This document shows, piece after piece, positions 1 to 64,000 of a stretch of DNA of 64,000 nt. This DNA comes from Coriobacteriia bacterium (GTDB taxonomy: Bacteria > Actinomycetota > Coriobacteriia > Anaerosomatales > JAAXUF01). The position numbers were made by a program, and so were the translations under genes. The notes below the pieces were generated by a model, which was given only the letters and a program-made list of their open reading frames with translations, ran no database searches and was not told the DNA's origin. The stretch is taken from the NCBI GenBank assembly GCA_013336165.1, contig JAAXUF010000007.1, positions 1 through 64,000 on the forward strand, written 5' to 3'. Every line of letters begins with the position of its first letter. The stretch's first letter is position 1.

Positions 1-123
1 ACCCTGGGCGCCATCACAGAGGCGCGTGCCGAGGTGCTCTCAGGCCTCACGGCAGGAACGGTGGTCGCGCTGCCCACGGGAAGCACGCAGTTTGCCGACG
101 GCATGGCGGTGCGGGTCAAGTAG
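1..123 (+). CDS. C-terminal end of a periplasmic adaptor (MacA/HlyD-like) protein, partial
   Basis: The window opens inside a reading frame that runs without a stop to TAG at 121-123 and encodes about 40 residues. The segment (TEARAEVLSGLTAGTVVALP) has the pattern of the last beta-strand domain of efflux adaptor proteins, where a 'V.SGL..GD.VV' motif is usual. It lies 11 bp ahead of a MacB-type ATPase and permease, which is where a MacA-like adaptor is expected. Assignment rests on this short tail and the context; the rest lies outside the window. Confidence 0.6.
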   Translation, partial: TLGAITEARAEVLSGLTAGTVVALPTGSTQFADGMAVRVK

Positions 124-134
124 GGAAGGCTGTC

Positions 135-983
135 GTGGTGGATCAAGAGGGGGCCATTGCCGCGAAGACGCCAGAGCTCGAGCCGAGCCCGTGCCGGGCG
201 GACGCCGTTCTCCAGGTCCGTGGCGTGACGAAGCGCTACGTGCTCGAAGACGTCGTGGTAGATGCGCTCCGGGGAGTGGATCTCGAGGTCTGCCGCGGTG
301 AGATGCTCGCCATCATGGGACCTTCGGGCTCGGGCAAGTCGACCCTCATGCACATCGTCGGCCTGCTCGACCATCCCACGACAGGAAGCGTGAACATCGA
401 CGGCGAGGATGTCTCGGGGATGTCGGCGAATAGCCTCGCTGCCGTCAGGAATCGGCGCATCGGGTTCGTCTTCCAGTCATTCAACCTGCTCGCACGCACA
501 ACCGCGCAGGCCAACGTGGAGCTGCCACTCATCTATGCGGGTCTCTCGGTGGGGGAGCGCAGCAAGCGCGCGAAGGCGGCACTGGAGCGCGTGGGGCTTG
601 GGGACCGGCTCGGCCACATGCCAAACCAGCTTTCGGGCGGACAGCAGCAGCGCGTAGCGATCGCGCGGGCGCTGGTAACCGAGCCGAGCATCGTCTTAGC
701 CGATGAGCCCACGGGCAACCTCGACTCGCGCAGCGGCGTCGAAGTCATGGCGATTCTCCAGGAGCTCAACAGTCAGGGAATCACGGTCGTGATCGTCACG
801 CATGATGCCAGGGTTGCTCGGCATGCCGAGCGGGTGGTGCATGTGGCGGACGGTCGGCTCGTGCTCACCGAGCGCGTCACCGACCGCATCGTCGCGAACG
901 CCGAGATCGCCGAGCTAAACGCAGATGCGTTGCAGGCGAGCGAAGCGGAGAGCCTTTCGGTCAACAGGAAGGCGGGCGCGTGA
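135..983 (+). CDS. ABC transporter ATP-binding protein, MacB/LolD type
   Basis: A 282-residue cytoplasmic ATPase expected to power the permease encoded next. Visible motifs are Walker [10 protein letters not shown] (about 62-70), a Q-loop glutamine near 114, signature LSGGQ (166-170) and Walker B IVLADEP (186-192). These fit the FtsE/LolD/MacB subfamily, whose members drive mechanical (extrusion) transport rather than classical import. The first 25 and last 50 residues are poorly conserved extensions. The GTG start at 135 follows a GGAAGG-type ribosome site. Its stop overlaps the next start (GTGA), so the adaptor, ATPase and permease are probably one operon. The substrate (a drug, peptide or lipid) cannot be told. 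Confidence 0.92.
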
Positions 984-2173
984 ACCTCTTGGAGAGTTTC
1001 CGCATTGCGGTGAGGGCGCTTGGTGCGAACAAGGCGCGTAGCGCGCTCACGATGCTCGGCGTCATCATCGGCGTTGCGGCGGTGATTCTGCTGGTGTCGC
1101 TGGGCACCGGGGTGCAGCGCGAGGTCACCGGTCAGATAGAGGGACTGGGCTCCAACCTGCTGTTCGTGTTCCCGGGGAATCTCACGGGAGGCGGAGGCGG
1201 GCAGGGTGGAGCGGACATTCAGAAGCAGTTCACGCTCGATGACGCCGACTACCTTCAGTCGAGGTTGGGGGCGCAGGGGACGGTTATTCCGCAACTGCAG
1301 GCGGCGGCCTCCATGCGGGCCGGGAATCGTACGCTGAACGCCGCGCTCACAGCGTCAAACGAGAACGTGAAGGATGCCTCGCTGGGCACGCTCGCAAGTG
1401 GCCGGTGGTACAGCCGAGGTGAGGTTGTGGGCGCGTCTCGGGTGGTGGTCATCGGAAGCGGTGTTCGGGATCAGCTTCTGCCGGGAGTCAAGGATCCGAT
1501 CGGCCAGCAGATCAAGGTCAACGGGCAGCCGTTCACGGTCATCGGCCTACTTGAGGCGCGCGGCGGTTCGTTCGCGGGCAACCAGGACAACAACATCTCG
1601 ATTCCGATAACCACGGCGCAGCAACTGCTGGGGACTGGCGACATCTCTTCGATGCTGGTCAAGACGGTCTCGGCGAACACGGTGGATGCGGTCAAGGCCC
1701 AGACCGAGCGCATCTTAAGCCCGCGCTTCGGCGAGCAGTTCACGGTGTTCACGCAGCAGCAGACGCTGAGCATCCTGTCGACGCTGCTGGGGACACTCAC
1801 GGCGATGCTCGCGGGGCTCGCCGGCATCTCGCTGCTAGTGGGCGGGATCGGCATCATGAACATCATGCTGGTGAGCGTCTCCGAGAGGACGCGCGAGATT
1901 GGGATACGCAAGGCGGTGGGAGCGCGGACTTACGACATCCTGAGCCAGTTCGTGATCGAAGCGGTGCTGCTCTCGGCGCTGGGCGGGGTCATCGGGATCG
2001 TCGTGGGAGCGGGCGGGGCGCTGGCAATCCATAAGTGGGTGCCCGCGCAGGTGACGCCTTGGGCCGTGGTGCTGGCGTTCGTGTTTTCGGCGGCGGTAGG
2101 GGTGTTTTTTGGCGTGTATCCGGCGTACAGGGCTTCTCGGCTTGATCCGATCGAGGCGCTGCGCTACGAGTAG
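980..2173 (+). CDS. ABC transporter permease, MacB-like (FtsX superfamily)
   Basis: A 397-residue inner-membrane protein with one N-terminal transmembrane segment (NKARSALTMLGVIIGVAAVI), a MacB-type periplasmic core of about 200 residues, and three C-terminal membrane segments holding the GIGIMNIMLVSVSERTREIG motif typical of MacB permeases. It starts with GTG overlapping the ATPase stop by 4 bp. MacB dimers couple ATP hydrolysis in the cytoplasm to movements of the periplasmic domain and the adaptor, exporting substrates from the periplasm. In a monoderm-like host such systems often confer antimicrobial-peptide or macrolide tolerance; the role here is inferred only. Confidence 0.92.
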   Translation: MNLLESFRIAVRALGANKARSALTMLGVIIGVAAVILLVSLGTGVQREVTGQIEGLGSNLLFVFPGNLTGGGGGQGGADIQKQFTLDDADYLQSRLGAQGTVIPQLQAAASMRAGNRTLNAALTASNENVKDASLGTLASGRWYSRGEVVGASRVVVIGSGVRDQLLPGVKDPIGQQIKVNGQPFTVIGLLEARGGSFAGNQDNNISIPITTAQQLLGTGDISSMLVKTVSANTVDAVKAQTERILSPRFGEQFTVFTQQQTLSILSTLLGTLTAMLAGLAGISLLVGGIGIMNIMLVSVSERTREIGIRKAVGARTYDILSQFVIEAVLLSALGGVIGIVVGAGGALAIHKWVPAQVTPWAVVLAFVFSAAVGVFFGVYPAYRASRLDPIEALRYE

Positions 2174-2189
2174 AGCGTGTGAGCCGCGA

Positions 2190-2690
2190 TCAGGACTTGA
2201 AGTCCTCGGGATCGACGGCGTCGAGGAACTCGCGGAACGCTTCGAGCTCGGCCTCCTCATCGACGACCTCGCCTGACTCGTCGGGGACGGACACCTCGGA
2301 GAAGACATCGTCGGCAACGAAGATGGGTGCGCCTGCGCGGACAGCCAGCGCGATGGAGTCCGACGGGCGGGCATCGATGTACAGCGGGCCGGTGGCGGTC
2401 GAAAGTTCGATGGTCGCGAAGAAGGTTCCCTGGTCGAAGCGAACGATCTCGACGCGTTCGACGCCGGCGCCCAGCGTCTCGATCAGGCTCTTCATGAGGT
2501 CGTGGGTGAGCGGCCGAGGAAGCTCGATGCCTTCAAGGGCGAGCAGTATTGCGGTCGCCTCCGGGTGGCCGATCCAGATGGGGAGCACCCGATTCTCCCC
2601 GGGAGTCTCGTCCTCGAGAGGGCGCAATACTATCACCGGTTGGTTGGAGCCAGAGTCCAATGCGAGGCTCGCTATACGTAGCTGAATCAT
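2190..2690 (-). CDS. Bifunctional nuclease family protein (BFN/DUF151)
   Basis: A 166-residue protein with the hallmarks of the bifunctional nuclease family: a central LPIWIGHPEATAI stretch (about 37-49) and a DARPSDSIALAVR motif (about 106-118), followed by an acidic C-terminal tail rich in Glu and Asp. Family members were described as RNase/DNase enzymes in plants and occur as single-domain proteins in many actinobacteria and Thermotogae; their bacterial role is poorly known. The gene is convergent with the MacB-like operon, with only 16 bp between the stops. The next rightward feature is the tRNA-Ile gene on the other strand. Confidence 0.9.
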   Translation of the reverse strand: MIQLRIASLALDSGSNQPVIVLRPLEDETPGENRVLPIWIGHPEATAILLALEGIELPRPLTHDLMKSLIETLGAGVERVEIVRFDQGTFFATIELSTATGPLYIDARPSDSIALAVRAGAPIFVADDVFSEVSVPDESGEVVDEEAELEAFREFLDAVDPEDFKS

Positions 2691-2774
2691 GGGAGTTCAC
2701 TTTCACGCGGCGGCCAGTGCGGCGGGCATGTGATGTCGGTTGCTGACCATCATACGCCAACGGCATCACGATTC

Positions 2775-2802
2775 TTGACCGAGGCATTATCGCTGGTATA
2801 TG
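2775..2802 (+). promoter_or_regulatory. Promoter of tRNA-Ile
   Basis: A TTGACC -35 element (2775-2780) and an extended TGGTATATG -10 region (about 2795-2803) sit with 16 bp spacing. Transcription would start near 2809, about 17 bp before the tRNA 5' end. Inferred from sequence match and position. Confidence 0.6.
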
Positions 2803-2825
2803 GTATGCGGGCGTTTCACCCGAAA

Positions 2826-2902
2826 GGGCCCGTAGCTCAGTTGGTTAGAGCGCACGGCTGATAACCGTGAGGTCGATGGTTCGAATCCATCCGGGCCCAC
2901 CA
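2826..2902 (+). tRNA. tRNA-Ile (GAT)
   Basis: A 77-nt cloverleaf. The acceptor stem pairs GGGCCCG (2826-2832) with CGGGCCC (2892-2898), followed by discriminator A and an encoded CCA (2900-2902). The anticodon stem CACGG/CCGTG encloses the loop CTGATAA, giving anticodon GAT for isoleucine. The T arm contains GGTTCGAATCC. A Rho-independent terminator follows 15 bp later. The gene marks the left edge of a region full of transferred and broken genes, consistent with use as an integration site, although no repeated 3' end was found. Confidence 0.97.
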
Positions 2903-2917
2903 TCACATCAAAGGAGA

Positions 2918-2942
2918 CCTGCTCGCATCTGAGCGGGTTTTT
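2918..2942 (+). terminator. Rho-independent terminator of tRNA-Ile
   Basis: The stem CCTGCTC (2918-2924) pairs with GAGCGGG (2931-2937) around a GCATCT loop and is followed by TTTTT. Only one wobble pair is needed. Confidence 0.85.
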
Positions 2943-2950
2943 GGTTTCTC

Positions 2951-3400
2951 ATGGGAATTGACAAACGAAAGGCAGCTCGTTACAGAAGTCGTGAGAGCGA
3001 CGCCATGACTCTCGCTCAGAGTTCGGCAGTGCGAGACATTCTCAGGAAGGCGAACAAGGATTACCTATATTGGGACAAATTCAAGCACATTCCTTTGCCA
3101 GGGGTCTTGACCCGGAAGCTGCTTGGTTCGTGCTCAAGCTAGCGAGGGCGTTGGACAGGCACGAAACGCCCGTAGCCGATGTGAATGGTCGCACGTTCTC
3201 ATACTCGCTCACACCCGAGGTGCTGAGATGTCTTCATGTAATTGACCAGCGTGCTGGCGGTAGTATCACGCTGGAAAGCGGTGGAATCCCCGAAGAGAAC
3301 CGGAAGCGTTTTCTCGTGAACTCGCTAATGGAAGAGGCAATCGCATCAAGCCAGATAGAGGGGGCAGCAACGACAACGCGGGTTGCCAAGGAAACGGCGC
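2951..3400 (+). pseudogene. Broken Fic-family N-terminal fragment
   Basis: Two overlapping frames together encode the N-terminal part of a Fic-domain (AMPylase-type) protein. Frame one gives AVRDILRKANKDYLYWDKFKHIPLP; a +1 frameshift near 3100 then leads into GLDPEAAWFVLKLARAL and on to MEEAIASSQIEGAATTTRVA. This last part corresponds to the SxxxSSxIEG inhibitory helix motif found ahead of the Fic core. Similarity stops near 3400, where the frame runs into the 3' end of the LuxR gene on the other strand, so the catalytic HPFxDGNGR core is missing. It is a frameshifted, truncated remnant, probably cut when the LuxR/flavoprotein segment arrived. The family call is by motif memory, not search. 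Confidence 0.7.
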
Positions 3401-3454
3401 ACCTCGAACTCCTCGGGCTCTTCGAGATGTCATGCGGCCGCGCGAATCGATTCA

Positions 3455-4897
3455 CTACGCATCTGCCTGCAGGGTCTCCATATGAGTTCTCTCGATCTCA
3501 TCGAGGAGTTCCTGCTGCGAATTGATGCCCATCTTCCGGTAGATATGCGCCGTGTGGGTCCGCACCGTGCTTTCGGATAGGAAGAGGTCACGAGCAAGAT
3601 ACGGCGCAGTTCTCCCCTTTGCCAAGAGAAGCAGGATCTCGTTCTCTCGCGTGGTGAGTGCATAGCGTTTGCCGACGATCTTGCAGGAGGATTCGAAGCC
3701 GTATTCCGGCTTTGCCGAAAGGGCTTCATCCGTATCACGGTAGCTTCTTGCGAGCGACATGATACTCAGGACAACGAGGAGCACGAATGCCAAGATGACG
3801 ACAACGGTCCCGATCCAAGCGTGGTATTGCCAAGGGAAGGAGCGGGTGAAGGCGAGCCCAATCGCCCATCCCATCTTGTGCGCAAGAAAACCAGCGGCCA
3901 AGACGTAGACTACCTTGGTTCTAGCGTAGATGAGCGGAGCAATCCAAATTGAGAAGAGGATCAATCCCCAAGCCAGATCGAACAGGAGAAGCGAGATCGA
4001 GACGACCGGACCCCTGAACACTGTGCCAAGATAGAGGGCACCAAGCGTGATAGGCAAGACAATCGTCTGACAGAGGAAGAAGAGCGATCGTATCCTCAAG
4101 TACTTCTGCGCAACGACGAGGCAAGCAGCGGCGAGAATCAGGCCCAGGCCTGAGAAGACCTGTATCAAGACGGAGGCGGCACCACCATCTTGCTGGCTCT
4201 GCCATTGGGCATACGCACCCATGAGCACTAGGCTTATGAGGAAGATCCTCCAAATGCTTTGCCTGAGGCGGTGGGGCTCCTTCGCGTCCTTCGCCTCTTC
4301 ACGGAGCCATGGCCTGACACCTGCGACGAACATACGGTCGCGCTCGGTGGGATCCTCCGCCCTGTTCGCCATGGAGAAGTACAGCGTCACTGCGGAAGCA
4401 AGGCAGAAGGCGGAGACCAGCCATCTGGCAACCGCGACGTTGAGGAAGATCAGGAAGATCTGCATGGAGCCTGCGACGAAGATTCCGTAAACGAACGAGT
4501 TCACGATCTTCTGTCTATCGAAGGAATAGTGGTATTGCGCAATCACCAGAAGCAGGAAGACGGAGATCTCCATTCCAAGAAAAGAGATGAACACCAGATG
4601 CTCGGGAATGGCGACTCCAGAACTTCGGAGCGTGTGGAGGATCATTCCCGCAGTCTGGAGAAGCGCCAACATGATGATCGTCATCTTGTGGCGATACAGG
4701 ACGACATCTCGCTTCTTTGAGAGAAACATGACGCCAGCGTAGACAAAGAGGTAGAGAATCCCGATAGCGACCACCAGAAAGATCGGTTTCTCGTCGAAGT
4801 GCCACAGGCCGGTGTAGCGGACGGACTCCTTCGCCGAGAGGCACAGGCCGAAGCTGACCCAAGCGAGCGCCCACGCTATGTTGCCCTGCCTCTCCAT
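3455..4897 (-). CDS. Membrane-bound LuxR-family transcriptional regulator
   Basis: About 480 residues. The first 400 form roughly a dozen hydrophobic segments. The C-terminal 60 (about 408-467, TTRENEILLLLAKGRTAPYLARD then STVRTHTAHIYRKM) are a LuxR/GerE helix-turn-helix. This layout (MFS-like sensor plus LuxR output) is abundant in Coriobacteriia such as Eggerthella, where these genes sit beside Tat flavoproteins or molybdoenzymes that they are thought to control. The ATG at 4897 is preferred over 4942 because GGGAG lies 8 bp ahead of it. The gene is divergent from the flavoprotein gene at 5218, its likely target. The ligand is unknown. Confidence 0.9.
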   Translation of the reverse strand: MERQGNIAWALAWVSFGLCLSAKESVRYTGLWHFDEKPIFLVVAIGILYLFVYAGVMFLSKKRDVVLYRHKMTIIMLALLQTAGMILHTLRSSGVAIPEHLVFISFLGMEISVFLLLVIAQYHYSFDRQKIVNSFVYGIFVAGSMQIFLIFLNVAVARWLVSAFCLASAVTLYFSMANRAEDPTERDRMFVAGVRPWLREEAKDAKEPHRLRQSIWRIFLISLVLMGAYAQWQSQQDGGAASVLIQVFSGLGLILAAACLVVAQKYLRIRSLFFLCQTIVLPITLGALYLGTVFRGPVVSISLLLFDLAWGLILFSIWIAPLIYARTKVVYVLAAGFLAHKMGWAIGLAFTRSFPWQYHAWIGTVVVILAFVLLVVLSIMSLARSYRDTDEALSAKPEYGFESSCKIVGKRYALTTRENEILLLLAKGRTAPYLARDLFLSESTVRTHTAHIYRKMGINSQQELLDEIERTHMETLQADA

Positions 4898-5217
4898 GTA
4901 CGTGTCTCCCAGCCTCCTCAGTAGCACACCAGCAGGAATCATACCTGCATGCCTGCTGCGATGTCAGTGTCAGCAGACTTTGGCGACACGAAGGACGCGA
5001 GCCGATTCTGGTTCATGCTGGCGAATCCGTTCCTCTCCCTAGGATATCCCCGGCTGGTTCCAACACTTCAGCAGAAATCATAGCCGTGGGACTAGCTTGA
5101 CTCTCCCGAAAAGGCAGCATCGTATCCACAGGATGAGGCCGGTTTTCCCAGTTCCTCGTATGGTCGGCTTGTTCGCGATGTCGTCCAGCGAGTGGGTCAT
5201 GAGGAGGATAAGGAATC
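4898..5217. promoter_or_regulatory. Divergent intergenic control region between the LuxR and flavoprotein genes
   Basis: These 320 bp hold no convincing gene. They must contain the promoters of the leftward regulator and the rightward flavoprotein, and probably the operator of the regulator. An AGGAGGATAAGG ribosome site is visible at about 5201-5212 ahead of the flavoprotein. I found no clear palindrome or strong -35/-10 pair. Confidence 0.45.
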
Positions 5218-6858
5218 ATGTTGGAGAACAAGGAAGCAAGTGGAACGGGCCTCTCCAGAAGGAGCTTTCTGGCAGGTGCAGGGTTGCTGGCGGTCTCGGT
5301 CGCAGGCGCCGGCATCGCCGGTTGCTCGGCGAAGCCAGAGGGGGCACAGGTTGCCCATGCTGGCACTTCGGCCAAGAAGAGAGCCGATCGTACGGTAGAA
5401 ACCGACGTCTTGGTCGTCGGTCTTGGCGCATCCGGGCTCTTAGCCGCATACGGAGCCGCCGCAAAGGGCGCGAAGGTCATCGCCATCGACACTGCCGAGA
5501 ACATGTCAGGAACAACCAACGTAAGAACTTCCGGCGCTTGGGCCGTGGGATCGGAGCTTCAGAAGAAGGATCCGAGGCCGTTTGGCATACGGGATGCGAT
5601 GAACCACGTCAACGAGAAGACCAACTACGTGGCCAACCAAAAGGCGATGCGAGCGATCCTCGGCGCGGGAGGAAGAGCGATTGATGCTCTGAGTTCCGCT
5701 GGCATGAAGTGGCGCATGGAATACGAGGCGGGGCTTTTCGGCGATCCTGCCACTGCTGAACTTACCGTGCGAGGCATCCATTGGTACGGATTCAAGGGTG
5801 ATGAGAGAGCGGCGGTCTTCCAGAAACTCGCGGACATGGCAGGCGTCGAGTGCATGTTCAGCACAACTGCCGAAAGCGCTCTGCTTGAGGACGGAAAGCT
5901 GGTCGGTGTCCGGTGCTCATCCAAGCGAGAGACCGTTGACATCTTGGCGAAAGCGACCGTGATGGCCGCAGGCGGGTTCCTGTCCAACCCCGAGATGGTT
6001 GCCGAGTACTTTGCCGGTGGGGATATCGTCAATATGGGGAGCCAAAACAGCACTGGTGCCGGTATTAGGTTGGCCATCGAGGCAGGTGCGCAAACCGGGA
6101 TGAACTTCAGCGTTTCAGGTGGGGAGTATGGTGGAGCGAACAAACAGGCCACGCCCACGTTTGCCTTCCGCCCGAACACCGGAACCAACGACGCGATGCG
6201 CCTTCCCGTCTTCGGCGGGTTGCTTGTCGACGCAGAAGGCCGCCGTTTCATCGACGAAGGCTTCGCCAACGAGCGCGCAATGTTCGCGGGAGAGTCACTG
6301 ATCCGCGAGAGGTTCTACTACGCAGTGGCCGATCGGTCCTTCATCGAACGACTCGCAACCGAACCTGTCTCGAACTTCTATGGGGACGAGCGAATGAAGG
6401 GCATGTTTGCGGGGATCGTTCTCTCTGAGATCGAGAAGCATTTCGACGAAGCCATCAAACAAGGATGGGCTTTCAAGGCCGATACCATCGAGGCTCTGGC
6501 CGCCAAGTTCGGCCAGGATCCGACGAAGTTCGCCGAGACGATCGCCCAGTACAACGAGTATTGCGCCAAGGGTGAGGACAAGTTCTTCTTCAAGGACAAG
6601 AAGTTCTTGCAGCCGCTCAGCAGAGCGCCGTATTACATTGTCCAATCACAGGCATCTGGATGGGTCTCGCTCGGCGGAATCAAGACCAACGCGTCTCTCC
6701 AGGCGCTCGGCTCTGACGGGCAGCCGGTACCTTCGCTCTTCGTCGCCGGTGCCGATGCGGATATCTTCACTACACCCCTCTACCTGACCGCCTCGGAGAA
6801 CGGGTTCTCGCTTGCAAGTGGCTTAGTCGCGGGGGAGGCAGCCGCCGATAGCGTCTAG
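5218..6858 (+). CDS. Tat-exported FAD-binding flavoprotein (fumarate reductase/KsdD-like), probable lipoprotein
   Basis: A 546-residue oxidoreductase. The N-terminus carries a twin-arginine motif SRRSFLAG (13-20), a hydrophobic stretch and a lipobox-like IAGC with Cys36, so it is probably a Tat-exported lipoprotein on the outer face of the membrane. The FAD-binding Rossmann motif GLGASG lies at 68-73, and the C-terminus ends in the FAD-contacting ASENGFSLASGLVAGEAAA. The FAD_binding_2 family includes fumarate, urocanate and other enoate reductases used as respiratory terminal reductases, and 3-ketosteroid dehydrogenases. No cytochrome or FMN domain is fused, so electrons must come from a separate carrier. 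The gene is divergent from the membrane LuxR regulator. The substrate cannot be assigned. Confidence 0.88.
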   Translation: MLENKEASGTGLSRRSFLAGAGLLAVSVAGAGIAGCSAKPEGAQVAHAGTSAKKRADRTVETDVLVVGLGASGLLAAYGAAAKGAKVIAIDTAENMSGTTNVRTSGAWAVGSELQKKDPRPFGIRDAMNHVNEKTNYVANQKAMRAILGAGGRAIDALSSAGMKWRMEYEAGLFGDPATAELTVRGIHWYGFKGDERAAVFQKLADMAGVECMFSTTAESALLEDGKLVGVRCSSKRETVDILAKATVMAAGGFLSNPEMVAEYFAGGDIVNMGSQNSTGAGIRLAIEAGAQTGMNFSVSGGEYGGANKQATPTFAFRPNTGTNDAMRLPVFGGLLVDAEGRRFIDEGFANERAMFAGESLIRERFYYAVADRSFIERLATEPVSNFYGDERMKGMFAGIVLSEIEKHFDEAIKQGWAFKADTIEALAAKFGQDPTKFAETIAQYNEYCAKGEDKFFFKDKKFLQPLSRAPYYIVQSQASGWVSLGGIKTNASLQALGSDGQPVPSLFVAGADADIFTTPLYLTASENGFSLASGLVAGEAAADSV

Positions 6859-6942
6859 GCCACGTGCCATCAACATCGAGGGCTGAGTCTGTCGCTCAGG
6901 ACTGGTCTGAATAGCGATTGGCGCAAGCCGACCGAAGAAACA

Positions 6943-6975
6943 GAGGCCGAGGTGGCTTGACGCCGCCTCGGCCTC
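6943..6975 (+). terminator. Strong hairpin downstream of the flavoprotein gene
   Basis: GAGGCCGAGGTGGC (6943-6956) pairs with GCCGCCTCGGCCTC (6962-6975): 14 bp with one wobble and a 5-nt loop, 84 bp after the flavoprotein stop. No U-run follows on the + strand, while the - strand side reads TGTTTCTT, so it may act in either direction or as an RNA 3' end. The rest of 6859-7143 shows no gene. Confidence 0.55.
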
Positions 6976-7143
6976 CGACATGTGCGCGGGGCGGAGAGTC
7001 CCCTGCGCACTTGGCAGTAGAAGCCGCTTGCTCAGGGCAAGGGTGTCCGCTGCGAGGCCGGAATCTGAAGGAAGTCTGAGGCAGAATCCCGAGCCGACGA
7101 ACAGAAACCGCATATGAGAGTGGACAGGGGTTGATGAGTTTGC

Positions 7144-7713
7144 ATGCCAGCAGGCTGCCAGAAGCGCCGAAAACGCTACCGCGCCTACGATTCACGCGGA
7201 AGACTCTCAGGTAAGAGGCACATTTCCGAACAGCCGCCCGAGGTCGAGAGCCGAGAAGTGATGGGGCACTGGGAGATCGACACGGTCAAGGGAGACAGTC
7301 AAGGGAGGCACACTGTGGTGACGATGGTGGAGCGAAAGACGGGCTATCTGGTGATGGGAAAGCTCGAGCGCCACACGGCCGCCGAGGCGACAGTTTGCAC
7401 CATCGAGTTGATCAAGCGACACACCAACAGAGTCGCAACTGTGACCGCCGACAACGGTACCGAATTCCACGGCTATCGCGACATCGAGGCCGCGACCGGA
7501 GTGCCGTTCTACTTCGCCACACCGCATCACTCCTGGGAGCGCGGAACCAACGAAAACACGAACGGACTCATCCGCCAATACCTGCCGAAAAGACAGGGCA
7601 TGGCCCACGTGAACGGGGAAACCTGCGAGGAAGTCATGCGCAAACTCAACACCCGGCCGAGGAAGCGGCTGGGCTATCGAACACCGGAGGAATGCTTTGC
7701 CGAAGCCAGGTAG
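7144..7713 (+). pseudogene. IS30-family transposase, C-terminal fragment
   Basis: A 189-residue open frame containing the catalytic half of an IS30 transposase. The three DDE regions are visible: EIDTVKG (first Asp), TVTADNGTEF (second Asp) and HHSWERGTNENTNGLIRQYLP (Glu). The N-terminal helix-turn-helix part (about 150 residues in intact IS30 proteins) is missing, and an in-frame stop lies just upstream at 7135-7137. No terminal inverted repeats were recognised. This is an inactive relic; its ATG at 7144 is probably not a real start. Confidence 0.85.
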
Positions 7714-7890
7714 ACGGGAACATCCGCGTCAGAGCAAGCGTTGCACTTCGCACTTGAACTCAGGCCGTCCAGCTTCTGGGGTCTAGTCCAAAACCGACCC
7801 ATTCTCTATTACTGCAGCCCTTCTCGTCCACAGGGAGGCCTCATCACCACGCCGATCCCGAGATTCAGCAGACATCTGTAGGAAGTGCAA

Positions 7891-8241
7891 CTAGTTCAAC
7901 CCGTTGCCACCGGCTAATGCTTCAGTCTCTAGAAGCCTTGCCACCTGCTCCTCCGAGGGCGGCGTGCGAAAGCTGCATGGTACCAGCCTTCCAAGTGGCT
8001 GCGGCTCTGAACTCTTCCCACAGGGATTGGCGCAGATCAACCCCGCATGCTCACAGCGCGCCGGAATGGGCAGGCGGCGCTCGGGCAACTCGGCACCACA
8101 TTTCTTGCACACACCGAACTCCCCCCTGTCGGGGAAGTTCGCCGTGTCGCACTGCACGCAGAGCAACGGCTTCTCCTTGGGTGGACGACATCTGCCACAG
8201 TAGGGATTGCAGACATGACCGTAGCCCATAGAACCCATAAC
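7891..8241 (-). CDS. Small cysteine-rich zinc-ribbon protein
   Basis: A 116-residue protein whose first half holds several paired cysteines: CNPYCGRC, CVQC and CKKC, which would bind one or two zinc ions as rubredoxin-like knuckles. Two more cysteines (CEHAGLICANPC) follow, then a hydrophilic tail. No enzymatic motif is visible. The ATG at 8241 is chosen over 8262 because GGAGG lies 7 bp upstream. The gene stands alone between IS relics and is in better condition than its neighbours, so it may still be expressed. Possible roles are nucleic-acid or protein binding; I do not recognise a named family. Confidence 0.65.
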   Translation of the reverse strand, partial: VMGSMGYGHVCNPYCGRCRPPKEKPLLCVQCDTANFPDRGEFGVCKKCGAELPERRLPIPARCEHAGLICANPCGKSSEPQPLGRLVPCSFRTPPSEEQVARLLETEALAGGNGLN

Positions 8242-8394
8242 ACGTCCTCCAGTGAAACGCACTATCTTGTTCCGGCTCGGAACAAGAGCCTCAATCGCAT
8301 CACACTAAGTGCGCGCGTGGACCTCCGTCAACTCCATCTACGTCGTGGGAAGCATCACAGGTCGCCACAACCCACTGTCAGAAAGGAATCCGCA

Positions 8395-9160
8395 ATGCCG
8401 ATGATAGTCCGTGTCAAGCAGGGTGTCCTCGAACTCAAGGTCCCGGATTCGCCTTCTTTGGCCCAGATCGATCTGTCTGTCGAGGAAGCGATGAGGAACC
8501 TGCAGCGCAGGGGCCTTCGCCTTGGCCTGTGCGGATGTCGAGCGAAAGCTGCTCGAAGATCGCTCTTGTCCTCTCTGCGGCGACAGGGCCATGATCGACG
8601 GTGGACACAAGGCGAATCACGATGCTCGCCGGAACGGTCAGTGTTCCCGCAAGGCGGCTTCGTTGTACGGGATGCGGTAACGTGTTCGCGCCCCCGTCGG
8701 CCGTCTGCCCAAGGACCGATACACCGCGCCCCTCGTGGAACGCGCGCTGCGTCTTGCCACCGAGATAGGCTGCGCGAAGTCCTCCGCGATGCCGCACCAC
8801 CTCGCCGGTGCTCAGATCAGCCATGAGCAGATCGCCTGGCGCTTGAGGAGGAGAAACACATCGGAGGTGAGCTCACGGGGGAGACAACCGCCCTCTTCTC
8901 CCGTGGAATCTTCCCCAACGGCTGCGTAACCCGGGGAAAGGATGACACGCTGGTGATCGCTATTAACGGCGGCTTGTCGCCCACCGTGCGACAAGAGAGA
9001 CGTTTGATGCCGCGCGCCGAGGTCGTGTGGTGCGGATGTGCCGAGATCTCGCATGACAGGAGGATGCTGCTTTCGCGACGGGCGCACGTCGGGATCGAGG
9101 GCATGACCGAGTTCGCGAGGAAGATGAGCACACTGGCGATCAAGTCCGGCATGACCCAGA
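8395..9160 (+). pseudogene. Decayed N-terminal part of an ISLre2/UPF0236-like transposase
   Basis: Translating across several frames gives a continuous but broken protein. It has a cysteine pair SCPLCGDRA near 8555, a second CTGCG near 8670, then DRYTAPLVERALRLATEIG, a helical region ending LAGAQISHEQIAWRL, and then LVIAINGGLSPTV and a segment reaching the MSTLAIKSG region near 9150. At least two frameshifts separate these pieces. The order (zinc knuckles, helical region, then an Asp-containing catalytic strand) fits the N-terminal half of UPF0236/ISLre2 transposases, and the matching C-terminal half lies at 17930-18527. The family call is tentative and from memory. Confidence 0.5.
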
Positions 9161-9839
9161 GAGCGCCGGGCACCCCAGATGCCAAACTCGATCCCGGTAC
9201 TCATCGAACATCGGATCGTCGCCTGGGCACTCGGCAATCCCGGGCAGGGACCGGCTAGGATCTCTTCAGAACTGGCCCGCGAGAAGAACGGAGGCTTCGG
9301 AGTCTCCGCCAACGGCGCCTACCGCATGCTCCGTCGTCACGGCCTCCACGCGCGGGCCTTGCGAAACGGCCTTCTCGCCGGCTACGCGGCACTTCCCGAG
9401 CCGATGCGCGACTGAAGAATCCGAGCGTCACATCGAGGGCGACCATTCCGGTGAGATCGTACAGTTCGACTGCCTCTGTGTGGACGTCTCTCCGGTACGA
9501 AGGGCGTCGTGCGGCAGTATGCGGCGATCGATGCCGAGATCGCACGACTCAGAGCGACGCACACCCTGATCCGTCCGGGTCGTCCGCAATTCAACGGCTT
9601 CGTCGAGCGGTTGCAGCGCACCATCCTCGAGGAGTGCTGGAAACCGGCGTTCGCACGCTATCTGGTCCGAAGTACATGGGTCTCCAGCGCGAACTGGAGC
9701 GCTACCTTCAGGTCTACAACTACGACCGGGCGCACAACGGACGCCCGGCAAAAAGGTCAGACGCCCGTACAAGTGCTCGGTGCCGCTAAGATCTGGAGGT
9801 GGCAGACAAGATGTGTCGGCACATCTCCGAATCAGTACA
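9161..9839 (+). pseudogene. Decayed IS481-family transposase
   Basis: The start encodes the N-terminal helix-turn-helix region (MPNSIPVLIEHRIVAWALG, then ISSELAREK and YRMLRRHGLHARAL). A frame change near 9414 continues with HIEGDHSGEIVQFDCLCV, carrying the first catalytic Asp. A large internal deletion removes the TTDNGSEF part. The sequence resumes with the last block, PGRPQFNGFVERLQRTILEE, holding the catalytic Glu, and after another frameshift ends ERYLQVYNYDRAHNGRPA then GQTPVQVLGAAKIW. At least three lesions make it inactive. The last ~103 bp (9737-9839) recur at 15898-15997 and probably are the right end of the element. Confidence 0.8.
9737..9839 (+). repeat. IS481 right-end direct repeat, copy 1
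   Basis: This 103-bp stretch, running from ACGGACGCCCGGCA to CCGAATCAGTACA, is nearly identical to 15898-15997 in the same orientation. The copies differ by about three substitutions and a 3-bp indel. The sequence covers the last codons of the transposase and a 3' end finishing in ACA, as expected of IS481 ends. Confidence 0.9.
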
Positions 9840-10207
9840 GACCAGTCTCCTCGGCGCCTTGCTGATGCCGCGACATCCTTTCAACGAACGAATCATGCCT
9901 GAGGCATTAGGGCCGTCTCGCGTGGACTACTCCCTTTCGAAATACCCCTCTGAAGAGAATCACGCCTCGCTGCCGATGCGAAACAGACCTGCTGTTCGAA
10001 AGAATGGCGGTGGCTTGGCAGCATGACGGAATTCTCGAAGGTCCTCATCTCCTGCTAGGGGCCGTGTCTGTGTCTTGGAAGGAGAGGTGAATCCATATTC
10101 CTACGATGCAGCCAGCGAAGGAAATCCGAAGGGCGGCGTGTGGAGAGTAGCTATCGGTTGTGCACGTGTACGCATGGGTATGAGGTTCCATCTAAGGAGG
10201 GCTTTGT
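9840..10207. other. Gene-free stretch upstream of the MFS transporter gene
   Basis: These 368 bp contain no frame that looks like a protein. They should include the promoter of the MFS-molybdoenzyme cassette. The only clear signal is the TAAGGAGGG ribosome site at about 10192-10200. No further structure was recognised. Confidence 0.5.
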
Positions 10208-11434
10208 ATGGAAGAAGTGTTTCCCGCCAGACAAACGCGAAGTCTGCGACTCACTGTCCCTGGTTACGCTTGGGTACTTCTTGCTGTCGTGTTCTTGGCC
10301 GGGGTTACCGCACCGGCTAACATGTCCAAGGTCATGGTACTTGCTCCTGTATTGATGCAGGAGTTCGGTATCGGCGTGTCCCAAGTCGGTTACTTGATCG
10401 CCGGGTTCTATCTCCTCGGGTTTGTCTTGGCATTTCCAGCCGCTGCGATTGCCAATCGTTGGGGAGTCAAGGTCACGATTCTTGCTGCGGTGGGGGTGGG
10501 GGTTGTCGGCTCCCTGCTCGGCGCGCTGTCAACCGGCCTAGGTTTGCTTCTGGTCAGCCGCGTCCTAGAAGGTGCCGGTTTTGCCATGATGGGCGTAGCG
10601 GGTCCTTCGGCCATTTCCCCTTGGTTCCCAAAGGAAAGGCGTGGGACGGCCCTGGGGATTTGGGGTGCTTGGGCTGCAACGGCGATGGTCATCTGCCCGA
10701 CTCTCTGGGCGTGGATCTACTCGGTTGCCGCATGGCGAACCGTTTGGTGGGCTACCTTCGCCTTTGACCTACTCGTATTCATTCTCGTCATGCTCTTCGT
10801 CAAACAGCCGGATTTCTATTATGAAGGCGAAGAGGAGGCACACCTTGAGCAGAAGACCAAGATCTCTGACGTCTTCAAGGTCAGATCCGTTGTGTTGCTC
10901 GGACTGATATTCTTGTTCGGCGAACTCGCATTCATGAGCATGAACGGCTTTCTTGTTACCTACCTCAATACCCAAGTCGGACTGCCCTTGAGTCTGGCTT
11001 CGCTGATGATGAGCGTCTGTGCCCTAGTCGGCGTCATTGGCTCAGTCTTGGCGGGAATGATCTCCGACAAGCTCAAGACTCGCAAGTGGGTTCTCATGTT
11101 TGCCATTGTCACAGGTATCGTCTTCTCCGCAGCCATCTTCAGCACTCACAACGTCACGGCACTCTGGATATGGATCATCATCGGTGGAGTCGCCGGTGCA
11201 GGTGTGCCGGCCGTGCTATGGGCTGCCGTTCCAGGTCTCGTAAGGCCCTCCCAAGTGGCAAACGCTGTGGCGGTCAATGCGTTCTCTCAGAACGTAGGGA
11301 TGTTCATTGGGGCGACCGCAATCGGAACCGTCATCGCCTCCCTTGGCTGGAGTGCCGCAGGATACTTCATATTGGCGCCGTGCTATGTCATTTGCGCGAT
11401 CCTCCTGCTCTTTACCGGGAAGCAACTGCGCTAA
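10208..11434 (+). CDS. Major facilitator superfamily transporter
   Basis: A 408-residue integral membrane protein with about 12 hydrophobic segments split by a charged loop near residues 205-225 (KQPDFYYEGEEEAHLEQKTK). Conserved features include the segment GIWGAWAATAMVICPTLWAW and the loop AGMISDKLKTRK, the MFS motif-A pattern (G-x3-D-x2-x-R-K/R) repeated in the second half. The ATG at 10208 follows a strong AAGGAGGG site. The gene precedes the molybdopterin oxidoreductase by 195 bp on the same strand. In gut Coriobacteriia, MFS genes beside such enzymes are thought to import the aromatic substrate, so uptake of the enzyme's substrate is the best inference. Confidence 0.88.
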   Translation: MEEVFPARQTRSLRLTVPGYAWVLLAVVFLAGVTAPANMSKVMVLAPVLMQEFGIGVSQVGYLIAGFYLLGFVLAFPAAAIANRWGVKVTILAAVGVGVVGSLLGALSTGLGLLLVSRVLEGAGFAMMGVAGPSAISPWFPKERRGTALGIWGAWAATAMVICPTLWAWIYSVAAWRTVWWATFAFDLLVFILVMLFVKQPDFYYEGEEEAHLEQKTKISDVFKVRSVVLLGLIFLFGELAFMSMNGFLVTYLNTQVGLPLSLASLMMSVCALVGVIGSVLAGMISDKLKTRKWVLMFAIVTGIVFSAAIFSTHNVTALWIWIIIGGVAGAGVPAVLWAAVPGLVRPSQVANAVAVNAFSQNVGMFIGATAIGTVIASLGWSAAGYFILAPCYVICAILLLFTGKQLR

Positions 11435-11629
11435 ATGCCGTTGAGCTTCGTGCATGGAGCCAAACGCAGGAGGCTTGCCGGCAATCATGCGGTCTTGTGT
11501 GTCGCGGGCGAGACTCGATAGGGATTAGCCAATACGGGATCGATAAGGTCCGGCCAGAGTCTGGATAGAAGGCCAGACGCGCTGGAATCGCATAGCGACT
11601 ATCGAAGAAGAGCAAAAGGAGCTGGCCAA

Positions 11630-13945
11630 ATGGAATTTAAGAACGACATCGGAAAGCCATGGCGCTTTGAAGAGGGAGACTACACGGTCACTAGGTCGTC
11701 GGTATGGTCTCCCCCTGGGTGTCACCCGACCAGCTGTGGTGTGAAGTTCTACGTCAACAGCGACGGTATCCTCAAGAAAGTGGAAGGGGACGAGAACAAT
11801 CCTATAACAAACGGTCGTCTCTGCCCGCGCTGCTTGGCTCTGAAGGATTACATCTACAATCCGTCACGTGTCATCAATCCAATGAAACGCGACCCAGAAG
11901 ATCGCGGCAAGGATAAATGGGAACGCATTTCTTGGGACGAAGCTTACGATCTCATTGCTGAGAAGACCGCCTATTTCAAGGAGAAGTATGGCCCGGAGAG
12001 CATAGTCGCTTTTTCCGGTACCGGTCGTGACGGCGGCATCATGATTCAGAGTTATGCGCATCGTATGCTCGGCACGCCAAATGGTTGTTACACACAATCA
12101 GGCTATGCCTGCTACATCCCGCGCGTAGCGGGGACCTCCTACGTGCTCGGCGCCGCATACCCGGAGATGGACTACGCTGGCGGCCTGCCCGGGCGGTACG
12201 ATGATCCTGCCTTCCAACTCCCCGAAGTCATCGTGGTTTGGGGTAAAGAGCCACTACCTTCTAACGGCGACGGGTTGTTCGGACATGCAGTAATCGACAT
12301 GATGCGACGCGGAAGCAAGCTCATATCCATCGACCCGCGTCTCAATTGGCTGTCCACAAGGGCTTCCCTGCGTCTACCTCTGCGCCCCGGCACGGACGCC
12401 GCTCTGGCTATGGCGATGCTGAACATCATCATCACAGAAGGTCTCTATGACCACGATTTCGTCGACAAGTGGTGCTACGGCTTCGACGAGTTCACCGAGC
12501 GCGTGAAAACCATGTCTCCTGAGAAAGCGGCAGAAATCTGTAACCTCGATGTTGACGACATCTACGCGGTCGCTCGCATGTACGCGAAGGCGAAGCCAGC
12601 ACAGATTGCTTGGGGCCTTGCCGTCGACCAGAACCCCAATGGCGTCCAGGTGGGGCACGGAATTCTCGCCCTTATGGCCATCACAGGGAATCTCGATCGT
12701 CCGGGCGGGCAGATTCTCGGCACCCCCTTCACTGAGGAGGCGACTCTTCCCCAGGTCGGCTGGAACGCGATGAGTGAGGAACTCCAATCCAAGATACTCG
12801 GCCTAAAGGAGTATCCGGCATATGTGAGTCTGATTCTCAACGCCCATGCGGATCTCATGCTTGAGACCCTTGAAACCGACAAGCCCTACCCGATAAAGAT
12901 GGGCTACATCTCGTCAACCAACATCCTCGCTCCGACAAATTCGGCGCAGCCCAAGCGTTGGCATGATGCGCTCCTGCGGCTGGAGTGGACATTCGCTACC
13001 GATTGCTTCATCACTCCGACCATTCAGGCTGCAGCGGATCTCTTCCTGCCGTTATCAACGGTTGCCGAGCATGATGGTGTCACTTTCACCCATTACGACC
13101 AGACTCCCATCACGGTCGGCGCCATGTCCAAGGCGATCACTGTGGGCGAATGCAAGAGTGACCACGAAATCATCTTCGAGCTTGGCAAGAAGCTCATGCC
13201 AGAACTGTGGGACATGTACGCAGACATCGATGAGTTTATCAACGATGAGCGTCTCAGGGGCCATCCCGTGAACTTCGAGCAGCTGCGCAAAGAGGTCGTC
13301 CGTCAGAAACCTGTTGAGTACTACAAGTACCTGTCAGGGCACCAGCGAACAGACGGTCAGTTAGGCTTCCTCACGCCCACCGGTCGTGTTGAGCTCTACT
13401 CGACCATGTTCGAACAGTTCGGCGATGATCCACTGCCGTACTTCTCAGAGCCGCCCTATAGCCCTGTCTCTACGCCGGATACTTTCAAGGAGTATCCATT
13501 CATTCTGACTACTGGCGCTCGTACCTATGCGTTCTTCCACTCAGAGCATCGCCAGATCCCGCGTCTGCGCGAGCTCAATCCCAATCCGCTGCTCGAGATC
13601 AATCCGGCGGACGCCGACAAGCTCGGTATCACCGACGGACAGTGGGTTGAGATCGCCAATCAGTTCGGGAAAGCCAAGCTCAAGGCGAAAGTCTGTGAGA
13701 TCGTAAAACCCGGCGTCGTTCATGCCCAGCATGGTTGGTGGTTCCCTGAAGAAGACGCGGAGGAACCGAGCCTCTTTGGAGTCTGGAAAAGCAACATAAA
13801 CGAACTCGTGCCGCACAAGCACGTCGGCAGGATGGGCTTCGGAGCCCCCTACAAGTGCAACATCTGCAAGATCACTCCGCTCGCGGAGAATCTCGATTCG
13901 GACATGAGCTACATTTGGGATAAATTCGGAAAGCTGGTGATGTAA
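11630..13945 (+). CDS. Molybdopterin oxidoreductase of the acetylene hydratase/catechol dehydroxylase type
   Basis: A 771-residue catalytic subunit of the DMSO-reductase superfamily. The N-terminus has cysteines at 31, 36, 65 and 68 (GCHPTSCG and GRLCPRC), the region that binds a [4Fe-4S] cluster; the spacing differs from the usual CxxCxxxC. NGCYTQSGYACYIPR (about 151-165) lies where the metal-ligand residue is expected, so Cys153 or Cys161 could ligate Mo or W. The C-terminal part carries a cofactor-binding domain (ILTTGAR and HAQHGWWFPE). There is no Tat signal, so it is cytoplasmic, as are acetylene hydratase, pyrogallol transhydroxylase and some dehydroxylases. The start follows AGGAG. 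The ferredoxin gene abuts it, suggesting a two-subunit enzyme. The substrate is unknown; an aromatic or phenolic compound is plausible. Confidence 0.85.
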   Translation: MEFKNDIGKPWRFEEGDYTVTRSSVWSPPGCHPTSCGVKFYVNSDGILKKVEGDENNPITNGRLCPRCLALKDYIYNPSRVINPMKRDPEDRGKDKWERISWDEAYDLIAEKTAYFKEKYGPESIVAFSGTGRDGGIMIQSYAHRMLGTPNGCYTQSGYACYIPRVAGTSYVLGAAYPEMDYAGGLPGRYDDPAFQLPEVIVVWGKEPLPSNGDGLFGHAVIDMMRRGSKLISIDPRLNWLSTRASLRLPLRPGTDAALAMAMLNIIITEGLYDHDFVDKWCYGFDEFTERVKTMSPEKAAEICNLDVDDIYAVARMYAKAKPAQIAWGLAVDQNPNGVQVGHGILALMAITGNLDRPGGQILGTPFTEEATLPQVGWNAMSEELQSKILGLKEYPAYVSLILNAHADLMLETLETDKPYPIKMGYISSTNILAPTNSAQPKRWHDALLRLEWTFATDCFITPTIQAAADLFLPLSTVAEHDGVTFTHYDQTPITVGAMSKAITVGECKSDHEIIFELGKKLMPELWDMYADIDEFINDERLRGHPVNFEQLRKEVVRQKPVEYYKYLSGHQRTDGQLGFLTPTGRVELYSTMFEQFGDDPLPYFSEPPYSPVSTPDTFKEYPFILTTGARTYAFFHSEHRQIPRLRELNPNPLLEINPADADKLGITDGQWVEIANQFGKAKLKAKVCEIVKPGVVHAQHGWWFPEEDAEEPSLFGVWKSNINELVPHKHVGRMGFGAPYKCNICKITPLAENLDSDMSYIWDKFGKLVM

Positions 13946-14281
13946 GTGACGCGCAATGGTCTCTTGATTGACTACGAGTTCTGTACCGGTTGCCAGTCTT
14001 GTGAGGTTGCCTGCAAGGAAGAGCACGATTTCCCAGTAGGGAAATGGGGCATTAGGGTCTATGACGAGGGCCCGTGGCAGGTTGACGAGAAGACATGGAA
14101 CTGGAACAAGATTCCTGTTCCCACAACCCTCTGCGATCTCTGTGAAGACCGTGTAGCGGAGGGCAAGAAGCCGACGTGCGTCCATCATTGTCTTGCCGCT
14201 GTTATGAAGTTTGGTCCGCTCGACGAACTTGTTGAAGATCTCGACGCGAAGCCACGCCAAGTTCTGTTTGTACCTCGGTAG
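13946..14281 (+). CDS. Ferredoxin-like electron-transfer subunit with two [4Fe-4S] sites
   Basis: A 111-residue protein of the DmsB/NrfC type, shortened. Cluster one: Cys13, 16, 19 and 23 (CTGCQSCEVAC). Cluster two: Cys63, 66, 78 and 82 (CDLC and CVHHC). Longer DmsB-type subunits carry four clusters, so this is a minimal small subunit like those of transhydroxylase and dehydroxylase-type enzymes. Its GTG start directly follows the TAA stop of the molybdoenzyme gene, implying translational coupling and 1:1 production. It should pass electrons between the catalytic subunit and a cellular donor. A perfect 17-bp hairpin begins 6 nt after its stop. Confidence 0.9.
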   Translation: MTRNGLLIDYEFCTGCQSCEVACKEEHDFPVGKWGIRVYDEGPWQVDEKTWNWNKIPVPTTLCDLCEDRVAEGKKPTCVHHCLAAVMKFGPLDELVEDLDAKPRQVLFVPR

Positions 14282-14286
14282 TTGTG

Positions 14287-14324
14287 CTGCTGCCTTGCCG
14301 AGCACTAGCTCGGCAAGGCAGCAG
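14287..14324 (+). terminator. Perfect 17-bp hairpin after the ferredoxin gene
   Basis: CTGCTGCCTTGCCGAGC (14287-14303) pairs without mismatch with 14308-14324 around an ACTA loop. No U-run follows (TTCGTC), so it may be a weak terminator, an attenuator that lowers FKBP expression, or a 3'-end stabiliser of the oxidoreductase mRNA. Confidence 0.7.
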
Positions 14325-14379
14325 TTCGTCAAGCTTGTTGGGCCAAGTCCGAAACTGGCGTTGGATTGGAAATGGAGCC

Positions 14380-14808
14380 ATGCAAGAACGAATGCGTTTC
14401 TGGATCAACTACAAGGGGATGTTTCCAGACGGTACCGTCTTCGATGATAACGAAGACGGAGAACCACTTGAGGTTCTTATAGGAGCACGTCATTCTGTGA
14501 TGGAGCCGCTCGAAAACACCGTTCGTCAGATGAATATCGGAGAGGAGCGCATCGTAGAGATTCCGTGTGAACTGGCATACGGCAAGTATGATCGCGATGG
14601 TGTAAAGAGAATCCAGAAGTACTTGGTGCCAAATGCGGACAGACTTGAAGCCGGGATGAGTATTCAGTGGACCAGCACCAACAGTATTGAACCGATCCAT
14701 GTCAGGGTTGTTCATGTTGATGATTTCGTGGTTGAACTCGATTTCAACCATCCACTCGCTGGGAAAGATTTGGTCTATTGGGTGAAAGTGGTCGATATTC
14801 TTGATTGA
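14380..14808 (+). CDS. FKBP-type peptidyl-prolyl isomerase-like protein
   Basis: About 142 residues with an FKBP fold pattern. The N-terminal strand has the 'G.x.DG..FDD' motif (KGMFPDGTVFDD), then PLEVLIGARHSVMEPLENTV and MNIGEERIVEIPCELAYGKYD, matching the 'G......E.AL.GM..GE.......AYG' core of SlyD-like enzymes. The C-terminal half resembles the part of the domain that carries ELDFNHPLAGKDL, a near-invariant SlyD/FkpA signature. Such isomerases act as folding helpers in the cytoplasm. The gene sits behind the ferredoxin gene and no TorD/DmsD-type chaperone is present, so it may assist enzyme maturation. The ATG at 14380 is chosen; 14392 is possible. Confidence 0.85.
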   Translation: MQERMRFWINYKGMFPDGTVFDDNEDGEPLEVLIGARHSVMEPLENTVRQMNIGEERIVEIPCELAYGKYDRDGVKRIQKYLVPNADRLEAGMSIQWTSTNSIEPIHVRVVHVDDFVVELDFNHPLAGKDLVYWVKVVDILD

Positions 14809-14949
14809 TTATCCGCTCTATATTTGCGAGGAGAGTAAGCGCACGTATTTTGGGCCAACAGTCGTGAAGACGGAAGCCAAATGCCCCGCATATGGTGTTC
14901 TACGAGGTGGGAGAGAAGACCTGCAAGGCATGCGGGACTGAACTCACGG
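14809..14949. other. Short debris with a zinc-ribbon-like fragment
   Basis: Between the FKBP gene and the IS3 relic, 14892-14946 encodes MVFYEVGEKTCKACGTELTG, a single knuckle-like CKAC segment with no continuation. It looks like the fused end of a lost zinc-ribbon gene and not a functional product. Confidence 0.35.
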
Positions 14950-15830
14950 GAAACAGCCGCAGTCGAGCATCTCGTTCACTAGGCCCGCGATCGGGCTCGT
15001 GCCCGCGGTCCGGCTCACCACAATTCCGTCGAAACAGTCGATCACCGGCGAAAGATGGACCGTCCCTGCGGAAATCCGGAACTCAGTGAGGTCGGTGAGC
15101 CATTTGAGGTTTGGCGCGCCGGCATGGAAATCCCGCTTCAGAAGGTTGTGGGGGGCCGGACTTGTCTCGCCTCTGTAGGAGATGTAGCCGCGCCTTCTCT
15201 TGACCGGGACGATCATTCCTTGGACATGATGCGCCTCACGACCTTCTCGGAGATCTTCAGACCTTCGCGTCCAAGCAGTGAATGCATGCGGCGGAAGCCG
15301 TAGCAGCAGCCGTTCCCGTCGAAGAGCCTCGCGATCAGACAGCTCACCTCGGCGTATTTGTCCTCGCGGCGCAGCGCGAGGCGGCAATAGAAGTAGCTGC
15401 TCTTCAAGATGCCTAGGCATGCTCGGGGCTCGATGAGTCTACAGGCCGGCCTCAGGGCGTCGATCAGAAGAGTCTTCTCCATGTTCGCCAGAGATTACCC
15501 GGATCGGCGCCCGGATCTTCTCATACTATCTTGTGACCGTGCCTTAGAGAATGTAGCGTTCCATCTGGCGGCGGATCTGCTCCCTAAACGATTCGACTTT
15601 CGACTCCAAGGCATCCTTGCCATCAGGAAGGTCGGCGTTTCCGCGTGTTGCGTCCATGCGGGACAGGCCCCCTCTCCAAGCAGTGCGTTTCTCCACTTGT
15701 AGAGCACCGCTCTGGTCACCCCGACGGCAGTGGCGACTTCCCTGGCACTCTCCTGTCTGAAGCAGAGCGCCATCACGGTCTCTTACTTCTCCTCTGGGGA
15801 GAAGCGTACTCGGCCGCGGCGCCGGATCAA
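14950..15830 (-). pseudogene. Decayed IS3-family insertion sequence (orfA and truncated orfB)
   Basis: On the minus strand the right part encodes an OrfA-like helix-turn-helix (FRQESAREVATAVGVTRAVLYKW), interrupted by a stop just ahead of it. Next comes an OrfB start (CRLIEPRACLGILKSSYFY, then YGFRRMHSLLGREG), a frameshift near the RRIMSKE segment, and the integrase core beginning PNLKWLTDLTEF and VIDCFDGIVVS. It stops after NEMLD at about 14955, before the last catalytic Glu, so orfB is truncated and the IS is inactive. The element lies opposite to the preceding cassette and marks its right end. Confidence 0.8.
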
Positions 15831-15897
15831 CGTGTTTGGCGCGGTCTCGTCAATCCACTTTGCGAGTGTGTCAACGCCCGGATACCAGAATTCCCTG

Positions 15898-15997
15898 ACG
15901 GGCGCCCGGCAAAAAGGTCAGACGCCCGTACAAGTGCTCGTTGCCGCTAAGATTTGGTGGCAGACAAGATGTGTCGGCACATCTCCGAATCAGTACA
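15898..15997 (+). repeat. IS481 right-end direct repeat, copy 2
   Basis: This 100-bp stretch is nearly identical to 9737-9839 and has the same orientation, starting at ACGGGCGCCCGGCA and ending at CCGAATCAGTACA. The upstream sequence is the IS3 relic and not an IS481 transposase, so only the 3' end of this second IS481 copy survives. Confidence 0.9.
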
Positions 15998-16335
15998 CCC
16001 TAGACTCGAGCTGCTACTTCGCGGTCGAGTCGATGCTCTTGCGCTCTTGGGCATGGCGCGCGGTAAGGTCTCGACAATCTCAAGATCGCGTCCGGGAGAT
16101 ACCCGAGGGACCTGACCGCTTCGAGCACAAACCCCCTCATGGCGCCTCTGTCGCGCACGACGTCAGTAGTGACCGGCGACCCGTCCCGAGGCAATGAGCC
16201 ATAGAAGGCGGATACCAGCGAAGGGACCCCAATTCTAAACCGGTATTGGCTCGATCAACGCTCTTCGACGGTAATATCGTGAATCACAGAGATAGTGCAA
16301 TGTGTGCACACTTCGCACACCAAGTATTACTGACA
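15998..16335. other. Gene-free stretch between the IS481 end and the second LuxR gene
   Basis: These 338 bp contain no supportable coding region. The GC content falls visibly from about 16240 onward, where the AT-rich LuxR segment begins. The short frames here match no family I recognise. Confidence 0.5.
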
Positions 16336-17817
16336 TTACGAATCAACAGCTTCTATGATGTCAAGAAGTTGCTGACGAGAACTCAAGTTCATCTTCTGAT
16401 AGATATGATAGATGTGTGTCTTAACGGTATGATACGACAGGTGAAGACTCTGACTGATATATTCAGCATTACGCCCCTTGGCCAAGAAATACAGAATCTC
16501 ACTCTCTCTCGGAGAAAGACCATAGCGGTTTGCAGCAGTCTCACATCCCTGTTTCCACTTCCCTGACTCATGTTTGTTCCATTTCTTGGAATCTTCAACA
16601 CAGGAATCATCGATTGTATAAGCTTTATCAGGCAATCTAGGTTGAGTTGTTATGACAATCGCCAAGGCGACGACGATGAGAAGAGAAGACGCTGACATGA
16701 GCTCGGCGTCGGGCGTCCCGCTTCTGAAGACAAGCGCACCAAGAAGCCACCCAAGACTCTGTCCCAGGGTCATCGGAATTCGTCCATGCCCGAAGAAGGA
16801 ATATGGAGAGAGCGAGAAATGGTTAGTGAGTTTCGTCAGGGTATTCCAGTTCGAAATATCAAAGGCATATACTAATACGATGACAAGAAACAACAAAGAC
16901 AGACAGACTAGTGTGCTATATGAATTGGGATATATAATGTTAAGAGAAGTTACTAGAATTCCAGAGATCACAAACGGGAATGCCATTCTTAGCAGAGTCT
17001 CAGGATAGATAGACACTGAGTGTATTCGACGTTCCACGATAATAATAAGCGCTGAAAAAATAGATGCAGTAGCTACAGAGATAGTGAAACCAAATCTATG
17101 AGATACGAGAAACCCCGATAGTAAACAACAGACAAATCCAAGAGTAATACCACTTACCGCAATCGGAATATCTTGTGGCCATAGAGGAATCTGTTTGGTA
17201 AGTGCTGGACTCTCGGTGAAATCAGATTGGCGAAAGCCGCTGGTAGTGAGGAATAGCGCCCCTAGGGAGAAGAAAGGCATAAGCATGATGACGACGAAGT
17301 TGACGGGAGGAGCCATCGCGGCCGTTCCAACAATGGCGAATGCCGAGGCGATAACAGCAAGCGGCACGATTTCTTCAAGGAACCTCGACTTTGTTCGACC
17401 GAAATAGCGTGCCCAAGAGAGCGTCGCATAAGCAAATGAGATCCCAAAGAAGGCCCAGCTCATGATTTCTAGGGATAGGGGAACCTCTGTCCCGACACTG
17501 GTTGCGAAAGCGGCTATCGGAAGAGCCATCTGGGGAACAAGTGCCATTGCGGCCACAGATGGCGAGGTGAGCTTCCGGGAGAAGCTATCACCGCATAGCG
17601 TTGCAAGAAACAGAACAAGGGCTGCACAGCCAAAAGCAACAGCTCGCGCGAACAAGCCGACGTACATTTCGCCGATACTGCCCCGCATAGAGAGCGAGCC
17701 GTAGACACACGAGGCGCCCCACGCGACGAAGAGGGCGAACCCTAGCACTCCGGACAACGTCGGGGTGTCGAACTCATCTCGGGGGCTTCCTTCTGAGAGA
17801 ACGATGTCTACCGCCAC
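16336..17817 (-). CDS. Second membrane-bound LuxR-family regulator, AT-rich
   Basis: A 493-residue protein with about ten to twelve hydrophobic segments and a C-terminal LuxR helix-turn-helix (about 432-493: SPRESEILYFLAKGRNAEYIS, then HTVKTHIYHIYQKMNLSSRQQLL). It has the same architecture as the regulator at 3455-4897 but is only distantly similar outside the DNA-binding end. The GTG start at 17817 has AAAGGAGG 5 bp ahead. The 3' two-thirds of the gene (about 16240-17160) is much more AT-rich than its neighbours and uses A/T-ending codons, suggesting recent transfer. It points toward the molybdoenzyme cassette, which it may regulate. Confidence 0.9.
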   Translation of the reverse strand: MAVDIVLSEGSPRDEFDTPTLSGVLGFALFVAWGASCVYGSLSMRGSIGEMYVGLFARAVAFGCAALVLFLATLCGDSFSRKLTSPSVAAMALVPQMALPIAAFATSVGTEVPLSLEIMSWAFFGISFAYATLSWARYFGRTKSRFLEEIVPLAVIASAFAIVGTAAMAPPVNFVVIMLMPFFSLGALFLTTSGFRQSDFTESPALTKQIPLWPQDIPIAVSGITLGFVCCLLSGFLVSHRFGFTISVATASIFSALIIIVERRIHSVSIYPETLLRMAFPFVISGILVTSLNIIYPNSYSTLVCLSLLFLVIVLVYAFDISNWNTLTKLTNHFSLSPYSFFGHGRIPMTLGQSLGWLLGALVFRSGTPDAELMSASSLLIVVALAIVITTQPRLPDKAYTIDDSCVEDSKKWNKHESGKWKQGCETAANRYGLSPRESEILYFLAKGRNAEYISQSLHLSYHTVKTHIYHIYQKMNLSSRQQLLDIIEAVDS

Positions 17818-17929
17818 GAGGGCCTCCTTTCCGGACAGACGTTCGCAGAGTGTCAGCAGCTATTGGCATTCGCCACACAGAAGAGTGCAGCCAGTGCTGA
17901 GTTCGGTTCGCACGCTCGATTATAGCGCG

Positions 17930-18527
17930 TGCCCACGTGGTCGCACCAAGTGGCAAATCGCTGGATGGACTTGGCCCGTACGGAAAGCTCTCCGACTACC
18001 TGCACGGGCCGAAAGTCGTTCACAGACTCGATCCGTGGCACCTGAATCGGAAGATCGGGCGCGCCTTCCCGGACCCGCAAGACTCCAGCCTGCTCTTTGA
18101 TCTGCTCCACGAGGGCAATATCGACGAACTGCTCGACGTGCCCCGTTTGCGGCTTGAGACTGATTACGGCGACGAGGGAAAGACGCGCGAGCTTCTCGGC
18201 TACATCGAGAACAACCGCATCGCGATCAAGGTGGCTGCTCCTTCGATGGAAACGATGGAGGGCACGAACGCGCATCTCTACGCCGAGAAGATGATGGTGT
18301 GGGGCGGAGCCTGGTCGAGGAAGAGAGCAGGCGACACGGATCGCATCAGAGCCGTGCTCTTCTCAGGAGAGCGTCTGTCGATGCCGCAAAGAGAGCCGAC
18401 GTTTTCCGGAAAGGACCGCAAGCGACGCGAGCACGTCTTAGAGAAGATGAGATACGAGTTTGGCTACGAGGGGGTACGATTTCCGACAGGCCAGGTGTTC
18501 CGCGCGATTTTCAATCCCCTCAACTGA
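17930..18527 (+). pseudogene. C-terminal part of an ISLre2/UPF0236-like transposase
   Basis: An open frame of about 196 codons that contains the signature C-terminal part of UPF0236/ISLre2 transposases: VVHRLDPWHLNRKIGRAF, then RELLGYIENNRIAIK, SMETMEGTNAHLYAEKM and GGAWSRKRAGDTDRIRAV. The catalytic N-terminal half is absent upstream, where the sequence goes into the leader of the LuxR gene. A matching N-terminal half lies at 8395-9160 in the same orientation. Together they approach a full-length transposase of about 450 residues. Confidence 0.75.
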
Positions 18528-18608
18528 GAGTAGACCCTCCGAATTCTCACGCAGACATCAAGCACGCCGAGCTGGGCTTTCGCGACACAAAGGTTTACAA
18601 TCAGCAGT

Positions 18609-18653
18609 AATAGACCCCCCCGCGTGAGCCGAGTTGCCGCGGAGGGGTCTATT
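18609..18653 (-). terminator. Hairpin terminator downstream of the RhlE-type gene
   Basis: AATAGACCCC at 18609-18618 pairs with GGGGTCTATT at 18644-18653, and the inner part extends the stem to about 16 bp with a wobble. It lies between the helicase stop (18688) and the transposase relic and may work for both strands. Confidence 0.65.
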
Positions 18654-18687
18654 GTGATTTCTATGGGTGTTGGCCGAGCAGGTCAGG

Positions 18688-19980
18688 TTACTTGCTGCTT
18701 GAGCCTGGCTGACCTGAGCCCATGCCGCTGCCGGCGCTTCTGCGCCTGCGGGCGCCGCCGCCGGGACGATCCTTGCGCGCACCGCTGCCGGGCACCGGGC
18801 GCTTCTGCTGGCCGCGCTGCTTTGCGGCGAGGCGATCGGGATCCGGAACCATGCGCGGGTCGCTGTAGTTGAAGCCTGCGTGGTCCTCGCATGCGATCAC
18901 GGTGTTGATCTGGTGTTCGATGTCACGGAGGCAGTCGAGCTCATCCGGGGAGAAGAGCGAGAGCGCGATGCCGCTCTTGCCTGCGCGGGCCGTACGGCCG
19001 ATGCGGTGGACGTAGTCCTCCGGAACGTTGGGCAGGTCGAAGTTGATGACGTGGCTGATGTTGTCGACGTCGATTCCGCGCGCGACGATGTCGGTGGCCA
19101 CGAGCACGCGATGACGGCCGCGCTTGAACCCGTCGAGCGCCTGCTGGCGCTGCGCCTGCGTGCGGTTGCCGTGAATCGCCGCTCCGCTGATTCCGGCGTT
19201 CGCCAGAACCTTCGCGACGCGATCGGCACGGTGCTTAGTGCGCGTGAACACGAGAGTGCGGTCAAGCCCACCGTCCTGAAGGAGCCGGACGAGCAGGTCC
19301 ATCTTCTGCTGGCTGCCGACGGGGTAGATCACCTGGTGGATCGCAGCGATCGGGGTCGAAGGCGGTGCCACGTCGACGCGGACCGGATCGGTGAGCTCGG
19401 CGCCGACTACGCGCATGACCTCGGGGGCCATTGTCGCCGAGAAGAGCAGGTTCTGCCGCTGCGACGGAAGCAGCGAGATGATGCGGCTGACGTCGGGCCA
19501 GAAGCCCATGTCGAGCATGCGGTCGGCCTCGTCCAAGACGAGCACCTCGACGTGCGAGAGGTTGCAGTCGCCCTGGTTGCACAGGTCGAGCAAGCGGCCC
19601 GGCGTGGCGACGAGTACGTCGACGCCCTTGCGGAGCGCCTTGGCCTGCGGGCCGTAACCCACGCCTCCGTAGATCGCGGCGACGACATGCCCGGTGGCGC
19701 GTGACGCCTGACGGGCGACGCCTTCGATCTGGACGGCGAGTTCACGGGTAGGGGTGACGATGAGCGCGGCCGGGCGACGGCCGCGAGCGCGGACGCGCTG
19801 CAGTGTCGGCAGGACGAACGCCGCTGTCTTGCCGGTGCCGGTCTGCGCGCAACCGATGACATCGCGGCCTTCGAGCACTGCGGGAATTGCGCCTAGCTGG
19901 ATTGGGGTCGCAGAGGTATAGCCCATGCTTGCCACGGCCTTCATGAGGCGTGGTTCGAGACCCAGGTTGTCAAAACTCAA
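18688..19980 (-). CDS. DEAD-box RNA helicase, RhlE type
   Basis: An ATP-dependent RNA unwinding enzyme that would act in ribosome assembly or mRNA turnover. Motifs in order: Q-motif (TSATPIQ), motif I AQTGTGKT, Ia PTRELAVQ, II DEAD, III SAT, and motif VI HRIGRTARAG near the end of the second RecA domain. The C-terminal tail after about residue 370 is basic and Gly/Arg/Pro-rich with RRRR, a typical RNA-binding extension. I prefer a TTG start at 19980 (GGAG 8 bp upstream), giving the family's usual 'MSF..LGL' opening and 430 residues; an ATG at 20007 and an upstream start at 20037 are also open. It is monocistronic and convergent with the transposase relic. Confidence 0.9.
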   Translation of the reverse strand: MSFDNLGLEPRLMKAVASMGYTSATPIQLGAIPAVLEGRDVIGCAQTGTGKTAAFVLPTLQRVRARGRRPAALIVTPTRELAVQIEGVARQASRATGHVVAAIYGGVGYGPQAKALRKGVDVLVATPGRLLDLCNQGDCNLSHVEVLVLDEADRMLDMGFWPDVSRIISLLPSQRQNLLFSATMAPEVMRVVGAELTDPVRVDVAPPSTPIAAIHQVIYPVGSQQKMDLLVRLLQDGGLDRTLVFTRTKHRADRVAKVLANAGISGAAIHGNRTQAQRQQALDGFKRGRHRVLVATDIVARGIDVDNISHVINFDLPNVPEDYVHRIGRTARAGKSGIALSLFSPDELDCLRDIEHQINTVIACEDHAGFNYSDPRMVPDPDRLAAKQRGQQKRPVPGSGARKDRPGGGARRRRSAGSGMGSGQPGSSSK

Positions 19981-20166
19981 GTGAAAAGCTCCATTTCTGT
20001 GCGCCATCAAGGCTGCACTGCGTGTAGACGCAGTCATCCGACGGCCACAGGGGAGCGAGGGAAAACCGAGTCAGGGTGGGCGCCGCAAAGAACGGCGCAC
20101 TTGCCGAGGGTGCAGTGTACACGCTTGAGGCCGATATGGGAAATCGCGCTCCGAGCGTGCGCTCCC

Positions 20167-23100
20167 TCACCCACCCAGCAGCGTCACCACGACTTCGTGC
20201 TTCGCGCCGTCATCGGGCAGCGGGATCGAGTGACCGTCGAGCGCGACGCCGTCGAGTGTGACCCGCGCGACGCCGCCGTTCACGCCGCGAGGGTTCTCGA
20301 CCCGGATATGGTAGGTCGCCGAGCCGTGCCGATAGTCGATCTCGTACTCGCGCCAGCGCTTGGGGATGCAGGGGTCCATGCGCAAGACGCGCGCGCCGTT
20401 CTCGGCGAGGAGACGGAAGCCGAGCAAATCGTGCAAGACGACGCGGTGGAACCACGACGCCGAGCCGGTGTACCAGGTCCATCCGCCGCGGCCCACATGG
20501 GGGTTGGCGGCGTAGACGTCGGCGGCGACAACGTAGGGTTCGACGGCGTAGCGGTCGGCGTCGGCGCGGGTGGAGGAGTGGCGGATGGGGTTGATGAGGT
20601 CGAGGAGCCCCCAGGCTTCGTCGCCGTCGCCGCGCATGAGGTGCGCGAGCACGACCCAGAGCGCAGCGTGCGTGTACTGGCCGCCGTTCTCGCGGACGCC
20701 GGGGACGTAGCCCTTGATGTAGCCGGGATCCTGCACCATACGATCGAACGGCGGAGTGAGCAGCGCGATCAGACCGTCTTCCCGTCGGACGAGCTTCTCT
20801 TCGACGGAGTTCAGGGCGATGGCCGCGCGGTCGGGATCGGCGGCGCCGGAGATGGTCGCCCACGCTTGCGCGATCGCGTCGATGCGGCACTCCTCAGCCG
20901 TGTGGGTGCCGAGGGGGGTGCCGTCGTCGAAGTACGCACGGCGGTACCAGGCGCCGTCCCACGCGGCGGCCTCGGCGGCGGCGGCGAGGCGGGCGGCCCA
21001 GGCGCGGTAGTCGGCCGCGCGCTCGGGTTCGCCGCGCTGCGCGCAGATGGGGGCAAAGCGGGTGAGCACGTAGTTGAGGAACCACGCCATCCACACGCTC
21101 TCGCCCTTGCCCTCATGGCCGACGCGGTTCATCCCGTCGTTCCAGTCGCCGCCGCCGATGAGCGGGAGGTCGTGGACGCCTGTTGGCCGGCCGGCTTCCA
21201 GTGCCAAGACGCAGTGCTCGTAGACGGTCGCGGCGCGCTGCGAGGTCGCCGGTTGCAGGTAGGCGTCCTCGGCCTCGGGCGCGAGCGGTGGGCCTTCGAT
21301 GAAGGCGGTACGCTCGCCGAGCACGGAGGTGTCGCCGGTTGCCTCGAGGTACTCGGCGAGTACGAGCGGCAGCCAGTGGCGGTCGTCGGAGATGTGGGTG
21401 CGCACGCCCCGGCCCGAGTAGGGCTGCCACCAATGGAGGACGTCGCCCTCGGCGAACTGGTGGCGCGAGGCCTCGATGATCTGCTGGCGCACGAGGTCGG
21501 GACGCACGTCGAGCAGCGCAAGCGAGTCCTGCAGCTGGTCGCGGAAGCCGAATGCGCCGCTGGACTGGTACGCCGCGGTGCGCCCCCAGAGGCGGCAGGC
21601 GGTGGTCTGGTAGAGCAGACGGCCGTTCGCGAGGAGGTCGAGGCGCTCGTCCGGCGTCCTCACACGCACGGTGCCGAGCAGGTCGTCCCAGAAGCTCGCG
21701 CACTCGGCGAGGGCGTTCTCGACGGTCGCCGGCTTGCGATACCGCGCGATCAGCTCGCGCGACTCCTCGAGGGTCTGCGTCTGGCCGAGCAGGAAGCTCA
21801 CCTCGGCGGTCTCACCGGGTGCTAGGTCGATGGTGGTCATCAGAGCGCCGCAGTTGTCGAGGTAGCGTCCCGACAGTTCGCCGAGACGCGTCCGCCCCAT
21901 GGCAGCCGGGTCACACGGACGTCGGTTGCGGCCGACGAACTCGGTGCGGCTCGCTGTCCAGGAGTGCAGCGGCCGGTCACTCGCGAGGAATGCGCAACGT
22001 CCGGGAAAGTCGAGGTTGAGGTGGTTGTGCGCGGTGAGGAACTGGTTCTCGGCGTCGAACCACGTGACGACATGCTGCTGCGCACGGCTGCGCGAGTCGC
22101 CGAGAACCCACTCGACGAACTGCGTGACCGAGAGCTTGCGCGAGCGCCCGGTCGCGTTGGTGAGACGCAGGCGGCAGACTCGTACCGGGTCACTCGGCGG
22201 CAGGAACCACTCGAGCTCGTGGGCGATGCCGTGAGTTTCGTGCTCGAAGCGCGTGCGGCCGAAGCCGTGACGGATCACGTAGGGTTCGGGTGTGCGGACG
22301 GGGAGCGGTGTGGGGCTCCAGAACTCGCCGGTCTCCTCGTCGCGGATGTAGATCGCTTCGCCACTGCCGTCGGAGACGGAGTCGTTGTTCCAGGTGGTGA
22401 TGCGGTTCTCGTGACTGTTGAGCGCCCAGGTACAACCGACTCCGGCTTCCGAAACGGTGCAGCCGAACGTGGGCGAGGCGAGAACGTCGATCCACGGCGC
22501 AGGTGTGGTGTCAGAGCCGTCGAGGATGATGACGTAGTCGCCGGTTGCGGGATCGAATCCGCCGTAGCCGTTGTCGATGCTCAGCGCGGGGCGCCGGATG
22601 GGGGACGCGGCGTCTTGCGCGGGCGCTGACACAGGAGCGAGCGCAGGGGGGGCCTGCGGCCGCTTGCCCTGGCGGTTGAGCTGCATCTGGATGGTGCCCG
22701 CGTCGCCTTCAAGCGTGGCGCGCGCGACTGAGAGGAGGAGGTTGAAGACGTCGGGGTGCATCTGGTCGGCGCGGCGCAGGAAGACGCCGCCCGGCTTGTC
22801 CAACAACTGAAGAGCGTGGCCGGTGCGCACCAGCAGACGAAGCCGGTCGTCGAGATTGCTGGCGTACCCGGATGGCCGAGTGTTCAGGATCACGAGGTCG
22901 GTGATGAGCCCCTTGTGGCGCCAGTATTGGTGGGCGAGCAGCGCTTGTCGCACGAGCGGAGCGTGCTCGAGTTCCTCGACGCGTACGAGCAGGATGGGCA
23001 GGTCGCCTGAGACTCCGATTGACCACAGCCCCGACATCGGCAGGCCGTTCTCGATCGGCGTCTTGACCTTGAGCGGCGAGAACGGGTCCGTGAGCACCAA

Positions 23101-26100
23101 GCGGGAGGCCAGGCGCTCGAGCGTGGTCGCGTCCTGTGGCCGGATGCCGAGGTCGCGCAGTTCCAGCTGGGCGGCCGTCCACGCTAGGTCGATCGCGCGT
23201 TGTGCACTGCGGGCGTCGTGGTACTTCTCGGTCAGACGAAGGGCGGCTTCGCGGCTCTCGGCGACGCCGGTCACGAAGACGAGATGCACGCTTTCGTTGG
23301 GCGCCACCTCGATGCCGCGGCGCAGGGCGCAGCAGGGGTCGAGCACAGGTCCTTGAGCGCGGCCGAGCGGGCCTGAACGCGAGACGGCGACGGGATCGTC
23401 GGCTCCGCGCAGCCTGCCGAGAAACGCCGCGCGGTCGGTCTCGAAGGACGTATCGCACGGCGCCTGCTCGCACGCTATCGCGTGCAGCCCCCATACGCGC
23501 GTCTCAGCCGAGCTGCGCGGGCGGCGGGTGAAGAGCAGTGCCTCGGTCTGGGGGAGCCACTCGGTTTCCAAGAACAGGTTCGAGAACGACTTGTGCGCTT
23601 GGTCGGAACTCTGCGACGTCAGTGCGATCTCGAAGTACGAGGTCACCTCGAGGTGGCGCGTGACGTACCCGTTGTTGGCGATCGTGAGGCGACGCACCTC
23701 GACATCATCCTCGGGTGAGACCGCTATCTCCACGTGCGTCTCCAGGTCGCCGTCTCGGCGGCGAAACTCGGCTTTTTCGGGCGCAAAGACCACATGGTAG
23801 GCATCTGGCTGCTTGGGGCTCGGGTTATGCGGCGCCGAGAACACCTCGCCGCTTTCGGTGTCGCGTACATAGAAGAAGGTGCCCCAGCAGTCCCGGGTGA
23901 CGTCTTCGCGATGACGCGTCACGGCGAGCCCCTGCCATCGGGAGTACCCACCGCCGCCGTTGGTGACCATGACCGAATAGCGTCCGTTGGAGAGGAAGTG
24001 CGTTGTAGGAACGGGGGTATCGGCGGTTGTGTAGGAGCGGTTGATGGTCGGCGGTAGGGCGTGGATCGGGCGCAGGCTCTCAACCTCTTCGACGTGGGGC
24101 GCGACCGTCTGCGCGAGGCGTGGCACACGCTCCTGCAGGAGCAACTCCGCTGAGCAGACCAGCGGCTCGGAGTGGAACCGCTGGCGCATGCGCTCGCCTA
24201 CAACGGCGTTGCCCAGCGAGACGAACGCCATTCCCTGATGGTGCGCGAAGTACGCCTTGACCACCGCGCGGCTGGTGCCGGCGGGGATGCGGCCCGGCGT
24301 GTAGTCGAGCGCCTCGAAGTAGCCGAACCGCCCCTCGGCACCTTGCGCCGAGAACGTATGAAGGTTTTCGATCACGGCGTGCGGGTCGATGGTCAGCGCA
24401 AGCATCGAAGCGTACGGTGCGACGACAAGGTCGTCGGAAAGCCCGCGTTTCAGGCCGAGACCGGGAACGCCAAACGCTTGGTACTGGTACGTCTGTGAGG
24501 CGTCCTGCACATTGAACGCGGACTCTGAGACGCCCCACGGAACGCCGCGCGTCACGCCGTAGTCGATCTGCGCGCGCACCACGGTCGCGTACGTTTCTTC
24601 GAGGAGCGTGTCGGGCCAGTCGCGCATGACGAGCAGAGGCATCAGATACTCAAACATCGACGCACTCCACGACACGAGCGCCCGGCCTTCATGGATCTTG
24701 GTGAGCGTACGGCCGAGCCGGAACCAGTGTTCCTGCGGAACGTCGCCTTTCGCGATCGCGAGGAAGCTTGCTAGGCGGCATTCGCTCGCGAGCAGGTCGT
24801 AGTACGACGGGTCGAGGCGGCCTTCGCTCAGGTTGTAACCGATTGAGAAGAGCCTGCGATGCGGCTCGTACAGGATCGCGAAGTCGATATGTTCCCACAT
24901 CTCGCGCGCGATCTCCGAGTTGAGGCGCAGTCGGGCGAGCAGCTCGACGCACGCCGGGCGTGCCGAGCGGATCCCTGCGGCAACCGAGGCGGCCCAGGCG
25001 ATGACGGCCGCATCGTCCACGTCGTCGCCCGTGCCCCCGACGGTCGTAAGCCGGTCGAGCTCCGCAATTGCGGGGGCGAGGCCTTCCGCGAGACCGACGA
25101 GGCTGGGCACGTGGGCGAGCAGCGGCTGCAGTGCGGCGCTGCCACGTACGGCCGCCGGTGTCTCGGCGATGAGTGCGGCCCAAGGGGCGAGCGTTTCCAG
25201 CAGCGCGAGCAGCTCGCGGAGAGAACGCGCGGCATCAGACGCCGCCTCGGCGGCACCGGATGCGTCATCCGCGAGCGCGGCAAGGCGCCGCAGGAGCGCC
25301 GACCACTCGCCGAGGTTCGCGGGGCGCTCGGCGAGGTCGAGCGCGCGCAGCAAACCGTCGAGCGCCTCTCTCGCTGGTCGGCCGGAATGGCTTGCGTCGA
25401 ACTCGGCCTGGCTGGCGAGGAAGTCTTCGAGCGCGAGCAGTGCCGTGTCGCGTGCGCCGGCGAGCAGCTGCGGGCCGAGCAGTGCGGCCTCGGAGGCCTC
25501 CAGCAACGCGAGCCGCAGGACCAGCAGGTGCCCGGCGAGGTTGCCGGAGTCCACGGTCGAGACGTACGCTGGGCGCAGCGGTTCGAGCGTGGTGATGTCG
25601 TACCAGTTATAGAAGTGTCCGCGGAAGCGCTCCATGCCGGCCATCGTTGTGAGCGTCGCGGCGGTACGCTCGGTCAATCCTGCGACCGAGACGTAGCCCA
25701 GATCGTATGCCGTCACGTTCGCCAGCAGCTGCAAGCCGATATTGGTGGGCGACGTGCGCCAGGCGACCTCGCCTTTCGGTTCCTCTTGATAGTTGTCGGG
25801 CGCGAGGTGGTGACCCTGCTTCGTGACGAAGGTCTCGAAGAACCGCCATGTCTTACGGGCGATGCGGCGAAGCACGAGCCGCTCGTCCTCGGCAAGATCC
25901 GCGACAGGCTTGCGGGTGGGCACGGGAAGAGAGATCCACCACGCGACTGTCGGCCCCGCGAGCCAGAGCGCCGCCACAAAGACGCCGAACGCAACTCGCA
26001 GCGGTTCGCTGCCGAGAAACCCCTCGGCGAGCATGATCAGCGCGGCCAGACCTGCGGGCGGCCCGACGATGCGCCAGAACGCCGTGCGTGTGGTGCCGGC

Positions 26101-28920
26101 GCGGCGCTCGACCTCGGCGGCGGTCTCCCACTCGAGCAGGTGGCGGTGCGAAACGGTCATGCGCCACAGGGCGCGGATGATCGCGTCGGCCATGAGCCAC
26201 GCCTGGTGCGGCAGCATCACGAACGACAGGCCGCCGCGCTTGGTGTCATCGCGCAGGTCGGGGAGCGCCGAGCGGGCGGTCGACGAGAAGCTCACCGAGC
26301 GAGGGCGGAAGACCATCGAGCCCGCGAGCGAGAAGTAGGCGGGGAAGAAGACGACGAGCGCCATGAGCAGCGGCCACGAGAACGTGGCGCCAGGCAGCAG
26401 AAGCCAGCCTGCGAGGAACAGCGCGAGCGTGGCGGGCGCCACAAGTGAGCGCCGCAGGTTGTCGAGGATCTTCCAGCGGTGCAGCACAGACAACGGGTTG
26501 GGGGCGATGCGCCCGGCCGTGTCGACAGCGCGGGCAGCGAGCCACGGCAGCGTCTGCCAGTCGCCGCGCACCCAGCGGTGCATGCGCGAGGCGGCGGCGA
26601 GGTAGTTGGCCGGGTAGTCGTCGAGCACCTCGATGTCGCTCGCCAAGCCGGTGCGCAGGAACGAGCCCTCGATGAGGTCGTGGGACAGCATCGAGTTCTC
26701 GGCGAAGCGGTTTTCGAGCACGCCGGCGAAGACGCCGATTTCGAAGATGCCCTTGCCCGTGAACGAGCCCTCGCCAAAGGCGTCCTGGTACGTATCTGAG
26801 ATCGCTCCCGAGTACGGATCGATGCCGGTCGGGCCGGAGTACAGCAGCGCGAACCGGCTCTTGTGCGAACCTTTGAGCGTCATGCCCACGCGCGGCTGTA
26901 TGAGGCCGTAACCGCGGCGCACGCGAGGGTCACCCGGCCGCCAACGCGCGCGGTTGAGCGGGTGCGCGATCGCCGAGACGAGCTTGCGCGCGCCGTCCCT
27001 CGGCAGCACGGTGTCGGCGTCCAGTGTGATCACGAACGCGCACGACTGCCGAAACGCCGCCTCGCCCAGCTTCGCCGAGAACGTCGTGGCGCCGCTGCTG
27101 CGCATCTCGCGCGTGAGTTCGAGCAGCGCGCCGCGCTTGCGCTCCCAGCCCATCCACATGCCTTCGCACTCGTTGTACCGGCGCTCGCGAAGCAGCAGGT
27201 GAAACGGGCGTACGCCGTGCTCGGCTTCGTAGCGCTCGTTGAGCTCCGAGATGCCGCGCACAGCGGTCTCCGTGATCGCGCCGTCGCCCGGAAGTGTGGG
27301 TTCCAGCGCCGCCTTCAGATCGCCGAGCAGCGCGAAACCCACGTTGGAGTCGCGGTTGGCTAGATAGGTGATCTCGATGTGCTCGATGATCGCGCGCGTG
27401 GACGCAGCCGACGACAGCAGAGCCGGCACCACAACGAGCGTGCGGTGCGTCTCCTCGACGGGAAGACGGTAGTCGAGCTTGGTGAACGTTCTGGGCGGGA
27501 AGGCGACGGAGATGAGGCGGTTGACCACCACGAGTGCCAGCTCCGAGAACGGCACGAAACCGAGCATGAGCAGCAGCACGATCTGCCACGTGGCGGCCTT
27601 CTCGGCCATGGCGTAGGCGGCGAGGCCGGAAAGGGCGAGCGCAGTCAGGGCGACGAAGACGATCCAGTAGAAGAGGCCGCGGTGGGCGAGTGGGCCCCGG
27701 TGCAGGCGCTCGCGCAGGAGCGGCCGGTATGAGACGGCGCGCTCGAGCTCGAGGCGGCCCTCGGCAATGAGCCACCAGCCCACGTGGCCGCGCACGTCGT
27801 CGGAGGCGTTGCGTGAAAGCGCGGCCCGGGCGAGCGCGAGCGCGGAGGCAACGACTTCGGGTTCGCCCTTGGGGCAGCGCTTTGCGATGAGCTCGACCAC
27901 GTGGCGGTAGCGGTCACGGCTCTCGAAGTCCATGACAGCGTACGTCTGCGCGGGATCGCTCCTCAGGGCGGCCTCGACGACCGCTACGCGCTCGAAGAAA
28001 TCGCGCCACTCCATCGCGTCGAGGAAGCGGATGCTGGTGATCGAGTTCGCGATCGAGACTTGGTCGGCGGCCTGCTGTTGCTGCGATTCCGCGGCAACCC
28101 GCTCGAGCACGATGCCCTCGGCGGTCAAACGCCGCTCGAGCCAGGCGTTGATCGCCTCGCCACCGCTCTCGAGACCGCCGAGGCGCCGAGTCAGGCGCAC
28201 CAAGAACGTCGGAGGCAGGTGCCGGCTCTCGGCGTCGAGTCGCGCGATGAGCTCGGGCAGGGCCTCTCGGCCGTCGCCGTCAGTCTCCGGTGCGGTGGCC
28301 AGCACCAGCGCAGCGGCCCACGCGTCGGCGGCTTCCTCGGCGCGCATGGAGAGCACGACCTGCCGAGACAGTCGGCGCAGGTTCTCGACGAGCCCCACGC
28401 GCAGCATGATCGGCACGGCCCATACCTCGCCGATGGAGAGCGGCGAGACCTCCTGGTAACCGCCGAGGAAGCGGATCAGGTACTCGTCATCGAGGCGCGA
28501 GTCGGTGTGTGCGATGAGGCCGAGCATCGCGGGATAAATGCGTGGGAAGCCGATGAGATCGCCCTCGAGCAGGCGTGGAAGCTCAACGCCGTAGTTGGCC
28601 GGCAGGTCCGCGCGGACGAGGTGGATCTGTTCCTCGATGAGATAGTAGTTGTCCAGCAGCCACTCGGCGGCAGGCGAGGAGCCCCCGCGCTCACGGGCGG
28701 CCGTGGCGAGTTCGTGGTTATCGGCAGCGAGGGCATGGGCTGCGGTCTCGACGAGAGCGAGTAGTGGCGTGGTACGGATGCGACCCTTCACAGTCCAGCT
28801 TTGCGACGCCGCGAGATTGTGCGCATCGGTTGCCATTCGCTCGGCAGACAGCAGCTCCGCGCGCAGGGGGGCGTCGCCCGCAGCGGGGGGCTCGTGCGAT
28901 GGGATCGGCTGCTCTGTCAT
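20167..28920 (-). CDS. ndvB: Cyclic beta-1,2-glucan synthase (GT84-GH94), NdvB/ChvB-like
   Basis: A giant membrane enzyme of about 2917 residues that should make cyclic or linear beta-1,2-glucan from UDP-glucose. An N-terminal helical region is followed by membrane segments near 425-475. Next comes the family-84 glycosyltransferase with TLDADT (about 632) and HRWVRGDWQ (about 783), then further membrane helices (about 830-1000). A glycoamylase-like domain follows (FYNWYDITT near 1107), then two sugar-binding/phosphorylase-type parts (near 1650 and 2120). A GH94 catalytic block has GGGDWNDGM near 2590, whose Asp is the family's general acid. The ATG at 28920 has AGGAG 4-5 bp upstream; the frame extends to 28995. 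It is monocistronic. Such enzymes are best known from Rhizobium and Brucella. Confidence 0.92.
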   Translation of the reverse strand: MTEQPIPSHEPPAAGDAPLRAELLSAERMATDAHNLAASQSWTVKGRIRTTPLLALVETAAHALAADNHELATAARERGGSSPAAEWLLDNYYLIEEQIHLVRADLPANYGVELPRLLEGDLIGFPRIYPAMLGLIAHTDSRLDDEYLIRFLGGYQEVSPLSIGEVWAVPIMLRVGLVENLRRLSRQVVLSMRAEEAADAWAAALVLATAPETDGDGREALPELIARLDAESRHLPPTFLVRLTRRLGGLESGGEAINAWLERRLTAEGIVLERVAAESQQQQAADQVSIANSITSIRFLDAMEWRDFFERVAVVEAALRSDPAQTYAVMDFESRDRYRHVVELIAKRCPKGEPEVVASALALARAALSRNASDDVRGHVGWWLIAEGRLELERAVSYRPLLRERLHRGPLAHRGLFYWIVFVALTALALSGLAAYAMAEKAATWQIVLLLMLGFVPFSELALVVVNRLISVAFPPRTFTKLDYRLPVEETHRTLVVVPALLSSAASTRAIIEHIEITYLANRDSNVGFALLGDLKAALEPTLPGDGAITETAVRGISELNERYEAEHGVRPFHLLLRERRYNECEGMWMGWERKRGALLELTREMRSSGATTFSAKLGEAAFRQSCAFVITLDADTVLPRDGARKLVSAIAHPLNRARWRPGDPRVRRGYGLIQPRVGMTLKGSHKSRFALLYSGPTGIDPYSGAISDTYQDAFGEGSFTGKGIFEIGVFAGVLENRFAENSMLSHDLIEGSFLRTGLASDIEVLDDYPANYLAAASRMHRWVRGDWQTLPWLAARAVDTAGRIAPNPLSVLHRWKILDNLRRSLVAPATLALFLAGWLLLPGATFSWPLLMALVVFFPAYFSLAGSMVFRPRSVSFSSTARSALPDLRDDTKRGGLSFVMLPHQAWLMADAIIRALWRMTVSHRHLLEWETAAEVERRAGTTRTAFWRIVGPPAGLAALIMLAEGFLGSEPLRVAFGVFVAALWLAGPTVAWWISLPVPTRKPVADLAEDERLVLRRIARKTWRFFETFVTKQGHHLAPDNYQEEPKGEVAWRTSPTNIGLQLLANVTAYDLGYVSVAGLTERTAATLTTMAGMERFRGHFYNWYDITTLEPLRPAYVSTVDSGNLAGHLLVLRLALLEASEAALLGPQLLAGARDTALLALEDFLASQAEFDASHSGRPAREALDGLLRALDLAERPANLGEWSALLRRLAALADDASGAAEAASDAARSLRELLALLETLAPWAALIAETPAAVRGSAALQPLLAHVPSLVGLAEGLAPAIAELDRLTTVGGTGDDVDDAAVIAWAASVAAGIRSARPACVELLARLRLNSEIAREMWEHIDFAILYEPHRRLFSIGYNLSEGRLDPSYYDLLASECRLASFLAIAKGDVPQEHWFRLGRTLTKIHEGRALVSWSASMFEYLMPLLVMRDWPDTLLEETYATVVRAQIDYGVTRGVPWGVSESAFNVQDASQTYQYQAFGVPGLGLKRGLSDDLVVAPYASMLALTIDPHAVIENLHTFSAQGAEGRFGYFEALDYTPGRIPAGTSRAVVKAYFAHHQGMAFVSLGNAVVGERMRQRFHSEPLVCSAELLLQERVPRLAQTVAPHVEEVESLRPIHALPPTINRSYTTADTPVPTTHFLSNGRYSVMVTNGGGGYSRWQGLAVTRHREDVTRDCWGTFFYVRDTESGEVFSAPHNPSPKQPDAYHVVFAPEKAEFRRRDGDLETHVEIAVSPEDDVEVRRLTIANNGYVTRHLEVTSYFEIALTSQSSDQAHKSFSNLFLETEWLPQTEALLFTRRPRSSAETRVWGLHAIACEQAPCDTSFETDRAAFLGRLRGADDPVAVSRSGPLGRAQGPVLDPCCALRRGIEVAPNESVHLVFVTGVAESREAALRLTEKYHDARSAQRAIDLAWTAAQLELRDLGIRPQDATTLERLASRLVLTDPFSPLKVKTPIENGLPMSGLWSIGVSGDLPILLVRVEELEHAPLVRQALLAHQYWRHKGLITDLVILNTRPSGYASNLDDRLRLLVRTGHALQLLDKPGGVFLRRADQMHPDVFNLLLSVARATLEGDAGTIQMQLNRQGKRPQAPPALAPVSAPAQDAASPIRRPALSIDNGYGGFDPATGDYVIILDGSDTTPAPWIDVLASPTFGCTVSEAGVGCTWALNSHENRITTWNNDSVSDGSGEAIYIRDEETGEFWSPTPLPVRTPEPYVIRHGFGRTRFEHETHGIAHELEWFLPPSDPVRVCRLRLTNATGRSRKLSVTQFVEWVLGDSRSRAQQHVVTWFDAENQFLTAHNHLNLDFPGRCAFLASDRPLHSWTASRTEFVGRNRRPCDPAAMGRTRLGELSGRYLDNCGALMTTIDLAPGETAEVSFLLGQTQTLEESRELIARYRKPATVENALAECASFWDDLLGTVRVRTPDERLDLLANGRLLYQTTACRLWGRTAAYQSSGAFGFRDQLQDSLALLDVRPDLVRQQIIEASRHQFAEGDVLHWWQPYSGRGVRTHISDDRHWLPLVLAEYLEATGDTSVLGERTAFIEGPPLAPEAEDAYLQPATSQRAATVYEHCVLALEAGRPTGVHDLPLIGGGDWNDGMNRVGHEGKGESVWMAWFLNYVLTRFAPICAQRGEPERAADYRAWAARLAAAAEAAAWDGAWYRRAYFDDGTPLGTHTAEECRIDAIAQAWATISGAADPDRAAIALNSVEEKLVRREDGLIALLTPPFDRMVQDPGYIKGYVPGVRENGGQYTHAALWVVLAHLMRGDGDEAWGLLDLINPIRHSSTRADADRYAVEPYVVAADVYAANPHVGRGGWTWYTGSASWFHRVVLHDLLGFRLLAENGARVLRMDPCIPKRWREYEIDYRHGSATYHIRVENPRGVNGGVARVTLDGVALDGHSIPLPDDGAKHEVVVTLLGG

Positions 28921-29100
28921 GCGGCTCCTATCCCGGGGGATACAGTGGTTCGAGGCGCCGCCCTGCCGATCGCGCTCGAAGACGGCTTCTACCATTATGC
29001 CCTTGTAGGGCGACTACCGACGGAGGCGCGGCAGAAGAAGCTCTGCAGAGTCCATCCTCTGGGGGCTGGGCGACTTCAGGAGGACGAAAGAACTCGTTGC

Positions 29101-29134
29101 GTTATACGCAGTATTGGCGTACAGTGCGTATAAC
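29101..29134 (+). promoter_or_regulatory. Palindromic operator of the nucleotidyltransferase gene
   Basis: GTTATACGCA (29101-29110) and TGCGTATAAC (29125-29134) form perfect 10-bp inverted arms with a 14-bp spacer. They lie directly upstream of the ribosome site GGAGGTGG (29141-29148), and the right arm contains a -10-like TATAAC. This is the layout of an autoregulated operator. Confidence 0.65.
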
Positions 29135-29152
29135 TTTTCTGGAGGTGGACCG

Positions 29153-30196
29153 ATGCAACGACAGCCGCTTGAAGTCCAGACCATCTATGCCGAGCTCCTC
29201 GATCAACTTGCCGCGTACGAAGCTTCGCGCGCCATCGGCCACACTGCCGGTTCGTTCGTCACGAAGATGGTGAAGGGTCAGGAGTACTACTATTTCCAGC
29301 ACATGGGGCCGGGTGGAGCGAAACACCAGACCTACCTAGGGCGTCGGGACAGCGCACTGGACACACTAGCCGCGCAGTTTGCGGAGGGCCGAAACACCGT
29401 CGCCGCCGAGCAGCGATCGATCGAGCGGCTGGCTGCTCTGTTGCGGGCAGGAGGCGCGATGGTAACCGACGCGCCATCGGCCAGAGTGCTTCGCGCGCTC
29501 GCGGATGCCGGTGTCTTCCACGCGGGCGGTGTCCTCGTCGGCACCCATGCGTTCATCGTGCTCGGCAATTTGCTTGGGGTTCGCTGGGCCAGTGCTTTGA
29601 GGACTCAGGACGTCGATATCGCAGCCGACCCCAGACTTGATGTAGCTGTGCCAAGCATCGACGCCGATCTGCCCTCAGTCTTGGATAACCTCCAGATGGG
29701 ATTCCTCCCTGTGCCCGGGCTTGACCCCAAGAACCCTACCACCTCATTCAAGGTACGGGGGCAAAGCCTGCGGTTGGACCTCCTGACACCGGCCGCAAGC
29801 ACTCAGACGCGTCCGGTAAGCCTCCCGAGGTTCGCCGCCGCCGCTCAGCCTCTGAGATTTCTCGACTACCTGATCGACTCATCTGTGCGGGCGGCAGCAG
29901 TTGATGGCGGTGTCGTCGCGGTGAATGTGCCCGACGCCGCGAGGTTCGCCCTCCACAAGCTGATCGTTGCAGGGGAACGTCCCGCGGCCATGCAATCAAA
30001 GCGCGAGAAGGACCTCTCGCAGGCGGCGCAGATACTTGAGACGTTGCAGTCGGACCGGCCGGGAGATCTTGTGCTCGCTTGGGAAGCGCTTGTCGCCCGA
30101 GGGGAGTCATGGACGAGCCGGGTTGCGAAATCGATCTCCTCATTGGAGCGCATTTCAGCCGTTGCGGCCAAGAGCGTTCGGGATCTTGCCGGGTGA
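29153..30196 (+). CDS. GSU2403-family nucleotidyltransferase-fold protein
   Basis: A 347-residue protein with the nucleotidyltransferase core pattern: VGTHAF (about 129-134, the GS/T helix-turn region) followed by RTQDVDIA (150-157), whose Asp153 and Asp155 form the metal-binding pair. The N-terminal 100 residues are helical with a tyrosine-rich EYYYFQH block; the C-terminus has helices suited to nucleic-acid or protein contact. I recognise the layout as the GSU2403/Abi-like fold group, related to AbiEii and MenT toxins that modify tRNA or proteins. The ATG at 29153 follows GGAGGTGG. No antitoxin gene is visible next to it, but a palindromic operator sits in its promoter. Confidence 0.75.
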   Translation: MQRQPLEVQTIYAELLDQLAAYEASRAIGHTAGSFVTKMVKGQEYYYFQHMGPGGAKHQTYLGRRDSALDTLAAQFAEGRNTVAAEQRSIERLAALLRAGGAMVTDAPSARVLRALADAGVFHAGGVLVGTHAFIVLGNLLGVRWASALRTQDVDIAADPRLDVAVPSIDADLPSVLDNLQMGFLPVPGLDPKNPTTSFKVRGQSLRLDLLTPAASTQTRPVSLPRFAAAAQPLRFLDYLIDSSVRAAAVDGGVVAVNVPDAARFALHKLIVAGERPAAMQSKREKDLSQAAQILETLQSDRPGDLVLAWEALVARGESWTSRVAKSISSLERISAVAAKSVRDLAG

Positions 30197-30339
30197 TTAG
30201 TTGGGGTGGGTGGTGCTGAATGGTCAAATGCCACCTGATATGCACCCGACATCAGCGATGGCTTGCATCAACTGCCCACAGTGCTATCTTCGGACTGGCT
30301 GGCAATCAGGAGCCAACACGGCATGACAACGGGGATGTT

Positions 30340-30540
30340 ATGAATTTGATTTCGAAGCTACCACTCTGGATCAAGATCGTTCTGGGGGTAGTCCTTCTTC
30401 CAGCGACAATCGTCTACGGAGTCTACGTCATGTGGAAGAGTCGGTTCTCCAGCACTCCAGTGAGGGTGGCGCTTATATCACCAAGACGGGATCGAAGTAT
30501 CGCACGGGGGTACACCGCCTGCGCCAACCGCAAGCCCTAG
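30340..30540 (+). CDS. Small membrane protein, possibly degraded
   Basis: A 66-residue frame starting ATG at 30340 with a single strong hydrophobic helix (LWIKIVLGVVLLPATIVYGV). The sequence after SRFSSTPVR turns basic and unlike a natural C-terminus, which suggests that a frame loss has cut a longer protein. No family is recognised. It precedes the phospholipase-like gene by 14 bp. It may be a real short membrane protein or a relic. Confidence 0.4.
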   Translation: MNLISKLPLWIKIVLGVVLLPATIVYGVYVMWKSRFSSTPVRVALISPRRDRSIARGYTACANRKP

Positions 30541-30554
30541 CCGGTATCGTCAAG

Positions 30555-31571
30555 ATGCGGCTCTCGACGAAATCACACCGGCTCCACAGTTGGCTGATCG
30601 CAATGGCGGTCGCCCTCAGTTTCACATTGGCATGCCCTGTCACAGCGTATAGCTGGGCTAACGGACCTGGAGGTGACGGGTTCGGCACCCATGATTGGGT
30701 ACTATATGAGGCAAACCACCAGGCGACTTCCGCCGGGGTAACGTGGCTTGATTGGTCTGTCGCCCAGAAAGCTACCGATGATCCCGACACCGTCCTACAC
30801 GACACCTACTATCACGTCTACGACATCTGGGGCTCGACCTATGGGAACTCACCTCAACGTGTCGCCCAGCTGTATGCCGAAACAGTCCAAGCTCTGAAGG
30901 CAGGCGACACAGCCGGTGCCAGTCGATCCTTCGGACTGCTGTCTCACTACTACAGCGACACCTGCAATCCTCTTCACACGGATCAGTCTACGGCTGAGGA
31001 CTCAATTCACTCTCGCTACGAAGACGCCGTTGATAACGTGACTACCATGCCGGGACAGAACCGCTCTTGGGTTGGCTTCGACGGCATCCAGTATCTGTCG
31101 GATGCTTCACAGGCAACCAAGCTGGCTGCTTCGCAGGCCCACACGATGTACACGGATCTCGTCACGGAATACTCCAATAATGGGTTTGACCCGAAGGTCA
31201 GCGCGATCACGGCATCGTCGTTGAACAACGCGGTGAATGGACTGGTTGATCTCATGGCTAGCGCGCAGAAGGACGCCGCGTACAGCACAGTTCCGCCCAC
31301 TACAGGATCGGCTCCAAGCCTTGCCTCCAGTCCCACGCAAGAGGCACAGACATCCTCAAATCCTCAGAAGATCTCGCCTAGTCAGCCCGCGCTGCAGGAA
31401 ACGGACACAGCCTCGCAAGTCGGCGCCGAGAAGGCGACTGCGGCTTCAGCGTCCGTAGCCGCCGGAACATCACAGTCCCGTGATACTTGGCGCACGCTCT
31501 TGTTGTGGGGCATGGCCGGCGGAGTCTTTCTGGCGGCATTGTTCGGAGCCATGAAAGGAAGACGGGGGTAG
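30555..31571 (+). CDS. Secreted zinc-dependent phospholipase C-like protein
   Basis: A 338-residue exported protein. An N-terminal signal peptide (LIAMAVALSFTLACPVTAYS) is followed by a domain that matches the zinc phospholipase C/S1-nuclease fold: a Trp near the mature start (YSWANGPGGDGFGTHDW), HDTYYHVYD, and SHYYSDTCNPLHTDQ, where the His and Asp residues would bind the trimetal site. A Ser/Thr/Gln-rich low-complexity linker (about 250-310) leads to a C-terminal hydrophobic helix and basic tail (GMAGGVFLAALFGAMKGRRG), so the enzyme is probably membrane-anchored. Substrates could be phospholipids or nucleic acid. The ATG at 30555 has only a weak ribosome site. Confidence 0.75.
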   Translation: MRLSTKSHRLHSWLIAMAVALSFTLACPVTAYSWANGPGGDGFGTHDWVLYEANHQATSAGVTWLDWSVAQKATDDPDTVLHDTYYHVYDIWGSTYGNSPQRVAQLYAETVQALKAGDTAGASRSFGLLSHYYSDTCNPLHTDQSTAEDSIHSRYEDAVDNVTTMPGQNRSWVGFDGIQYLSDASQATKLAASQAHTMYTDLVTEYSNNGFDPKVSAITASSLNNAVNGLVDLMASAQKDAAYSTVPPTTGSAPSLASSPTQEAQTSSNPQKISPSQPALQETDTASQVGAEKATAASASVAAGTSQSRDTWRTLLLWGMAGGVFLAALFGAMKGRRG

Positions 31572-31582
31572 CTTACTGGTGC

Positions 31583-31611
31583 GTGACCTCGCGCGCTCGG
31601 CAATGTATACT
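31583..31611 (+). promoter_or_regulatory. Promoter of tRNA-Ala
   Basis: GTGACC (31583-31588) as -35 and TATACT (31606-31611) as -10 are separated by 17 bp. The start would be 5-6 bp before the tRNA gene. Confidence 0.6.
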
Positions 31612-31622
31612 CTCTCGCGCAC

Positions 31623-31698
31623 GGGGACGTAGCTCAGCTGGGAGAGCATCGGCTTTGCAAGCCGAGGGTCGAGGGTTCGAGCCCCTTCGTCTCCACCA
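31623..31698 (+). tRNA. tRNA-Ala (TGC)
   Basis: A 76-nt cloverleaf. Acceptor GGGGACG (31623-31629) pairs with CGTCTCC (31688-31694) with one wobble, followed by discriminator A and an encoded CCA (31696-31698). The anticodon loop TTTGCAA gives TGC for alanine, and the T-arm GGTTCGAGCC is canonical. A likely terminator follows. Confidence 0.97.
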
Positions 31699-31706
31699 CA
31701 AGAAAC

Positions 31707-31751
31707 AGCAGGTCAGCTTGGGTGGAAACATCCGCTGGCCTGCTTCTTTCT
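31707..31751 (+). terminator. Terminator of tRNA-Ala
   Basis: GCAGGTCAGC (31708-31717) pairs with GCTGGCCTGC (31734-31743) with one wobble. The following TTCTTTCT supplies an imperfect U-tract. Confidence 0.65.
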
Positions 31752-31905
31752 GATGGCGCGACGATCCACCAGACACGCAAGGTCGGGCATCTGCGGATCG
31801 TGAACTCGAGGCCGATGCGCGCTGAGTTCGTGCGGCAGCCACGCTCTCCGGGCATGAGGCGTAGGGACATTCACTTCGAGGAGTTCAGCCTGCGGTAGGG
31901 CGCCG

Positions 31906-32277
31906 TTAGACTTTCGGCCAGTTCAGGAGCGCCGCGGCAATGATCGCGGCGTCTAAGAACGGCGCGACGATGAAGTAGGGATTCCAGAACAGCCCCACCA
32001 TCGCCAACGAAGCGACCGCACCTTCGACCGCGATGAGCCGCCATATTCCCGAGAGGAATGGCACGCCCATGACGCCCAACCCCGCCAGCACGAGATCGAG
32101 CATCACGACTGCCACGAGCACGAGCGCGATGATCTTGAGCGTGGCCGGCGACGTATTAGGCAGCAGCCGCGAATGCGTCACATTGAAGGGGTACGCGGGG
32201 TCGCTCGGCTTGGGTGCGACCCACGCCAGATGGACGAGTGCATGCGCGATCAGAAAGACACCAAACGCTGTCCGCAT
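31906..32277 (-). CDS. Small four-helix membrane protein of unknown function
   Basis: A 123-residue hydrophobic protein with about four transmembrane segments (GVFLIAHALVHLAWV; LKIIALVLVAVVMLDLVLAGLGV; LIAVEGAVASLAMVGLFW; FIVAPFLDAAIIAAALL). An HALVHLAW motif with two histidines is visible near the N-terminus. It resembles DUF4149/DoxX-like short membrane proteins in size, but I cannot assign a family. ATG at 32277 is chosen because GAGG lies 9 bp ahead; the frame extends further upstream to 32412 with no ribosome site. It is divergent from the AbrB/PIN pair. Confidence 0.65.
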   Translation of the reverse strand: MRTAFGVFLIAHALVHLAWVAPKPSDPAYPFNVTHSRLLPNTSPATLKIIALVLVAVVMLDLVLAGLGVMGVPFLSGIWRLIAVEGAVASLAMVGLFWNPYFIVAPFLDAAIIAAALLNWPKV

Positions 32278-32377
32278 GGTTGAATTCCTCGCTCTCGACG
32301 CCGTCGCGATCGTCCCTGCTGCAGGATACGCTGTTGAGAAGACGCTCGGAAGTGTGGCGACGGATCTGAAATTCTGA

Positions 32378-32396
32378 TATTCTGAATTACAGAATA
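32378..32396 (+). promoter_or_regulatory. Operator-like palindrome ahead of the AbrB/PIN pair
   Basis: TATTCTG (32378-32384) and CAGAATA (32390-32396) are perfect arms around AATTA, immediately before the GGAGG ribosome site of the antitoxin gene. A second ATTCTGA repeat sits next to the left arm. Antitoxins of this type normally repress their own promoter at such sites. Confidence 0.6.
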
Positions 32397-32410
32397 CGGA
32401 GGTGAATGTC

Positions 32411-32704
32411 ATGTCCGACTACATTCGCGTTGGCAAGCGAGGCACTGTGGTCATTCCCGCAGAGATGCGTCGGCGCTATGGCTTCGACGAGGGTGAGATG
32501 CTCGTCATGGAGGAGTCAGCCGCGGGGCTGCTTCTGAAACCCGTGCGTTCCTACGAAGCCGAGATCTACACTCCTGCGCGTACCGTTGAGTTCATGCTCA
32601 ACAACGCCGTCAGCACAGATGAATTTGACGAAGCGATCGCTGAGGCTCGCCTCTTGGGCCTCGATCCCGAGTCGATTCCACATCAGAAGCGACCTGAGGC
32701 GTGA
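32411..32704 (+). CDS. AbrB/MazE-type antitoxin
   Basis: A 97-residue protein with a swapped-hairpin DNA-binding domain at the N-terminus: YIRVGKRGTVVIPAEMRRRYGFDEGEMLVMEE, the AbrB/SpoVT pattern ('GKRGTVVIP..R...G'). The C-terminal half is acidic and helical and would wrap the toxin. The ATG at 32411 follows a GGAGGTG site. The toxin gene overlaps its stop by 1-4 bp, the usual antitoxin-first order. It should neutralise the PIN RNase and repress the promoter at the palindrome upstream. Confidence 0.88.
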   Translation: MSDYIRVGKRGTVVIPAEMRRRYGFDEGEMLVMEESAAGLLLKPVRSYEAEIYTPARTVEFMLNNAVSTDEFDEAIAEARLLGLDPESIPHQKRPEA

Positions 32705-33099
32705 TGGAGCGGATCTTCCTTGACGCAAACGTGCTCGTTTCGGCCGCCCTGAAACCTGCCTCAAGGCTTGCCGAGCTGTGGCAACTTCCCGACGTGCGCC
32801 TGCTTGCATCGCCGCACGTGGTAGTCGAAGCGAAGCGCAATGTGGCCGATTCAGCTGCTGCTGAGCGACTGGAGATCCTTCTGGGCCACGTGGTGATATT
32901 GCCAAGCGAACCAGCGGATTTTGAGATTGCCGACGATCCATGTCTACCGCTCAAGGATCGGCCCGTGCTGCTCGGCGCGATCGTTTCGGGCGCCGATTAC
33001 TTGTTAACCGGCGACCTGTCTCATTTCGGCAACTGCATGGGCCGGACGTTCGGAGGAGTGCGGGTCATGCTGCCGGGCGAGTATCTGCGGAGTCGATAG
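32704..33099 (+). CDS. PIN-domain toxin (VapC-like)
   Basis: A 131-residue PIN nuclease. The N-terminal FLDANVLVSAALKP (first catalytic Asp, about residue 6), a central helix carrying VVVEAKRNVAD (Glu), and the C-terminal GADYLLTGDLSHFG (Asp pair) make up the four-acid metal site of VapC-type endoribonucleases, which cleave tRNA or rRNA when released from the antitoxin. It starts at ATG 32704, overlapping the antitoxin stop by one base; GTG at 32701 is also possible. The function as a toxin is inferred from the pairing. Confidence 0.87.
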   Translation: MERIFLDANVLVSAALKPASRLAELWQLPDVRLLASPHVVVEAKRNVADSAAAERLEILLGHVVILPSEPADFEIADDPCLPLKDRPVLLGAIVSGADYLLTGDLSHFGNCMGRTFGGVRVMLPGEYLRSR

Positions 33100-33184
33100 C
33101 CTCGCCTTTTCGTTCGTGTTTGCCTCGGCTTGGGGATAACTTCCTTGCAAGCGTCTCCAAGCCGACAACGGGAAGGCGGATGCC

Positions 33185-33739
33185 ATGAAGAACGATCGGT
33201 ATCCCGATGATGATGTGTTTCCACGCGGACAACGCCCCACTGACGAGAAGCTCGACCGCGAAGGCGCCGTGTTCATGGAGCCCGATTCCCGTAAGATCGG
33301 CTGCGATGACGATGAGTCGTCGTGCGCACCCGACGATTTCTTCGAGGACCCTTATGCCGACAATGCGACCGGAGTCCCCGGTACCGTCGACGACATTCCG
33401 CTGAGCTTTGGCACCATAACGCCGGCGCCCGATGACGCTCACCTGGTGGAGGAGGGCGCGACGCACCAGACCGGTCGTGCCGCGCCTGCCGAAGAGCCGG
33501 AAGGTGAAGTGGGCAAGCGTGACGAGAGAGAGCTGTGGGCGGAGCAGAAAGCCCTCATCGCCGAGGACGAGATCACCGGCCTGAAGCTGAAGAACTTCCC
33601 CGAGGAGCACATCGCCGAGATCCTCGAAGCCATGGGTGATGACGCTGCTGATCCACTGCAGGAGTCCCCGAACGGTACCAGTGCGACGGGCGCGTGGGGC
33701 GCACCGGAGCATGGAGGCTTCCCCGAGCGGAAGGACTGA
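33185..33739 (+). CDS. Hypothetical acidic cytoplasmic protein
   Basis: A 184-residue protein with no signal peptide or membrane helix and a strong excess of Asp and Glu. Two cysteines (CDDDESSC) could form a loose metal site, and a short helical part (KNFPEEHIAEILEAMGDD) stands near the C-terminus. The rest looks disordered, rich in Pro, Gly and acidic residues. No family is recognised. It starts at ATG 33185 behind GGCGGATGCC, a weak site, and lies alone between the PIN toxin and the KimA-like gene. Confidence 0.6.
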   Translation: MKNDRYPDDDVFPRGQRPTDEKLDREGAVFMEPDSRKIGCDDDESSCAPDDFFEDPYADNATGVPGTVDDIPLSFGTITPAPDDAHLVEEGATHQTGRAAPAEEPEGEVGKRDERELWAEQKALIAEDEITGLKLKNFPEEHIAEILEAMGDDAADPLQESPNGTSATGAWGAPEHGGFPERKD

Positions 33740-33881
33740 TTCTCGCACTCCCTCGGTTTACCACTACCACGTACCGCGCGACGGGACTATCCTGTTCAGA
33801 TGCACTATCCGGACAGGGGTGAAGTGTGCACTCCTGAGTGCGCCGAGAGGCGCGTGAGCTCTTGAGGGGTTGTAAGATCGT

Positions 33882-35798
33882 ATGGCCAAGAGTCTGAAGA
33901 ACTTCTTCCTCGGCGATCCGCTGTCCAATGAGGAATCGCAGCATCAACGTCTCTCAAATCCGATGGCGCTTGCGGTCTTCTCGAGCGACGCGATCTCGTC
34001 GGTGGCCTACGCCTCCGGGGAGATCCTGCTGGTGCTTGCGCTCGCCGGTGCCGGATTCCTGCACCTGGCTTGGCCGATTTCGCTTGCGATTGGCGTTCTG
34101 CTGGTTATCGTGGTGACGTCGTATCGGCAGACGGTGCGTGCCTATCCGCAAGGCGGTGGATCGTACCGCGTTGCCAAGCAGAACCTCGGGACGATCCCGG
34201 GACTCATCGCAGCCGGGGCCCTCTTGGTTGACTATGTGCTCACGGTCGCTGTTTCGATCTCAGCGGGAACGCAGGCGATCACCTCGGCATTTCCGCAACT
34301 GGTCCAAGGGTCGGTCAACTTCACGGTTCCACTCGCCCTGTTCTTTGTGGCAGTACTTGCGGTTGGGAACTTGCGAGGCGTCAAGGAGTCGGGCGCTCTG
34401 TTCTCGGGACCGACGTTCATCTTCATCTTGCTGATGCTCGCGATGGTGGTGTCCGGCATCTTCATCGTCCTGACCCAGGGCGTCGGTGCGATCAAGGTGC
34501 CGTCTTCACACGAGGCGATCGTGGGAGCGAGCGGAACGCTGGGGCTGATCCTGCTGCTCCGCGCATTCGCTTCGGGTTGCACCGCAATGACGGGCGTGGA
34601 GGCCATCGCCGATGGGGTGCAGGTGTTCAGGGAGCCTGTCTCGAAGAACGCGGCCAAGACACTGACATGGATGGCGGGGATCCTCCTGACTCTGTTCCTC
34701 GGCATCACATGGCTCGCAGTGCAGGCCGGTGTTCGCGACATCGAGCACGAGACCGTCATCAGCCAACTCGCACGGCAGATATTCGGCACGGGCCTGATCT
34801 ACTACCTGATCTCGTTTGCCACCATGGCGATCCTTGTGATCGCCGCGAATACTAGCTACGCGGACTTCCCGAGGCTCTCGTCGTTTCTTGCCGCCGACAA
34901 CTTCCTTCCGCACCAGCTCAAAGATAGGGGCTACCGCCTAGTGCACAGCAACGGCATCCTCCTTCTGACTGGGGCGGCTGCAGCGCTGATCATCGTCTTT
35001 CAAGGACAGACCACAAGATTGATCCCCCTCTACGCCCTAGGCGTGTTCACGTCGTTCACCATGTCGCAGTCCGGGATGGTGATGCGTTGGATCAAGAAGA
35101 GGGACGAGTCGCACTGGAAGCGTTCCGCCGTACTCAATGCGGTGGGGGCTGCGACCACCGCACTTGTACTGGTGATCATCACGGTCGCGAAGTTCACGGA
35201 AGGCGCTTGGGCTGTGGTCGTTATCGTCCCGCTGCTGGTTCTGTATTTCCTGTGGGTCGAACGGCGCTATGCGCTCGTGCGGGCTGAACTCGCGCTGCCT
35301 GCCGACGAGCGGGTCGACCTCAACTGGCAGGCGTACAACCGGCTCCACAACCATGTCGTCGTGCTGGTGAAGGCGATCGACCGCCGGCTGGTACGCGCTC
35401 TGCAGTACGCAAAGACGCTGCGTGCGGATTCGACCGAGGCGATTTTCGTCGACGTGACCGGTGAAGAGGCGCAGATGATTCGCGAGGAGTGGGAAGAGGC
35501 CGGCTTCGGTGTCAAACTTACGATCATCGCCTCCCCATACCGCGAGATCATCGTTCCGGTTATCGACTATGTCCGTAGTTTTCCGCGTCCCAGCAAAGAC
35601 CACATCGTGACGGTGATCCTGCCCGAATACGCTCCCACCAACATCGCCGATTCGATGCTGCACGACAGGACGTCGTCACTGATCAAGCAGCAGCTCTTCG
35701 GCGAAGAAGGCGTGATTGTCGCCGATGTGCCGTATCACCCGAGTTTCGACGAAGAGACCCGAAAGGCCGCCGCGTCCGAGAGGACGCCGCAAGTCTGA
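33882..35798 (+). CDS. KimA-like APC-family potassium transporter
   Basis: A 638-residue permease with about 12 membrane segments and a soluble C-terminal domain of roughly 180 residues. The N-terminus (LGDPLSNEES, then NPMALAVFSSDAISSVAYASGEIL) and SYRQTVRAYPQGGGSYRVAKQNL match the APC subgroup of the Bacillus K+/H+ symporter KimA (YdaO), whose C-terminal domain carries a Rossmann-type binding site for c-di-AMP. The gene is convergent with two TrkA-like genes, which supports potassium transport. I looked for a ydaO riboswitch in the 140-bp leader but saw no convincing one. Amino-acid transport remains an alternative. Confidence 0.78.
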   Translation: MAKSLKNFFLGDPLSNEESQHQRLSNPMALAVFSSDAISSVAYASGEILLVLALAGAGFLHLAWPISLAIGVLLVIVVTSYRQTVRAYPQGGGSYRVAKQNLGTIPGLIAAGALLVDYVLTVAVSISAGTQAITSAFPQLVQGSVNFTVPLALFFVAVLAVGNLRGVKESGALFSGPTFIFILLMLAMVVSGIFIVLTQGVGAIKVPSSHEAIVGASGTLGLILLLRAFASGCTAMTGVEAIADGVQVFREPVSKNAAKTLTWMAGILLTLFLGITWLAVQAGVRDIEHETVISQLARQIFGTGLIYYLISFATMAILVIAANTSYADFPRLSSFLAADNFLPHQLKDRGYRLVHSNGILLLTGAAAALIIVFQGQTTRLIPLYALGVFTSFTMSQSGMVMRWIKKRDESHWKRSAVLNAVGAATTALVLVIITVAKFTEGAWAVVVIVPLLVLYFLWVERRYALVRAELALPADERVDLNWQAYNRLHNHVVVLVKAIDRRLVRALQYAKTLRADSTEAIFVDVTGEEAQMIREEWEEAGFGVKLTIIASPYREIIVPVIDYVRSFPRPSKDHIVTVILPEYAPTNIADSMLHDRTSSLIKQQLFGEEGVIVADVPYHPSFDEETRKAAASERTPQV

Positions 35799-35818
35799 TA
35801 TTCCGTTCCAGAGACAGC

Positions 35819-35862
35819 TCACGCCGCAGTCCTTTGTGGATTGCGGCGTGATTCTCTTGTGT
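35819..35862. terminator. Bidirectional terminator between the permease and the TrkA genes
   Basis: A 14-bp stem (35819-35832 with 35838-35851, one G-T wobble) and a TTTGT loop lie between the convergent stops at 35798 and 35878. The + strand tail is ATTCTCTTGT. Confidence 0.8.
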
Positions 35863-35877
35863 TCGGTTTCCGAGTGG

Positions 35878-36552
35878 CTAAGCTGAGATGTTGAGTCCCA
35901 GTGCTTTTCGGACATCGGGATTCTGTTGCGGTCCCTCTGAGATCAGGAGTAGTTGATCTCCTGCTGCCAGTACCGTATCGCCGGTTGCGATGGTGAGGCC
36001 GGTCTCAGGGCTGATGATCGCCATGACGTGCGACTTGCCCGGCAGCGGGACCTCGGCCAAGCGCTTGCCCACGGCAGTCGCGCCCTCGACCAGGGTGATC
36101 TCTTCGATGGAGACGTTGTCGGCCTGTAGGCGCAAAAGGGTGACGAGGTCCCCGAAGCCGATCTCCTTTTCGACCAGTGACAGCATTACCGATGCCGAGG
36201 AAACCGGCACATCCACGCCGAACTCCTTGGTGAACAGCCACTCGTTCTTGGGGTGGTTGATGCGTGCGAAGACCTTGCCTCTGCAGTAGTGCTTGGCAAG
36301 CATGGCGACTACGAGGTTGTCCTCATCGTCACCGGTGGCGGCGATGGTGAGGTCCGCCTCGGCAATGCCGGCGTGCTCGAGGACGTCCGGCTCGCATGCA
36401 TCACCGTGGATCACCGGCACATCCGGCATCATCGCGTTCACGATTTCGGCGCGTTCGAACCGCGACTCGATTAGCGTGACGCTGTGCTCGCGCCTGAGTT
36501 CCTGGGCGAGGAACAGACCTGATTTGCCTGCTCCGACGACTACGATACGCAC
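35878..36552 (-). CDS. TrkA-type potassium channel regulatory protein (RCK), second gene
   Basis: A 224-residue cytoplasmic RCK protein. RIVVVGAGKSGLFLAQEL (about 2-19) is the NAD(H)-binding Rossmann motif GxGxxG, followed by an acidic ESRFERAE strand end and HGDACEPDVL. The C-terminal half (from about 140) is a TrkA-C domain (VEGATAVGKRLAEVPLP and GDTVLAAGDQLLLISEG). TrkA-type proteins gate Ktr/Trk channels in response to NADH or ATP. GTG at 36552 follows AGGAGG, 1 bp after the preceding TrkA stop, so the two are translated together. No TrkH/KtrB channel gene is in this window. Confidence 0.88.
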   Translation of the reverse strand: MRIVVVGAGKSGLFLAQELRREHSVTLIESRFERAEIVNAMMPDVPVIHGDACEPDVLEHAGIAEADLTIAATGDDEDNLVVAMLAKHYCRGKVFARINHPKNEWLFTKEFGVDVPVSSASVMLSLVEKEIGFGDLVTLLRLQADNVSIEEITLVEGATAVGKRLAEVPLPGKSHVMAIISPETGLTIATGDTVLAAGDQLLLISEGPQQNPDVRKALGLNISA

Positions 36553-36553
36553 G

Positions 36554-37210
36554 TCACGCCTCCTGCTGGATGCCCAGGAGCTTGCGGAGCTCATGGATGG
36601 ATTCACGGACCACGGCGATGAAGAGCCGGTCGCCTGTTTCAACGGCATCGGTATCGGCGAGTACGGCCGCGCGGCCGTTGCGCTCCACCGAGACAACCGT
36701 GAGCACTCTGGGAAGCTCGAGATCGACGACACGCTTGCCGGCGAGTTCTTCGGGCACCTCGATCTCCAGAAGCAGGACCTCGCCCTGGCCAAACGCGAAG
36801 TCGCTGCGCGCCTTGGGTTCGAGGAGGAGCGTCAGCAGGCGCGAGACCGACCACTGGACCGAGGAGACAGTCGGAATGCCGAACTTCTCGTAGATCGCTG
36901 CTCGGCGGGGATCGAAGATGCGTGCGACGACAAGCGGCACATTGAAGCGTTCTCTCGCTATGCGCGCAGCCACGATGTTGCTGTTGTCGCCGCTTGTGCA
37001 CGCCGCGAAGGCATCCGCTTTCTCGATACCGGCCTTGATGAGCGTGTCTCGGTCGAAGACCTCGCCGGTGAGGCGTCGGCCTTTGATGTGATCGAACTCT
37101 TCGTAGACGTCGGGCTTGCGGTCGATGACAGCGACAGTGTGCCCCTGCGCTTCGAGCTCGTGCGCGAGGATCCTGCCTACCCGGCCATATCCTCCGATGA
37201 CGACGTGCAT
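36554..37210 (-). CDS. TrkA-type potassium channel regulatory protein (RCK), first gene
   Basis: A 218-residue RCK protein. The Rossmann motif GGYGRVGRILAHEL opens the N-terminal domain, and AVIDRKPDV and TGEVFDRDTL follow. The C-terminal TrkA-C part ends with GDRLFIAVVRESIHELRKLLGI. It is the first gene of a two-gene operon whose second gene encodes a similar protein, so a heterodimeric gate is possible. The ATG at 37210 lies 7 bp behind GGGAG; longer frames reach 37306. Function is inferred from the fold. Confidence 0.88.
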   Translation of the reverse strand: MHVVIGGYGRVGRILAHELEAQGHTVAVIDRKPDVYEEFDHIKGRRLTGEVFDRDTLIKAGIEKADAFAACTSGDNSNIVAARIARERFNVPLVVARIFDPRRAAIYEKFGIPTVSSVQWSVSRLLTLLLEPKARSDFAFGQGEVLLLEIEVPEELAGKRVVDLELPRVLTVVSVERNGRAAVLADTDAVETGDRLFIAVVRESIHELRKLLGIQQEA

Positions 37211-37433
37211 ATGAAAGCTCCCTAGGCCGGCGGGAATTCCGCTCACAAGAGCGGACCGCCCCAATCGATATCGCACCATCCTAGTACCCCGGAACGCCCG
37301 CGTCATCCTTCTATTGTGGAAAGTTCGTGATTCCTGAGGCGATGTAATCTACAGCAAATGCCTGACAAGGGGTGTCATCGAAGCGATAGAATGCGACGCG
37401 ATAGCCGTTTCGCGTCTTTTCCGGAGGGCCCAG

Positions 37434-38135
37434 ATGCGAGTCCATGTCGTGCAGCACGTCCCGTTCGAGGGTCCCGGTCTGATCGCCCAGTGGGCGGTTG
37501 CGCGAGGACATTCCCTAACCGCCGAGTTGGCGCTTACCGAGGAGTTCCCGAATCCGGGCGATGTCGATCTCCTCGTGGTGATGGGTGGGCCGATGGCCGC
37601 CGACGACGAGGTCGGCAACCCGTGGCTTGTCGCCGAGAAGCGCTTCATTTCCGCCGTGATCGCATCCGGCCGGCCGGTTCTCGGCGTGTGCCTGGGTTCG
37701 CAGATCCTCGCCGAGGTTCTCGGCGGGCGGGTACGGCGTAACGAGCACGTCGAGATCGGGTGGTTCCCGGTCGAGCTCACGGCTGCCGGGCGTGAGGAGC
37801 CGCTGTTTGCCGGATGGGAGTCGCCGTTCGTGGTGGGGCTGTGGCACGGTGACAACTTCGACCTGCCGCTCGGCATCGAACCGGTGCTCGCGAGCGAGGC
37901 ATGCCGCAATCAGGCGTTCGTATGGGACGGCCGAGTGGTAGGGCTGCAGTTCCACATCGAATGGACCCAGGACGCACTGGCCGAGTTGGTGCGCTGCTGC
38001 GGCGCCGAATCCGCCCAGACTGGGCCATACGTGATTTCCGCGGAGACGCTGCTTGCCGGATTGCCCCGGCATCTGGAAGCCGGACGCAAGAAGCTGTATG
38101 AGCTGCTCGACAGGATGACGGAGGTGAGGGCATGA
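37434..38135 (+). CDS. Class I glutamine amidotransferase-like protein
   Basis: A 233-residue single-domain GATase. The catalytic triad is visible: Cys86 in VLGVCLGSQ, and His174 and Glu176 in LQFHIEWT. Stand-alone members include GuaA-like subunits and gamma-glutamyl hydrolases of polyamine catabolism; no synthetase domain is fused here. The ATG at 37434 has CGGAGGG ahead. Its stop overlaps the next start (ATGA), so it is translationally coupled with an ABC exporter, an unexpected partner whose meaning is unclear. It hydrolyses either glutamine or a gamma-glutamyl compound; I do not assign a pathway. Confidence 0.85.
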   Translation: MRVHVVQHVPFEGPGLIAQWAVARGHSLTAELALTEEFPNPGDVDLLVVMGGPMAADDEVGNPWLVAEKRFISAVIASGRPVLGVCLGSQILAEVLGGRVRRNEHVEIGWFPVELTAAGREEPLFAGWESPFVVGLWHGDNFDLPLGIEPVLASEACRNQAFVWDGRVVGLQFHIEWTQDALAELVRCCGAESAQTGPYVISAETLLAGLPRHLEAGRKKLYELLDRMTEVRA

Positions 38136-39082
38136 GCGTGATCGTCGAAGTCCGCGATCTCGTGAAGCGCTACGGCGATGCCGCGGCTGTGGACGGGGTG
38201 TCGTTCGAAATCGCCGAGGGCTCGATCTTCGGGTTGCTCGGCCCCAACGGCGCGGGTAAGACGACCACCATCTCGATGATCTCGTGCCTGATTACGCCGG
38301 ACGGCGGGGACGTCACCGTTGGCGGACACTCGGTGCGCACGGAGTCTGCGGCCGTGCGGCGCATCCTCGGCGTGGTGCCGCAGGAAATCGCGCTCTACCC
38401 GACGCTGACCGCCGCCGAGAATCTGCGTTTCTGGGGCCGCATGTACGGCCTCGGCGGCAAGGCGCTCTCTGAGGCGGTTGCGTACGGCCTCGCGATGGCC
38501 GGTCTCGAGGACGTGGCGAAGAAGCGCATCGAGACGTTCTCGGGAGGCATGAAGCGGCGCATCAACATCGCTGCCGGCGTGCTCCACCGCCCGCGCGTGC
38601 TGCTCATGGACGAGCCGACCGTCGGCATCGACCCGCAGAGTCGCAACCACATCCTCGAGACGGTGCGGCAGTTCAACCGCGAGGGAATGACGGTGCTCTA
38701 CACGAGCCACTACATGGAAGAGGTCGAAGAACTCTGCGACAGAGTCGCGATCATGGACCACGGCGGCCTCATCGCACAGGGCTCGCTTCCGGAGCTGCGC
38801 GCTCTTGTCGGCGACGAGGACGTCATCCGCGTCACTCTCAGCGACGAGGACGCCGAGAAGACCGCGGCTGCGATCTCGGCGATCTCGGCGGTGGACGGCA
38901 TCAGCCGGGCCGAGGCGGTGGCCGGCGCGCTCGAGGTGCTGACCCGCGACGCCGGCGCCGCGCTGGGCGACGTGGTCGAAGCTGTCACGGCGACGGGGGC
39001 GCACGTGCGCACCGTCGAAGTCGTGGAGCCCGACCTCGAGTCCGTGTTCCTGCACCTCACCGGCCGAGGGTTGCGCGACTGA
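38132..39082 (+). CDS. ABC transporter ATP-binding protein, DrrA/CcmA type
   Basis: A 316-residue ATPase of the DrrA type. Walker A LGPNGAGKTTT (about 36-46), signature SGGMKRRINIAAG and Walker B LLMDEPTVGIDP are all present, and a C-terminal domain of about 90 residues (VIRVTLSDEDAEKTAA to SVFLHLTGRGLRD) ends with a variant of the drug-ABC signature 'L.EVFL.LTG'. It starts ATGA over the GATase stop and its own stop shares a base with the first permease start, so the four genes form a tight operon. It should energise export of a drug-like or lipid compound by the two permeases. Confidence 0.92.
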   Translation: MSVIVEVRDLVKRYGDAAAVDGVSFEIAEGSIFGLLGPNGAGKTTTISMISCLITPDGGDVTVGGHSVRTESAAVRRILGVVPQEIALYPTLTAAENLRFWGRMYGLGGKALSEAVAYGLAMAGLEDVAKKRIETFSGGMKRRINIAAGVLHRPRVLLMDEPTVGIDPQSRNHILETVRQFNREGMTVLYTSHYMEEVEELCDRVAIMDHGGLIAQGSLPELRALVGDEDVIRVTLSDEDAEKTAAAISAISAVDGISRAEAVAGALEVLTRDAGAALGDVVEAVTATGAHVRTVEVVEPDLESVFLHLTGRGLRD

Positions 39083-40329
39083 TGCGCCACGTCCTGCATA
39101 TCGCGCTCAAGGACCTGCGGGTCTATACGCGCGACATATCCGCGTTTGGCATCCTGCTGGCCATGCCGGCGGTGCTCATCGTGATTCTCGGCATGGCGCT
39201 GGGTGGGGCGGCTGCGTCCGGCAGCGGGCAGATCAACGTCGCGATCGTCAATTTGGACCGAGGGTCGGTGAGCGCCACGAGCGCTGCGCACGCGGCGGAT
39301 CTGGAGAAGCGATTCACCGATACCAGCCAGATCACGGCGCTTTTCCAGATCGAGAGCAGCAGCGACCAGGATGCCGTGCGCAAACGCGTGGCGGCAGGCG
39401 AGCTGGCTGCGGCGCTCGTGATCCCGGAAGGGTTTGGCGCGGATCTCCAAGCGGGGCGCGCAACCAAGCTTGAGGTGATCAAGGACCCGGGGTCGCCCAC
39501 TTCGGCGGGCATCTGGGAGAGCGTGGTCAAGGCGGTCGCAGCCTTCAACTCGGCGGGCTCGATCGTCGTGCAGACGACGATGCAGGCGGCGCAGACCGCT
39601 CAGTCGCCGATACTCTCGCAATCGGGAGAGGCTGCTCTTCGGGGGTATGCGGTGAGCCAGCTGGATGCAAACGCTCTGGACTCCGTCACCGTTGCGGACG
39701 GCGTCGCGGGCCACAACGCGGCGACCGATTGGAAGCCGCTCGACTACTACACCCTCGCGATGACTGCGATGTTCCTGATGTTCTGCGCCATGTATGGTGC
39801 GTTTTCGGTGGTTGGCGAGCGGCGCGAGCGCACGATGGCGCGGATCCTCGCGTCGCCGGCACCGAGATCGGCCGTCATCGGCGGGAAGATGCTGGGCATC
39901 TTCGTTCTCGGCGTTGCGCAGTTCGCGGTGCTCTACTTGTTCACACGCTTCGTGTTGAACGTGAACTGGGGCGAAAGCGTGGCCGCGATCGTGCTGGTCG
40001 CCCTCGCCGAGATTGCGGCGGTCACCGGCCTCGGCATGCTGATCTCCTCACTCGCGCATTCCGAGCGCGCGGTGGGCGGCATCGGCCCGCTCACGGTCCA
40101 GATCATGGCGCTGCTCGGCGGATCGTTCTTCCCGATCTCGATCCTGCCGATATGGCTGCAGCCGATCAGGTACTTGTCGGTCGTCGGGTGGACGATGGAA
40201 GGGTGGCGACGGATCCAGGTGCAGGGCGCGGGCGTTTCCGGCGTGCTCGGGCCGGTCGCGGCGCTGCTCGCATTCGCGGCTGTCTTCTACGCGTTCAGTG
40301 TGTGGCGGACGAGAGCGGGTGCGGCATGA
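39082..40329 (+). CDS. ABC-2 type permease, first subunit
   Basis: A 415-residue ABC-2 permease. An N-terminal transmembrane helix (FGILLAMPAVLIVILGMAL) is followed by a large extracytoplasmic domain of about 190 residues, then five more membrane segments from about residue 220. VVGERRERTMARILASP lies before the helix pair, as in YhgE/Pip and YbhS-type exporters. A second permease follows with ATGA overlap, so the pair probably forms a heterodimer. The substrate is not deducible. Confidence 0.9.
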   Translation: MRHVLHIALKDLRVYTRDISAFGILLAMPAVLIVILGMALGGAAASGSGQINVAIVNLDRGSVSATSAAHAADLEKRFTDTSQITALFQIESSSDQDAVRKRVAAGELAAALVIPEGFGADLQAGRATKLEVIKDPGSPTSAGIWESVVKAVAAFNSAGSIVVQTTMQAAQTAQSPILSQSGEAALRGYAVSQLDANALDSVTVADGVAGHNAATDWKPLDYYTLAMTAMFLMFCAMYGAFSVVGERRERTMARILASPAPRSAVIGGKMLGIFVLGVAQFAVLYLFTRFVLNVNWGESVAAIVLVALAEIAAVTGLGMLISSLAHSERAVGGIGPLTVQIMALLGGSFFPISILPIWLQPIRYLSVVGWTMEGWRRIQVQGAGVSGVLGPVAALLAFAAVFYAFSVWRTRAGAA

Positions 40330-41558
40330 GACGCATCCTGAGCATGGCGGGCCTGAACCTGCAGCAGCTCATCCGTGATCGCAGCGAACTCATCGGCTTC
40401 ATCGTGCTGCCGCTGATGCTGACGTGGGTGTTCGGACTGGCGTTCGGGTCGTCGGGGGCTTCGCCGAGCAAGACGGTGGTGCCCGTGGCCAACCTAGACA
40501 GCAGCATCTACGCGACTTCCGTCATCGCCGAGATCGACGCTTCCAACACCCTCAAGACCGAGAGTGTCACCGAGGCCGAGGCGCGCCGGCGAATCGAGGC
40601 CGGCGAGGCGCCCACTGCCGTGATCATCCCGCAAGGCTTCGGCGCTGCCGTCGAGACCAGCGGCTCTGTCGCGACGATTCAGACGCTGCGCGATCCGGGG
40701 TCTTCCTCGGCACAGGCGATCGTCACGGTCGTGCGGGGAGCGGCTACGCGCATCGCGACAAATGCGAAGGCTGCGCGCGTCGCGACGCAGGCGCTCGCAC
40801 TGGGCGCAGGCGGCGCCAGCGCGGCGGCCTCCGCGACCGCTCCCGCAACACCCGACTTCCGCACGCTCTACACGACCGCCGACGGCTTCTGGTCGCCGGA
40901 CCCGCCCGTCGGCGTGACCTCCACCTTTGTGCAGGCTTCCGCCGCGCACTCTGCCGAGATCAGCGCACCCGCAGATACGCAGTACTCGATGGGCTTCACG
41001 GTGTTCTTCGTGGTCATGATCGCGATCGGAGGGGCCGGCGGCATCCTCGAGGAGCGGGAGATGGGGACGTTGCGCCGACTGCTCGGAACGCCGACGAGCC
41101 GAGCGCAGATCATCCTCGGCAAAGTGCTGGGCGTGGCCGTGCTGGCCGCAGCGGAGGCTGCGATGCTGGTCGGCTTCGGGACGGTGGTGTTCGGGGTCCC
41201 GTGGGGGAATCAACCGCTTGCCGTCGGGTTCCTGCTCCTGTCGCTCGTGCTTGCGGCGACGGGTCTCGGCGTCATGGTTTCGGCGCTCGTACGAACGCGC
41301 AGCCAGCTTTCCGCCGTGGCGCCCGCGCTTTCGACCGCTCTCGCGATGCTCGGCGGCTGCTATTGGCCGATCGAGATCACGCCGCCGCTCATGCAGAAGG
41401 TCGCGCTCGCGACGCCCACCGGCTGGGCGATGGTTGGTCTGAAGGACGCCGTCGCGCGTGGGCTCGGCGTGGGCGATGTGCTGGTGCCCGCGGCGGTGCT
41501 TCTCGGTATGGCGGTGCTGTTCTTCGTGATCGGTCTGACGCGGCTTCGGCTGGAGTAA
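40326..41558 (+). CDS. ABC-2 type permease, second subunit
   Basis: A 410-residue paralogue of the preceding permease, with the same layout: N-terminal helix (ELIGFIVLPLMLTWVFGLAFG), a central extracytoplasmic domain (Ala-rich, about 40-210), and a cluster of membrane segments in the last third. The loop EEREMGTLRRLLGTPTSRAQIILGK corresponds to the coupling-helix region. ATG at 40326 overlaps the upstream stop by 4 bp. A long frame on the same DNA in frame +2 (40424-41596) is a GC-driven shadow. Confidence 0.9.
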   Translation: MRRILSMAGLNLQQLIRDRSELIGFIVLPLMLTWVFGLAFGSSGASPSKTVVPVANLDSSIYATSVIAEIDASNTLKTESVTEAEARRRIEAGEAPTAVIIPQGFGAAVETSGSVATIQTLRDPGSSSAQAIVTVVRGAATRIATNAKAARVATQALALGAGGASAAASATAPATPDFRTLYTTADGFWSPDPPVGVTSTFVQASAAHSAEISAPADTQYSMGFTVFFVVMIAIGGAGGILEEREMGTLRRLLGTPTSRAQIILGKVLGVAVLAAAEAAMLVGFGTVVFGVPWGNQPLAVGFLLLSLVLAATGLGVMVSALVRTRSQLSAVAPALSTALAMLGGCYWPIEITPPLMQKVALATPTGWAMVGLKDAVARGLGVGDVLVPAAVLLGMAVLFFVIGLTRLRLE

Positions 41559-41649
41559 GGTGGGGGTACCGTGAATGCTCGATTGCGGTACGATGACCTG
41601 AGGACAAGTTCGTGCGGGTCAGTGGTTCTTGAAGGGGAGGGGAAGAAGC

Positions 41650-42033
41650 ATGTATTCGACGTCGAGTTCGGATCTGGACGCTTTGGCTTCCAGCTTGTCG
41701 GTGTTTTTCGGCTGTTTCGCGATCATTGGGCTCATCATGTTCGCACTCTACGTCTGGGTCTTCTGGCGGATCCTCAGTAAGGCAGGATTCAGCGGTTGGC
41801 TCAGCCTGCTCAACTTCGTGCCCTTTGGAATGCTTGCGCTGATGCTGGTTCTCGCATTCGCCAAGTGGCCTTCGCAGAGCGCACCCCAGGCCGCGTACTA
41901 CCCAGCCACTCCGGCCTACGTCCCGCCGACGTCTCCTACGCCTCCGGCATACCAGCCTTCCCCAGTGGCCTCCTCCACCCCGCCCGCACCTCCGGCGCCC
42001 CCCGCACCGCCTATGCCGCCGATCGAGCAGTAG
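41650..42033 (+). CDS. Small membrane protein with proline-rich tail
   Basis: A 127-residue protein with two transmembrane segments (FGCFAIIGLIMFALYVWVFWRI and LNFVPFGMLALMLVLAFAKW), the pattern of a DUF805-like or similar membrane protein. The last 45 residues are almost only Pro, Ala, Ser, Thr and Tyr, ending in PPAPPAPPAPPMPP. The ATG at 41650 has GGGAGGGGAAGAAGC ahead. Function unknown. A very similar tail ends the PspC protein at 46943, suggesting a shared surface or protein-protein role. Confidence 0.7.
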   Translation: MYSTSSSDLDALASSLSVFFGCFAIIGLIMFALYVWVFWRILSKAGFSGWLSLLNFVPFGMLALMLVLAFAKWPSQSAPQAAYYPATPAYVPPTSPTPPAYQPSPVASSTPPAPPAPPAPPMPPIEQ

Positions 42034-42044
42034 GCTCCTCAGAC

Positions 42045-42437
42045 GTGCCGATCGTCAGAATCGATATCCAAGCCGGCAAGTCCGCCGCCTACAAGCGGGC
42101 TGTGCTCGACGGTGTGCGCGAAGCGATCGTCTCGACGCTTGGCGTGCCGAGCGATCGCGTCATGCAGCGCCTCGCCGAGACACCGGCCCAAGACGTCGAT
42201 GCACCATCCAAGACCGATCGCCTGACCATCGTCGAGATATCGATGCTCCCCGGACGCGGATCGGACCTAAAAGAGCGTCTCTACGAGATGATTGTGGCCC
42301 GGCTCGGAAATGAGCCGGGCATCTCGGCGAGCGACATCATGGTGCTCGTGAACGATCCCGCCGCGGAGTGTTTCGCGATCGGCGGAGTGATCCAATGCAC
42401 CATCCGACAGGCACCACAGAGCGAGGACACCGAGTGA
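42045..42437 (+). CDS. Tautomerase family protein
   Basis: A 130-residue protein opening (after Met) with PIVRIDIQAGKS. The N-terminal Pro is the catalytic base in 4-oxalocrotonate-tautomerase-like enzymes. Downstream strand and helix signals include RQAPQSED at the end and VEISMLPGRGSDLKERLYEMIV, in the pattern of the longer tautomerase group. The GTG start at 42045 is required for Pro1 to be exposed after Met removal. The stop overlaps the next gene (GTGA). Substrate unknown; keto-enol tautomerisation or dehalogenation are the family's reactions. Confidence 0.8.
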   Translation: MPIVRIDIQAGKSAAYKRAVLDGVREAIVSTLGVPSDRVMQRLAETPAQDVDAPSKTDRLTIVEISMLPGRGSDLKERLYEMIVARLGNEPGISASDIMVLVNDPAAECFAIGGVIQCTIRQAPQSEDTE

Positions 42438-43108
42438 GCAGCGCGATGAAGCCCGAGATCGACAAGATTCGCGCATATACACTCGGTGAGGAGATCGCAA
42501 ACAGCATCATCCACGGCATCGGTGTCGGGTTGTCTGTTGCGGCACTCGCGATCCTGCTCGTGTTCGCCGCCCAAGGAGGCAACCGGTGGGCCATCGCCAG
42601 CGCGATTGTGTTCGGCATCGCGCTAATTCTCGAGTACACGGCATCCACGCTGTATCACAGCTTCCCGCAGCCCAAGGTCAAACACGTCTTCAAGATTCTC
42701 GACCACGCCGGTATCTATCTGCTCATAGCCGGCACCTACACTCCATTCACGCTCATCCCTCTGCGGAACAGCGGCGGGCTGAGGATATTCGCTCTCGTCT
42801 GGACGCTCGCCATCGCCGGCATCGCTGTCGAAGCGTTCTGGGTCTACCGGCCGCGTTGGCTTTCCGCCGCGGTCTATCTGGCCATGAGCTGGCTCATCGT
42901 TTTCACATTCAAGCCGTTGGCGGCCAACATGGATCCGGCCGGCCTATGGTTGCTGATAGCAGGCGGTCTCTCATACACGCTCGGCACGGTGTTCTACGTG
43001 CTCAAGAAGGTCAAGTACATGCACGCGGTGTGGCACTTCTTTGTGCTGGGCGGCAGCGTCGCGCATTTCCTCGCGGTGTTGCTGTACGTGATCATCCCTA
43101 CACGTTAG
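42434..43108 (+). CDS. Hemolysin III / YqfA family membrane protein (PAQR)
   Basis: A 224-residue seven-helix membrane protein of the hemolysin III (PAQR) family. The N-terminal EEIANSIIHGIGVGLSVAAL, the conserved SxLYHSF (STLYHSFPQPK) and a C-terminal HAVWHFFVLGGSVAHFLAVL hold the His and Ser residues that bind zinc in adiponectin-receptor-like proteins. The GTG start at 42434 overlaps the tautomerase stop by 4 bp and has GAGG 8 bp ahead; ATG at 42446 lacks a site. It is convergent with the following gene with overlapping ends (43098-43108). Confidence 0.9.
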   Translation: MSSAMKPEIDKIRAYTLGEEIANSIIHGIGVGLSVAALAILLVFAAQGGNRWAIASAIVFGIALILEYTASTLYHSFPQPKVKHVFKILDHAGIYLLIAGTYTPFTLIPLRNSGGLRIFALVWTLAIAGIAVEAFWVYRPRWLSAAVYLAMSWLIVFTFKPLAANMDPAGLWLLIAGGLSYTLGTVFYVLKKVKYMHAVWHFFVLGGSVAHFLAVLLYVIIPTR

Positions 43109-43793
43109 CGACGTTGCTGTAGCCGCGCTGCTCCCAGTACCCTCTGAAGCTCGCATCGTTTGAGACCTCAATCGTCTTGATCCACTTCGCCCACTTGTAG
43201 CCGAGGTAGTTCTCGGCGACCGTCCTGAATGGGTACCCGTACTCGGTAGGGAGCGTGACGCCGTTGACTGACCAAGCCAGCATCACGTTGTTGTCGATGA
43301 TGACCTTGAGCGGCATCGATGTCGTGTAGCCGTCCGAGCAGCGGAAGATCACGGTCGATGCCGAGGAGTCGTAGCCGGCGCGCTCAAGCACGTCGCGCAG
43401 CAGCACGCCGTCCCAGACATGCACGACGCTCCAGCCTTCGACGCACGGCAGCTTCACGAGCTTGCGGGTCGAGGGCATCGCATGCACGTCGTCGTACGAA
43501 AGCGACAGCGGCTTTGAAGTCTTCCCATTCACCTCGAGCCGATAGTCCGCTGTGGCGAGCTGCTGGACGCCATTGATGCCCTGCACCTTCGCCGATCGGT
43601 ACGGGTCAAGCTGGGTTCCTTGGTAGTTGCTGATTTCGCTGCCGAACCCGGCGGATGAAGTCGTCGAACCGTCGCCACCGGTGCCGGTGCCGGATGGCTG
43701 CGACTCAAACACGCATCCTGCGAGTGCGAGCGTCGGCGCGAGGGCGGCAACGAAGGCCAGCCATTGGCGTCTACTGTACAGGGCCTGAGTCAT
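43098..43793 (-). CDS. Molybdopterin-binding oxidoreductase, sulfite oxidase/MsrP fold, exported lipoprotein
   Basis: A 231-residue single-domain molybdoprotein. The N-terminus has SRRQWLAF, a twin-arginine-like signal, and LALAGC with Cys27 as a lipobox, so it should be Tat-exported and anchored outside. KLVKLPCVEGW (Cys117) holds the conserved Mo-coordinating cysteine of sulfite-oxidase-fold proteins. The C-terminal YPFRTVAENYLGYKWAKWIKTIEV matches the end of the Oxidored_molyb domain. Family members reduce methionine sulfoxide (MsrP) or oxidise sulfite. There is no MsrQ-like haem partner beside it; an FNR-like reductase is divergent from it. Confidence 0.88.
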   Translation of the reverse strand: MTQALYSRRQWLAFVAALAPTLALAGCVFESQPSGTGTGGDGSTTSSAGFGSEISNYQGTQLDPYRSAKVQGINGVQQLATADYRLEVNGKTSKPLSLSYDDVHAMPSTRKLVKLPCVEGWSVVHVWDGVLLRDVLERAGYDSSASTVIFRCSDGYTTSMPLKVIIDNNVMLAWSVNGVTLPTEYGYPFRTVAENYLGYKWAKWIKTIEVSNDASFRGYWEQRGYSNVANV

Positions 43794-43889
43794 GACGGTC
43801 GCTTCTCCTCATCAGTGCCGCTGCTGTATTGTCGGCACGTGAGGGGTATATCCCCCGAAATACAACGCACACGTGAGGAGACCTCAAGA

Positions 43890-44591
43890 ATGTCGGGCCG
43901 ATACACGATCGAGTACGTGGGGCGTGACCTGTGCGGAACCGATATCGCGACGTTTCGTTTCACCCGGCCCAAAGGCTACGATTTCGCGTCCGGCCAGTGG
44001 TTCACCCCGACGATCGAGACCGCCGAGGGCATGCAGACCAAGACGTTCTCGCACTCATCGGCGCCCGGTGACGACTGGATCGAGCTCACCACGCGGCTCT
44101 CAGGCTCCGCCTTCAAAAACGCGCTCCTCGCCCTTGCGCCCGGCACGAGCGTCACGATGTCCGGCCCCGGCGGGCATCTCGGCCTGCCCGAATCCGCCGA
44201 CAAGGTCGCTTTTCTGGTTGGCGGCGTGGGCATCACGCCGGTGAGGAGCATCCTGCGCGATGCACAGCAGCGGGGCCGCCGATTTGAAGATGCGCTGCTG
44301 ATGTACGGAAACCGCGATGAGTCGTGTATGCCGTTTCGCGCTGAACTCGAGGGCATGGCCGACATCGGCGTGCGGCTCGTCCACTGCTTCGAGCGTGCAC
44401 CCGACTCGTGGGCGGGCGAACGGGGCTTCATCACCGCCGAGATGACTCTTCGGTACCTTGGTCCTTCCGACGAGCGGCTGTTCTTGGTGGCCGGACCGCC
44501 CGTGATGGTCTCGGCGATGGAGCGAGTGCTCGATCAACTCCAAATACCCGCCGCTCGCAGACTCGTCGAACGTTTTGGGGCCGCCGGATAG
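43890..44591 (+). CDS. Ferredoxin-NADP reductase-like flavoprotein
   Basis: A 233-residue two-domain reductase. N-terminal FAD-binding barrel: ASGQWFTPT with KTFSHSSAP (compare the R-x-Y-S motif), and GPGGHLGLP. C-terminal NAD(P) domain: FLVGGVGITPVRSILRDA (GGxGxTP). There is no fused 2Fe-2S domain. It starts at ATG 43890 behind GAGGAG and faces away from the molybdoprotein gene with 96 bp between them. The pair could share regulation, but the reductase is cytoplasmic and the molybdoprotein is exported, so a direct electron link needs a membrane carrier. Confidence 0.85.
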   Translation: MSGRYTIEYVGRDLCGTDIATFRFTRPKGYDFASGQWFTPTIETAEGMQTKTFSHSSAPGDDWIELTTRLSGSAFKNALLALAPGTSVTMSGPGGHLGLPESADKVAFLVGGVGITPVRSILRDAQQRGRRFEDALLMYGNRDESCMPFRAELEGMADIGVRLVHCFERAPDSWAGERGFITAEMTLRYLGPSDERLFLVAGPPVMVSAMERVLDQLQIPAARRLVERFGAAG

Positions 44592-44650
44592 AAAACGGTT
44601 CGGCATTTGCTGAGACAGAGTTTGCAGTGCGCGGCTATTCAGCACCGTGG

Positions 44651-45043
44651 ATGTCTGGTCTTGGCGAGAAGGTTCGGAAAACAGGGATGATCGAGCGAGC
44701 AAATCTGCCTGAAGGCTTTGTTGACCAAGCTGTCTTTGGGTTCGTCCAGACACATGTCACGTCGCTCTTGGCGTGGGACGTGATCATGTTCTTCGTGACC
44801 AACCAAGACGTAGTGCTCGACGATGCAACGCTGTCTTTTGTGCTGCGCCGTCACCCGGCTGAGATACGCGCCGAGGTCGAAGCTCTCTGCGATGCGCGGA
44901 TTCTCCTTCCTTGTGATGGTGGGGTGCGCTACAGCCCCGAACCCGATCTTCATGAGCAGATCGAGCATTTTGCCGAGTCGTGCCGCGATCGCGAGCAGCG
45001 CCTCGTTCTAGTCAGTTCCGTCTTGCAGCGGACCGCCGAATAG
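44651..45043 (+). CDS. Small winged-helix-like hypothetical protein
   Basis: A 130-residue soluble protein. VDQAVFGFVQTHVTSLLAWDVIMFFVTN and ATLSFVLRRHPAEIRAEVEALCDARIL, followed by a beta-hairpin-like CDGGVRYSP, give the helix-helix-wing order of a small winged-helix domain, as seen in one-domain regulators. The C-terminal 35 residues are a charged helix. It lies 60 bp after the flavin reductase on the same strand. No partner or DNA motif is known. The start (ATG 44651) has a weak ribosome site; 44687 is possible. Confidence 0.6.
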   Translation: MSGLGEKVRKTGMIERANLPEGFVDQAVFGFVQTHVTSLLAWDVIMFFVTNQDVVLDDATLSFVLRRHPAEIRAEVEALCDARILLPCDGGVRYSPEPDLHEQIEHFAESCRDREQRLVLVSSVLQRTAE

Positions 45044-45132
45044 TCGATTGTCGGTCGTCCGACGGGCCTCTTCTTGAAATCTCTTTATCTTTGGGCGGTT
45101 TCTAGAGGGCAGACACTGGTAACCTATACGGC

Positions 45133-46458
45133 ATGGGCAGTACCGGTATTCAAGTTCTTCTGATTCTCGTGCTTGTGGGCATCGGGGGTTACTTCGCTGC
45201 GGCCGAGATCGCTCTCATCAGCGCTCGGACTTCCGCGCTGAAACGCCGCGCGGAAGAGGGTTCGAGGGGCGCCAAAGCTGCCGTCCAGCTTCTCGAAGAG
45301 CCCACCCGCCTTCTTTCCACGATCCAGATAGGGATCACGTTCGTAGGGTTCCTCGCCGCGTCAGTTGGTGCCGTAGCGCTGGCCAAGCCCGTCGAAGAGT
45401 GGTTCCGATCCTTCAACCTGCCATGGCTCGCATCGGTTGCGACGGGTCTCGGCGTCCTGCTCGTGACGCTCCTCATCTCCTACGTGACGCTGGTGTTCGG
45501 CGAACTCGTGCCCAAGCGCCTCGGCCTCCAGCGTGCCGAGAGGGTCGCGATCGCGGTTGCGCGACCGGTGCTGTGGCTTGAAGGAGCGTTCGCGCCTCTT
45601 GTCTGGCTGCTGAGCGCTTCGACCAACGCCGCCGCGCGACTCATTGGCCTCAAGGGTCAGGGCGGACGCCCCGGCGTCTCGGAAGAGGAGATCAAACTCC
45701 TCGTCACCGAACAGGGCAGCCTGCTTGATGAAGAGAAGCGGATGATCCACGAGATTTTCGAGATCGGCGATACCGTTGTGCGCGAGGTAATGGTGCCCCG
45801 AGTCGACATGGCGCTGGTCGAGGACACGGAGACGGTATCCCAGGCCACGTCCATCATGCAGGGCACAGGGTATTCTCGGCTGCCGGTTTATCACGAAGAC
45901 CGTGACCGGATCGTCGGCATCACGCTGCTCAAGGACCTCGTCGGCCCGCTTGCGGAAGGTGACGGCCGCGAGCCGATCATCGAGCACATGCGCGAGCCCG
46001 TGTTTGTCCCAGAGACGAAAGGCATCCTCCCGCTGCTTTCCGAGATGCGTGCGACGCGCAATCAGATAGTCATCGTGGTAGATGAGTACGGTGGAACGGC
46101 GGGTCTGGTCACGATGGAGGACATCGTCGAGGAGATCGTTGGCGAGATCGCCGATGAGTTCGACCGCGACCACCGCTATATCCAGCAGGCTGGACCGCAT
46201 GAGTGGGTGGTCGACGGGCGTTTCTCAATCGAGGATGCCATCGAGCGCAGGATGCCGGTCGAAGAGTCCGACGAATACGAGACCGTCGCCGGGTGGCTTC
46301 TGGCCGAGCTTGGCCACATACCGGTGTCGGGTGAGCGGTATGAGCATAACGGTTGGGAATTTCGAGTTCAGACGATGCGACGCCGCCGTGTTTCTCGAAT
46401 CCGCGTGACGGAGCGCGTTGACGTTGCGGCGGCCGATGCGACCAAGAAACACGAGTAG
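45133..46458 (+). CDS. CNNM/CorC-type transporter (DUF21-CBS-CorC_HlyC)
   Basis: A 441-residue protein in the order DUF21 membrane domain (about 1-180, four hydrophobic segments), CBS pair (about 200-330), and C-terminal CorC_HlyC domain (about 345-430). Visible motifs include the N-terminal [23 protein letters not shown], the segment [18 protein letters not shown], and the CBS part [23 protein letters not shown]. Family members (MpfA, YhdP, YrkA, CorC) handle Mg2+ or other divalent ions. It is 8 bp ahead of the PspC gene in the same direction. Confidence 0.92.
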
Positions 46459-46466
46459 GAGCCGTC

Positions 46467-46943
46467 ATGAGCAAGAGCGAAAAACGTGAAGAGTGGACGG
46501 CGATCGTGGGCATCGGCCTCGTGGTGCTCGGGTTGTGGCTCATGATCGAACGGTTCTTCGGCGAGCTCGTGGCGCCGTTGCGCCAAGCGATTGACGTTCT
46601 CGGGCGTGTAGGCTGGCCGCTCTCACTGATCGCGCTCGGCGTGCTGCTGCTTGTTGCCGCGCGCCGCCGCTCGGTCGAAGGCGTCGATGCCCGCAGGCTG
46701 TATCGCTCGCGCAGCGAACGCATGGTGGGCGGGGTTCTCGGCGGCATCGCAGAGTACGTGGGCTGGCAGCCGACCGTCGTGCGCGTGATGTACGTCGTGT
46801 TCGCCGTCATCACCGGCTTCGGGCCGGCGCTGCTGCTCTACATCATCGCGACGATCGTCATTCCCGAGGGGGCCGTCGCAGCGCCCCCGGAACCCCCTGC
46901 ACCGCCTGCACCACCCGCACCTCCTGCGCCCCCGGCGTACTAG
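46467..46943 (+). CDS. PspC-domain envelope protein
   Basis: A 158-residue membrane protein. Two N-terminal helices (about 12-30 and 47-64) are followed by a PspC domain: RLYRSRSERMVGGVLGGIAEYVGW, then VRVMYVVFAVITGFGPALLLYIIATIVIPE, as in phage-shock or toxin-regulator (PspC) proteins. The tail is PPEPPAPPAPPAPPAPPAY. PspC proteins sense membrane stress. The gene follows a CNNM protein and precedes the amidohydrolase gene by 7 bp, so co-transcription is likely. Confidence 0.88.
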   Translation: MSKSEKREEWTAIVGIGLVVLGLWLMIERFFGELVAPLRQAIDVLGRVGWPLSLIALGVLLLVAARRRSVEGVDARRLYRSRSERMVGGVLGGIAEYVGWQPTVVRVMYVVFAVITGFGPALLLYIIATIVIPEGAVAAPPEPPAPPAPPAPPAPPAY

Positions 46944-46950
46944 GAGCATC

Positions 46951-47907
46951 ATGCCGAGAATCGCCGAGGCCAAGCCCACGAAGCCGGGGGATGCGATCGA
47001 CGCACACGTCCACCTGTTCACTGTTGGGCTGATGGAGGAGTTCGTCTCGGCGATGGAGGCTTCCGGCACCGGCGCTCCGGAGCGCTTTCGCGAGGCGCTT
47101 AAGCAGCGCCGATGGGGCCGGCGCAACCAGGTGCTCCCCAACAAGACTCCCGAGCAGACTGCGCGCTGGTACGTCAACCGTCTGCATGCGGCCAACGTCG
47201 CCAAGGCGCTGGTGGTCTCGGTGATGCCGGACAGCCAGTGGACGCGCGACTTCCTTGTGGCGGCGCGCGGTCACGTTCATGCGCTGTGCAACGTCGACCC
47301 ACGCGATCCGGGCGCGCCCGCGCTGCTCGAGCGCGAGATGGCGGCGGGCTTTCGCGGCGTGAAGCTCTACCCCGTCAACCGCAGCTATCGATTGTCTGAC
47401 CCGGCGTGCCGGCCGTTCTTCGAAAAAGCGCACGAGCTGGGCGCGAACATGATCATCCACTACGGCGTCACCGTCGACCCGACGGGCGACCTGCGCTACG
47501 CCGATCCAATCGACCTGTCGCCGGTTGCGCGCGACTACCCGGATCTGAAGTTCGTGGTCGCGCATTTCGGCGCCGGCTGGCTCGACAGCGTGCTGCGGCT
47601 GGCATACCAGTGCAAGAACGTGTGTGTGGACACCTCCGGCACCAACAATTGGATGGATTACTACGTCCCCAAGATGACGCTCGCCGAGGTCTTCGAGCGC
47701 ACACTCACCGCGATGGGCCCGGAGCGCGTGCTGTTTGGCACCGACAGCGGCACGACCGCGCCGTACCGTACCTGGATCCGCTACATGCAGGAGCGCACGG
47801 TCGAGGAGCTGGGTGTCTCGGATGCGGATCGAGACCTCATCATGCGCGGCAATGCGTCGCGGATCTTCCGCCTCGACGAGCCGCTACTGCCGCCGTCGGA
47901 GGAGTAG
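46951..47907 (+). CDS. Amidohydrolase-family protein (TIM-barrel hydrolase)
   Basis: A 318-residue enzyme. DAHVHLFTVGL near the start supplies the two His metal ligands of the amidohydrolase superfamily; HYGVTVDP and VVAHFGAGW are later strand-end His motifs, and FGTDSGT gives the final Asp. These match amidohydrolase-2 proteins (gamma-resorcylate decarboxylase-like and related). The PspC gene ends 7 bp before it and the methyltransferase gene starts 5 bp after it, so all three look co-transcribed. Substrate unknown; a decarboxylase or hydrolase role is possible. Confidence 0.85.
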   Translation: MPRIAEAKPTKPGDAIDAHVHLFTVGLMEEFVSAMEASGTGAPERFREALKQRRWGRRNQVLPNKTPEQTARWYVNRLHAANVAKALVVSVMPDSQWTRDFLVAARGHVHALCNVDPRDPGAPALLEREMAAGFRGVKLYPVNRSYRLSDPACRPFFEKAHELGANMIIHYGVTVDPTGDLRYADPIDLSPVARDYPDLKFVVAHFGAGWLDSVLRLAYQCKNVCVDTSGTNNWMDYYVPKMTLAEVFERTLTAMGPERVLFGTDSGTTAPYRTWIRYMQERTVEELGVSDADRDLIMRGNASRIFRLDEPLLPPSEE

Positions 47908-47912
47908 AAATC

Positions 47913-48713
47913 ATGCCTGCCGAGAACGACGTCCTCAAGCCTGCACCCGCTTCGGACTACGACGAGTTTGTGAATTGGAACGCCCGCCTCGCCCGTGAGC
48001 TGCCATTCTTCCGGCGGGTATTCGACGAGGTCGGTGCGCGCAGTGTGATCGACGTCGGCGCCGGGAGTGCTCGGCATTCGATCGAGTTCGCGGCGTGGGG
48101 GATGTCGGTCGACGCCATCGACCCCACCGACTCGATGCTCTCGCAGGCCGAGGCCAACATCGCCACTGCTGCCGAGCGGATTGCGGAAGCCGGCGGTGAG
48201 CTGCGGCTGACGCGCGGTGGGTTCGGGGGGCTGCAGGCGCTCGGACTGGGAGGTGCCGATGCGCTCATCTGCACCGGCAACGCGCTGCCGCACGTGGGTG
48301 GGCGCGTGAAGTTGCGCGGAGCGCTCGCGGATTTCGCCGCCGTGCTGCGACCAGGGGGAGTGCTGGTCCTGCACCTGCTCAACCACGCGCGCCTGTATGC
48401 GAGCAAGCCACGCGCGATTCCACCGGTGGTGCGCGATACTCCGGCCGGCACTCGAGTTTTCTTGCGAGTGATCAGCTATCCCGAAGGCGACGAGTACCTT
48501 GATTTCGACTTTCTGACGCTGACGCGCGATGCCGGTGGCGAGTGGACGACGACTTCGCGCAGATCCGCGCACACGGCGCTTCCTGTCGACTTGCTGCGCG
48601 AAGAACTCACGGCGGCGGGATTCGAGCACGTCGAGGCGTTCGGTGGCCACGACGGGCATGCGCTCGCCATCGAGCACGACGAGAGTGTGATCGTGGTGGC
48701 TCGGCGAGGGTAG
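47913..48713 (+). CDS. Class I SAM-dependent methyltransferase
   Basis: A 266-residue methyltransferase. VIDVGAGSARHSIEFA (motif I, about 45-60) binds S-adenosylmethionine, AIDPTDSMLSQAEANI is the acidic motif II loop, and ALICTGNALPHVG is motif IV. The C-terminal half has a beta-hairpin extension with IEHDESVIVVARRG at its end. It starts at ATG 47913 behind GGAGGAG and follows the amidohydrolase with a 5-bp gap. The substrate is unknown; small-molecule methylation is the safest call. Confidence 0.88.
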   Translation: MPAENDVLKPAPASDYDEFVNWNARLARELPFFRRVFDEVGARSVIDVGAGSARHSIEFAAWGMSVDAIDPTDSMLSQAEANIATAAERIAEAGGELRLTRGGFGGLQALGLGGADALICTGNALPHVGGRVKLRGALADFAAVLRPGGVLVLHLLNHARLYASKPRAIPPVVRDTPAGTRVFLRVISYPEGDEYLDFDFLTLTRDAGGEWTTTSRRSAHTALPVDLLREELTAAGFEHVEAFGGHDGHALAIEHDESVIVVARRG

Positions 48714-48748
48714 GGCTGTAGCCGAGCACCTTGCAGCCCGACTGTCCT

Positions 48749-48780
48749 TTGACGTATATTTACGATACAAAGTATACGTC
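48749..48780 (+). promoter_or_regulatory. Promoter-operator of the RHH/PIN pair
   Basis: A perfect inverted repeat GACGTATA (48751-48758) / TATACGTC (48773-48780) has a 14-bp spacer. It covers TTGACG (-35, 48749-48754) and TATACG (-10, 48773-48778; 18-bp spacing). A repressor bound here would block the promoter, as is usual for RHH antitoxins. Confidence 0.7.
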
Positions 48781-48796
48781 ACTTTGGAGGTCTCTC

Positions 48797-49039
48797 GTGA
48801 ACACAAAGCTGACCCTGCGTCTCGATGACCGTCTGATCGACAGGGCGAAGCGCTACTCTGACCGTTCGGGCAAGTCGGTCTCACAGCTTGTCTCGGATTA
48901 CTTCTCCCTTATCGAGACGGACGAACACATCCCCGGCACAGAGCTTACGCCGCGAGTCCTCGCGATGATCGGCGCACTCAAAGGCGCCTCGACAACGGAA
49001 GAGGATTATCGCCGTCACCTTGAGGAGAAGTACCGGTGA
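48797..49039 (+). CDS. Ribbon-helix-helix antitoxin (DUF6364-like)
   Basis: An 80-residue protein with the sequence pattern NTKLTLRLDDRLIDRAKRYSDRSGKSVSQLVSDYF: one beta-strand and two helices of a ribbon-helix-helix repressor (DUF6364 type). The tail HLEEKYR is charged and should bind the toxin. The GTG start at 48797 follows TTGGAGG. Toxin translation starts 4 bp inside its stop (GTGA). It should repress its own operator at 48751-48780. Confidence 0.85.
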   Translation: MNTKLTLRLDDRLIDRAKRYSDRSGKSVSQLVSDYFSLIETDEHIPGTELTPRVLAMIGALKGASTTEEDYRRHLEEKYR

Positions 49040-49452
49040 ACATTCTCTTCGACACCAATGTGATCTTGGACGTTCTGCTGGAGAGGGAACCGTACGTCGA
49101 TGCTGCCGCAAAGCTGTTCGCACTCGTGGACAACGGACGCATTAAGGGCTTTATCTGCGCAACAACTGTGACGACGGTCTACTACATCGCGGCGAAGGAC
49201 TTCGGTCGCCGCAGAGCTCGCGATCAAGTTCACGGGCTGCTCGGCTTGTTTGAGGTCGCACCGGTTGATCGCGACGTGTTGGACGGTGCGCTCGACATCG
49301 ACTTTCCGGACTACGAGGATGCCGTGTTGCACGAAGCGGCGCGCGTGGCGGGAGCGGTTGCCATCGTCACGCGCGACCGTCGAGATTTCGCTCACTCGGC
49401 GATTCCGGCGCTCGATCCGCAAGAGTTGCTGGCGGCGATAGCGGCGCAGTAG
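49036..49452 (+). CDS. PIN-domain toxin
   Basis: A 138-residue PIN-domain nuclease: NILFDTNVILDVLLEREPY (first catalytic Asp), TTVTTVYYIAAK in the middle, and FPDYEDAVLHEAARVAGAVAIVTRDRRDF with the C-terminal acid pair. It starts GTG 49036, overlapping the antitoxin stop by 4 bp, with GAGGAG ahead. This is the second PIN system in the window and is not closely related to the AbrB-paired one. The expected activity is metal-dependent RNA cleavage. Confidence 0.87.
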   Translation: MNILFDTNVILDVLLEREPYVDAAAKLFALVDNGRIKGFICATTVTTVYYIAAKDFGRRRARDQVHGLLGLFEVAPVDRDVLDGALDIDFPDYEDAVLHEAARVAGAVAIVTRDRRDFAHSAIPALDPQELLAAIAAQ

Positions 49453-49477
49453 GGTACCGCCTCTCCCACAGCGGGCT

Positions 49478-50665
49478 CTACCACAGTGCCATCTGATGCC
49501 CGGGCCGCTTGCCGTTCAGCAGGACGAATGGCGCGGCGCGCTTCGTGAGGATGCCGAGAGCGCGCAGATCACGCATCTCGCGCAGTGTGCCTTCCTTACG
49601 TGCGTCGAGGATCTGCCGAGCACCCACCGGACCGATTCCGGGAACTCGCAGCAGCTTTGATCGCTCGGCCGTATTGAGCTCGACGGGTTCCTCGGCGAGA
49701 TGGGTGTGCGCCCAGACGAGTTTGGGGTCCTCGGCGAGCGAGAGCTTTCCCTCAGCGTCGTATGGAAACTCGTCAGCGTTGAACCCGTAGTCGCGAAGCA
49801 GGAAATCGCACTGGTACAGTCGGTGCTCGCGCACGGGCGACTCGGCGGGCAGGTCCTCAAAGGGAGTGTTGCTCACGGGGATGAACGCGCTGAAGTAGGC
49901 TCGTGCCAAGCCCGCCTTTTTGCGCAGGTATCCTACAGTGTCGATGATCTCTTTGTCGGTCTCTCCTCCGGGTCCGACGACAAACTGGGTCGTCTGACTC
50001 GGGCCGCTCCTGGCCCTGTTGCGCCAATCCCCGGGAACGCCCTCGTACCGGCTGCGAATCTGCTCGACCATCTGAAGCGGCCGCACCAGCTCCTCGACGA
50101 GCCTTTTGTGGGGAGCAAGGCGCGCGAGGGAAGCGCGGGTTGGCGCCTCTAGGTTCACAGACACGCGGTCGGCTAGTTGCATCGACCGCTCGATCTGCGC
50201 GTACTCGGCGCCGGGCATCAGCTTAAGGTGGATGTAGCCCCCAAAACCATAGTGTCCCCGAAGTATCTCGGCGGTCTTGATGAGGGCGTCCTGCGTGCGG
50301 ACACTTCCCCCCGAAAGGGCGGAACTCAGGAAGATTCCTTGGACCGCGCCTTGACGGTGCAGCCGTTCGAAGGTGGCCGCCAGTTCGTCCGGAGTGAACC
50401 TGGGCTTGCGTCCGTCGCGCTCTGCTCTGAACGGGCAGTAATAGCAGTCACGCTCACATGCCGAGTTCAACAGGGTCTTGAGAAGCGGAATTGTTCTGCC
50501 GCCCGGCATCAAGGCGTGATGGATAAAATGCTCGTCCTGCTTGGATTGACCTAATCGTGACGCAGCGCGAGCTGGCCGCTGCTGCGGAGCACAATCGCTG
50601 CACTGCTCGAACTCCATGTAGGGAGCGATCTCTTCGAGCTTCTCGAGGGCGTCGTTTATGCCCAT
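49478..50665 (-). CDS. Radical SAM protein, putative DNA modification/repair
   Basis: A 395-residue radical SAM enzyme. The CERDCYYC motif (Cys70, 74, 77; CxxxCxxC) binds the [4Fe-4S] cluster that cleaves S-adenosylmethionine. Beside LLKTLLNSACERDC the body has a helix-hairpin-helix near the C-terminus (LLRVPGIGPVGARQILDARK), a DNA-binding element. This is the layout of the family named 'putative DNA modification/repair radical SAM protein'. In many genomes it pairs with a second DUF4130 partner, which is absent here. The ATG at 50665 follows AGAGG. A LexA-like box lies 45 bp upstream. Confidence 0.88.
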   Translation of the reverse strand: MGINDALEKLEEIAPYMEFEQCSDCAPQQRPARAASRLGQSKQDEHFIHHALMPGGRTIPLLKTLLNSACERDCYYCPFRAERDGRKPRFTPDELAATFERLHRQGAVQGIFLSSALSGGSVRTQDALIKTAEILRGHYGFGGYIHLKLMPGAEYAQIERSMQLADRVSVNLEAPTRASLARLAPHKRLVEELVRPLQMVEQIRSRYEGVPGDWRNRARSGPSQTTQFVVGPGGETDKEIIDTVGYLRKKAGLARAYFSAFIPVSNTPFEDLPAESPVREHRLYQCDFLLRDYGFNADEFPYDAEGKLSLAEDPKLVWAHTHLAEEPVELNTAERSKLLRVPGIGPVGARQILDARKEGTLREMRDLRALGILTKRAAPFVLLNGKRPGHQMALW

Positions 50666-50709
50666 GGCTACCTCTGGACTGGGATGAAGGCATCTCTGAG
50701 TTTAGTATA

Positions 50710-50721
50710 GAACATATGTTC
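50710..50721 (-). promoter_or_regulatory. LexA (SOS) box
   Basis: GAACATATGTTC is a perfect palindrome and matches the Gram-positive/actinobacterial LexA consensus GAACNNNNGTTC. Reading on the minus strand, a TATACT -10 hexamer follows it, and it lies within the -35/-10 region of the radical SAM gene, 45 bp before its ATG. Confidence 0.75.
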
Positions 50722-50768
50722 GATACTGGCACGAATCGTTACCCTGAGACTCTGCGCATATCCGTGAT

Positions 50769-51467
50769 CTACTGTGCGATGTTTGGCCCCAACTTGCACT
50801 TTCGTCCCAGCGTCGCGTCGCATGCTGCGATCGGCACGCTCGGCTCGGCGGGCAGGCACCCTGGCGCCTCGCGCACAAGCTCCGCATACAGGTGGCACAG
50901 CGGCAATCCCGCGACGTTCTGGTAGCACTCGTCTGCGGTGACCTCGGCGATCTGGCCCTCGATGTTGTAGGCGCCGGCGCAGCCGAGAAACTCGCCGCGC
51001 GCCATCCACACCTCGATGTCGGTGTCGGAGAGAGCTTTCATGTCGACTGCGGTCGTGACCGCGAACGTGCGCGGCTCGGCGTCGTCGGGGCACTGAAGCG
51101 CGACTCCGGTGACCACGCTGTGCGTGCGGCCCGAGAGTGCGTGCAGCATCCGCCACGCGTCGACGACGTCATTCGGCTTGCCGAGAACCGCGTCGTCGAG
51201 AACCACGATCGTGTCGAAGCACAGCACGAGTCTGCCGCGAGCGTGCCCCTCGGCGTGCGCGGCGCGGGCCTTCTCGGCGGCGAGATGGCAGGCGAGGGCC
51301 TGCGGGTCGGACGCGAGTGGACTGTCGAGCTCCTCGGGCGTGTCGACCGATGTGACCTCGAACGGGATGCCGAGCCAACCGAGCAGCCGTCTGCGCCGCG
51401 GGGATTGCGACGCGAGTACGACTTCGGCAGGATGCGAATAGCTGTGGGATGGGTACTGACCGTTCAT
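50769..51467 (-). CDS. Maf family nucleotide pyrophosphatase
   Basis: A 232-residue protein in the Maf/YhdE/YceF family. SQSPRRRRLLGWLG is the conserved opening, CFDTIVVLDDAVLGKP holds the catalytic-acid region, and HSVVTGVAL and GCAGAYNIEGQIAE follow. These enzymes hydrolyse non-canonical nucleoside triphosphates such as dTTP/UTP analogues and influence septum formation. The C-terminus has about 30 extra residues with several cysteines (CDATLGRKCKLG). Two starts are open: ATG 51467 (chosen) and GTG 51485. Confidence 0.85.
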   Translation of the reverse strand: MNGQYPSHSYSHPAEVVLASQSPRRRRLLGWLGIPFEVTSVDTPEELDSPLASDPQALACHLAAEKARAAHAEGHARGRLVLCFDTIVVLDDAVLGKPNDVVDAWRMLHALSGRTHSVVTGVALQCPDDAEPRTFAVTTAVDMKALSDTDIEVWMARGEFLGCAGAYNIEGQIAEVTADECYQNVAGLPLCHLYAELVREAPGCLPAEPSVPIAACDATLGRKCKLGPNIAQ

Positions 51468-51586
51468 GGGCTGATGATAGCCCACGGCGCATTTCCGCGT
51501 CGCCGAGGTTCCGCCGCTGCGGGTGACAGCCTATAATTGCCAACAGCGAGCCGAAGGTGGCACTTACTCACAAAGGAGGGACTCCT

Positions 51587-53779
51587 GTGGCTCCGGCCGG
51601 GGGCGACGCGCCCAAAGCGCCTGCAGTCGTCGAACGCTTCGTGCGGCAGCTGATCGTCGCGGCTAAAGCTGCGGCCCTGTATCCGCCTGCGAGCAAGATC
51701 CCTGCGGAAGCGACGCAGACGGCGGTCGCGCTGCTCGGCGCGGCGACACGCGAGTTCCCGGAGCTGCGGATCTTCATCGACAAGAACGGCCTGTACTTCG
51801 CCGACGCGCCCTTGTCGCCCGGGCAGCTTTCGTTCACCGGTTTCGCCCAGGACCTCTATCACCACCACCTCGCCTCCGTGACGTTTCACGAGGGCGCTGC
51901 GCAGCGCGACCTCCTCACGTTCCTGACGGTCCTCAAGAGCACTCCCGAGGAGTTGCACGCATCCGGCGGTTTCGCCGCGAACCTGTGGTCGCAAAACGTC
52001 AGCGCGATCACCGTCGCCGAGACCCAAGTGATTCTCGTCGAGGCTGAGGTGTTCTCGGCGGAGGTACCCGAGTTGAGCGAGGCCGAGGACGGGGCAGAGG
52101 TGGAAACGACCCCTGTCGATCCTGAAGCCATAGACATTGCTCTGGAGCGTGTACTCGCCGGGCACTCGCGCGAACGGCGCGCGATCGCGCGCGTCATCGG
52201 CGAGCCTGCAACGGTGCGCCGATACCTTGAGACTGTGTACCGGGCCATCAGCGAGAGCGATGTCAATGACGCTCTCGAAGCGGTCGCTCAGCGTTTTTCG
52301 GAGTTCGCACAGGTGGCGCAGGGAAGCGAAGGCAAGGATGGTGCGCGCGATCTGTCAGAGGCGCTTGCCGGCCTCGAACCCGAGCTTCGGCGTCAGCTGC
52401 TCACTCGGAAGATCCTGCCCGAGGCTCGCACGTCCGACGCCATGGCCGAGGTCGTGCGCCAGCTTGGTGCCGATGAGATCCTGCGCATCCTTGTCGAGGA
52501 CGTCTCGACAGAGGACCTTTCGGAAGAAGCGCTCATCGACGCCGTTCGCTGCCTCTCGGCGGTCCTCCCCATGGAGCGCACCGATCTTGCCGACAAGGCG
52601 CGGGCCGCAATGCTCGGCGCTGGCTTCTCGGCGGGCTTGGCCGAGACGCTCGTTGACCTGATCGCTCCCACCCGTCTGGTCATCCGTGGGGAAGAGGAGC
52701 CGCAAGCCGCCGGGGACGACGCTCGTCCGGCCGACGTCATCGCGCGGATCATGGATCTCGACCTCAGCCGTGAACCGTTGCGCTCGGACGATACAGATGT
52801 GCTCGCCCTGCGAGAAGAGGCCCGGCTCGGCATCACGGGTGGAGACGTCATCTCGACTCTCGTGTTGATGGCGACTCTTGACGTTCGCGAGACGGAGTTT
52901 GCGTCGACGATGGCGCTTCTGGAAGACTCGCTCAGCGTCTTGATCAGCCGAGGAGACGTCGAGCTAGCGACCCGGACGGCCGTCCTGATGCGCGCGGCTG
53001 CGGGGAGGCCGGAGTTGGCTCCGGTGCAGCGGCAGCGCTTGGAGCAGGCGGTCGAGCGGTTCTCGCGCCCTGAGGACGTGCGAACGCTTGCGCACGCGCT
53101 GCGCCTGTTCGCGCCCGGCACCGTCGAGCACGCTTCTGCGCGCGAACTGCTGGGGATGCTCGGACCGCTGGCGACAGATGCGCTGCTGGAGTTGCTCGCC
53201 GCCGAGCCCGACATGGCCGCCCGCCGCGTACTCGTCGAGCTGCTTTCGGGGATCTCAGGGAACACGCTGCAGCTTGCGCCGAGGCTCAGCGATCCGCGCT
53301 GGTACTTCGTCCGCAACGTGGTGAGCATTCTGGGTGCGGGGCGATCGCCTGAAGTGCTGCCGCTTCTTGAGCGCACACTGCGCCACCCCGACGCCCGGGT
53401 TCGCCGAGAGACCATCCGCGCGCTCTCTGGGATCCCGGATCGAGTGTCTACGAACCTGCTGGTCCTAGCGCTTTCCGATGCCGACGGCTCCAACGTGCAG
53501 CTTGCGGCGCGGTTCATCGGCGCATCGGGCGCATCGAGCGCCGTTGGTGCGCTTGAAGCCGTGGCGCGTGGCGAAGGTTCGGGCAACCGCGAGAACGGCC
53601 CGCGCATCGAGGCGATCGATGCGCTCGGGCGGCTCGGCGCTACCGAGGCGGTTCCTACGCTCGAGCACCTAGCGCGGGCGCGCAGCCTGTTCGGCGCGTC
53701 GCGAACGCGGGAACTGCGCACGGCGGCGGAGTCCGCGATCGCGAAGATCTCGGCGAAGAAGCGGGAGGTGCAGGGATGA
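51587..53779 (+). CDS. HEAT-repeat protein with a YP-module N-terminal domain
   Basis: A 730-residue, helical, soluble protein. The N-terminal 130 residues carry the motif LYPPASKIPAEATQTAVALL followed by RIFIDKNGLYFADAPLS and an LTFLTVL block. The central part is acidic and helical; the last third consists of HEAT/PBS-type repeats (VLPLLERTLRHPDARVRRETIRALSGI and neighbours). The GTG at 51587 has AAAGGAGGG 6 bp ahead. The 3' end overlaps the HD-GYP gene (ATGA), whose product shares the N-terminal module. It is likely a scaffold that works with the HD-GYP enzyme. Confidence 0.78.
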   Translation: MAPAGGDAPKAPAVVERFVRQLIVAAKAAALYPPASKIPAEATQTAVALLGAATREFPELRIFIDKNGLYFADAPLSPGQLSFTGFAQDLYHHHLASVTFHEGAAQRDLLTFLTVLKSTPEELHASGGFAANLWSQNVSAITVAETQVILVEAEVFSAEVPELSEAEDGAEVETTPVDPEAIDIALERVLAGHSRERRAIARVIGEPATVRRYLETVYRAISESDVNDALEAVAQRFSEFAQVAQGSEGKDGARDLSEALAGLEPELRRQLLTRKILPEARTSDAMAEVVRQLGADEILRILVEDVSTEDLSEEALIDAVRCLSAVLPMERTDLADKARAAMLGAGFSAGLAETLVDLIAPTRLVIRGEEEPQAAGDDARPADVIARIMDLDLSREPLRSDDTDVLALREEARLGITGGDVISTLVLMATLDVRETEFASTMALLEDSLSVLISRGDVELATRTAVLMRAAAGRPELAPVQRQRLEQAVERFSRPEDVRTLAHALRLFAPGTVEHASARELLGMLGPLATDALLELLAAEPDMAARRVLVELLSGISGNTLQLAPRLSDPRWYFVRNVVSILGAGRSPEVLPLLERTLRHPDARVRRETIRALSGIPDRVSTNLLVLALSDADGSNVQLAARFIGASGASSAVGALEAVARGEGSGNRENGPRIEAIDALGRLGATEAVPTLEHLARARSLFGASRTRELRTAAESAIAKISAKKREVQG

Positions 53780-55248
53780 GCGATCCGCTCGACTACCCGA
53801 CTGCCGGGTCCGCAGAGGCAGGAGCCCCCGCCTCGCCGTCCCCGCGCGCCGACGTCGCCATCGCCGCCATCGGTGGAGTGCGTTTTTCGCGCGAACAAGT
53901 CGCCCGCGCGCGCGACATTCTCACGCGTATATATGCGCTTAGACGCGCCGCCAATCTGTATCCGGCCGAGCATCCGGCGACCGCAGAGAGCGTGCGGTTC
54001 CTGGGCGATTCGATCCGCCGGTACCATGCCGAGGGTGTGGAGCCGCAGTTCACCTTCTTCGAGGGCGAGATCTTTCTCGGCGAGCAGCTCCTATCTCGAG
54101 AGAGCCTCGTGTTCGACCAGCTCGTGCGCGACATGACCGCGATCGGCGTAGGGTCGCTCACATTTCGCCGTGGCATGACCGATGACGAGTTGGTCAGGCT
54201 CACGCCCATCCTGAACGCTGACTCTGGCGAGATAGCGCGGGTGGGCGGCATCACCAAGATGGCCGCCGATGCTCGTCTCGGCCACGTGCAGATGAGCGCG
54301 GTCCGGGCGTTCGAGGAGGTCGCCGCGTCGGTAGGTGGCACGCGGGAGGCCGCGCTGGCGGTGTTTGGGAACGCGGTCTCGCTGATCCGCGAGGTCGATC
54401 GGCTCCTGCGCTCGAACCGGCACATCAGTGCGGCCAAGGTCACGAGTGTAGCCGACGCGCTCGTGGACAACGTGCTGACGAACCGTGAGGCGATGCTGCA
54501 GCTCTCCGGTCTGAAGGACTACGACGAATACACGTACTACCACTCGGCGAATGTGGCGGTTCTGTCTCTCGCGTTAGGGGCCGCGGTCACCGATGATCGC
54601 CGGTTCCTCTCCTCTCTGGGTATCGGCGCTCTGCTGCACGATGTGGGCAAGCTCTCTATGGGACGCGACATCCTCGCGAAGGAAGGGCCGCTTTCCGAGG
54701 CGGAGTGGGAGGTCGTCTACCAGCACCCCGTCATCGGCGCCGAGATGGTCGCGCTGATGCAGGGCGTGGACAAGTCAGCTATCGTCACCATTCTGGAGCA
54801 CCACATGAGATGGGATGGAGAGGGCTATCCCGCTCACGAGTCTCTCCGCCGCCAGCACCTCACAAGCCGCATTGTTGCGGTGGCCGACTCGTACGACGCG
54901 ATGACATCGAGCCGCGTCTACTCGGATCCCATCGTTCATGACAAGGCGATGGAGCATCTTGCCGAGAGCTCGGGAACCGCTCTGGATCCGAGGTTGGTGC
55001 GCTTGTTTGTCGGTCTCATGGGCGTGTATCCGCCGCGCTCGGTGGTGCAGCTTTCGACCGGTGCGACCGGAGTGGTTCTTGCGCCGGGTGTGAACGACCC
55101 GTTCTTGCCGACTGTGCGAGTTTTCGCGGATGCCGATGGCACACTCATCGCTCCCGAGGACATCGCACTTGAAAGTGCCGGCGGCATCAGCGTGAAAGGG
55201 TGTCTCGACCCGCGCCGGCTCAACATAGAGGTGGACGACTACCTGTAG
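53776..55248 (+). CDS. HD-GYP domain phosphodiesterase
   Basis: A 490-residue protein. N-terminal YP module (LYPAEHPATAESVRFL, then FTFFEGEIFLGEQLL and SLTFRRGMTDDELVRL) is followed by a helical linker and an HD-GYP domain. Visible catalytic elements are His256, the HD pair His288-Asp289 (LLHDVGK), His317 (QHPVIGAEM), EHH (341-343), WDGEGYP (346-352) and ADSYDAMTS. HD-GYP proteins degrade cyclic di-GMP or cyclic GMP-AMP. The ATGA overlap with the HEAT gene shows coupling. It is followed by the UPF0182 gene after 20 bp. Confidence 0.9.
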   Translation: MSDPLDYPTAGSAEAGAPASPSPRADVAIAAIGGVRFSREQVARARDILTRIYALRRAANLYPAEHPATAESVRFLGDSIRRYHAEGVEPQFTFFEGEIFLGEQLLSRESLVFDQLVRDMTAIGVGSLTFRRGMTDDELVRLTPILNADSGEIARVGGITKMAADARLGHVQMSAVRAFEEVAASVGGTREAALAVFGNAVSLIREVDRLLRSNRHISAAKVTSVADALVDNVLTNREAMLQLSGLKDYDEYTYYHSANVAVLSLALGAAVTDDRRFLSSLGIGALLHDVGKLSMGRDILAKEGPLSEAEWEVVYQHPVIGAEMVALMQGVDKSAIVTILEHHMRWDGEGYPAHESLRRQHLTSRIVAVADSYDAMTSSRVYSDPIVHDKAMEHLAESSGTALDPRLVRLFVGLMGVYPPRSVVQLSTGATGVVLAPGVNDPFLPTVRVFADADGTLIAPEDIALESAGGISVKGCLDPRRLNIEVDDYL

Positions 55249-55268
55249 TCTCGCCAAAGGAGATCAGA

Positions 55269-58028
55269 ATGGCTGGAAGAACGCATCGTGTCAGCAGGGG
55301 CTGGTGGACCGTCCTCGCTGCCGTCTTGGTCTTCGTTGTGGCGCCGCTCGTCATATGGGGCGCGCGAACATGGATCGACTGGCTGTGGTTCGCCGATCTG
55401 GGACAGAGCACGGTCTTTGTCACGCGGCTCGTGTCGGAGTTCGTGACGGGCGTGGTGTTCGCCGCGATCACGTTTGTGTTTTTGTTCGTGAACATGCGCA
55501 TCGCGCGCCGGATGGCGCCGAGGGTCTTTGCAGTCGGTTCTCCCGAGCCAAACCCCGCCACCGAACAGATCCGCTATTTTGCCGAGCAGCTGCGCAGCAG
55601 GTTCGGTCCGGTGCTGGATCAGGCGGTCCTGTGGGGCTCGGCGGTGCTCGCGTTCTTTGTGGGCTTGGACATGGCTTCGCATTGGGAGACGTTCAGGCTC
55701 GCGCTGTCGGCCGTGCCCTTTGGCTACAACGACCCTCAATTCAATAAGGATGTCGGCTTCTTCGTGTTCCAGCTGCCGGCTTTGGACCTGCTTTACAGCT
55801 GGCTGGTCGGAATTCTCGTTCTCACGTTCGTGCTCACGATCTTCGTGCATGTCGTTGACGGTGCCGTTCAGCCGTGGGCCCGACTCAAGGGTTTCGCACC
55901 TCACGTCAAAGCGCACCTCTCCGTTCTGATGGCGTTCTTCGTCTTGGCCTTGGGCTTCGGATACTGGCTCGACATCTGGAAACTCGATTTCTCGCAGACC
56001 GGCCAGATCATAGGGGCCGGCTACACGGACGTTCACGCGCAGTTCCCCGCATACGTCATCCTGATCGTGATTTCGGCGCTGGTTGCCGTCGGGTTGCTGC
56101 TCAACATTCGCTACAAAGGATGGCGCCTGCCGATAATCTCGGTGAGCGCGTGGGTCGTCGCATCGATTCTGCTCGGCTGGGCATGGCCGGCGGCGGTGCA
56201 GGCCTTCATCGTCGCTCCCAACGAAGCGGCCGCCGAGGCGCCCTACATCGAGCGCAACATCACCATGACTCGGCTGGCATTCAATCTCACCGACGTGAAG
56301 GGAACGACGTTCGCTGCCGATGAGAGCCTGACCGCAACAGACGTGGTGTCCGACCCGACCACGCTCTCCAATGTGCGCCTGTGGGATCCGGCAATCGTGG
56401 GGCAGTCCTTTGCCCAGCTGCAGTCCATTCGCCCGTACTACGAGTTCACCGATGTCGATGTCGACCGCTACACCATCAACGGCGTAGCACAGCAGGTGCT
56501 CGTGTCTGCGCGTGAGATGAACTCGAGCATGCTGGCTTCGCAAGCGCAGACCTGGGTCAACCAGCACCTCGTGTACACGCATGGGTACGGGCTTGTGATG
56601 AGTCCCGTCAACGGTGCCGACTCACGCGGGATGCCGACGTTCATTATCGGTGATGTTCCGCCGAAGACGACAACCGACCTCAAGACCGAGCAGCCCCGCA
56701 TCTACTTCGGTGAGGCCACCACCGACTACGCGATCGTCGACACCGGGATAAAGGAGTTCGACTATCCCGAGGGCGACGCCAACGCCTACTACGAGTATGA
56801 CGGCACCGGCGGAGTCGCCATCGGCTCTCCGCTGAGGCGTCTGGCCTGGGCGCTGAACCTGGGATCGAGCCAGGTCATCTTCTCCAACTATGTGAAGTCG
56901 GACAGCCGCGTCCTTCTGCGCCGCGATCTGAAGTCTCGCCTGAACGCACTCGCTCCTTGGCTGACGTACGACAAGGATCCGTATCCGGTGCTGGTCAACG
57001 GCAGGATCCAGTGGGTCATCGACGCGTACACTACCGCCGAGTGGTTCCCATACTCCGAGGGCTTGCCCACGGCCCCGGACATCCGTTACATGCGCAACTC
57101 GGTCAAGGTCACCGTCGATGCGTTCAACGGCGAGACGAAGTTCTACGCGTTTGACGAGGAAGATCCGGTGCTGCAAGCGTGGCGCAAAGTCTTCCCATCA
57201 CTCGTACTCGACGGTTCGCAGGTCCCTGAGGAGCTCGCCGAGCACTTCCGCTATCCCGAGGATCTCTTCTCAGCACAGGCCGAGATCTACCGGACCTACC
57301 ACATGACGGATGCGCGCGTCTTCTACAACAAAGAGGATCAGTGGGAGATTCCCGGCGTGCATCAGAACGCTGCGATGCAGCCGTTCTTCGTGTTCATGAC
57401 GCTGCCGGGCCAGACCAAGCAACATTTCTACATGATGCAGCCGTTCACGCCTCGCAACCGCGACAACATGATCGGCTGGATGGCTGTCAACTGCGATCCC
57501 GACGGCTACGGCGAACGGACGGTGTACCTGTTTCCCAAAGAGCGCGTGGTCCTTGGCCCGTCGCAGGTCAGTGCCCGCATCAACCAAGATGCCGTTATTT
57601 CTCCCCAGCTTTCTCTATGGAGTCAGCGCGGCAGCCAAGTCATCTTTGGCAATATGCTCGTGATCCCGATCAAGAACTCGATCGTCTACATCCAGCCGCT
57701 CTACCTCCAGGCGGAGCAGACAGCGCTTCCAGAACTGACCCGCGTGATCGTCGTGTACGCCGAAAAGGTCGAGATGGAGAGCACGCTTCAAGCTGCGCTG
57801 CTCAAGGTGTTCGGCCAGGCGGCCGGCAGCGGTAGCACGCCGACGACCGGGACCCCGGGAGCATCCTCGGGCTCATCGGCTGACCTGGGGGCGGCGCAGA
57901 AGCTCTACAACGACGCGATCGCCGCGCAGAAGGCCGGCGACTGGGCGACATACGGCGACAAGATCAAGCAGCTCGGCGATCTGCTGAGCAAGCTTGCAGG
58001 GCAGGAGACAACGGCAGCTGCCAAGTAG
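55269..58028 (+). CDS. UPF0182 family membrane protein
   Basis: A 919-residue protein with seven hydrophobic segments in the first 330 residues and a large extracytoplasmic domain after that. The N-terminus WWTVLAAVLVFVVAPLVIWG and the ITMTRLAFNL, DPATVG and PFTPRNRDNMIGWMA motifs are those of the UPF0182 family found widely in actinobacteria and cyanobacteria. The C-terminus has a Gly/Ser/Thr-rich linker, then an acidic helix (AAQKLYNDAIAAQKAGDW) with a coiled-coil look. The ATG at 55269 has AAAGGAG ahead. Function unknown. A terminator follows its stop. Confidence 0.92.
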   Translation: MAGRTHRVSRGWWTVLAAVLVFVVAPLVIWGARTWIDWLWFADLGQSTVFVTRLVSEFVTGVVFAAITFVFLFVNMRIARRMAPRVFAVGSPEPNPATEQIRYFAEQLRSRFGPVLDQAVLWGSAVLAFFVGLDMASHWETFRLALSAVPFGYNDPQFNKDVGFFVFQLPALDLLYSWLVGILVLTFVLTIFVHVVDGAVQPWARLKGFAPHVKAHLSVLMAFFVLALGFGYWLDIWKLDFSQTGQIIGAGYTDVHAQFPAYVILIVISALVAVGLLLNIRYKGWRLPIISVSAWVVASILLGWAWPAAVQAFIVAPNEAAAEAPYIERNITMTRLAFNLTDVKGTTFAADESLTATDVVSDPTTLSNVRLWDPAIVGQSFAQLQSIRPYYEFTDVDVDRYTINGVAQQVLVSAREMNSSMLASQAQTWVNQHLVYTHGYGLVMSPVNGADSRGMPTFIIGDVPPKTTTDLKTEQPRIYFGEATTDYAIVDTGIKEFDYPEGDANAYYEYDGTGGVAIGSPLRRLAWALNLGSSQVIFSNYVKSDSRVLLRRDLKSRLNALAPWLTYDKDPYPVLVNGRIQWVIDAYTTAEWFPYSEGLPTAPDIRYMRNSVKVTVDAFNGETKFYAFDEEDPVLQAWRKVFPSLVLDGSQVPEELAEHFRYPEDLFSAQAEIYRTYHMTDARVFYNKEDQWEIPGVHQNAAMQPFFVFMTLPGQTKQHFYMMQPFTPRNRDNMIGWMAVNCDPDGYGERTVYLFPKERVVLGPSQVSARINQDAVISPQLSLWSQRGSQVIFGNMLVIPIKNSIVYIQPLYLQAEQTALPELTRVIVVYAEKVEMESTLQAALLKVFGQAAGSGSTPTTGTPGASSGSSADLGAAQKLYNDAIAAQKAGDWATYGDKIKQLGDLLSKLAGQETTAAAK

Positions 58029-58038
58029 CGCAAGCACG

Positions 58039-58074
58039 CTCGGGGGGCCTGTCAGGGCCCCCCCCGAGTTTGTC
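58039..58074 (+). terminator. Terminator of the UPF0182 gene
   Basis: CTCGGGGGG (58039-58047) pairs with CCCCCCGAG (58060-58068); a TTTGT tail follows. It lies 10 bp after the stop. The -35 region of the next promoter abuts its 3' side. Confidence 0.85.
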
Positions 58075-58097
58075 GCTTTCGTAACATTTGGTATACT
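58070..58097 (+). promoter_or_regulatory. Promoter of the transglycosylase leader
   Basis: TTGTCG (58070-58075) and TATACT (58092-58097) lie 16 bp apart, so transcription should start near 58104. The gene's start codon is about 340 nt downstream, giving a long untranslated leader. Confidence 0.55.
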
Positions 58098-58103
58098 TCG
58101 CTA

Positions 58104-58442
58104 GTTGCAGTTGCACGTGGCACCGCAGAGTTCGGCCGGATGACGATCGGAACGGCCGAGGGACCTGCGAAGCGGATGCCGACAAACGAAGTCCGATCGG
58201 ATCGGTCCTGAAGGCGAGCCCTCACAAGGCTCGTTAGCACAACCGAGAACAGATACATCAGGTCCAAGCCAAAAGAGCATAGCGCTTCTCTGGCACTTGA
58301 CGACGGTGGTAGCCGCTTGTCGTGCCGGATGCGAGGCAGCTTTCTTCATCACTCAACGTTTCTGCTGTCTAGGGCATTTATCCGTCCGTTTCGCCTCCGA
58401 GCCGTCGTCTAACGTCCTTGTAGTCGAGGTTTGGAGACATAT
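58104..58442 (+). promoter_or_regulatory. Long structured leader, possible riboswitch
   Basis: This leader of about 340 nt is GC-rich and shows inverted repeats: GTTCGGCC near 58129 with GGCCGAG downstream, CCGATCGGATCGG near 58192, and GCGAGCCCTCACAAGGCTCG near 58213. In actinobacteria, leaders of cell-wall hydrolase genes often are ydaO-type c-di-AMP riboswitches. I see only partial similarity (a GAGGGACC element and GTTAGCACAACC), so this is a hypothesis. No protein-coding frame is evident here. Confidence 0.4.
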
Positions 58443-58928
58443 TTGAACAGCTCAAAACGTGCATTGGTATTCGCGCTCATTGCCCCCCTGGCGCTTGCTG
58501 TGGTATTGAGCACCGGCGTCACGTCGGCAAGCGCGGCCGAGAATCCCGGCGCCACAGCCTTCAGGCGGATAGCGAAGGCCGATGGACTCAGCATCGCGGA
58601 GATAAACGCGGTCATACAGGCCGCATATCCGGAAATCCCACTGGTCGTCGACCCTGTTGAAGTGATCAAACAGGTGGCAGCCGAGAATGGGTACGGTGAA
58701 GCCGACACGAACGCGCTTCTCACGATCGCCTATCGCGAGAGCCGCTACAATCCCGACTCGAGGTCGGGCAAGTACTTGGGCATGTTCCAGCTGGATCAGA
58801 GTATGTGCGAAGGGGCCGTGTGGAACGATCCCCGGTGGAACACCCAGCGTGCGATTGAATACGTCATCGATCGCTACGGCACGCCCACAGAGGCGCTCCT
58901 GCACAGCAACCAGTTCAACTGGTACTAG
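58443..58928 (+). CDS. Secreted lytic transglycosylase-like protein (SLT/Rpf-type)
   Basis: A 161-residue exported protein. Signal peptide ALVFALIAPLALAVVLSTGV ends near ASAAEN. The C-terminal part is a lysozyme-like transglycosylase domain: LLTIAYRESRYNPDSRSG (catalytic Glu in YRESRYNP), GMFQLDQSM and NTQRAIEYVIDRYGTP. It should cleave peptidoglycan during growth or resuscitation. The TTG start at 58443 is chosen because GGAG lies 6 bp ahead. Its promoter and leader (58070-58442) suggest riboswitch control. Confidence 0.85.
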   Translation: MNSSKRALVFALIAPLALAVVLSTGVTSASAAENPGATAFRRIAKADGLSIAEINAVIQAAYPEIPLVVDPVEVIKQVAAENGYGEADTNALLTIAYRESRYNPDSRSGKYLGMFQLDQSMCEGAVWNDPRWNTQRAIEYVIDRYGTPTEALLHSNQFNWY

Positions 58929-59054
58929 AGACGCGAGGCGTCGGTAGCCACACACAAAAGACGCCAGAGCCCACTAGACCTCGGCGCGGTCTTCCTTTTG
59001 GGGTATCTTCAGTTGTGACGTGTCTTTAAGCGGCCCGCAAGGAGAACCGAGAAG

Positions 59055-59417
59055 ATGACCGAAGACGAAAACGCTGCCCCCGAGGCCCAGCCCGAGGTTC
59101 CGCCAACAAAACCCGAAACCCTCGTCGACGCCATCGCCGATCTGCTTCAGATGCTGGTGAACTGGCTTCGGCAGGAGGCGGCCGCGCTCATGCGCGACAA
59201 GGTCATTCTGCCGCTGCAGAAACTCGGCCTCGTGCTTGCGTCGTCGATAGCCGCCGCGTGCTTGGCCGTGCTCGGACTGGGTTTCCTTTCGGTTGCGGCC
59301 CTCTTGCTGCTTGCCGAGTGGCTCGGCTGGATCGGCGCGCTTGCCACGATCGGCGCCGTCCTACTGGTAGGTTCGCTGGTGTTTACTTCCGTCAAGATCA
59401 GGAGCATGCAGAAATGA
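59055..59417 (+). CDS. Phage-holin-3-superfamily-like small membrane protein
   Basis: A 120-residue protein: an acidic, proline-rich N-terminus (EDENAAPEAQPEVPPTKPE), an amphipathic helix and two hydrophobic segments (LGLVLASSIAAACLAVLGLGFLSV and GALATIGAVLLVGSLVFTSV). This is the profile of the actinobacterial phage-holin-family proteins that are encoded in the chromosome next to small membrane genes and are not prophage lysis proteins. The ATG at 59055 has AAGGAG ahead. It overlaps the next gene by 4 bp. Confidence 0.75.
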   Translation: MTEDENAAPEAQPEVPPTKPETLVDAIADLLQMLVNWLRQEAAALMRDKVILPLQKLGLVLASSIAAACLAVLGLGFLSVAALLLLAEWLGWIGALATIGAVLLVGSLVFTSVKIRSMQK

Positions 59418-59668
59418 ACGCAGACATGAAGCACAAATCGCCTGCTGTCACGGAAGCCGAGCCCATCACGGTGGAGGATCTCAAGCGCAGAGCCGAGGAA
59501 ATCGGCGATCTTGCCGCCAGCGTGAGTCGGCGCGTCGCCGACAAAGTCGTACAGCAATCCGCGACTCGGAAAATGCTGGTTGTAGTGGGTGTGGTGCTGG
59601 CTGCGGCTTCCTTGGCCTACTTCGCTGGCCGCCGGGCCGTGCTGCACTCACTCGATTCGGCCGAATAG
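59414..59668 (+). CDS. Small single-helix membrane protein
   Basis: An 84-residue protein with a charged N-terminus (EPITVEDLKRRAEEIGDL), a predicted amphipathic helix and one transmembrane segment near the C-terminus (MLVVVGVVLAAASLAYFAGRRAVLH). ATG at 59414 lies behind AGGAG and overlaps the holin-like gene by 4 bp (ATGA). Function unknown; such genes are regularly paired with the holin-like gene in actinobacteria. Confidence 0.75.
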   Translation: MNADMKHKSPAVTEAEPITVEDLKRRAEEIGDLAASVSRRVADKVVQQSATRKMLVVVGVVLAAASLAYFAGRRAVLHSLDSAE

Positions 59669-59683
59669 GCGGGAACGACGTTC

Positions 59684-60157
59684 GTGAGGATTCTCGAGAT
59701 CGAGCGGATCGAGGTTGGATCCGCCGTCATCGAAGTGCTGGTTCGCGTCCCCGCTGGCGCACCTGTTCGCACCTCCGCGTCTCCAGGTTTGGGCGCGCGA
59801 GCGATCCGCATCCTGCCCGGTCTTCTGCGCCACACGTGTGATAACGGCTCCTCGCACGGTATCCTCGCCGAACTCGCGGATACCGAGACCCCGCATCTTC
59901 TTGAGCACATCGCTTTCGAGTTGATGGCGCTCTCCGGTTCGCCGCGCACACTCTCCGGCGAGACTGTCTGGGACTTCGCCGAGGACGGGCCCGGCGTGTT
60001 CCGTGTCCGTCTGGGCTTTGACGATGATCTGGTCGCGCTCGGTGCACTGCGCGAAGCGGCTCGGATGGTGGACTGGCTGATGAGTGCGGTCGCCGAGGAG
60101 CCTGACGTCGACAGCGTCGTGGCTCGGTTGCTGACGGTCAGGCAGCGGCCGACGTAG
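59684..60157 (+). CDS. Stand-alone cyanophycin-synthetase N-terminal-domain-like protein
   Basis: A 157-residue soluble protein. ILPGLLRHTCDNGSSHGILAEL followed by PHLLEHIAFELMALSG has the spacing of the conserved 'LPGL..H.C..G..GGF..R...GT...H..EHIALELQ.LAG' segment of the CphA N-terminal domain, but no ATP-grasp or Mur-ligase domain follows. The GTG start at 59684 is close to the preceding gene (15-bp gap). The ORF ends at TAG 60155-60157. The N-terminal domain of CphA binds the growing polymer; alone its role is unknown. Confidence 0.65.
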   Translation: MRILEIERIEVGSAVIEVLVRVPAGAPVRTSASPGLGARAIRILPGLLRHTCDNGSSHGILAELADTETPHLLEHIAFELMALSGSPRTLSGETVWDFAEDGPGVFRVRLGFDDDLVALGALREAARMVDWLMSAVAEEPDVDSVVARLLTVRQRPT

Positions 60158-60305
60158 GGCGCCGTCTTTCGATGGATGTTCTTCATGCCAGTCCTCGTGC
60201 TGTACCTCTCTCGGCGTAGCCGGCTCGCCAAACACCCCCTGGAGCGTACTCAATAACGGCACCACAGGCCGATGCGGCATCCCTTGTCTCTGCGGCAGAC
60301 TGATG

Positions 60306-60343
60306 GTGCCGGGTGCTGACCCCCCTGATACAGCACCCGGCAC
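60306..60343 (+). repeat. Perfect 13-bp inverted repeat upstream of the DUF4405 gene
   Basis: GTGCCGGGTGCTG (60306-60318) and CAGCACCCGGCAC (60331-60343) form a perfect stem with a 12-nt loop, and no U-run follows. It lies 31 bp before the ATG of the DUF4405 gene, so it may be an operator, an attenuator or a transcription end for the upstream genes. Confidence 0.6.
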
Positions 60344-60374
60344 GAAACCTCGGCGAGGCGGAAAGAGGCTTCCG

Positions 60375-60875
60375 ATGTCGAATCGGCTCAGGCTCACAAT
60401 CGATGCGGTGACCTTCCTAAGCCTGCTGCTTGCGAACAGTCCGGCGGCGACAGGTATCGCTATTCACGAGTGGCTGAGTGTCGCGCTTGCGCTCACGCTC
60501 TTCGTGCATCTGGTGCTGAACTGGGGCTGGTGCGCGAGAACGGCGACGCGGCTGTTTCGCAAGATGATGGCATCTCGGCGAATCAACTTTGCGGTCGATC
60601 TGGTACTGCTCGTCGCATTCGTCACGGTAATGCTGACGGGTATCCTCATCTCGGAGTCTGTGCTGCCGACGCTGGGGATCACGGTTGCCGGCTTGGGCGT
60701 CGCCAGGACCCTGCACGCGCTCTCGGCCGATGCGACGATCCTTGCGTTCGCGGTGCACCTGGGCATGCATTGGCGGTGGATCTTCCGCGTCTTGGCCGAC
60801 TGGTTCTCCCCGTCGACACGCACGGACGAAGTCGTCGTACCCGCCCGCCCGGCGATGGAAAGGAGTGAAGCGTGA
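60375..60875 (+). CDS. DUF4405 membrane protein (cytochrome b-like)
   Basis: A 166-residue protein with about four hydrophobic segments and regularly spaced histidines: IHEW, FVHLVLNW, TLHALS and AVHLGMHW. These fit the DUF4405/cytochrome-b561-like group that binds b-type haem between helices. A charged tail follows (DEVVVPARPAMERSEA). The ATG at 60375 has GAGGCTTCCG ahead. The next gene overlaps by 1-4 bp. An electron-transfer role is inferred from the His pattern. Confidence 0.75.
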   Translation: MSNRLRLTIDAVTFLSLLLANSPAATGIAIHEWLSVALALTLFVHLVLNWGWCARTATRLFRKMMASRRINFAVDLVLLVAFVTVMLTGILISESVLPTLGITVAGLGVARTLHALSADATILAFAVHLGMHWRWIFRVLADWFSPSTRTDEVVVPARPAMERSEA

Positions 60876-61276
60876 TGCGGACCCTCATGCGGATTGTCGG
60901 CGCCCTTGTGGTCGTGGTAGTGATCACGGGAGCTGTCTACTTCGTTTTACAGTCGTTGCCGACGTCGTTGGCCGCAGGCCGAGGATCGGGCGGCGCCATT
61001 AGTGCCGGCAGTGCCGATGAACGCGCGTCGTTGGGCATCGCCGAAGGCCAGACATCCGACGCAGCGGTGGCCGACGGGACTCGGACCCTGCCTTCAGGCG
61101 CGCGCAGCGGGGGGACGGAACTCCACGGAGGCAAAGGTGGAGCGTCCTTGGTGCAAGGGCTCTCTCAGATACTACTGACTCTGGTCAAGATCAGCATCAT
61201 TGCCAGCGTTGTCGGAATCGCGGCCGCTTTCGCCGCAACTCGCGCTCGGCGGGCAGTTCGTACGGGTGTCGTTTGA
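60872..61276 (+). CDS. Gly/Ser-rich exported protein with two membrane helices
   Basis: About 134 residues: an N-terminal hydrophobic segment (IVGALVVVVVITGAVYFVLQ), a Gly/Ser/Ala-rich extracytoplasmic loop of about 70 residues, and a C-terminal hydrophobic segment (ILLTLVKISIIASVVGIAAAFAATRAR). There is no known domain. It is coupled to the DUF4405 gene (GTG at 60872 overlaps its stop; ATG 60875 is also possible; both follow AGGAG). It may be the partner of the DUF4405 cytochrome. No cysteine or haem motif is seen. Confidence 0.65.
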   Translation: MMRTLMRIVGALVVVVVITGAVYFVLQSLPTSLAAGRGSGGAISAGSADERASLGIAEGQTSDAAVADGTRTLPSGARSGGTELHGGKGGASLVQGLSQILLTLVKISIIASVVGIAAAFAATRARRAVRTGVV

Positions 61277-61302
61277 CCCCTGGCCTGCATGGATGCTATC
61301 GT
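61273..61302 (+). promoter_or_regulatory. Promoter of the T-box leader
   Basis: TTGACC (61273-61278) and TATCGT (61297-61302) are 18 bp apart; the transcript would start near 61308. The -35 element overlaps the stop codon of the upstream gene. Confidence 0.5.
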
Positions 61303-61307
61303 GCTCG

Positions 61308-61563
61308 CCACACCTCCGTGGGCGACCGCGAGGGCTGCATAGAGCACCAAGGACGTGAGGGAAGAGGGCGCCATCAGCCCAGCCACCCCTCCACAAGTCC
61401 CCTGCCAGACCGGAGTCGAAGAGACGCCGAGGAAGCGGGTCGGCCCCGAGCCGGTATATCGGGAATTGAGGTCCCGCCTGTCGCTCACCGGCGCGGGGGG
61501 ACGAAGATTGGTGGTACCGCGAATGCCCCCTCGCCCAATCAGGCGGAGGGGGTTTGTTGTTTT
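61308..61563 (+). promoter_or_regulatory. T-box riboswitch (tRNA-sensing leader)
   Basis: The leader contains the T-box consensus TTGGTGGTACCGCG (61508-61521). It is followed by a terminator hairpin, CCCCCTCGCC (61526-61535) with GGCGGAGGGGG (61542-61552), and a TTTGTTGTTTT tail. Uncharged cognate tRNA would favour the antiterminator and allow readthrough into the aminotransferase gene at 61582. The 200 nt upstream form stem I and the other stems, but I cannot read the specifier codon with confidence, so the amino acid is open. Confidence 0.9.
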
Positions 61564-61581
61564 CCGGCAAAGGTGGAAAGC

Positions 61582-62853
61582 ATGGGGTACGCACGAATCG
61601 TGTTCGACCGTTGGGGCGACCGCTACGCGGATCGCATCGCCAATGTCCGCTCAAGCGCTGTCCGCGATCTGTTCGCGGCAGCTTCTCGGCCCGACATGAT
61701 CTCGTTCTCGGGAGGCATGCCGGCGGTTTCGCTGGTGCCATCCACCGCCGTGGCTGCGGCCGCGCGCGAAGCAATCATTCACGAGGGAGCCTCGGCGTTG
61801 CAGTACGGCGGCAGCGACGGGCGCCCACAGATCCGCACGCTCGTGGTCGACCTCATGGCCGAGATCGGCGTGCGCATCGCCCCGTCCGACATCCTGATCA
61901 CGGCGGGTGCTCAGCAGGCCCTCGATCTGCTCGCGAAGACGTTCCTGAACCCCGGCGACGTCATCATCACCGAGGGGCCCACCTACGTTGGCGCACTGCA
62001 GGCGTTCTCGGCATACCAGCCCGAGATTCGCACCGTGTCGCTCGACGCGGATGGCATGCGTACCGACGATCTCGAGACGCTGCTGCACGAACTCGGCCCG
62101 CGCGGCGCGAAGTTCATCTACACGATCCCCAACTTCCAGAATCCGGGCGGAGTCACCATGTCGCCGGAGCGGCGTCGGCGGCTTCTGGAACTCGCGCGCG
62201 AGTATGATATACCGGTGATCGAGGATGACCCGTACGGGCGCCTGCGTTTTGACGGCGGCCACATGAAGCCGCTGCGCTCGCTTGACGATGAGGTCATCTA
62301 TCTCGGCACGTTCTCGAAGATCTTCGCTCCGGGTCTTCGCCTTGGCTGGGTCATCGCGCCCAAGCCGATACTGGCGAAGGTTCTTCTGGTGAAGCAGGCG
62401 GCCGATTTGTGCGGGTCCAACTTCGCTCAGGTCACGGCCGAGCGCTACTTTCAGGGCACTCGCTGGCGCAGGGTGCTCAAGGAGCTGACGCGTACGTATG
62501 CCGAGCGTCGTGACGCGATGCTGGCTGCGCTCGAGGAGCATTTTCCGCCTGAGGCGCGCTGGTCCAAGCCCGACGGCGGCTTCTTCGTGTGGATCGAGCT
62601 GCCCGCGTTCGTGGACTGCTCCATGCTCCTCGCCGAGGCGGTCGAACGCGGCGTGACCTACGCCCCCGGTGACGGATTCTATCCCGACGGTCGTGGCAAG
62701 AACTGCATGCGGCTCGCGTTTTGTTACGCCGAGCCGGAGGCCATCGCCGAGGGAGTGCGCCGGCTGGCCGAGGTGCTTGAAGACAGACTTGAGCTGTACC
62801 GGGCGTTTATCGCCGCCGGTGCATTGACGACACGTGAGGAGGGGGCGGCATGA
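61582..62853 (+). CDS. PLP-dependent aminotransferase (class I/II, LysN/AraT-like)
   Basis: A 423-residue fold-type I aminotransferase. Key residues: TAGAQQALDLL (phosphate-binding region), NFQNPGG (Asn187), EDDPYGR (Asp216, Tyr218) and TFSKIFAPGLRLGW (Lys246, the Schiff-base lysine). Closest in pattern are 2-aminoadipate/kynurenine/aromatic aminotransferases (MocR-like C-terminal domain family without the HTH). It starts at ATG 61582 behind AGGTGG. It lies behind a T-box leader and its stop overlaps the ddl start by 4 bp, so amino-acid starvation should raise both products. Confidence 0.88.
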   Translation: MGYARIVFDRWGDRYADRIANVRSSAVRDLFAAASRPDMISFSGGMPAVSLVPSTAVAAAAREAIIHEGASALQYGGSDGRPQIRTLVVDLMAEIGVRIAPSDILITAGAQQALDLLAKTFLNPGDVIITEGPTYVGALQAFSAYQPEIRTVSLDADGMRTDDLETLLHELGPRGAKFIYTIPNFQNPGGVTMSPERRRRLLELAREYDIPVIEDDPYGRLRFDGGHMKPLRSLDDEVIYLGTFSKIFAPGLRLGWVIAPKPILAKVLLVKQAADLCGSNFAQVTAERYFQGTRWRRVLKELTRTYAERRDAMLAALEEHFPPEARWSKPDGGFFVWIELPAFVDCSMLLAEAVERGVTYAPGDGFYPDGRGKNCMRLAFCYAEPEAIAEGVRRLAEVLEDRLELYRAFIAAGALTTREEGAA

Positions 62854-63809
62854 AAGCGAAGATCGCGGTCCTGATGGGTGGGCGTTCGCTTGAGCGCGAG
62901 GTGTCACTTGCGAGCGGCCGGCGGGTGAGCGATGCCCTCACGGCGGCCGGCTACCGCGTATTGCCGCTCGACGTCACCGCCGACCTCGTGCAGACGCTTC
63001 GCAGCGAGCGGCCCGATGCCGCCTACATCGCGCTGCATGGCAAGTACGGCGAGGACGGCACCATCCAGGAACTGCTCGAGTTTCTCGGCGTGCCGTACAC
63101 GGGCCCGGGGGTTGTGGCGAGTGCGCTGGCGTGGGACAAATCCGTCGCGAAGCACCTCTTCGTCGAGCGCGGCATCCCCACGCCCGCATGGATCACGCTG
63201 ACCTCCGACGCGTTCAAGGACATGGGTGCCGCCACGGCGCTCGATCTCATCCCCGAGGTGCTCGGCGGCTTTCCTGTTGCGGTGAAGCCGGGTCGGCAGG
63301 GGTCGGCATTGGGCCTGCGCCGAGTTGACTCCGCCGATGGACTCGTCGATGCGCTGCTCGAGGCGCTCAGCTACGACACTTCGGCGGTCGTCGAACGCTG
63401 GATCGAAGGCACCGAACTCGCGGTGTCGGTGCTGGGCGAAGGTCCGGACGCGAAGGTGCTGCCCGCCGTCGAGATCGTACCCCTGGGAAGCCTCTACGAC
63501 TTCTCGGCGCGCGTGACCCCCGGCGAAGCCGACTTCTTCGTTCCGGCGCGTATTTCGCCCGACTCGGCCCGTCTTGCCGAGAAGATCGCGCGCGACGTGC
63601 ACGTCGCGTTGGGCTGCCGCGACGTGAGCCGCGTTGACATGGTGATCGACGAGACGGGCCGCGCGTTCGTGCTCGAATGCAACACGTCGCCGGGCATGAC
63701 TGAGACCTCACTGCTGCCGATGGCGGCCGAGGCGTTGGGGCTGACATTCCAGGAAGTTGTATCGGGATTGGTCGAATCTGCTCTCGCTCGCCCAGAATCG
63801 GGTACATAG
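62850..63809 (+). CDS. ddl: D-alanine--D-alanine ligase
   Basis: A 319-residue ATP-grasp ligase. The N-terminal MGGRSLEREVSLASG is the hallmark of Ddl; HGKYGEDGTIQELLEFLGVPYTGPG and VALGCRDVSRVDMVIDE (metal-ligand region) follow, and the C-terminus has VLECNTSPGMTETSLLP. It makes the D-Ala-D-Ala dipeptide of peptidoglycan in the cytoplasm. The ATG overlaps the aminotransferase stop (ATGA). The VanA/D-Lac-type substitution cannot be judged from sequence alone, but the family match is to Ddl. Confidence 0.93.
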   Translation: MKAKIAVLMGGRSLEREVSLASGRRVSDALTAAGYRVLPLDVTADLVQTLRSERPDAAYIALHGKYGEDGTIQELLEFLGVPYTGPGVVASALAWDKSVAKHLFVERGIPTPAWITLTSDAFKDMGAATALDLIPEVLGGFPVAVKPGRQGSALGLRRVDSADGLVDALLEALSYDTSAVVERWIEGTELAVSVLGEGPDAKVLPAVEIVPLGSLYDFSARVTPGEADFFVPARISPDSARLAEKIARDVHVALGCRDVSRVDMVIDETGRAFVLECNTSPGMTETSLLPMAAEALGLTFQEVVSGLVESALARPESGT

Positions 63810-63892
63810 GACAACGCGGGGCAAGGCGAGAAGGATACTCTTCAGTTTTGCGCTATCATAAGGGTTCGCATCGAACATGGAGGTGCTTTCGA

Positions 63893-64000
63893 ATGCATGG
63901 ACACAGGCGCGGATGCTCGGGGGTCGGATCGTTCATCGTCGGTGGAATCGTGGGCGCGGTTCTCGGCCTGCTCTTCGCGCCGCACTCAGGTGTGGAGACT
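63893..64000 (+). CDS. YtxH-like small protein, partial
   Basis: The window ends inside an open frame that starts ATG 63893 behind GGAGG and encodes 36 residues (VGSFIVGGIVGAVLGLLFAP). The short glycine-rich helix followed by a charged turn matches YtxH-domain proteins, small membrane-anchored stress proteins. The remainder lies beyond the window. Confidence 0.7.
   Translation, partial: MHGHRRGCSGVGSFIVGGIVGAVLGLLFAPHSGVET

Follow-up and report, generated by a model that had tools for sequence, protein, structure and literature searches.

The window, a 64,000-nt stretch from the genome of a Coriobacteriia bacterium (GCA_013336165.1, contig JAAXUF010000007.1, positions 1 to 64,000), carries a compact cassette in which genes for an MFS transporter, a molybdoenzyme, a two-cluster ferredoxin-like subunit (Fd) and an FKBP follow one another on the same strand (Table 1). 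This four-gene composition, with the MFS gene first and the FKBP gene last, had been proposed in a first-pass annotation, and all the open reading frames are indeed intact. Only the start of the last gene required revision. It had been set at a GTG at position 14284, which lies at the foot of a hairpin region. Because the homologues start level with the ATG at 14380, that codon is the correct start and the protein is 142 aa long.

Table 1. Genes and sequence features of the cassette and its immediate surroundings.
Feature	Positions	Strand	Description
MFS transporter	10208..11434	+	408 aa; PF07690, E 2.8e-54; 12 predicted TM (12 hydrophobic segments)
Molybdoenzyme catalytic subunit	11630..13945	+	771 aa; PF00384/PF01568/PF04879; Gordonibacter-type catechol dehydroxylase homologue, predicted cytoplasmic
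Small electron-transfer subunit (Fd)	13946..14281	+	111 aa; PF12797/PF13247; two 4Fe-4S motifs
Perfect 17-bp hairpin between the Fd and FKBP genes	14287..14324	+	z -4.5; without a T tract
SlyD/SlpA-like FKBP with insert-in-flap region	14380..14808	+	142 aa; PF00254; proposed dedicated maturation chaperone
IS transposase remnant, left direct repeat	9737..9849	+	rve_3 in an overlapping ORF
IS remnant, right direct repeat	15898..16007	+	92-94% identical to the left repeat
Membrane-bound LuxR-type regulator	16336..17817	-	PF00196; about 10 predicted TM and a C-terminal HTH

The transporter is 45-46% identical to the MFS protein encoded directly before the homologous molybdoenzyme gene in two Gordonibacter clusters (L011 and L015), and its probable role is to import the substrate, to export the product, or both. 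The small subunit had been described as having two clusters, in agreement with its eight cysteines, which sequence and profile searches arrange as two 4Fe-4S motifs. Its nearest matches in the PDB are beta subunits of FDH/Psr, and it is 81% identical to its counterpart in locus L177. The hairpin that follows it has no equivalent in the other homologous loci compared and may be an attenuator or a processing site. Because so strong a structure separates the Fd and FKBP genes, the two may not share a transcript in the window.

Profiles, sequence and fold all identify the catalytic subunit as a bis-MGD protein of the DMSO reductase family that lies nearer to acetylene hydratase than to other characterised enzymes. 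Acetylene hydratase is the best PDB match by sequence (E 6e-85) and also gives the best match to the predicted fold (pLDDT 89.8; TM 0.83/0.87). The close relatives of the enzyme (58-68% identity) come almost entirely from Coriobacteriia, including Gordonibacter, whose closest cluster is L011/L015 (65-66% identity). Two more catechol-dehydroxylase homologues are encoded in tandem elsewhere in the same genome (G000:C10:51969-59036, locus L091); they are 50% and 44% identical to the window enzyme and are not accompanied by an FKBP. Molybdoenzyme-Fd pairs, also with no FKBP, occur in Moorella and Peptococcaceae (L018, L019 and L021; 55-56% identity), suggesting that there may have been exchange with Bacillota.

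With acetylene hydratase (2e7z) as the closest solved structure, the enzyme might be supposed to be a redox-neutral hydratase or a transhydroxylase of the kind that converts pyrogallol and phloroglucinol, and a hydratase had been among the activities first suggested. An alignment whose N-terminus was checked against 2e7z argues otherwise. The acetylene hydratase signature consists of a cluster bound by Cys9, Cys12, Cys16 and Cys46 together with the catalytic Asp13. In the window enzyme the first of these cysteines is missing, C31 and C36 take the places of Cys12 and Cys16, C65 takes that of Cys46, and an extra cysteine, Cys68, has been gained within an LCxRC motif. The position of the Mo ligand is conserved, being occupied by an invariant Cys161, but Asp13 is exchanged for His32. 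This histidine is invariant in 32 aligned relatives, and hydratase chemistry is therefore disfavoured. The window enzyme also differs from acetylene hydratase in having a partner Fd, and the presence of this electron-transfer subunit likewise counts against redox-neutral chemistry. Pyrogallol transhydroxylase ranks only 19th among the fold matches and is a weak sequence match. Both the hydratase and the transhydroxylase identities were accordingly dropped on the active-site residue and the fold ranking, and redox-neutral catalysis is considered very improbable.

A better precedent is found among the catechol dehydroxylases of Gordonibacter, which have no Tat signal, a small 4Fe-4S partner and adjoining MFS genes (PMC7028382; PMC12771579). 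Enzymes of this kind, known from gut bacteria, take hydroxyl groups off catechols of plant origin, and the reaction that defines the type is a Mo-dependent, reductive para-dehydroxylation. The window enzyme shares the layout. As had been reported at first pass, it lacks a Tat signal (residues 1-60 contain no RR motif, and hydrophobic segments are absent), and no TorD-type chaperone is encoded nearby. Family searches, on which all genome-wide statements here are based, place the sole PF02613 gene of the genome on another contig (C13:40722). Because the missing Tat signal, the small Fd and the MFS neighbour have all been described for Gordonibacter-type enzymes, most of what had appeared unusual about the locus is the published norm, and the novelty once attached to a Tat-less, two-cluster, MFS-linked arrangement and to its cysteine pattern does not stand. 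Dodh, Hcdh and (-)-Eddh/Cldh of Gordonibacter pamelaeae, which were compared by description only, likewise combine the absence of a Tat signal with a small 4Fe-4S protein and an MFS neighbour (PMC7028382). The Dadh, Hcdh and Cadh enzymes of E. lenta belong to the same wider family and reaction class, but they are exported by the Tat pathway and come with a membrane anchor, a TorD-like chaperone and extra ferredoxins, none of which is found at the cassette. The genes for 21-dehydroxylation (Elen_2451-2454) were considered as a parallel and set aside; FdhD and an SPFH protein are encoded among them, but an FKBP is not.

Characterised reference enzymes were placed by genomic context rather than by a listed sequence or accession. 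The Vadh enzyme of Gordonibacter sp. 28C (PMC11887054) was assigned in this way to a locus at about 80.8-88.4 kb of G061:C12 (molybdoenzyme gene C12:80760-83345), which comprises exactly a molybdoenzyme, an Fd, two SLC13/CitMHS transporters and a LysR regulator. With a first contig measuring 581 kb, the locus-tag number is consistent with this position. Like the cassette, the putative Vadh locus pairs a cytoplasmic molybdoenzyme subunit with a small Fd; it differs in having no FKBP, transporters of the SLC13/CitMHS type and a LysR-type regulator. At 49% identity, this context-assigned Vadh is the nearest characterised enzyme placed, and in the tree the group to which it belongs and the window's clade are sisters.

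The eam cluster, whose Eadh1 and Eadh2 enzymes act in the conversion of ellagic acid to urolithins (PMC12771579), was assigned to G. pamelaeae 2405-2424 kb and to contig C16 of Gordonibacter sp. 28C, where two molybdoenzyme-Fd pairs are found with MFS genes, a LuxR gene and an amidohydrolase-2 gene. The L011/L015 cluster had been a candidate for this identity but was ruled out by the absence of the amidohydrolase-2 gene, whereas G. pamelaeae 2405-2424 kb fits. Eadh1 and Eadh2 resemble the window system in being Tat-less molybdoenzymes with an Fd, clustered with MFS transporters and a LuxR regulator. These proteins, identified through the amidohydrolase-2 gene between the two molybdoenzyme genes, have no FKBP found near them and share about 44% identity with the window enzyme. 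They lie well outside its FKBP-associated clade, although the window enzyme falls within the wider group that holds them, references being assigned by context only.

These placements also explain the cysteines at positions 31, 36, 65 and 68. Their presence had been correctly noted, but the pattern is not odd: since the first cysteine is likewise absent from the putative Vadh and Eadh proteins, and these too carry LCxRC, it is a family trait. Within the window's clade all 36 sequences that were typed have the spacing C-x4-C; outside it C-x3-C occurs in 76 sequences and C-x4-C in 17.

No characterised enzyme is known inside the window's clade, the references placed in the tree being the context-assigned Vadh and Eadh1/2. 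Isofunctional groups in an SSN have been drawn at a threshold of at least 72% identity (PMC11585353), and for the window enzyme the values available are 49% to the context-assigned Vadh and approximately 44% to the context-assigned Eadh1/2. On this evidence from sequence, the enzyme appears to be a new, divergent member of the Gordonibacter-type catechol dehydroxylases, and it would be the conserved FKBP partner that is new. Proteins of this fold and subunit composition might instead catalyse the reductive removal of some group that is not a catechol hydroxyl, or use an electron acceptor that is not a catechol. The family is very diverse, with 121 of 126 clusters of unknown function (PMC11585353), and no characterised enzyme could be placed in the window's clade. 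Against this stand the sister relationship of the clade to the putative Vadh group and the requirement for a catechol that is reported for the Eadh enzymes and, according to the same paper, for earlier characterised catechol dehydroxylases (PMC12771579). We regard a non-catechol reaction as unlikely. The substrate is probably a catechol, and it is possible that it is a new one for the family.

What sets the cassette apart is its last gene. In a tree of 176 homologues and acetylene hydratase, an FKBP gene lies directly downstream on the same strand in 19 of the 35 members that are informative in one clade with full support, compared with 1 of 127 outside it (Fisher p 3e-14). Because the sequences are related, a better measure is the number of changes of the FKBP label along the tree, which is 4 versus 19.1 expected in shuffles, with none of 500 shuffles as low. 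Within one subclade the FKBP is directly downstream in all 18 informative members. Among the near relatives of the window enzyme, it is directly downstream in the window and in L177, L182 and L183, and it is divergently placed upstream in L176, L178, L179 and L180. When flanks were extended, an FKBP was found in 11 of 12 near relatives; since these loci repeat some species already sampled, they offer support rather than a fully independent sample. The first-pass annotation had made its case depend on co-occurrence of the FKBP in homologous loci, and the FKBP does recur in the enzyme's clade.

The pairing extends to the number of genes. Two clade enzymes and two FKBPs are present per cluster in L001, L002, L176, L179, L180, the Gordonibacter locus L087 and L122/L123, whereas L181 has two clade enzymes and no FKBP was found there. 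All four clade enzymes of Gordonibacter sp. 28C have an FKBP directly behind them or within about 5 kb, compared with an FKBP directly behind none of the 26 other molybdoenzymes analysed in that strain, and G. pamelaeae has one at three of five clade enzymes. The association is not absolute. FKBPs are missing from clade members L005, L010, L058, L090:5325, L022 and L096, which means that this type of enzyme has no strict need of one. Separately, a molybdoenzyme of G. pamelaeae outside the clade (L101:7488-10474) has a SlyD-like FKBP of another type directly behind it, perhaps an independent recruitment. A long acidic loop is inserted after PGGQ in the enzymes of one subgroup of the clade (L005, L008, L010, L058 and L090:5325), near which no FKBP was found, and in these examples the loop and the FKBP appear to be mutually exclusive. 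The possibility that the long members without an FKBP gene carry an FKBP-like insertion was considered and dismissed, as only the extended acidic loop is present.

The predicted structure of the window FKBP (pLDDT 93.3) has the FKBP fold with an insert-in-flap domain, and its best Foldseek matches are FKBP12-IF(SlyD), SlyD and SlpA, with which it also shares the NHPLAG motif. SlyD is a cytoplasmic chaperone that acts on Tat signal peptides and in the maturation of Ni-hydrogenase (PMC11198818). The window protein differs from SlyD and SlpA in being bound to an operon, in belonging to a fast-diverging subfamily, and in ending after the last FKBP strand, so that it lacks the C-terminal His/Cys metal-binding tail of SlyD (a tail that is not universal in the family). 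The cassette FKBPs constitute a subfamily of 24 members that is separate from the other SlyD-like FKBPs of the same genomes (100/99). Across 23 pairs, FKBP and enzyme have co-diverged (Mantel r 0.77; 0 of 5000 permutations, the highest reaching 0.45), although part of this agreement could stem from the two genes being inherited together in one operon.

FKBPs are ubiquitous, and it might be argued that the enzyme is an ordinary catechol dehydroxylase whose operon carries a general prolyl isomerase, serving, for example, the transporter, the Fd or general stress, with no function of its own for the enzyme. Equivalents of the Tyr26, Phe36, Asp37 and Tyr82 pocket residues are retained in the window FKBP, which could therefore be an active PPIase, and some clade members manage without an FKBP. 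Yet two other FKBPs, one FKBP12-like and one SlyD-like, are already encoded elsewhere in the genome, and those of the cassettes make up a separate subfamily that tracks one enzyme clade, with one FKBP per clade enzyme in several clusters. Moreover, Phe36 is mostly lost and Asp37 often lost in the FKBPs paired with the 19-row enzyme subclade, which suggests that these proteins may serve in holding or binding rather than in catalysis. An incidental isomerase is an unlikely explanation, and a role tied to the enzyme is preferred.

Direct repeats of about 110 bp, which are IS remnants and of which the genome has only two copies, bracket the cassette (9737-16007). GC content is 52-58% inside, versus 62-70% from 18 kb on. 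The two genomes of the same family lack a match, and a homologue at E 1e-100 is present in only 1 of 60 relatives (41% identical). At E 1e-290 no other genome of the same order has a homologue, whereas other families of the class have one. The flanking IS remnants, the low GC content and the absence from almost all order-level relatives together indicate that the cassette was very probably acquired horizontally. An open frame of 2942 aa (20167-28995, minus strand) adjoins the island.

A LuxR gene lies just beyond the right repeat. Its product contains PF00196 and, in a simple scan, 10 hydrophobic segments, as in the 10-12-TM LuxR family. Catechol dehydroxylases are known to be controlled by members of this family (PMC9734109), and this gene is a candidate regulator of the cassette, though it is outside the IS repeats. 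Another membrane LuxR gene (3455-4942, minus strand) in the same low-GC island is divergent from a FAD_binding_2 flavoprotein gene (5218-6858, plus strand). The pair (3455-6858) has the appearance of a second, typical substrate-induced reductase module of Coriobacteriia.

The cassette, lying between degenerating IS fragments, could be a relic that is no longer expressed, and the remnants on both sides, the low GC content, the hairpin inside the operon and the separation of the LuxR gene from the cassette would all agree with this. Nevertheless, the four ORFs are full length, and the conserved cysteines, the histidine and the pocket residues are intact. We consider it quite unlikely that the cassette is a relic.

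A functional assignment of the cassette can then be offered, and we hold it to be reasonably probable: a reductive aryl dehydroxylase of the bis-MGD type, cytoplasmic and built of two subunits, served by MFS transport and by a SlyD-like FKBP that acts as an enzyme-specific maturation chaperone. The original proposal of a substrate-import and dehydroxylase module with its own folding factor is borne out to the extent that the enzyme belongs to the branch of catechol dehydroxylases and acetylene hydratase and that the FKBP co-occurs in homologous loci. The transporter would move an aromatic, catechol-containing substrate inward and may carry the product out. The Cys161-ligated Mo (or W) would receive electrons by way of the small subunit, with its pair of 4Fe-4S clusters, and of the cluster near the N-terminus (C31, C36, C65 and C68). 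One hydroxyl would be removed as water, the reaction serving as an electron sink. For Tat-exported relatives, proteins of the TorD/DmsD type hold the apo-enzyme until cofactor insertion. By analogy, in loci without TorD the FKBP may be the enzyme-specific maturation chaperone and would hold the apo-catalytic subunit, the Fd, or both until the cofactor is inserted.

A broader proposal, to which we give an even chance, is that a SlyD-type FKBP was taken on within one branch of the cytoplasmic catechol dehydroxylases as a maturation chaperone particular to each enzyme, one per enzyme, as an alternative to TorD/DmsD, and that the branch may mark a shared class of aromatic substrates. A search of the running text of papers in the open literature returned no publication that links an FKBP or peptidyl-prolyl isomerase with catechol dehydroxylases, and the partnership was not found described there.

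Gordonibacter strains possess more than 30 mostly uncharacterised dehydroxylases, which decide how dietary polyphenols are processed, and expression of these enzymes has been difficult. For Dadh of E. lenta, most accessory genes are reportedly indispensable. If the proposal is correct, the need for a dedicated FKBP would account for some of the difficulty of expression in one branch and would supply a practical co-expression rule for its enzymes. The presence of the FKBP would also set apart roughly one in eight of the Gordonibacter paralogues as a functional group of their own, and a molybdoenzyme chaperone would have been found with a fold not tied to that role in the papers located. The cassette is, in addition, an instance of catechol-type metabolism being carried by IS-flanked DNA into a different order of the class.
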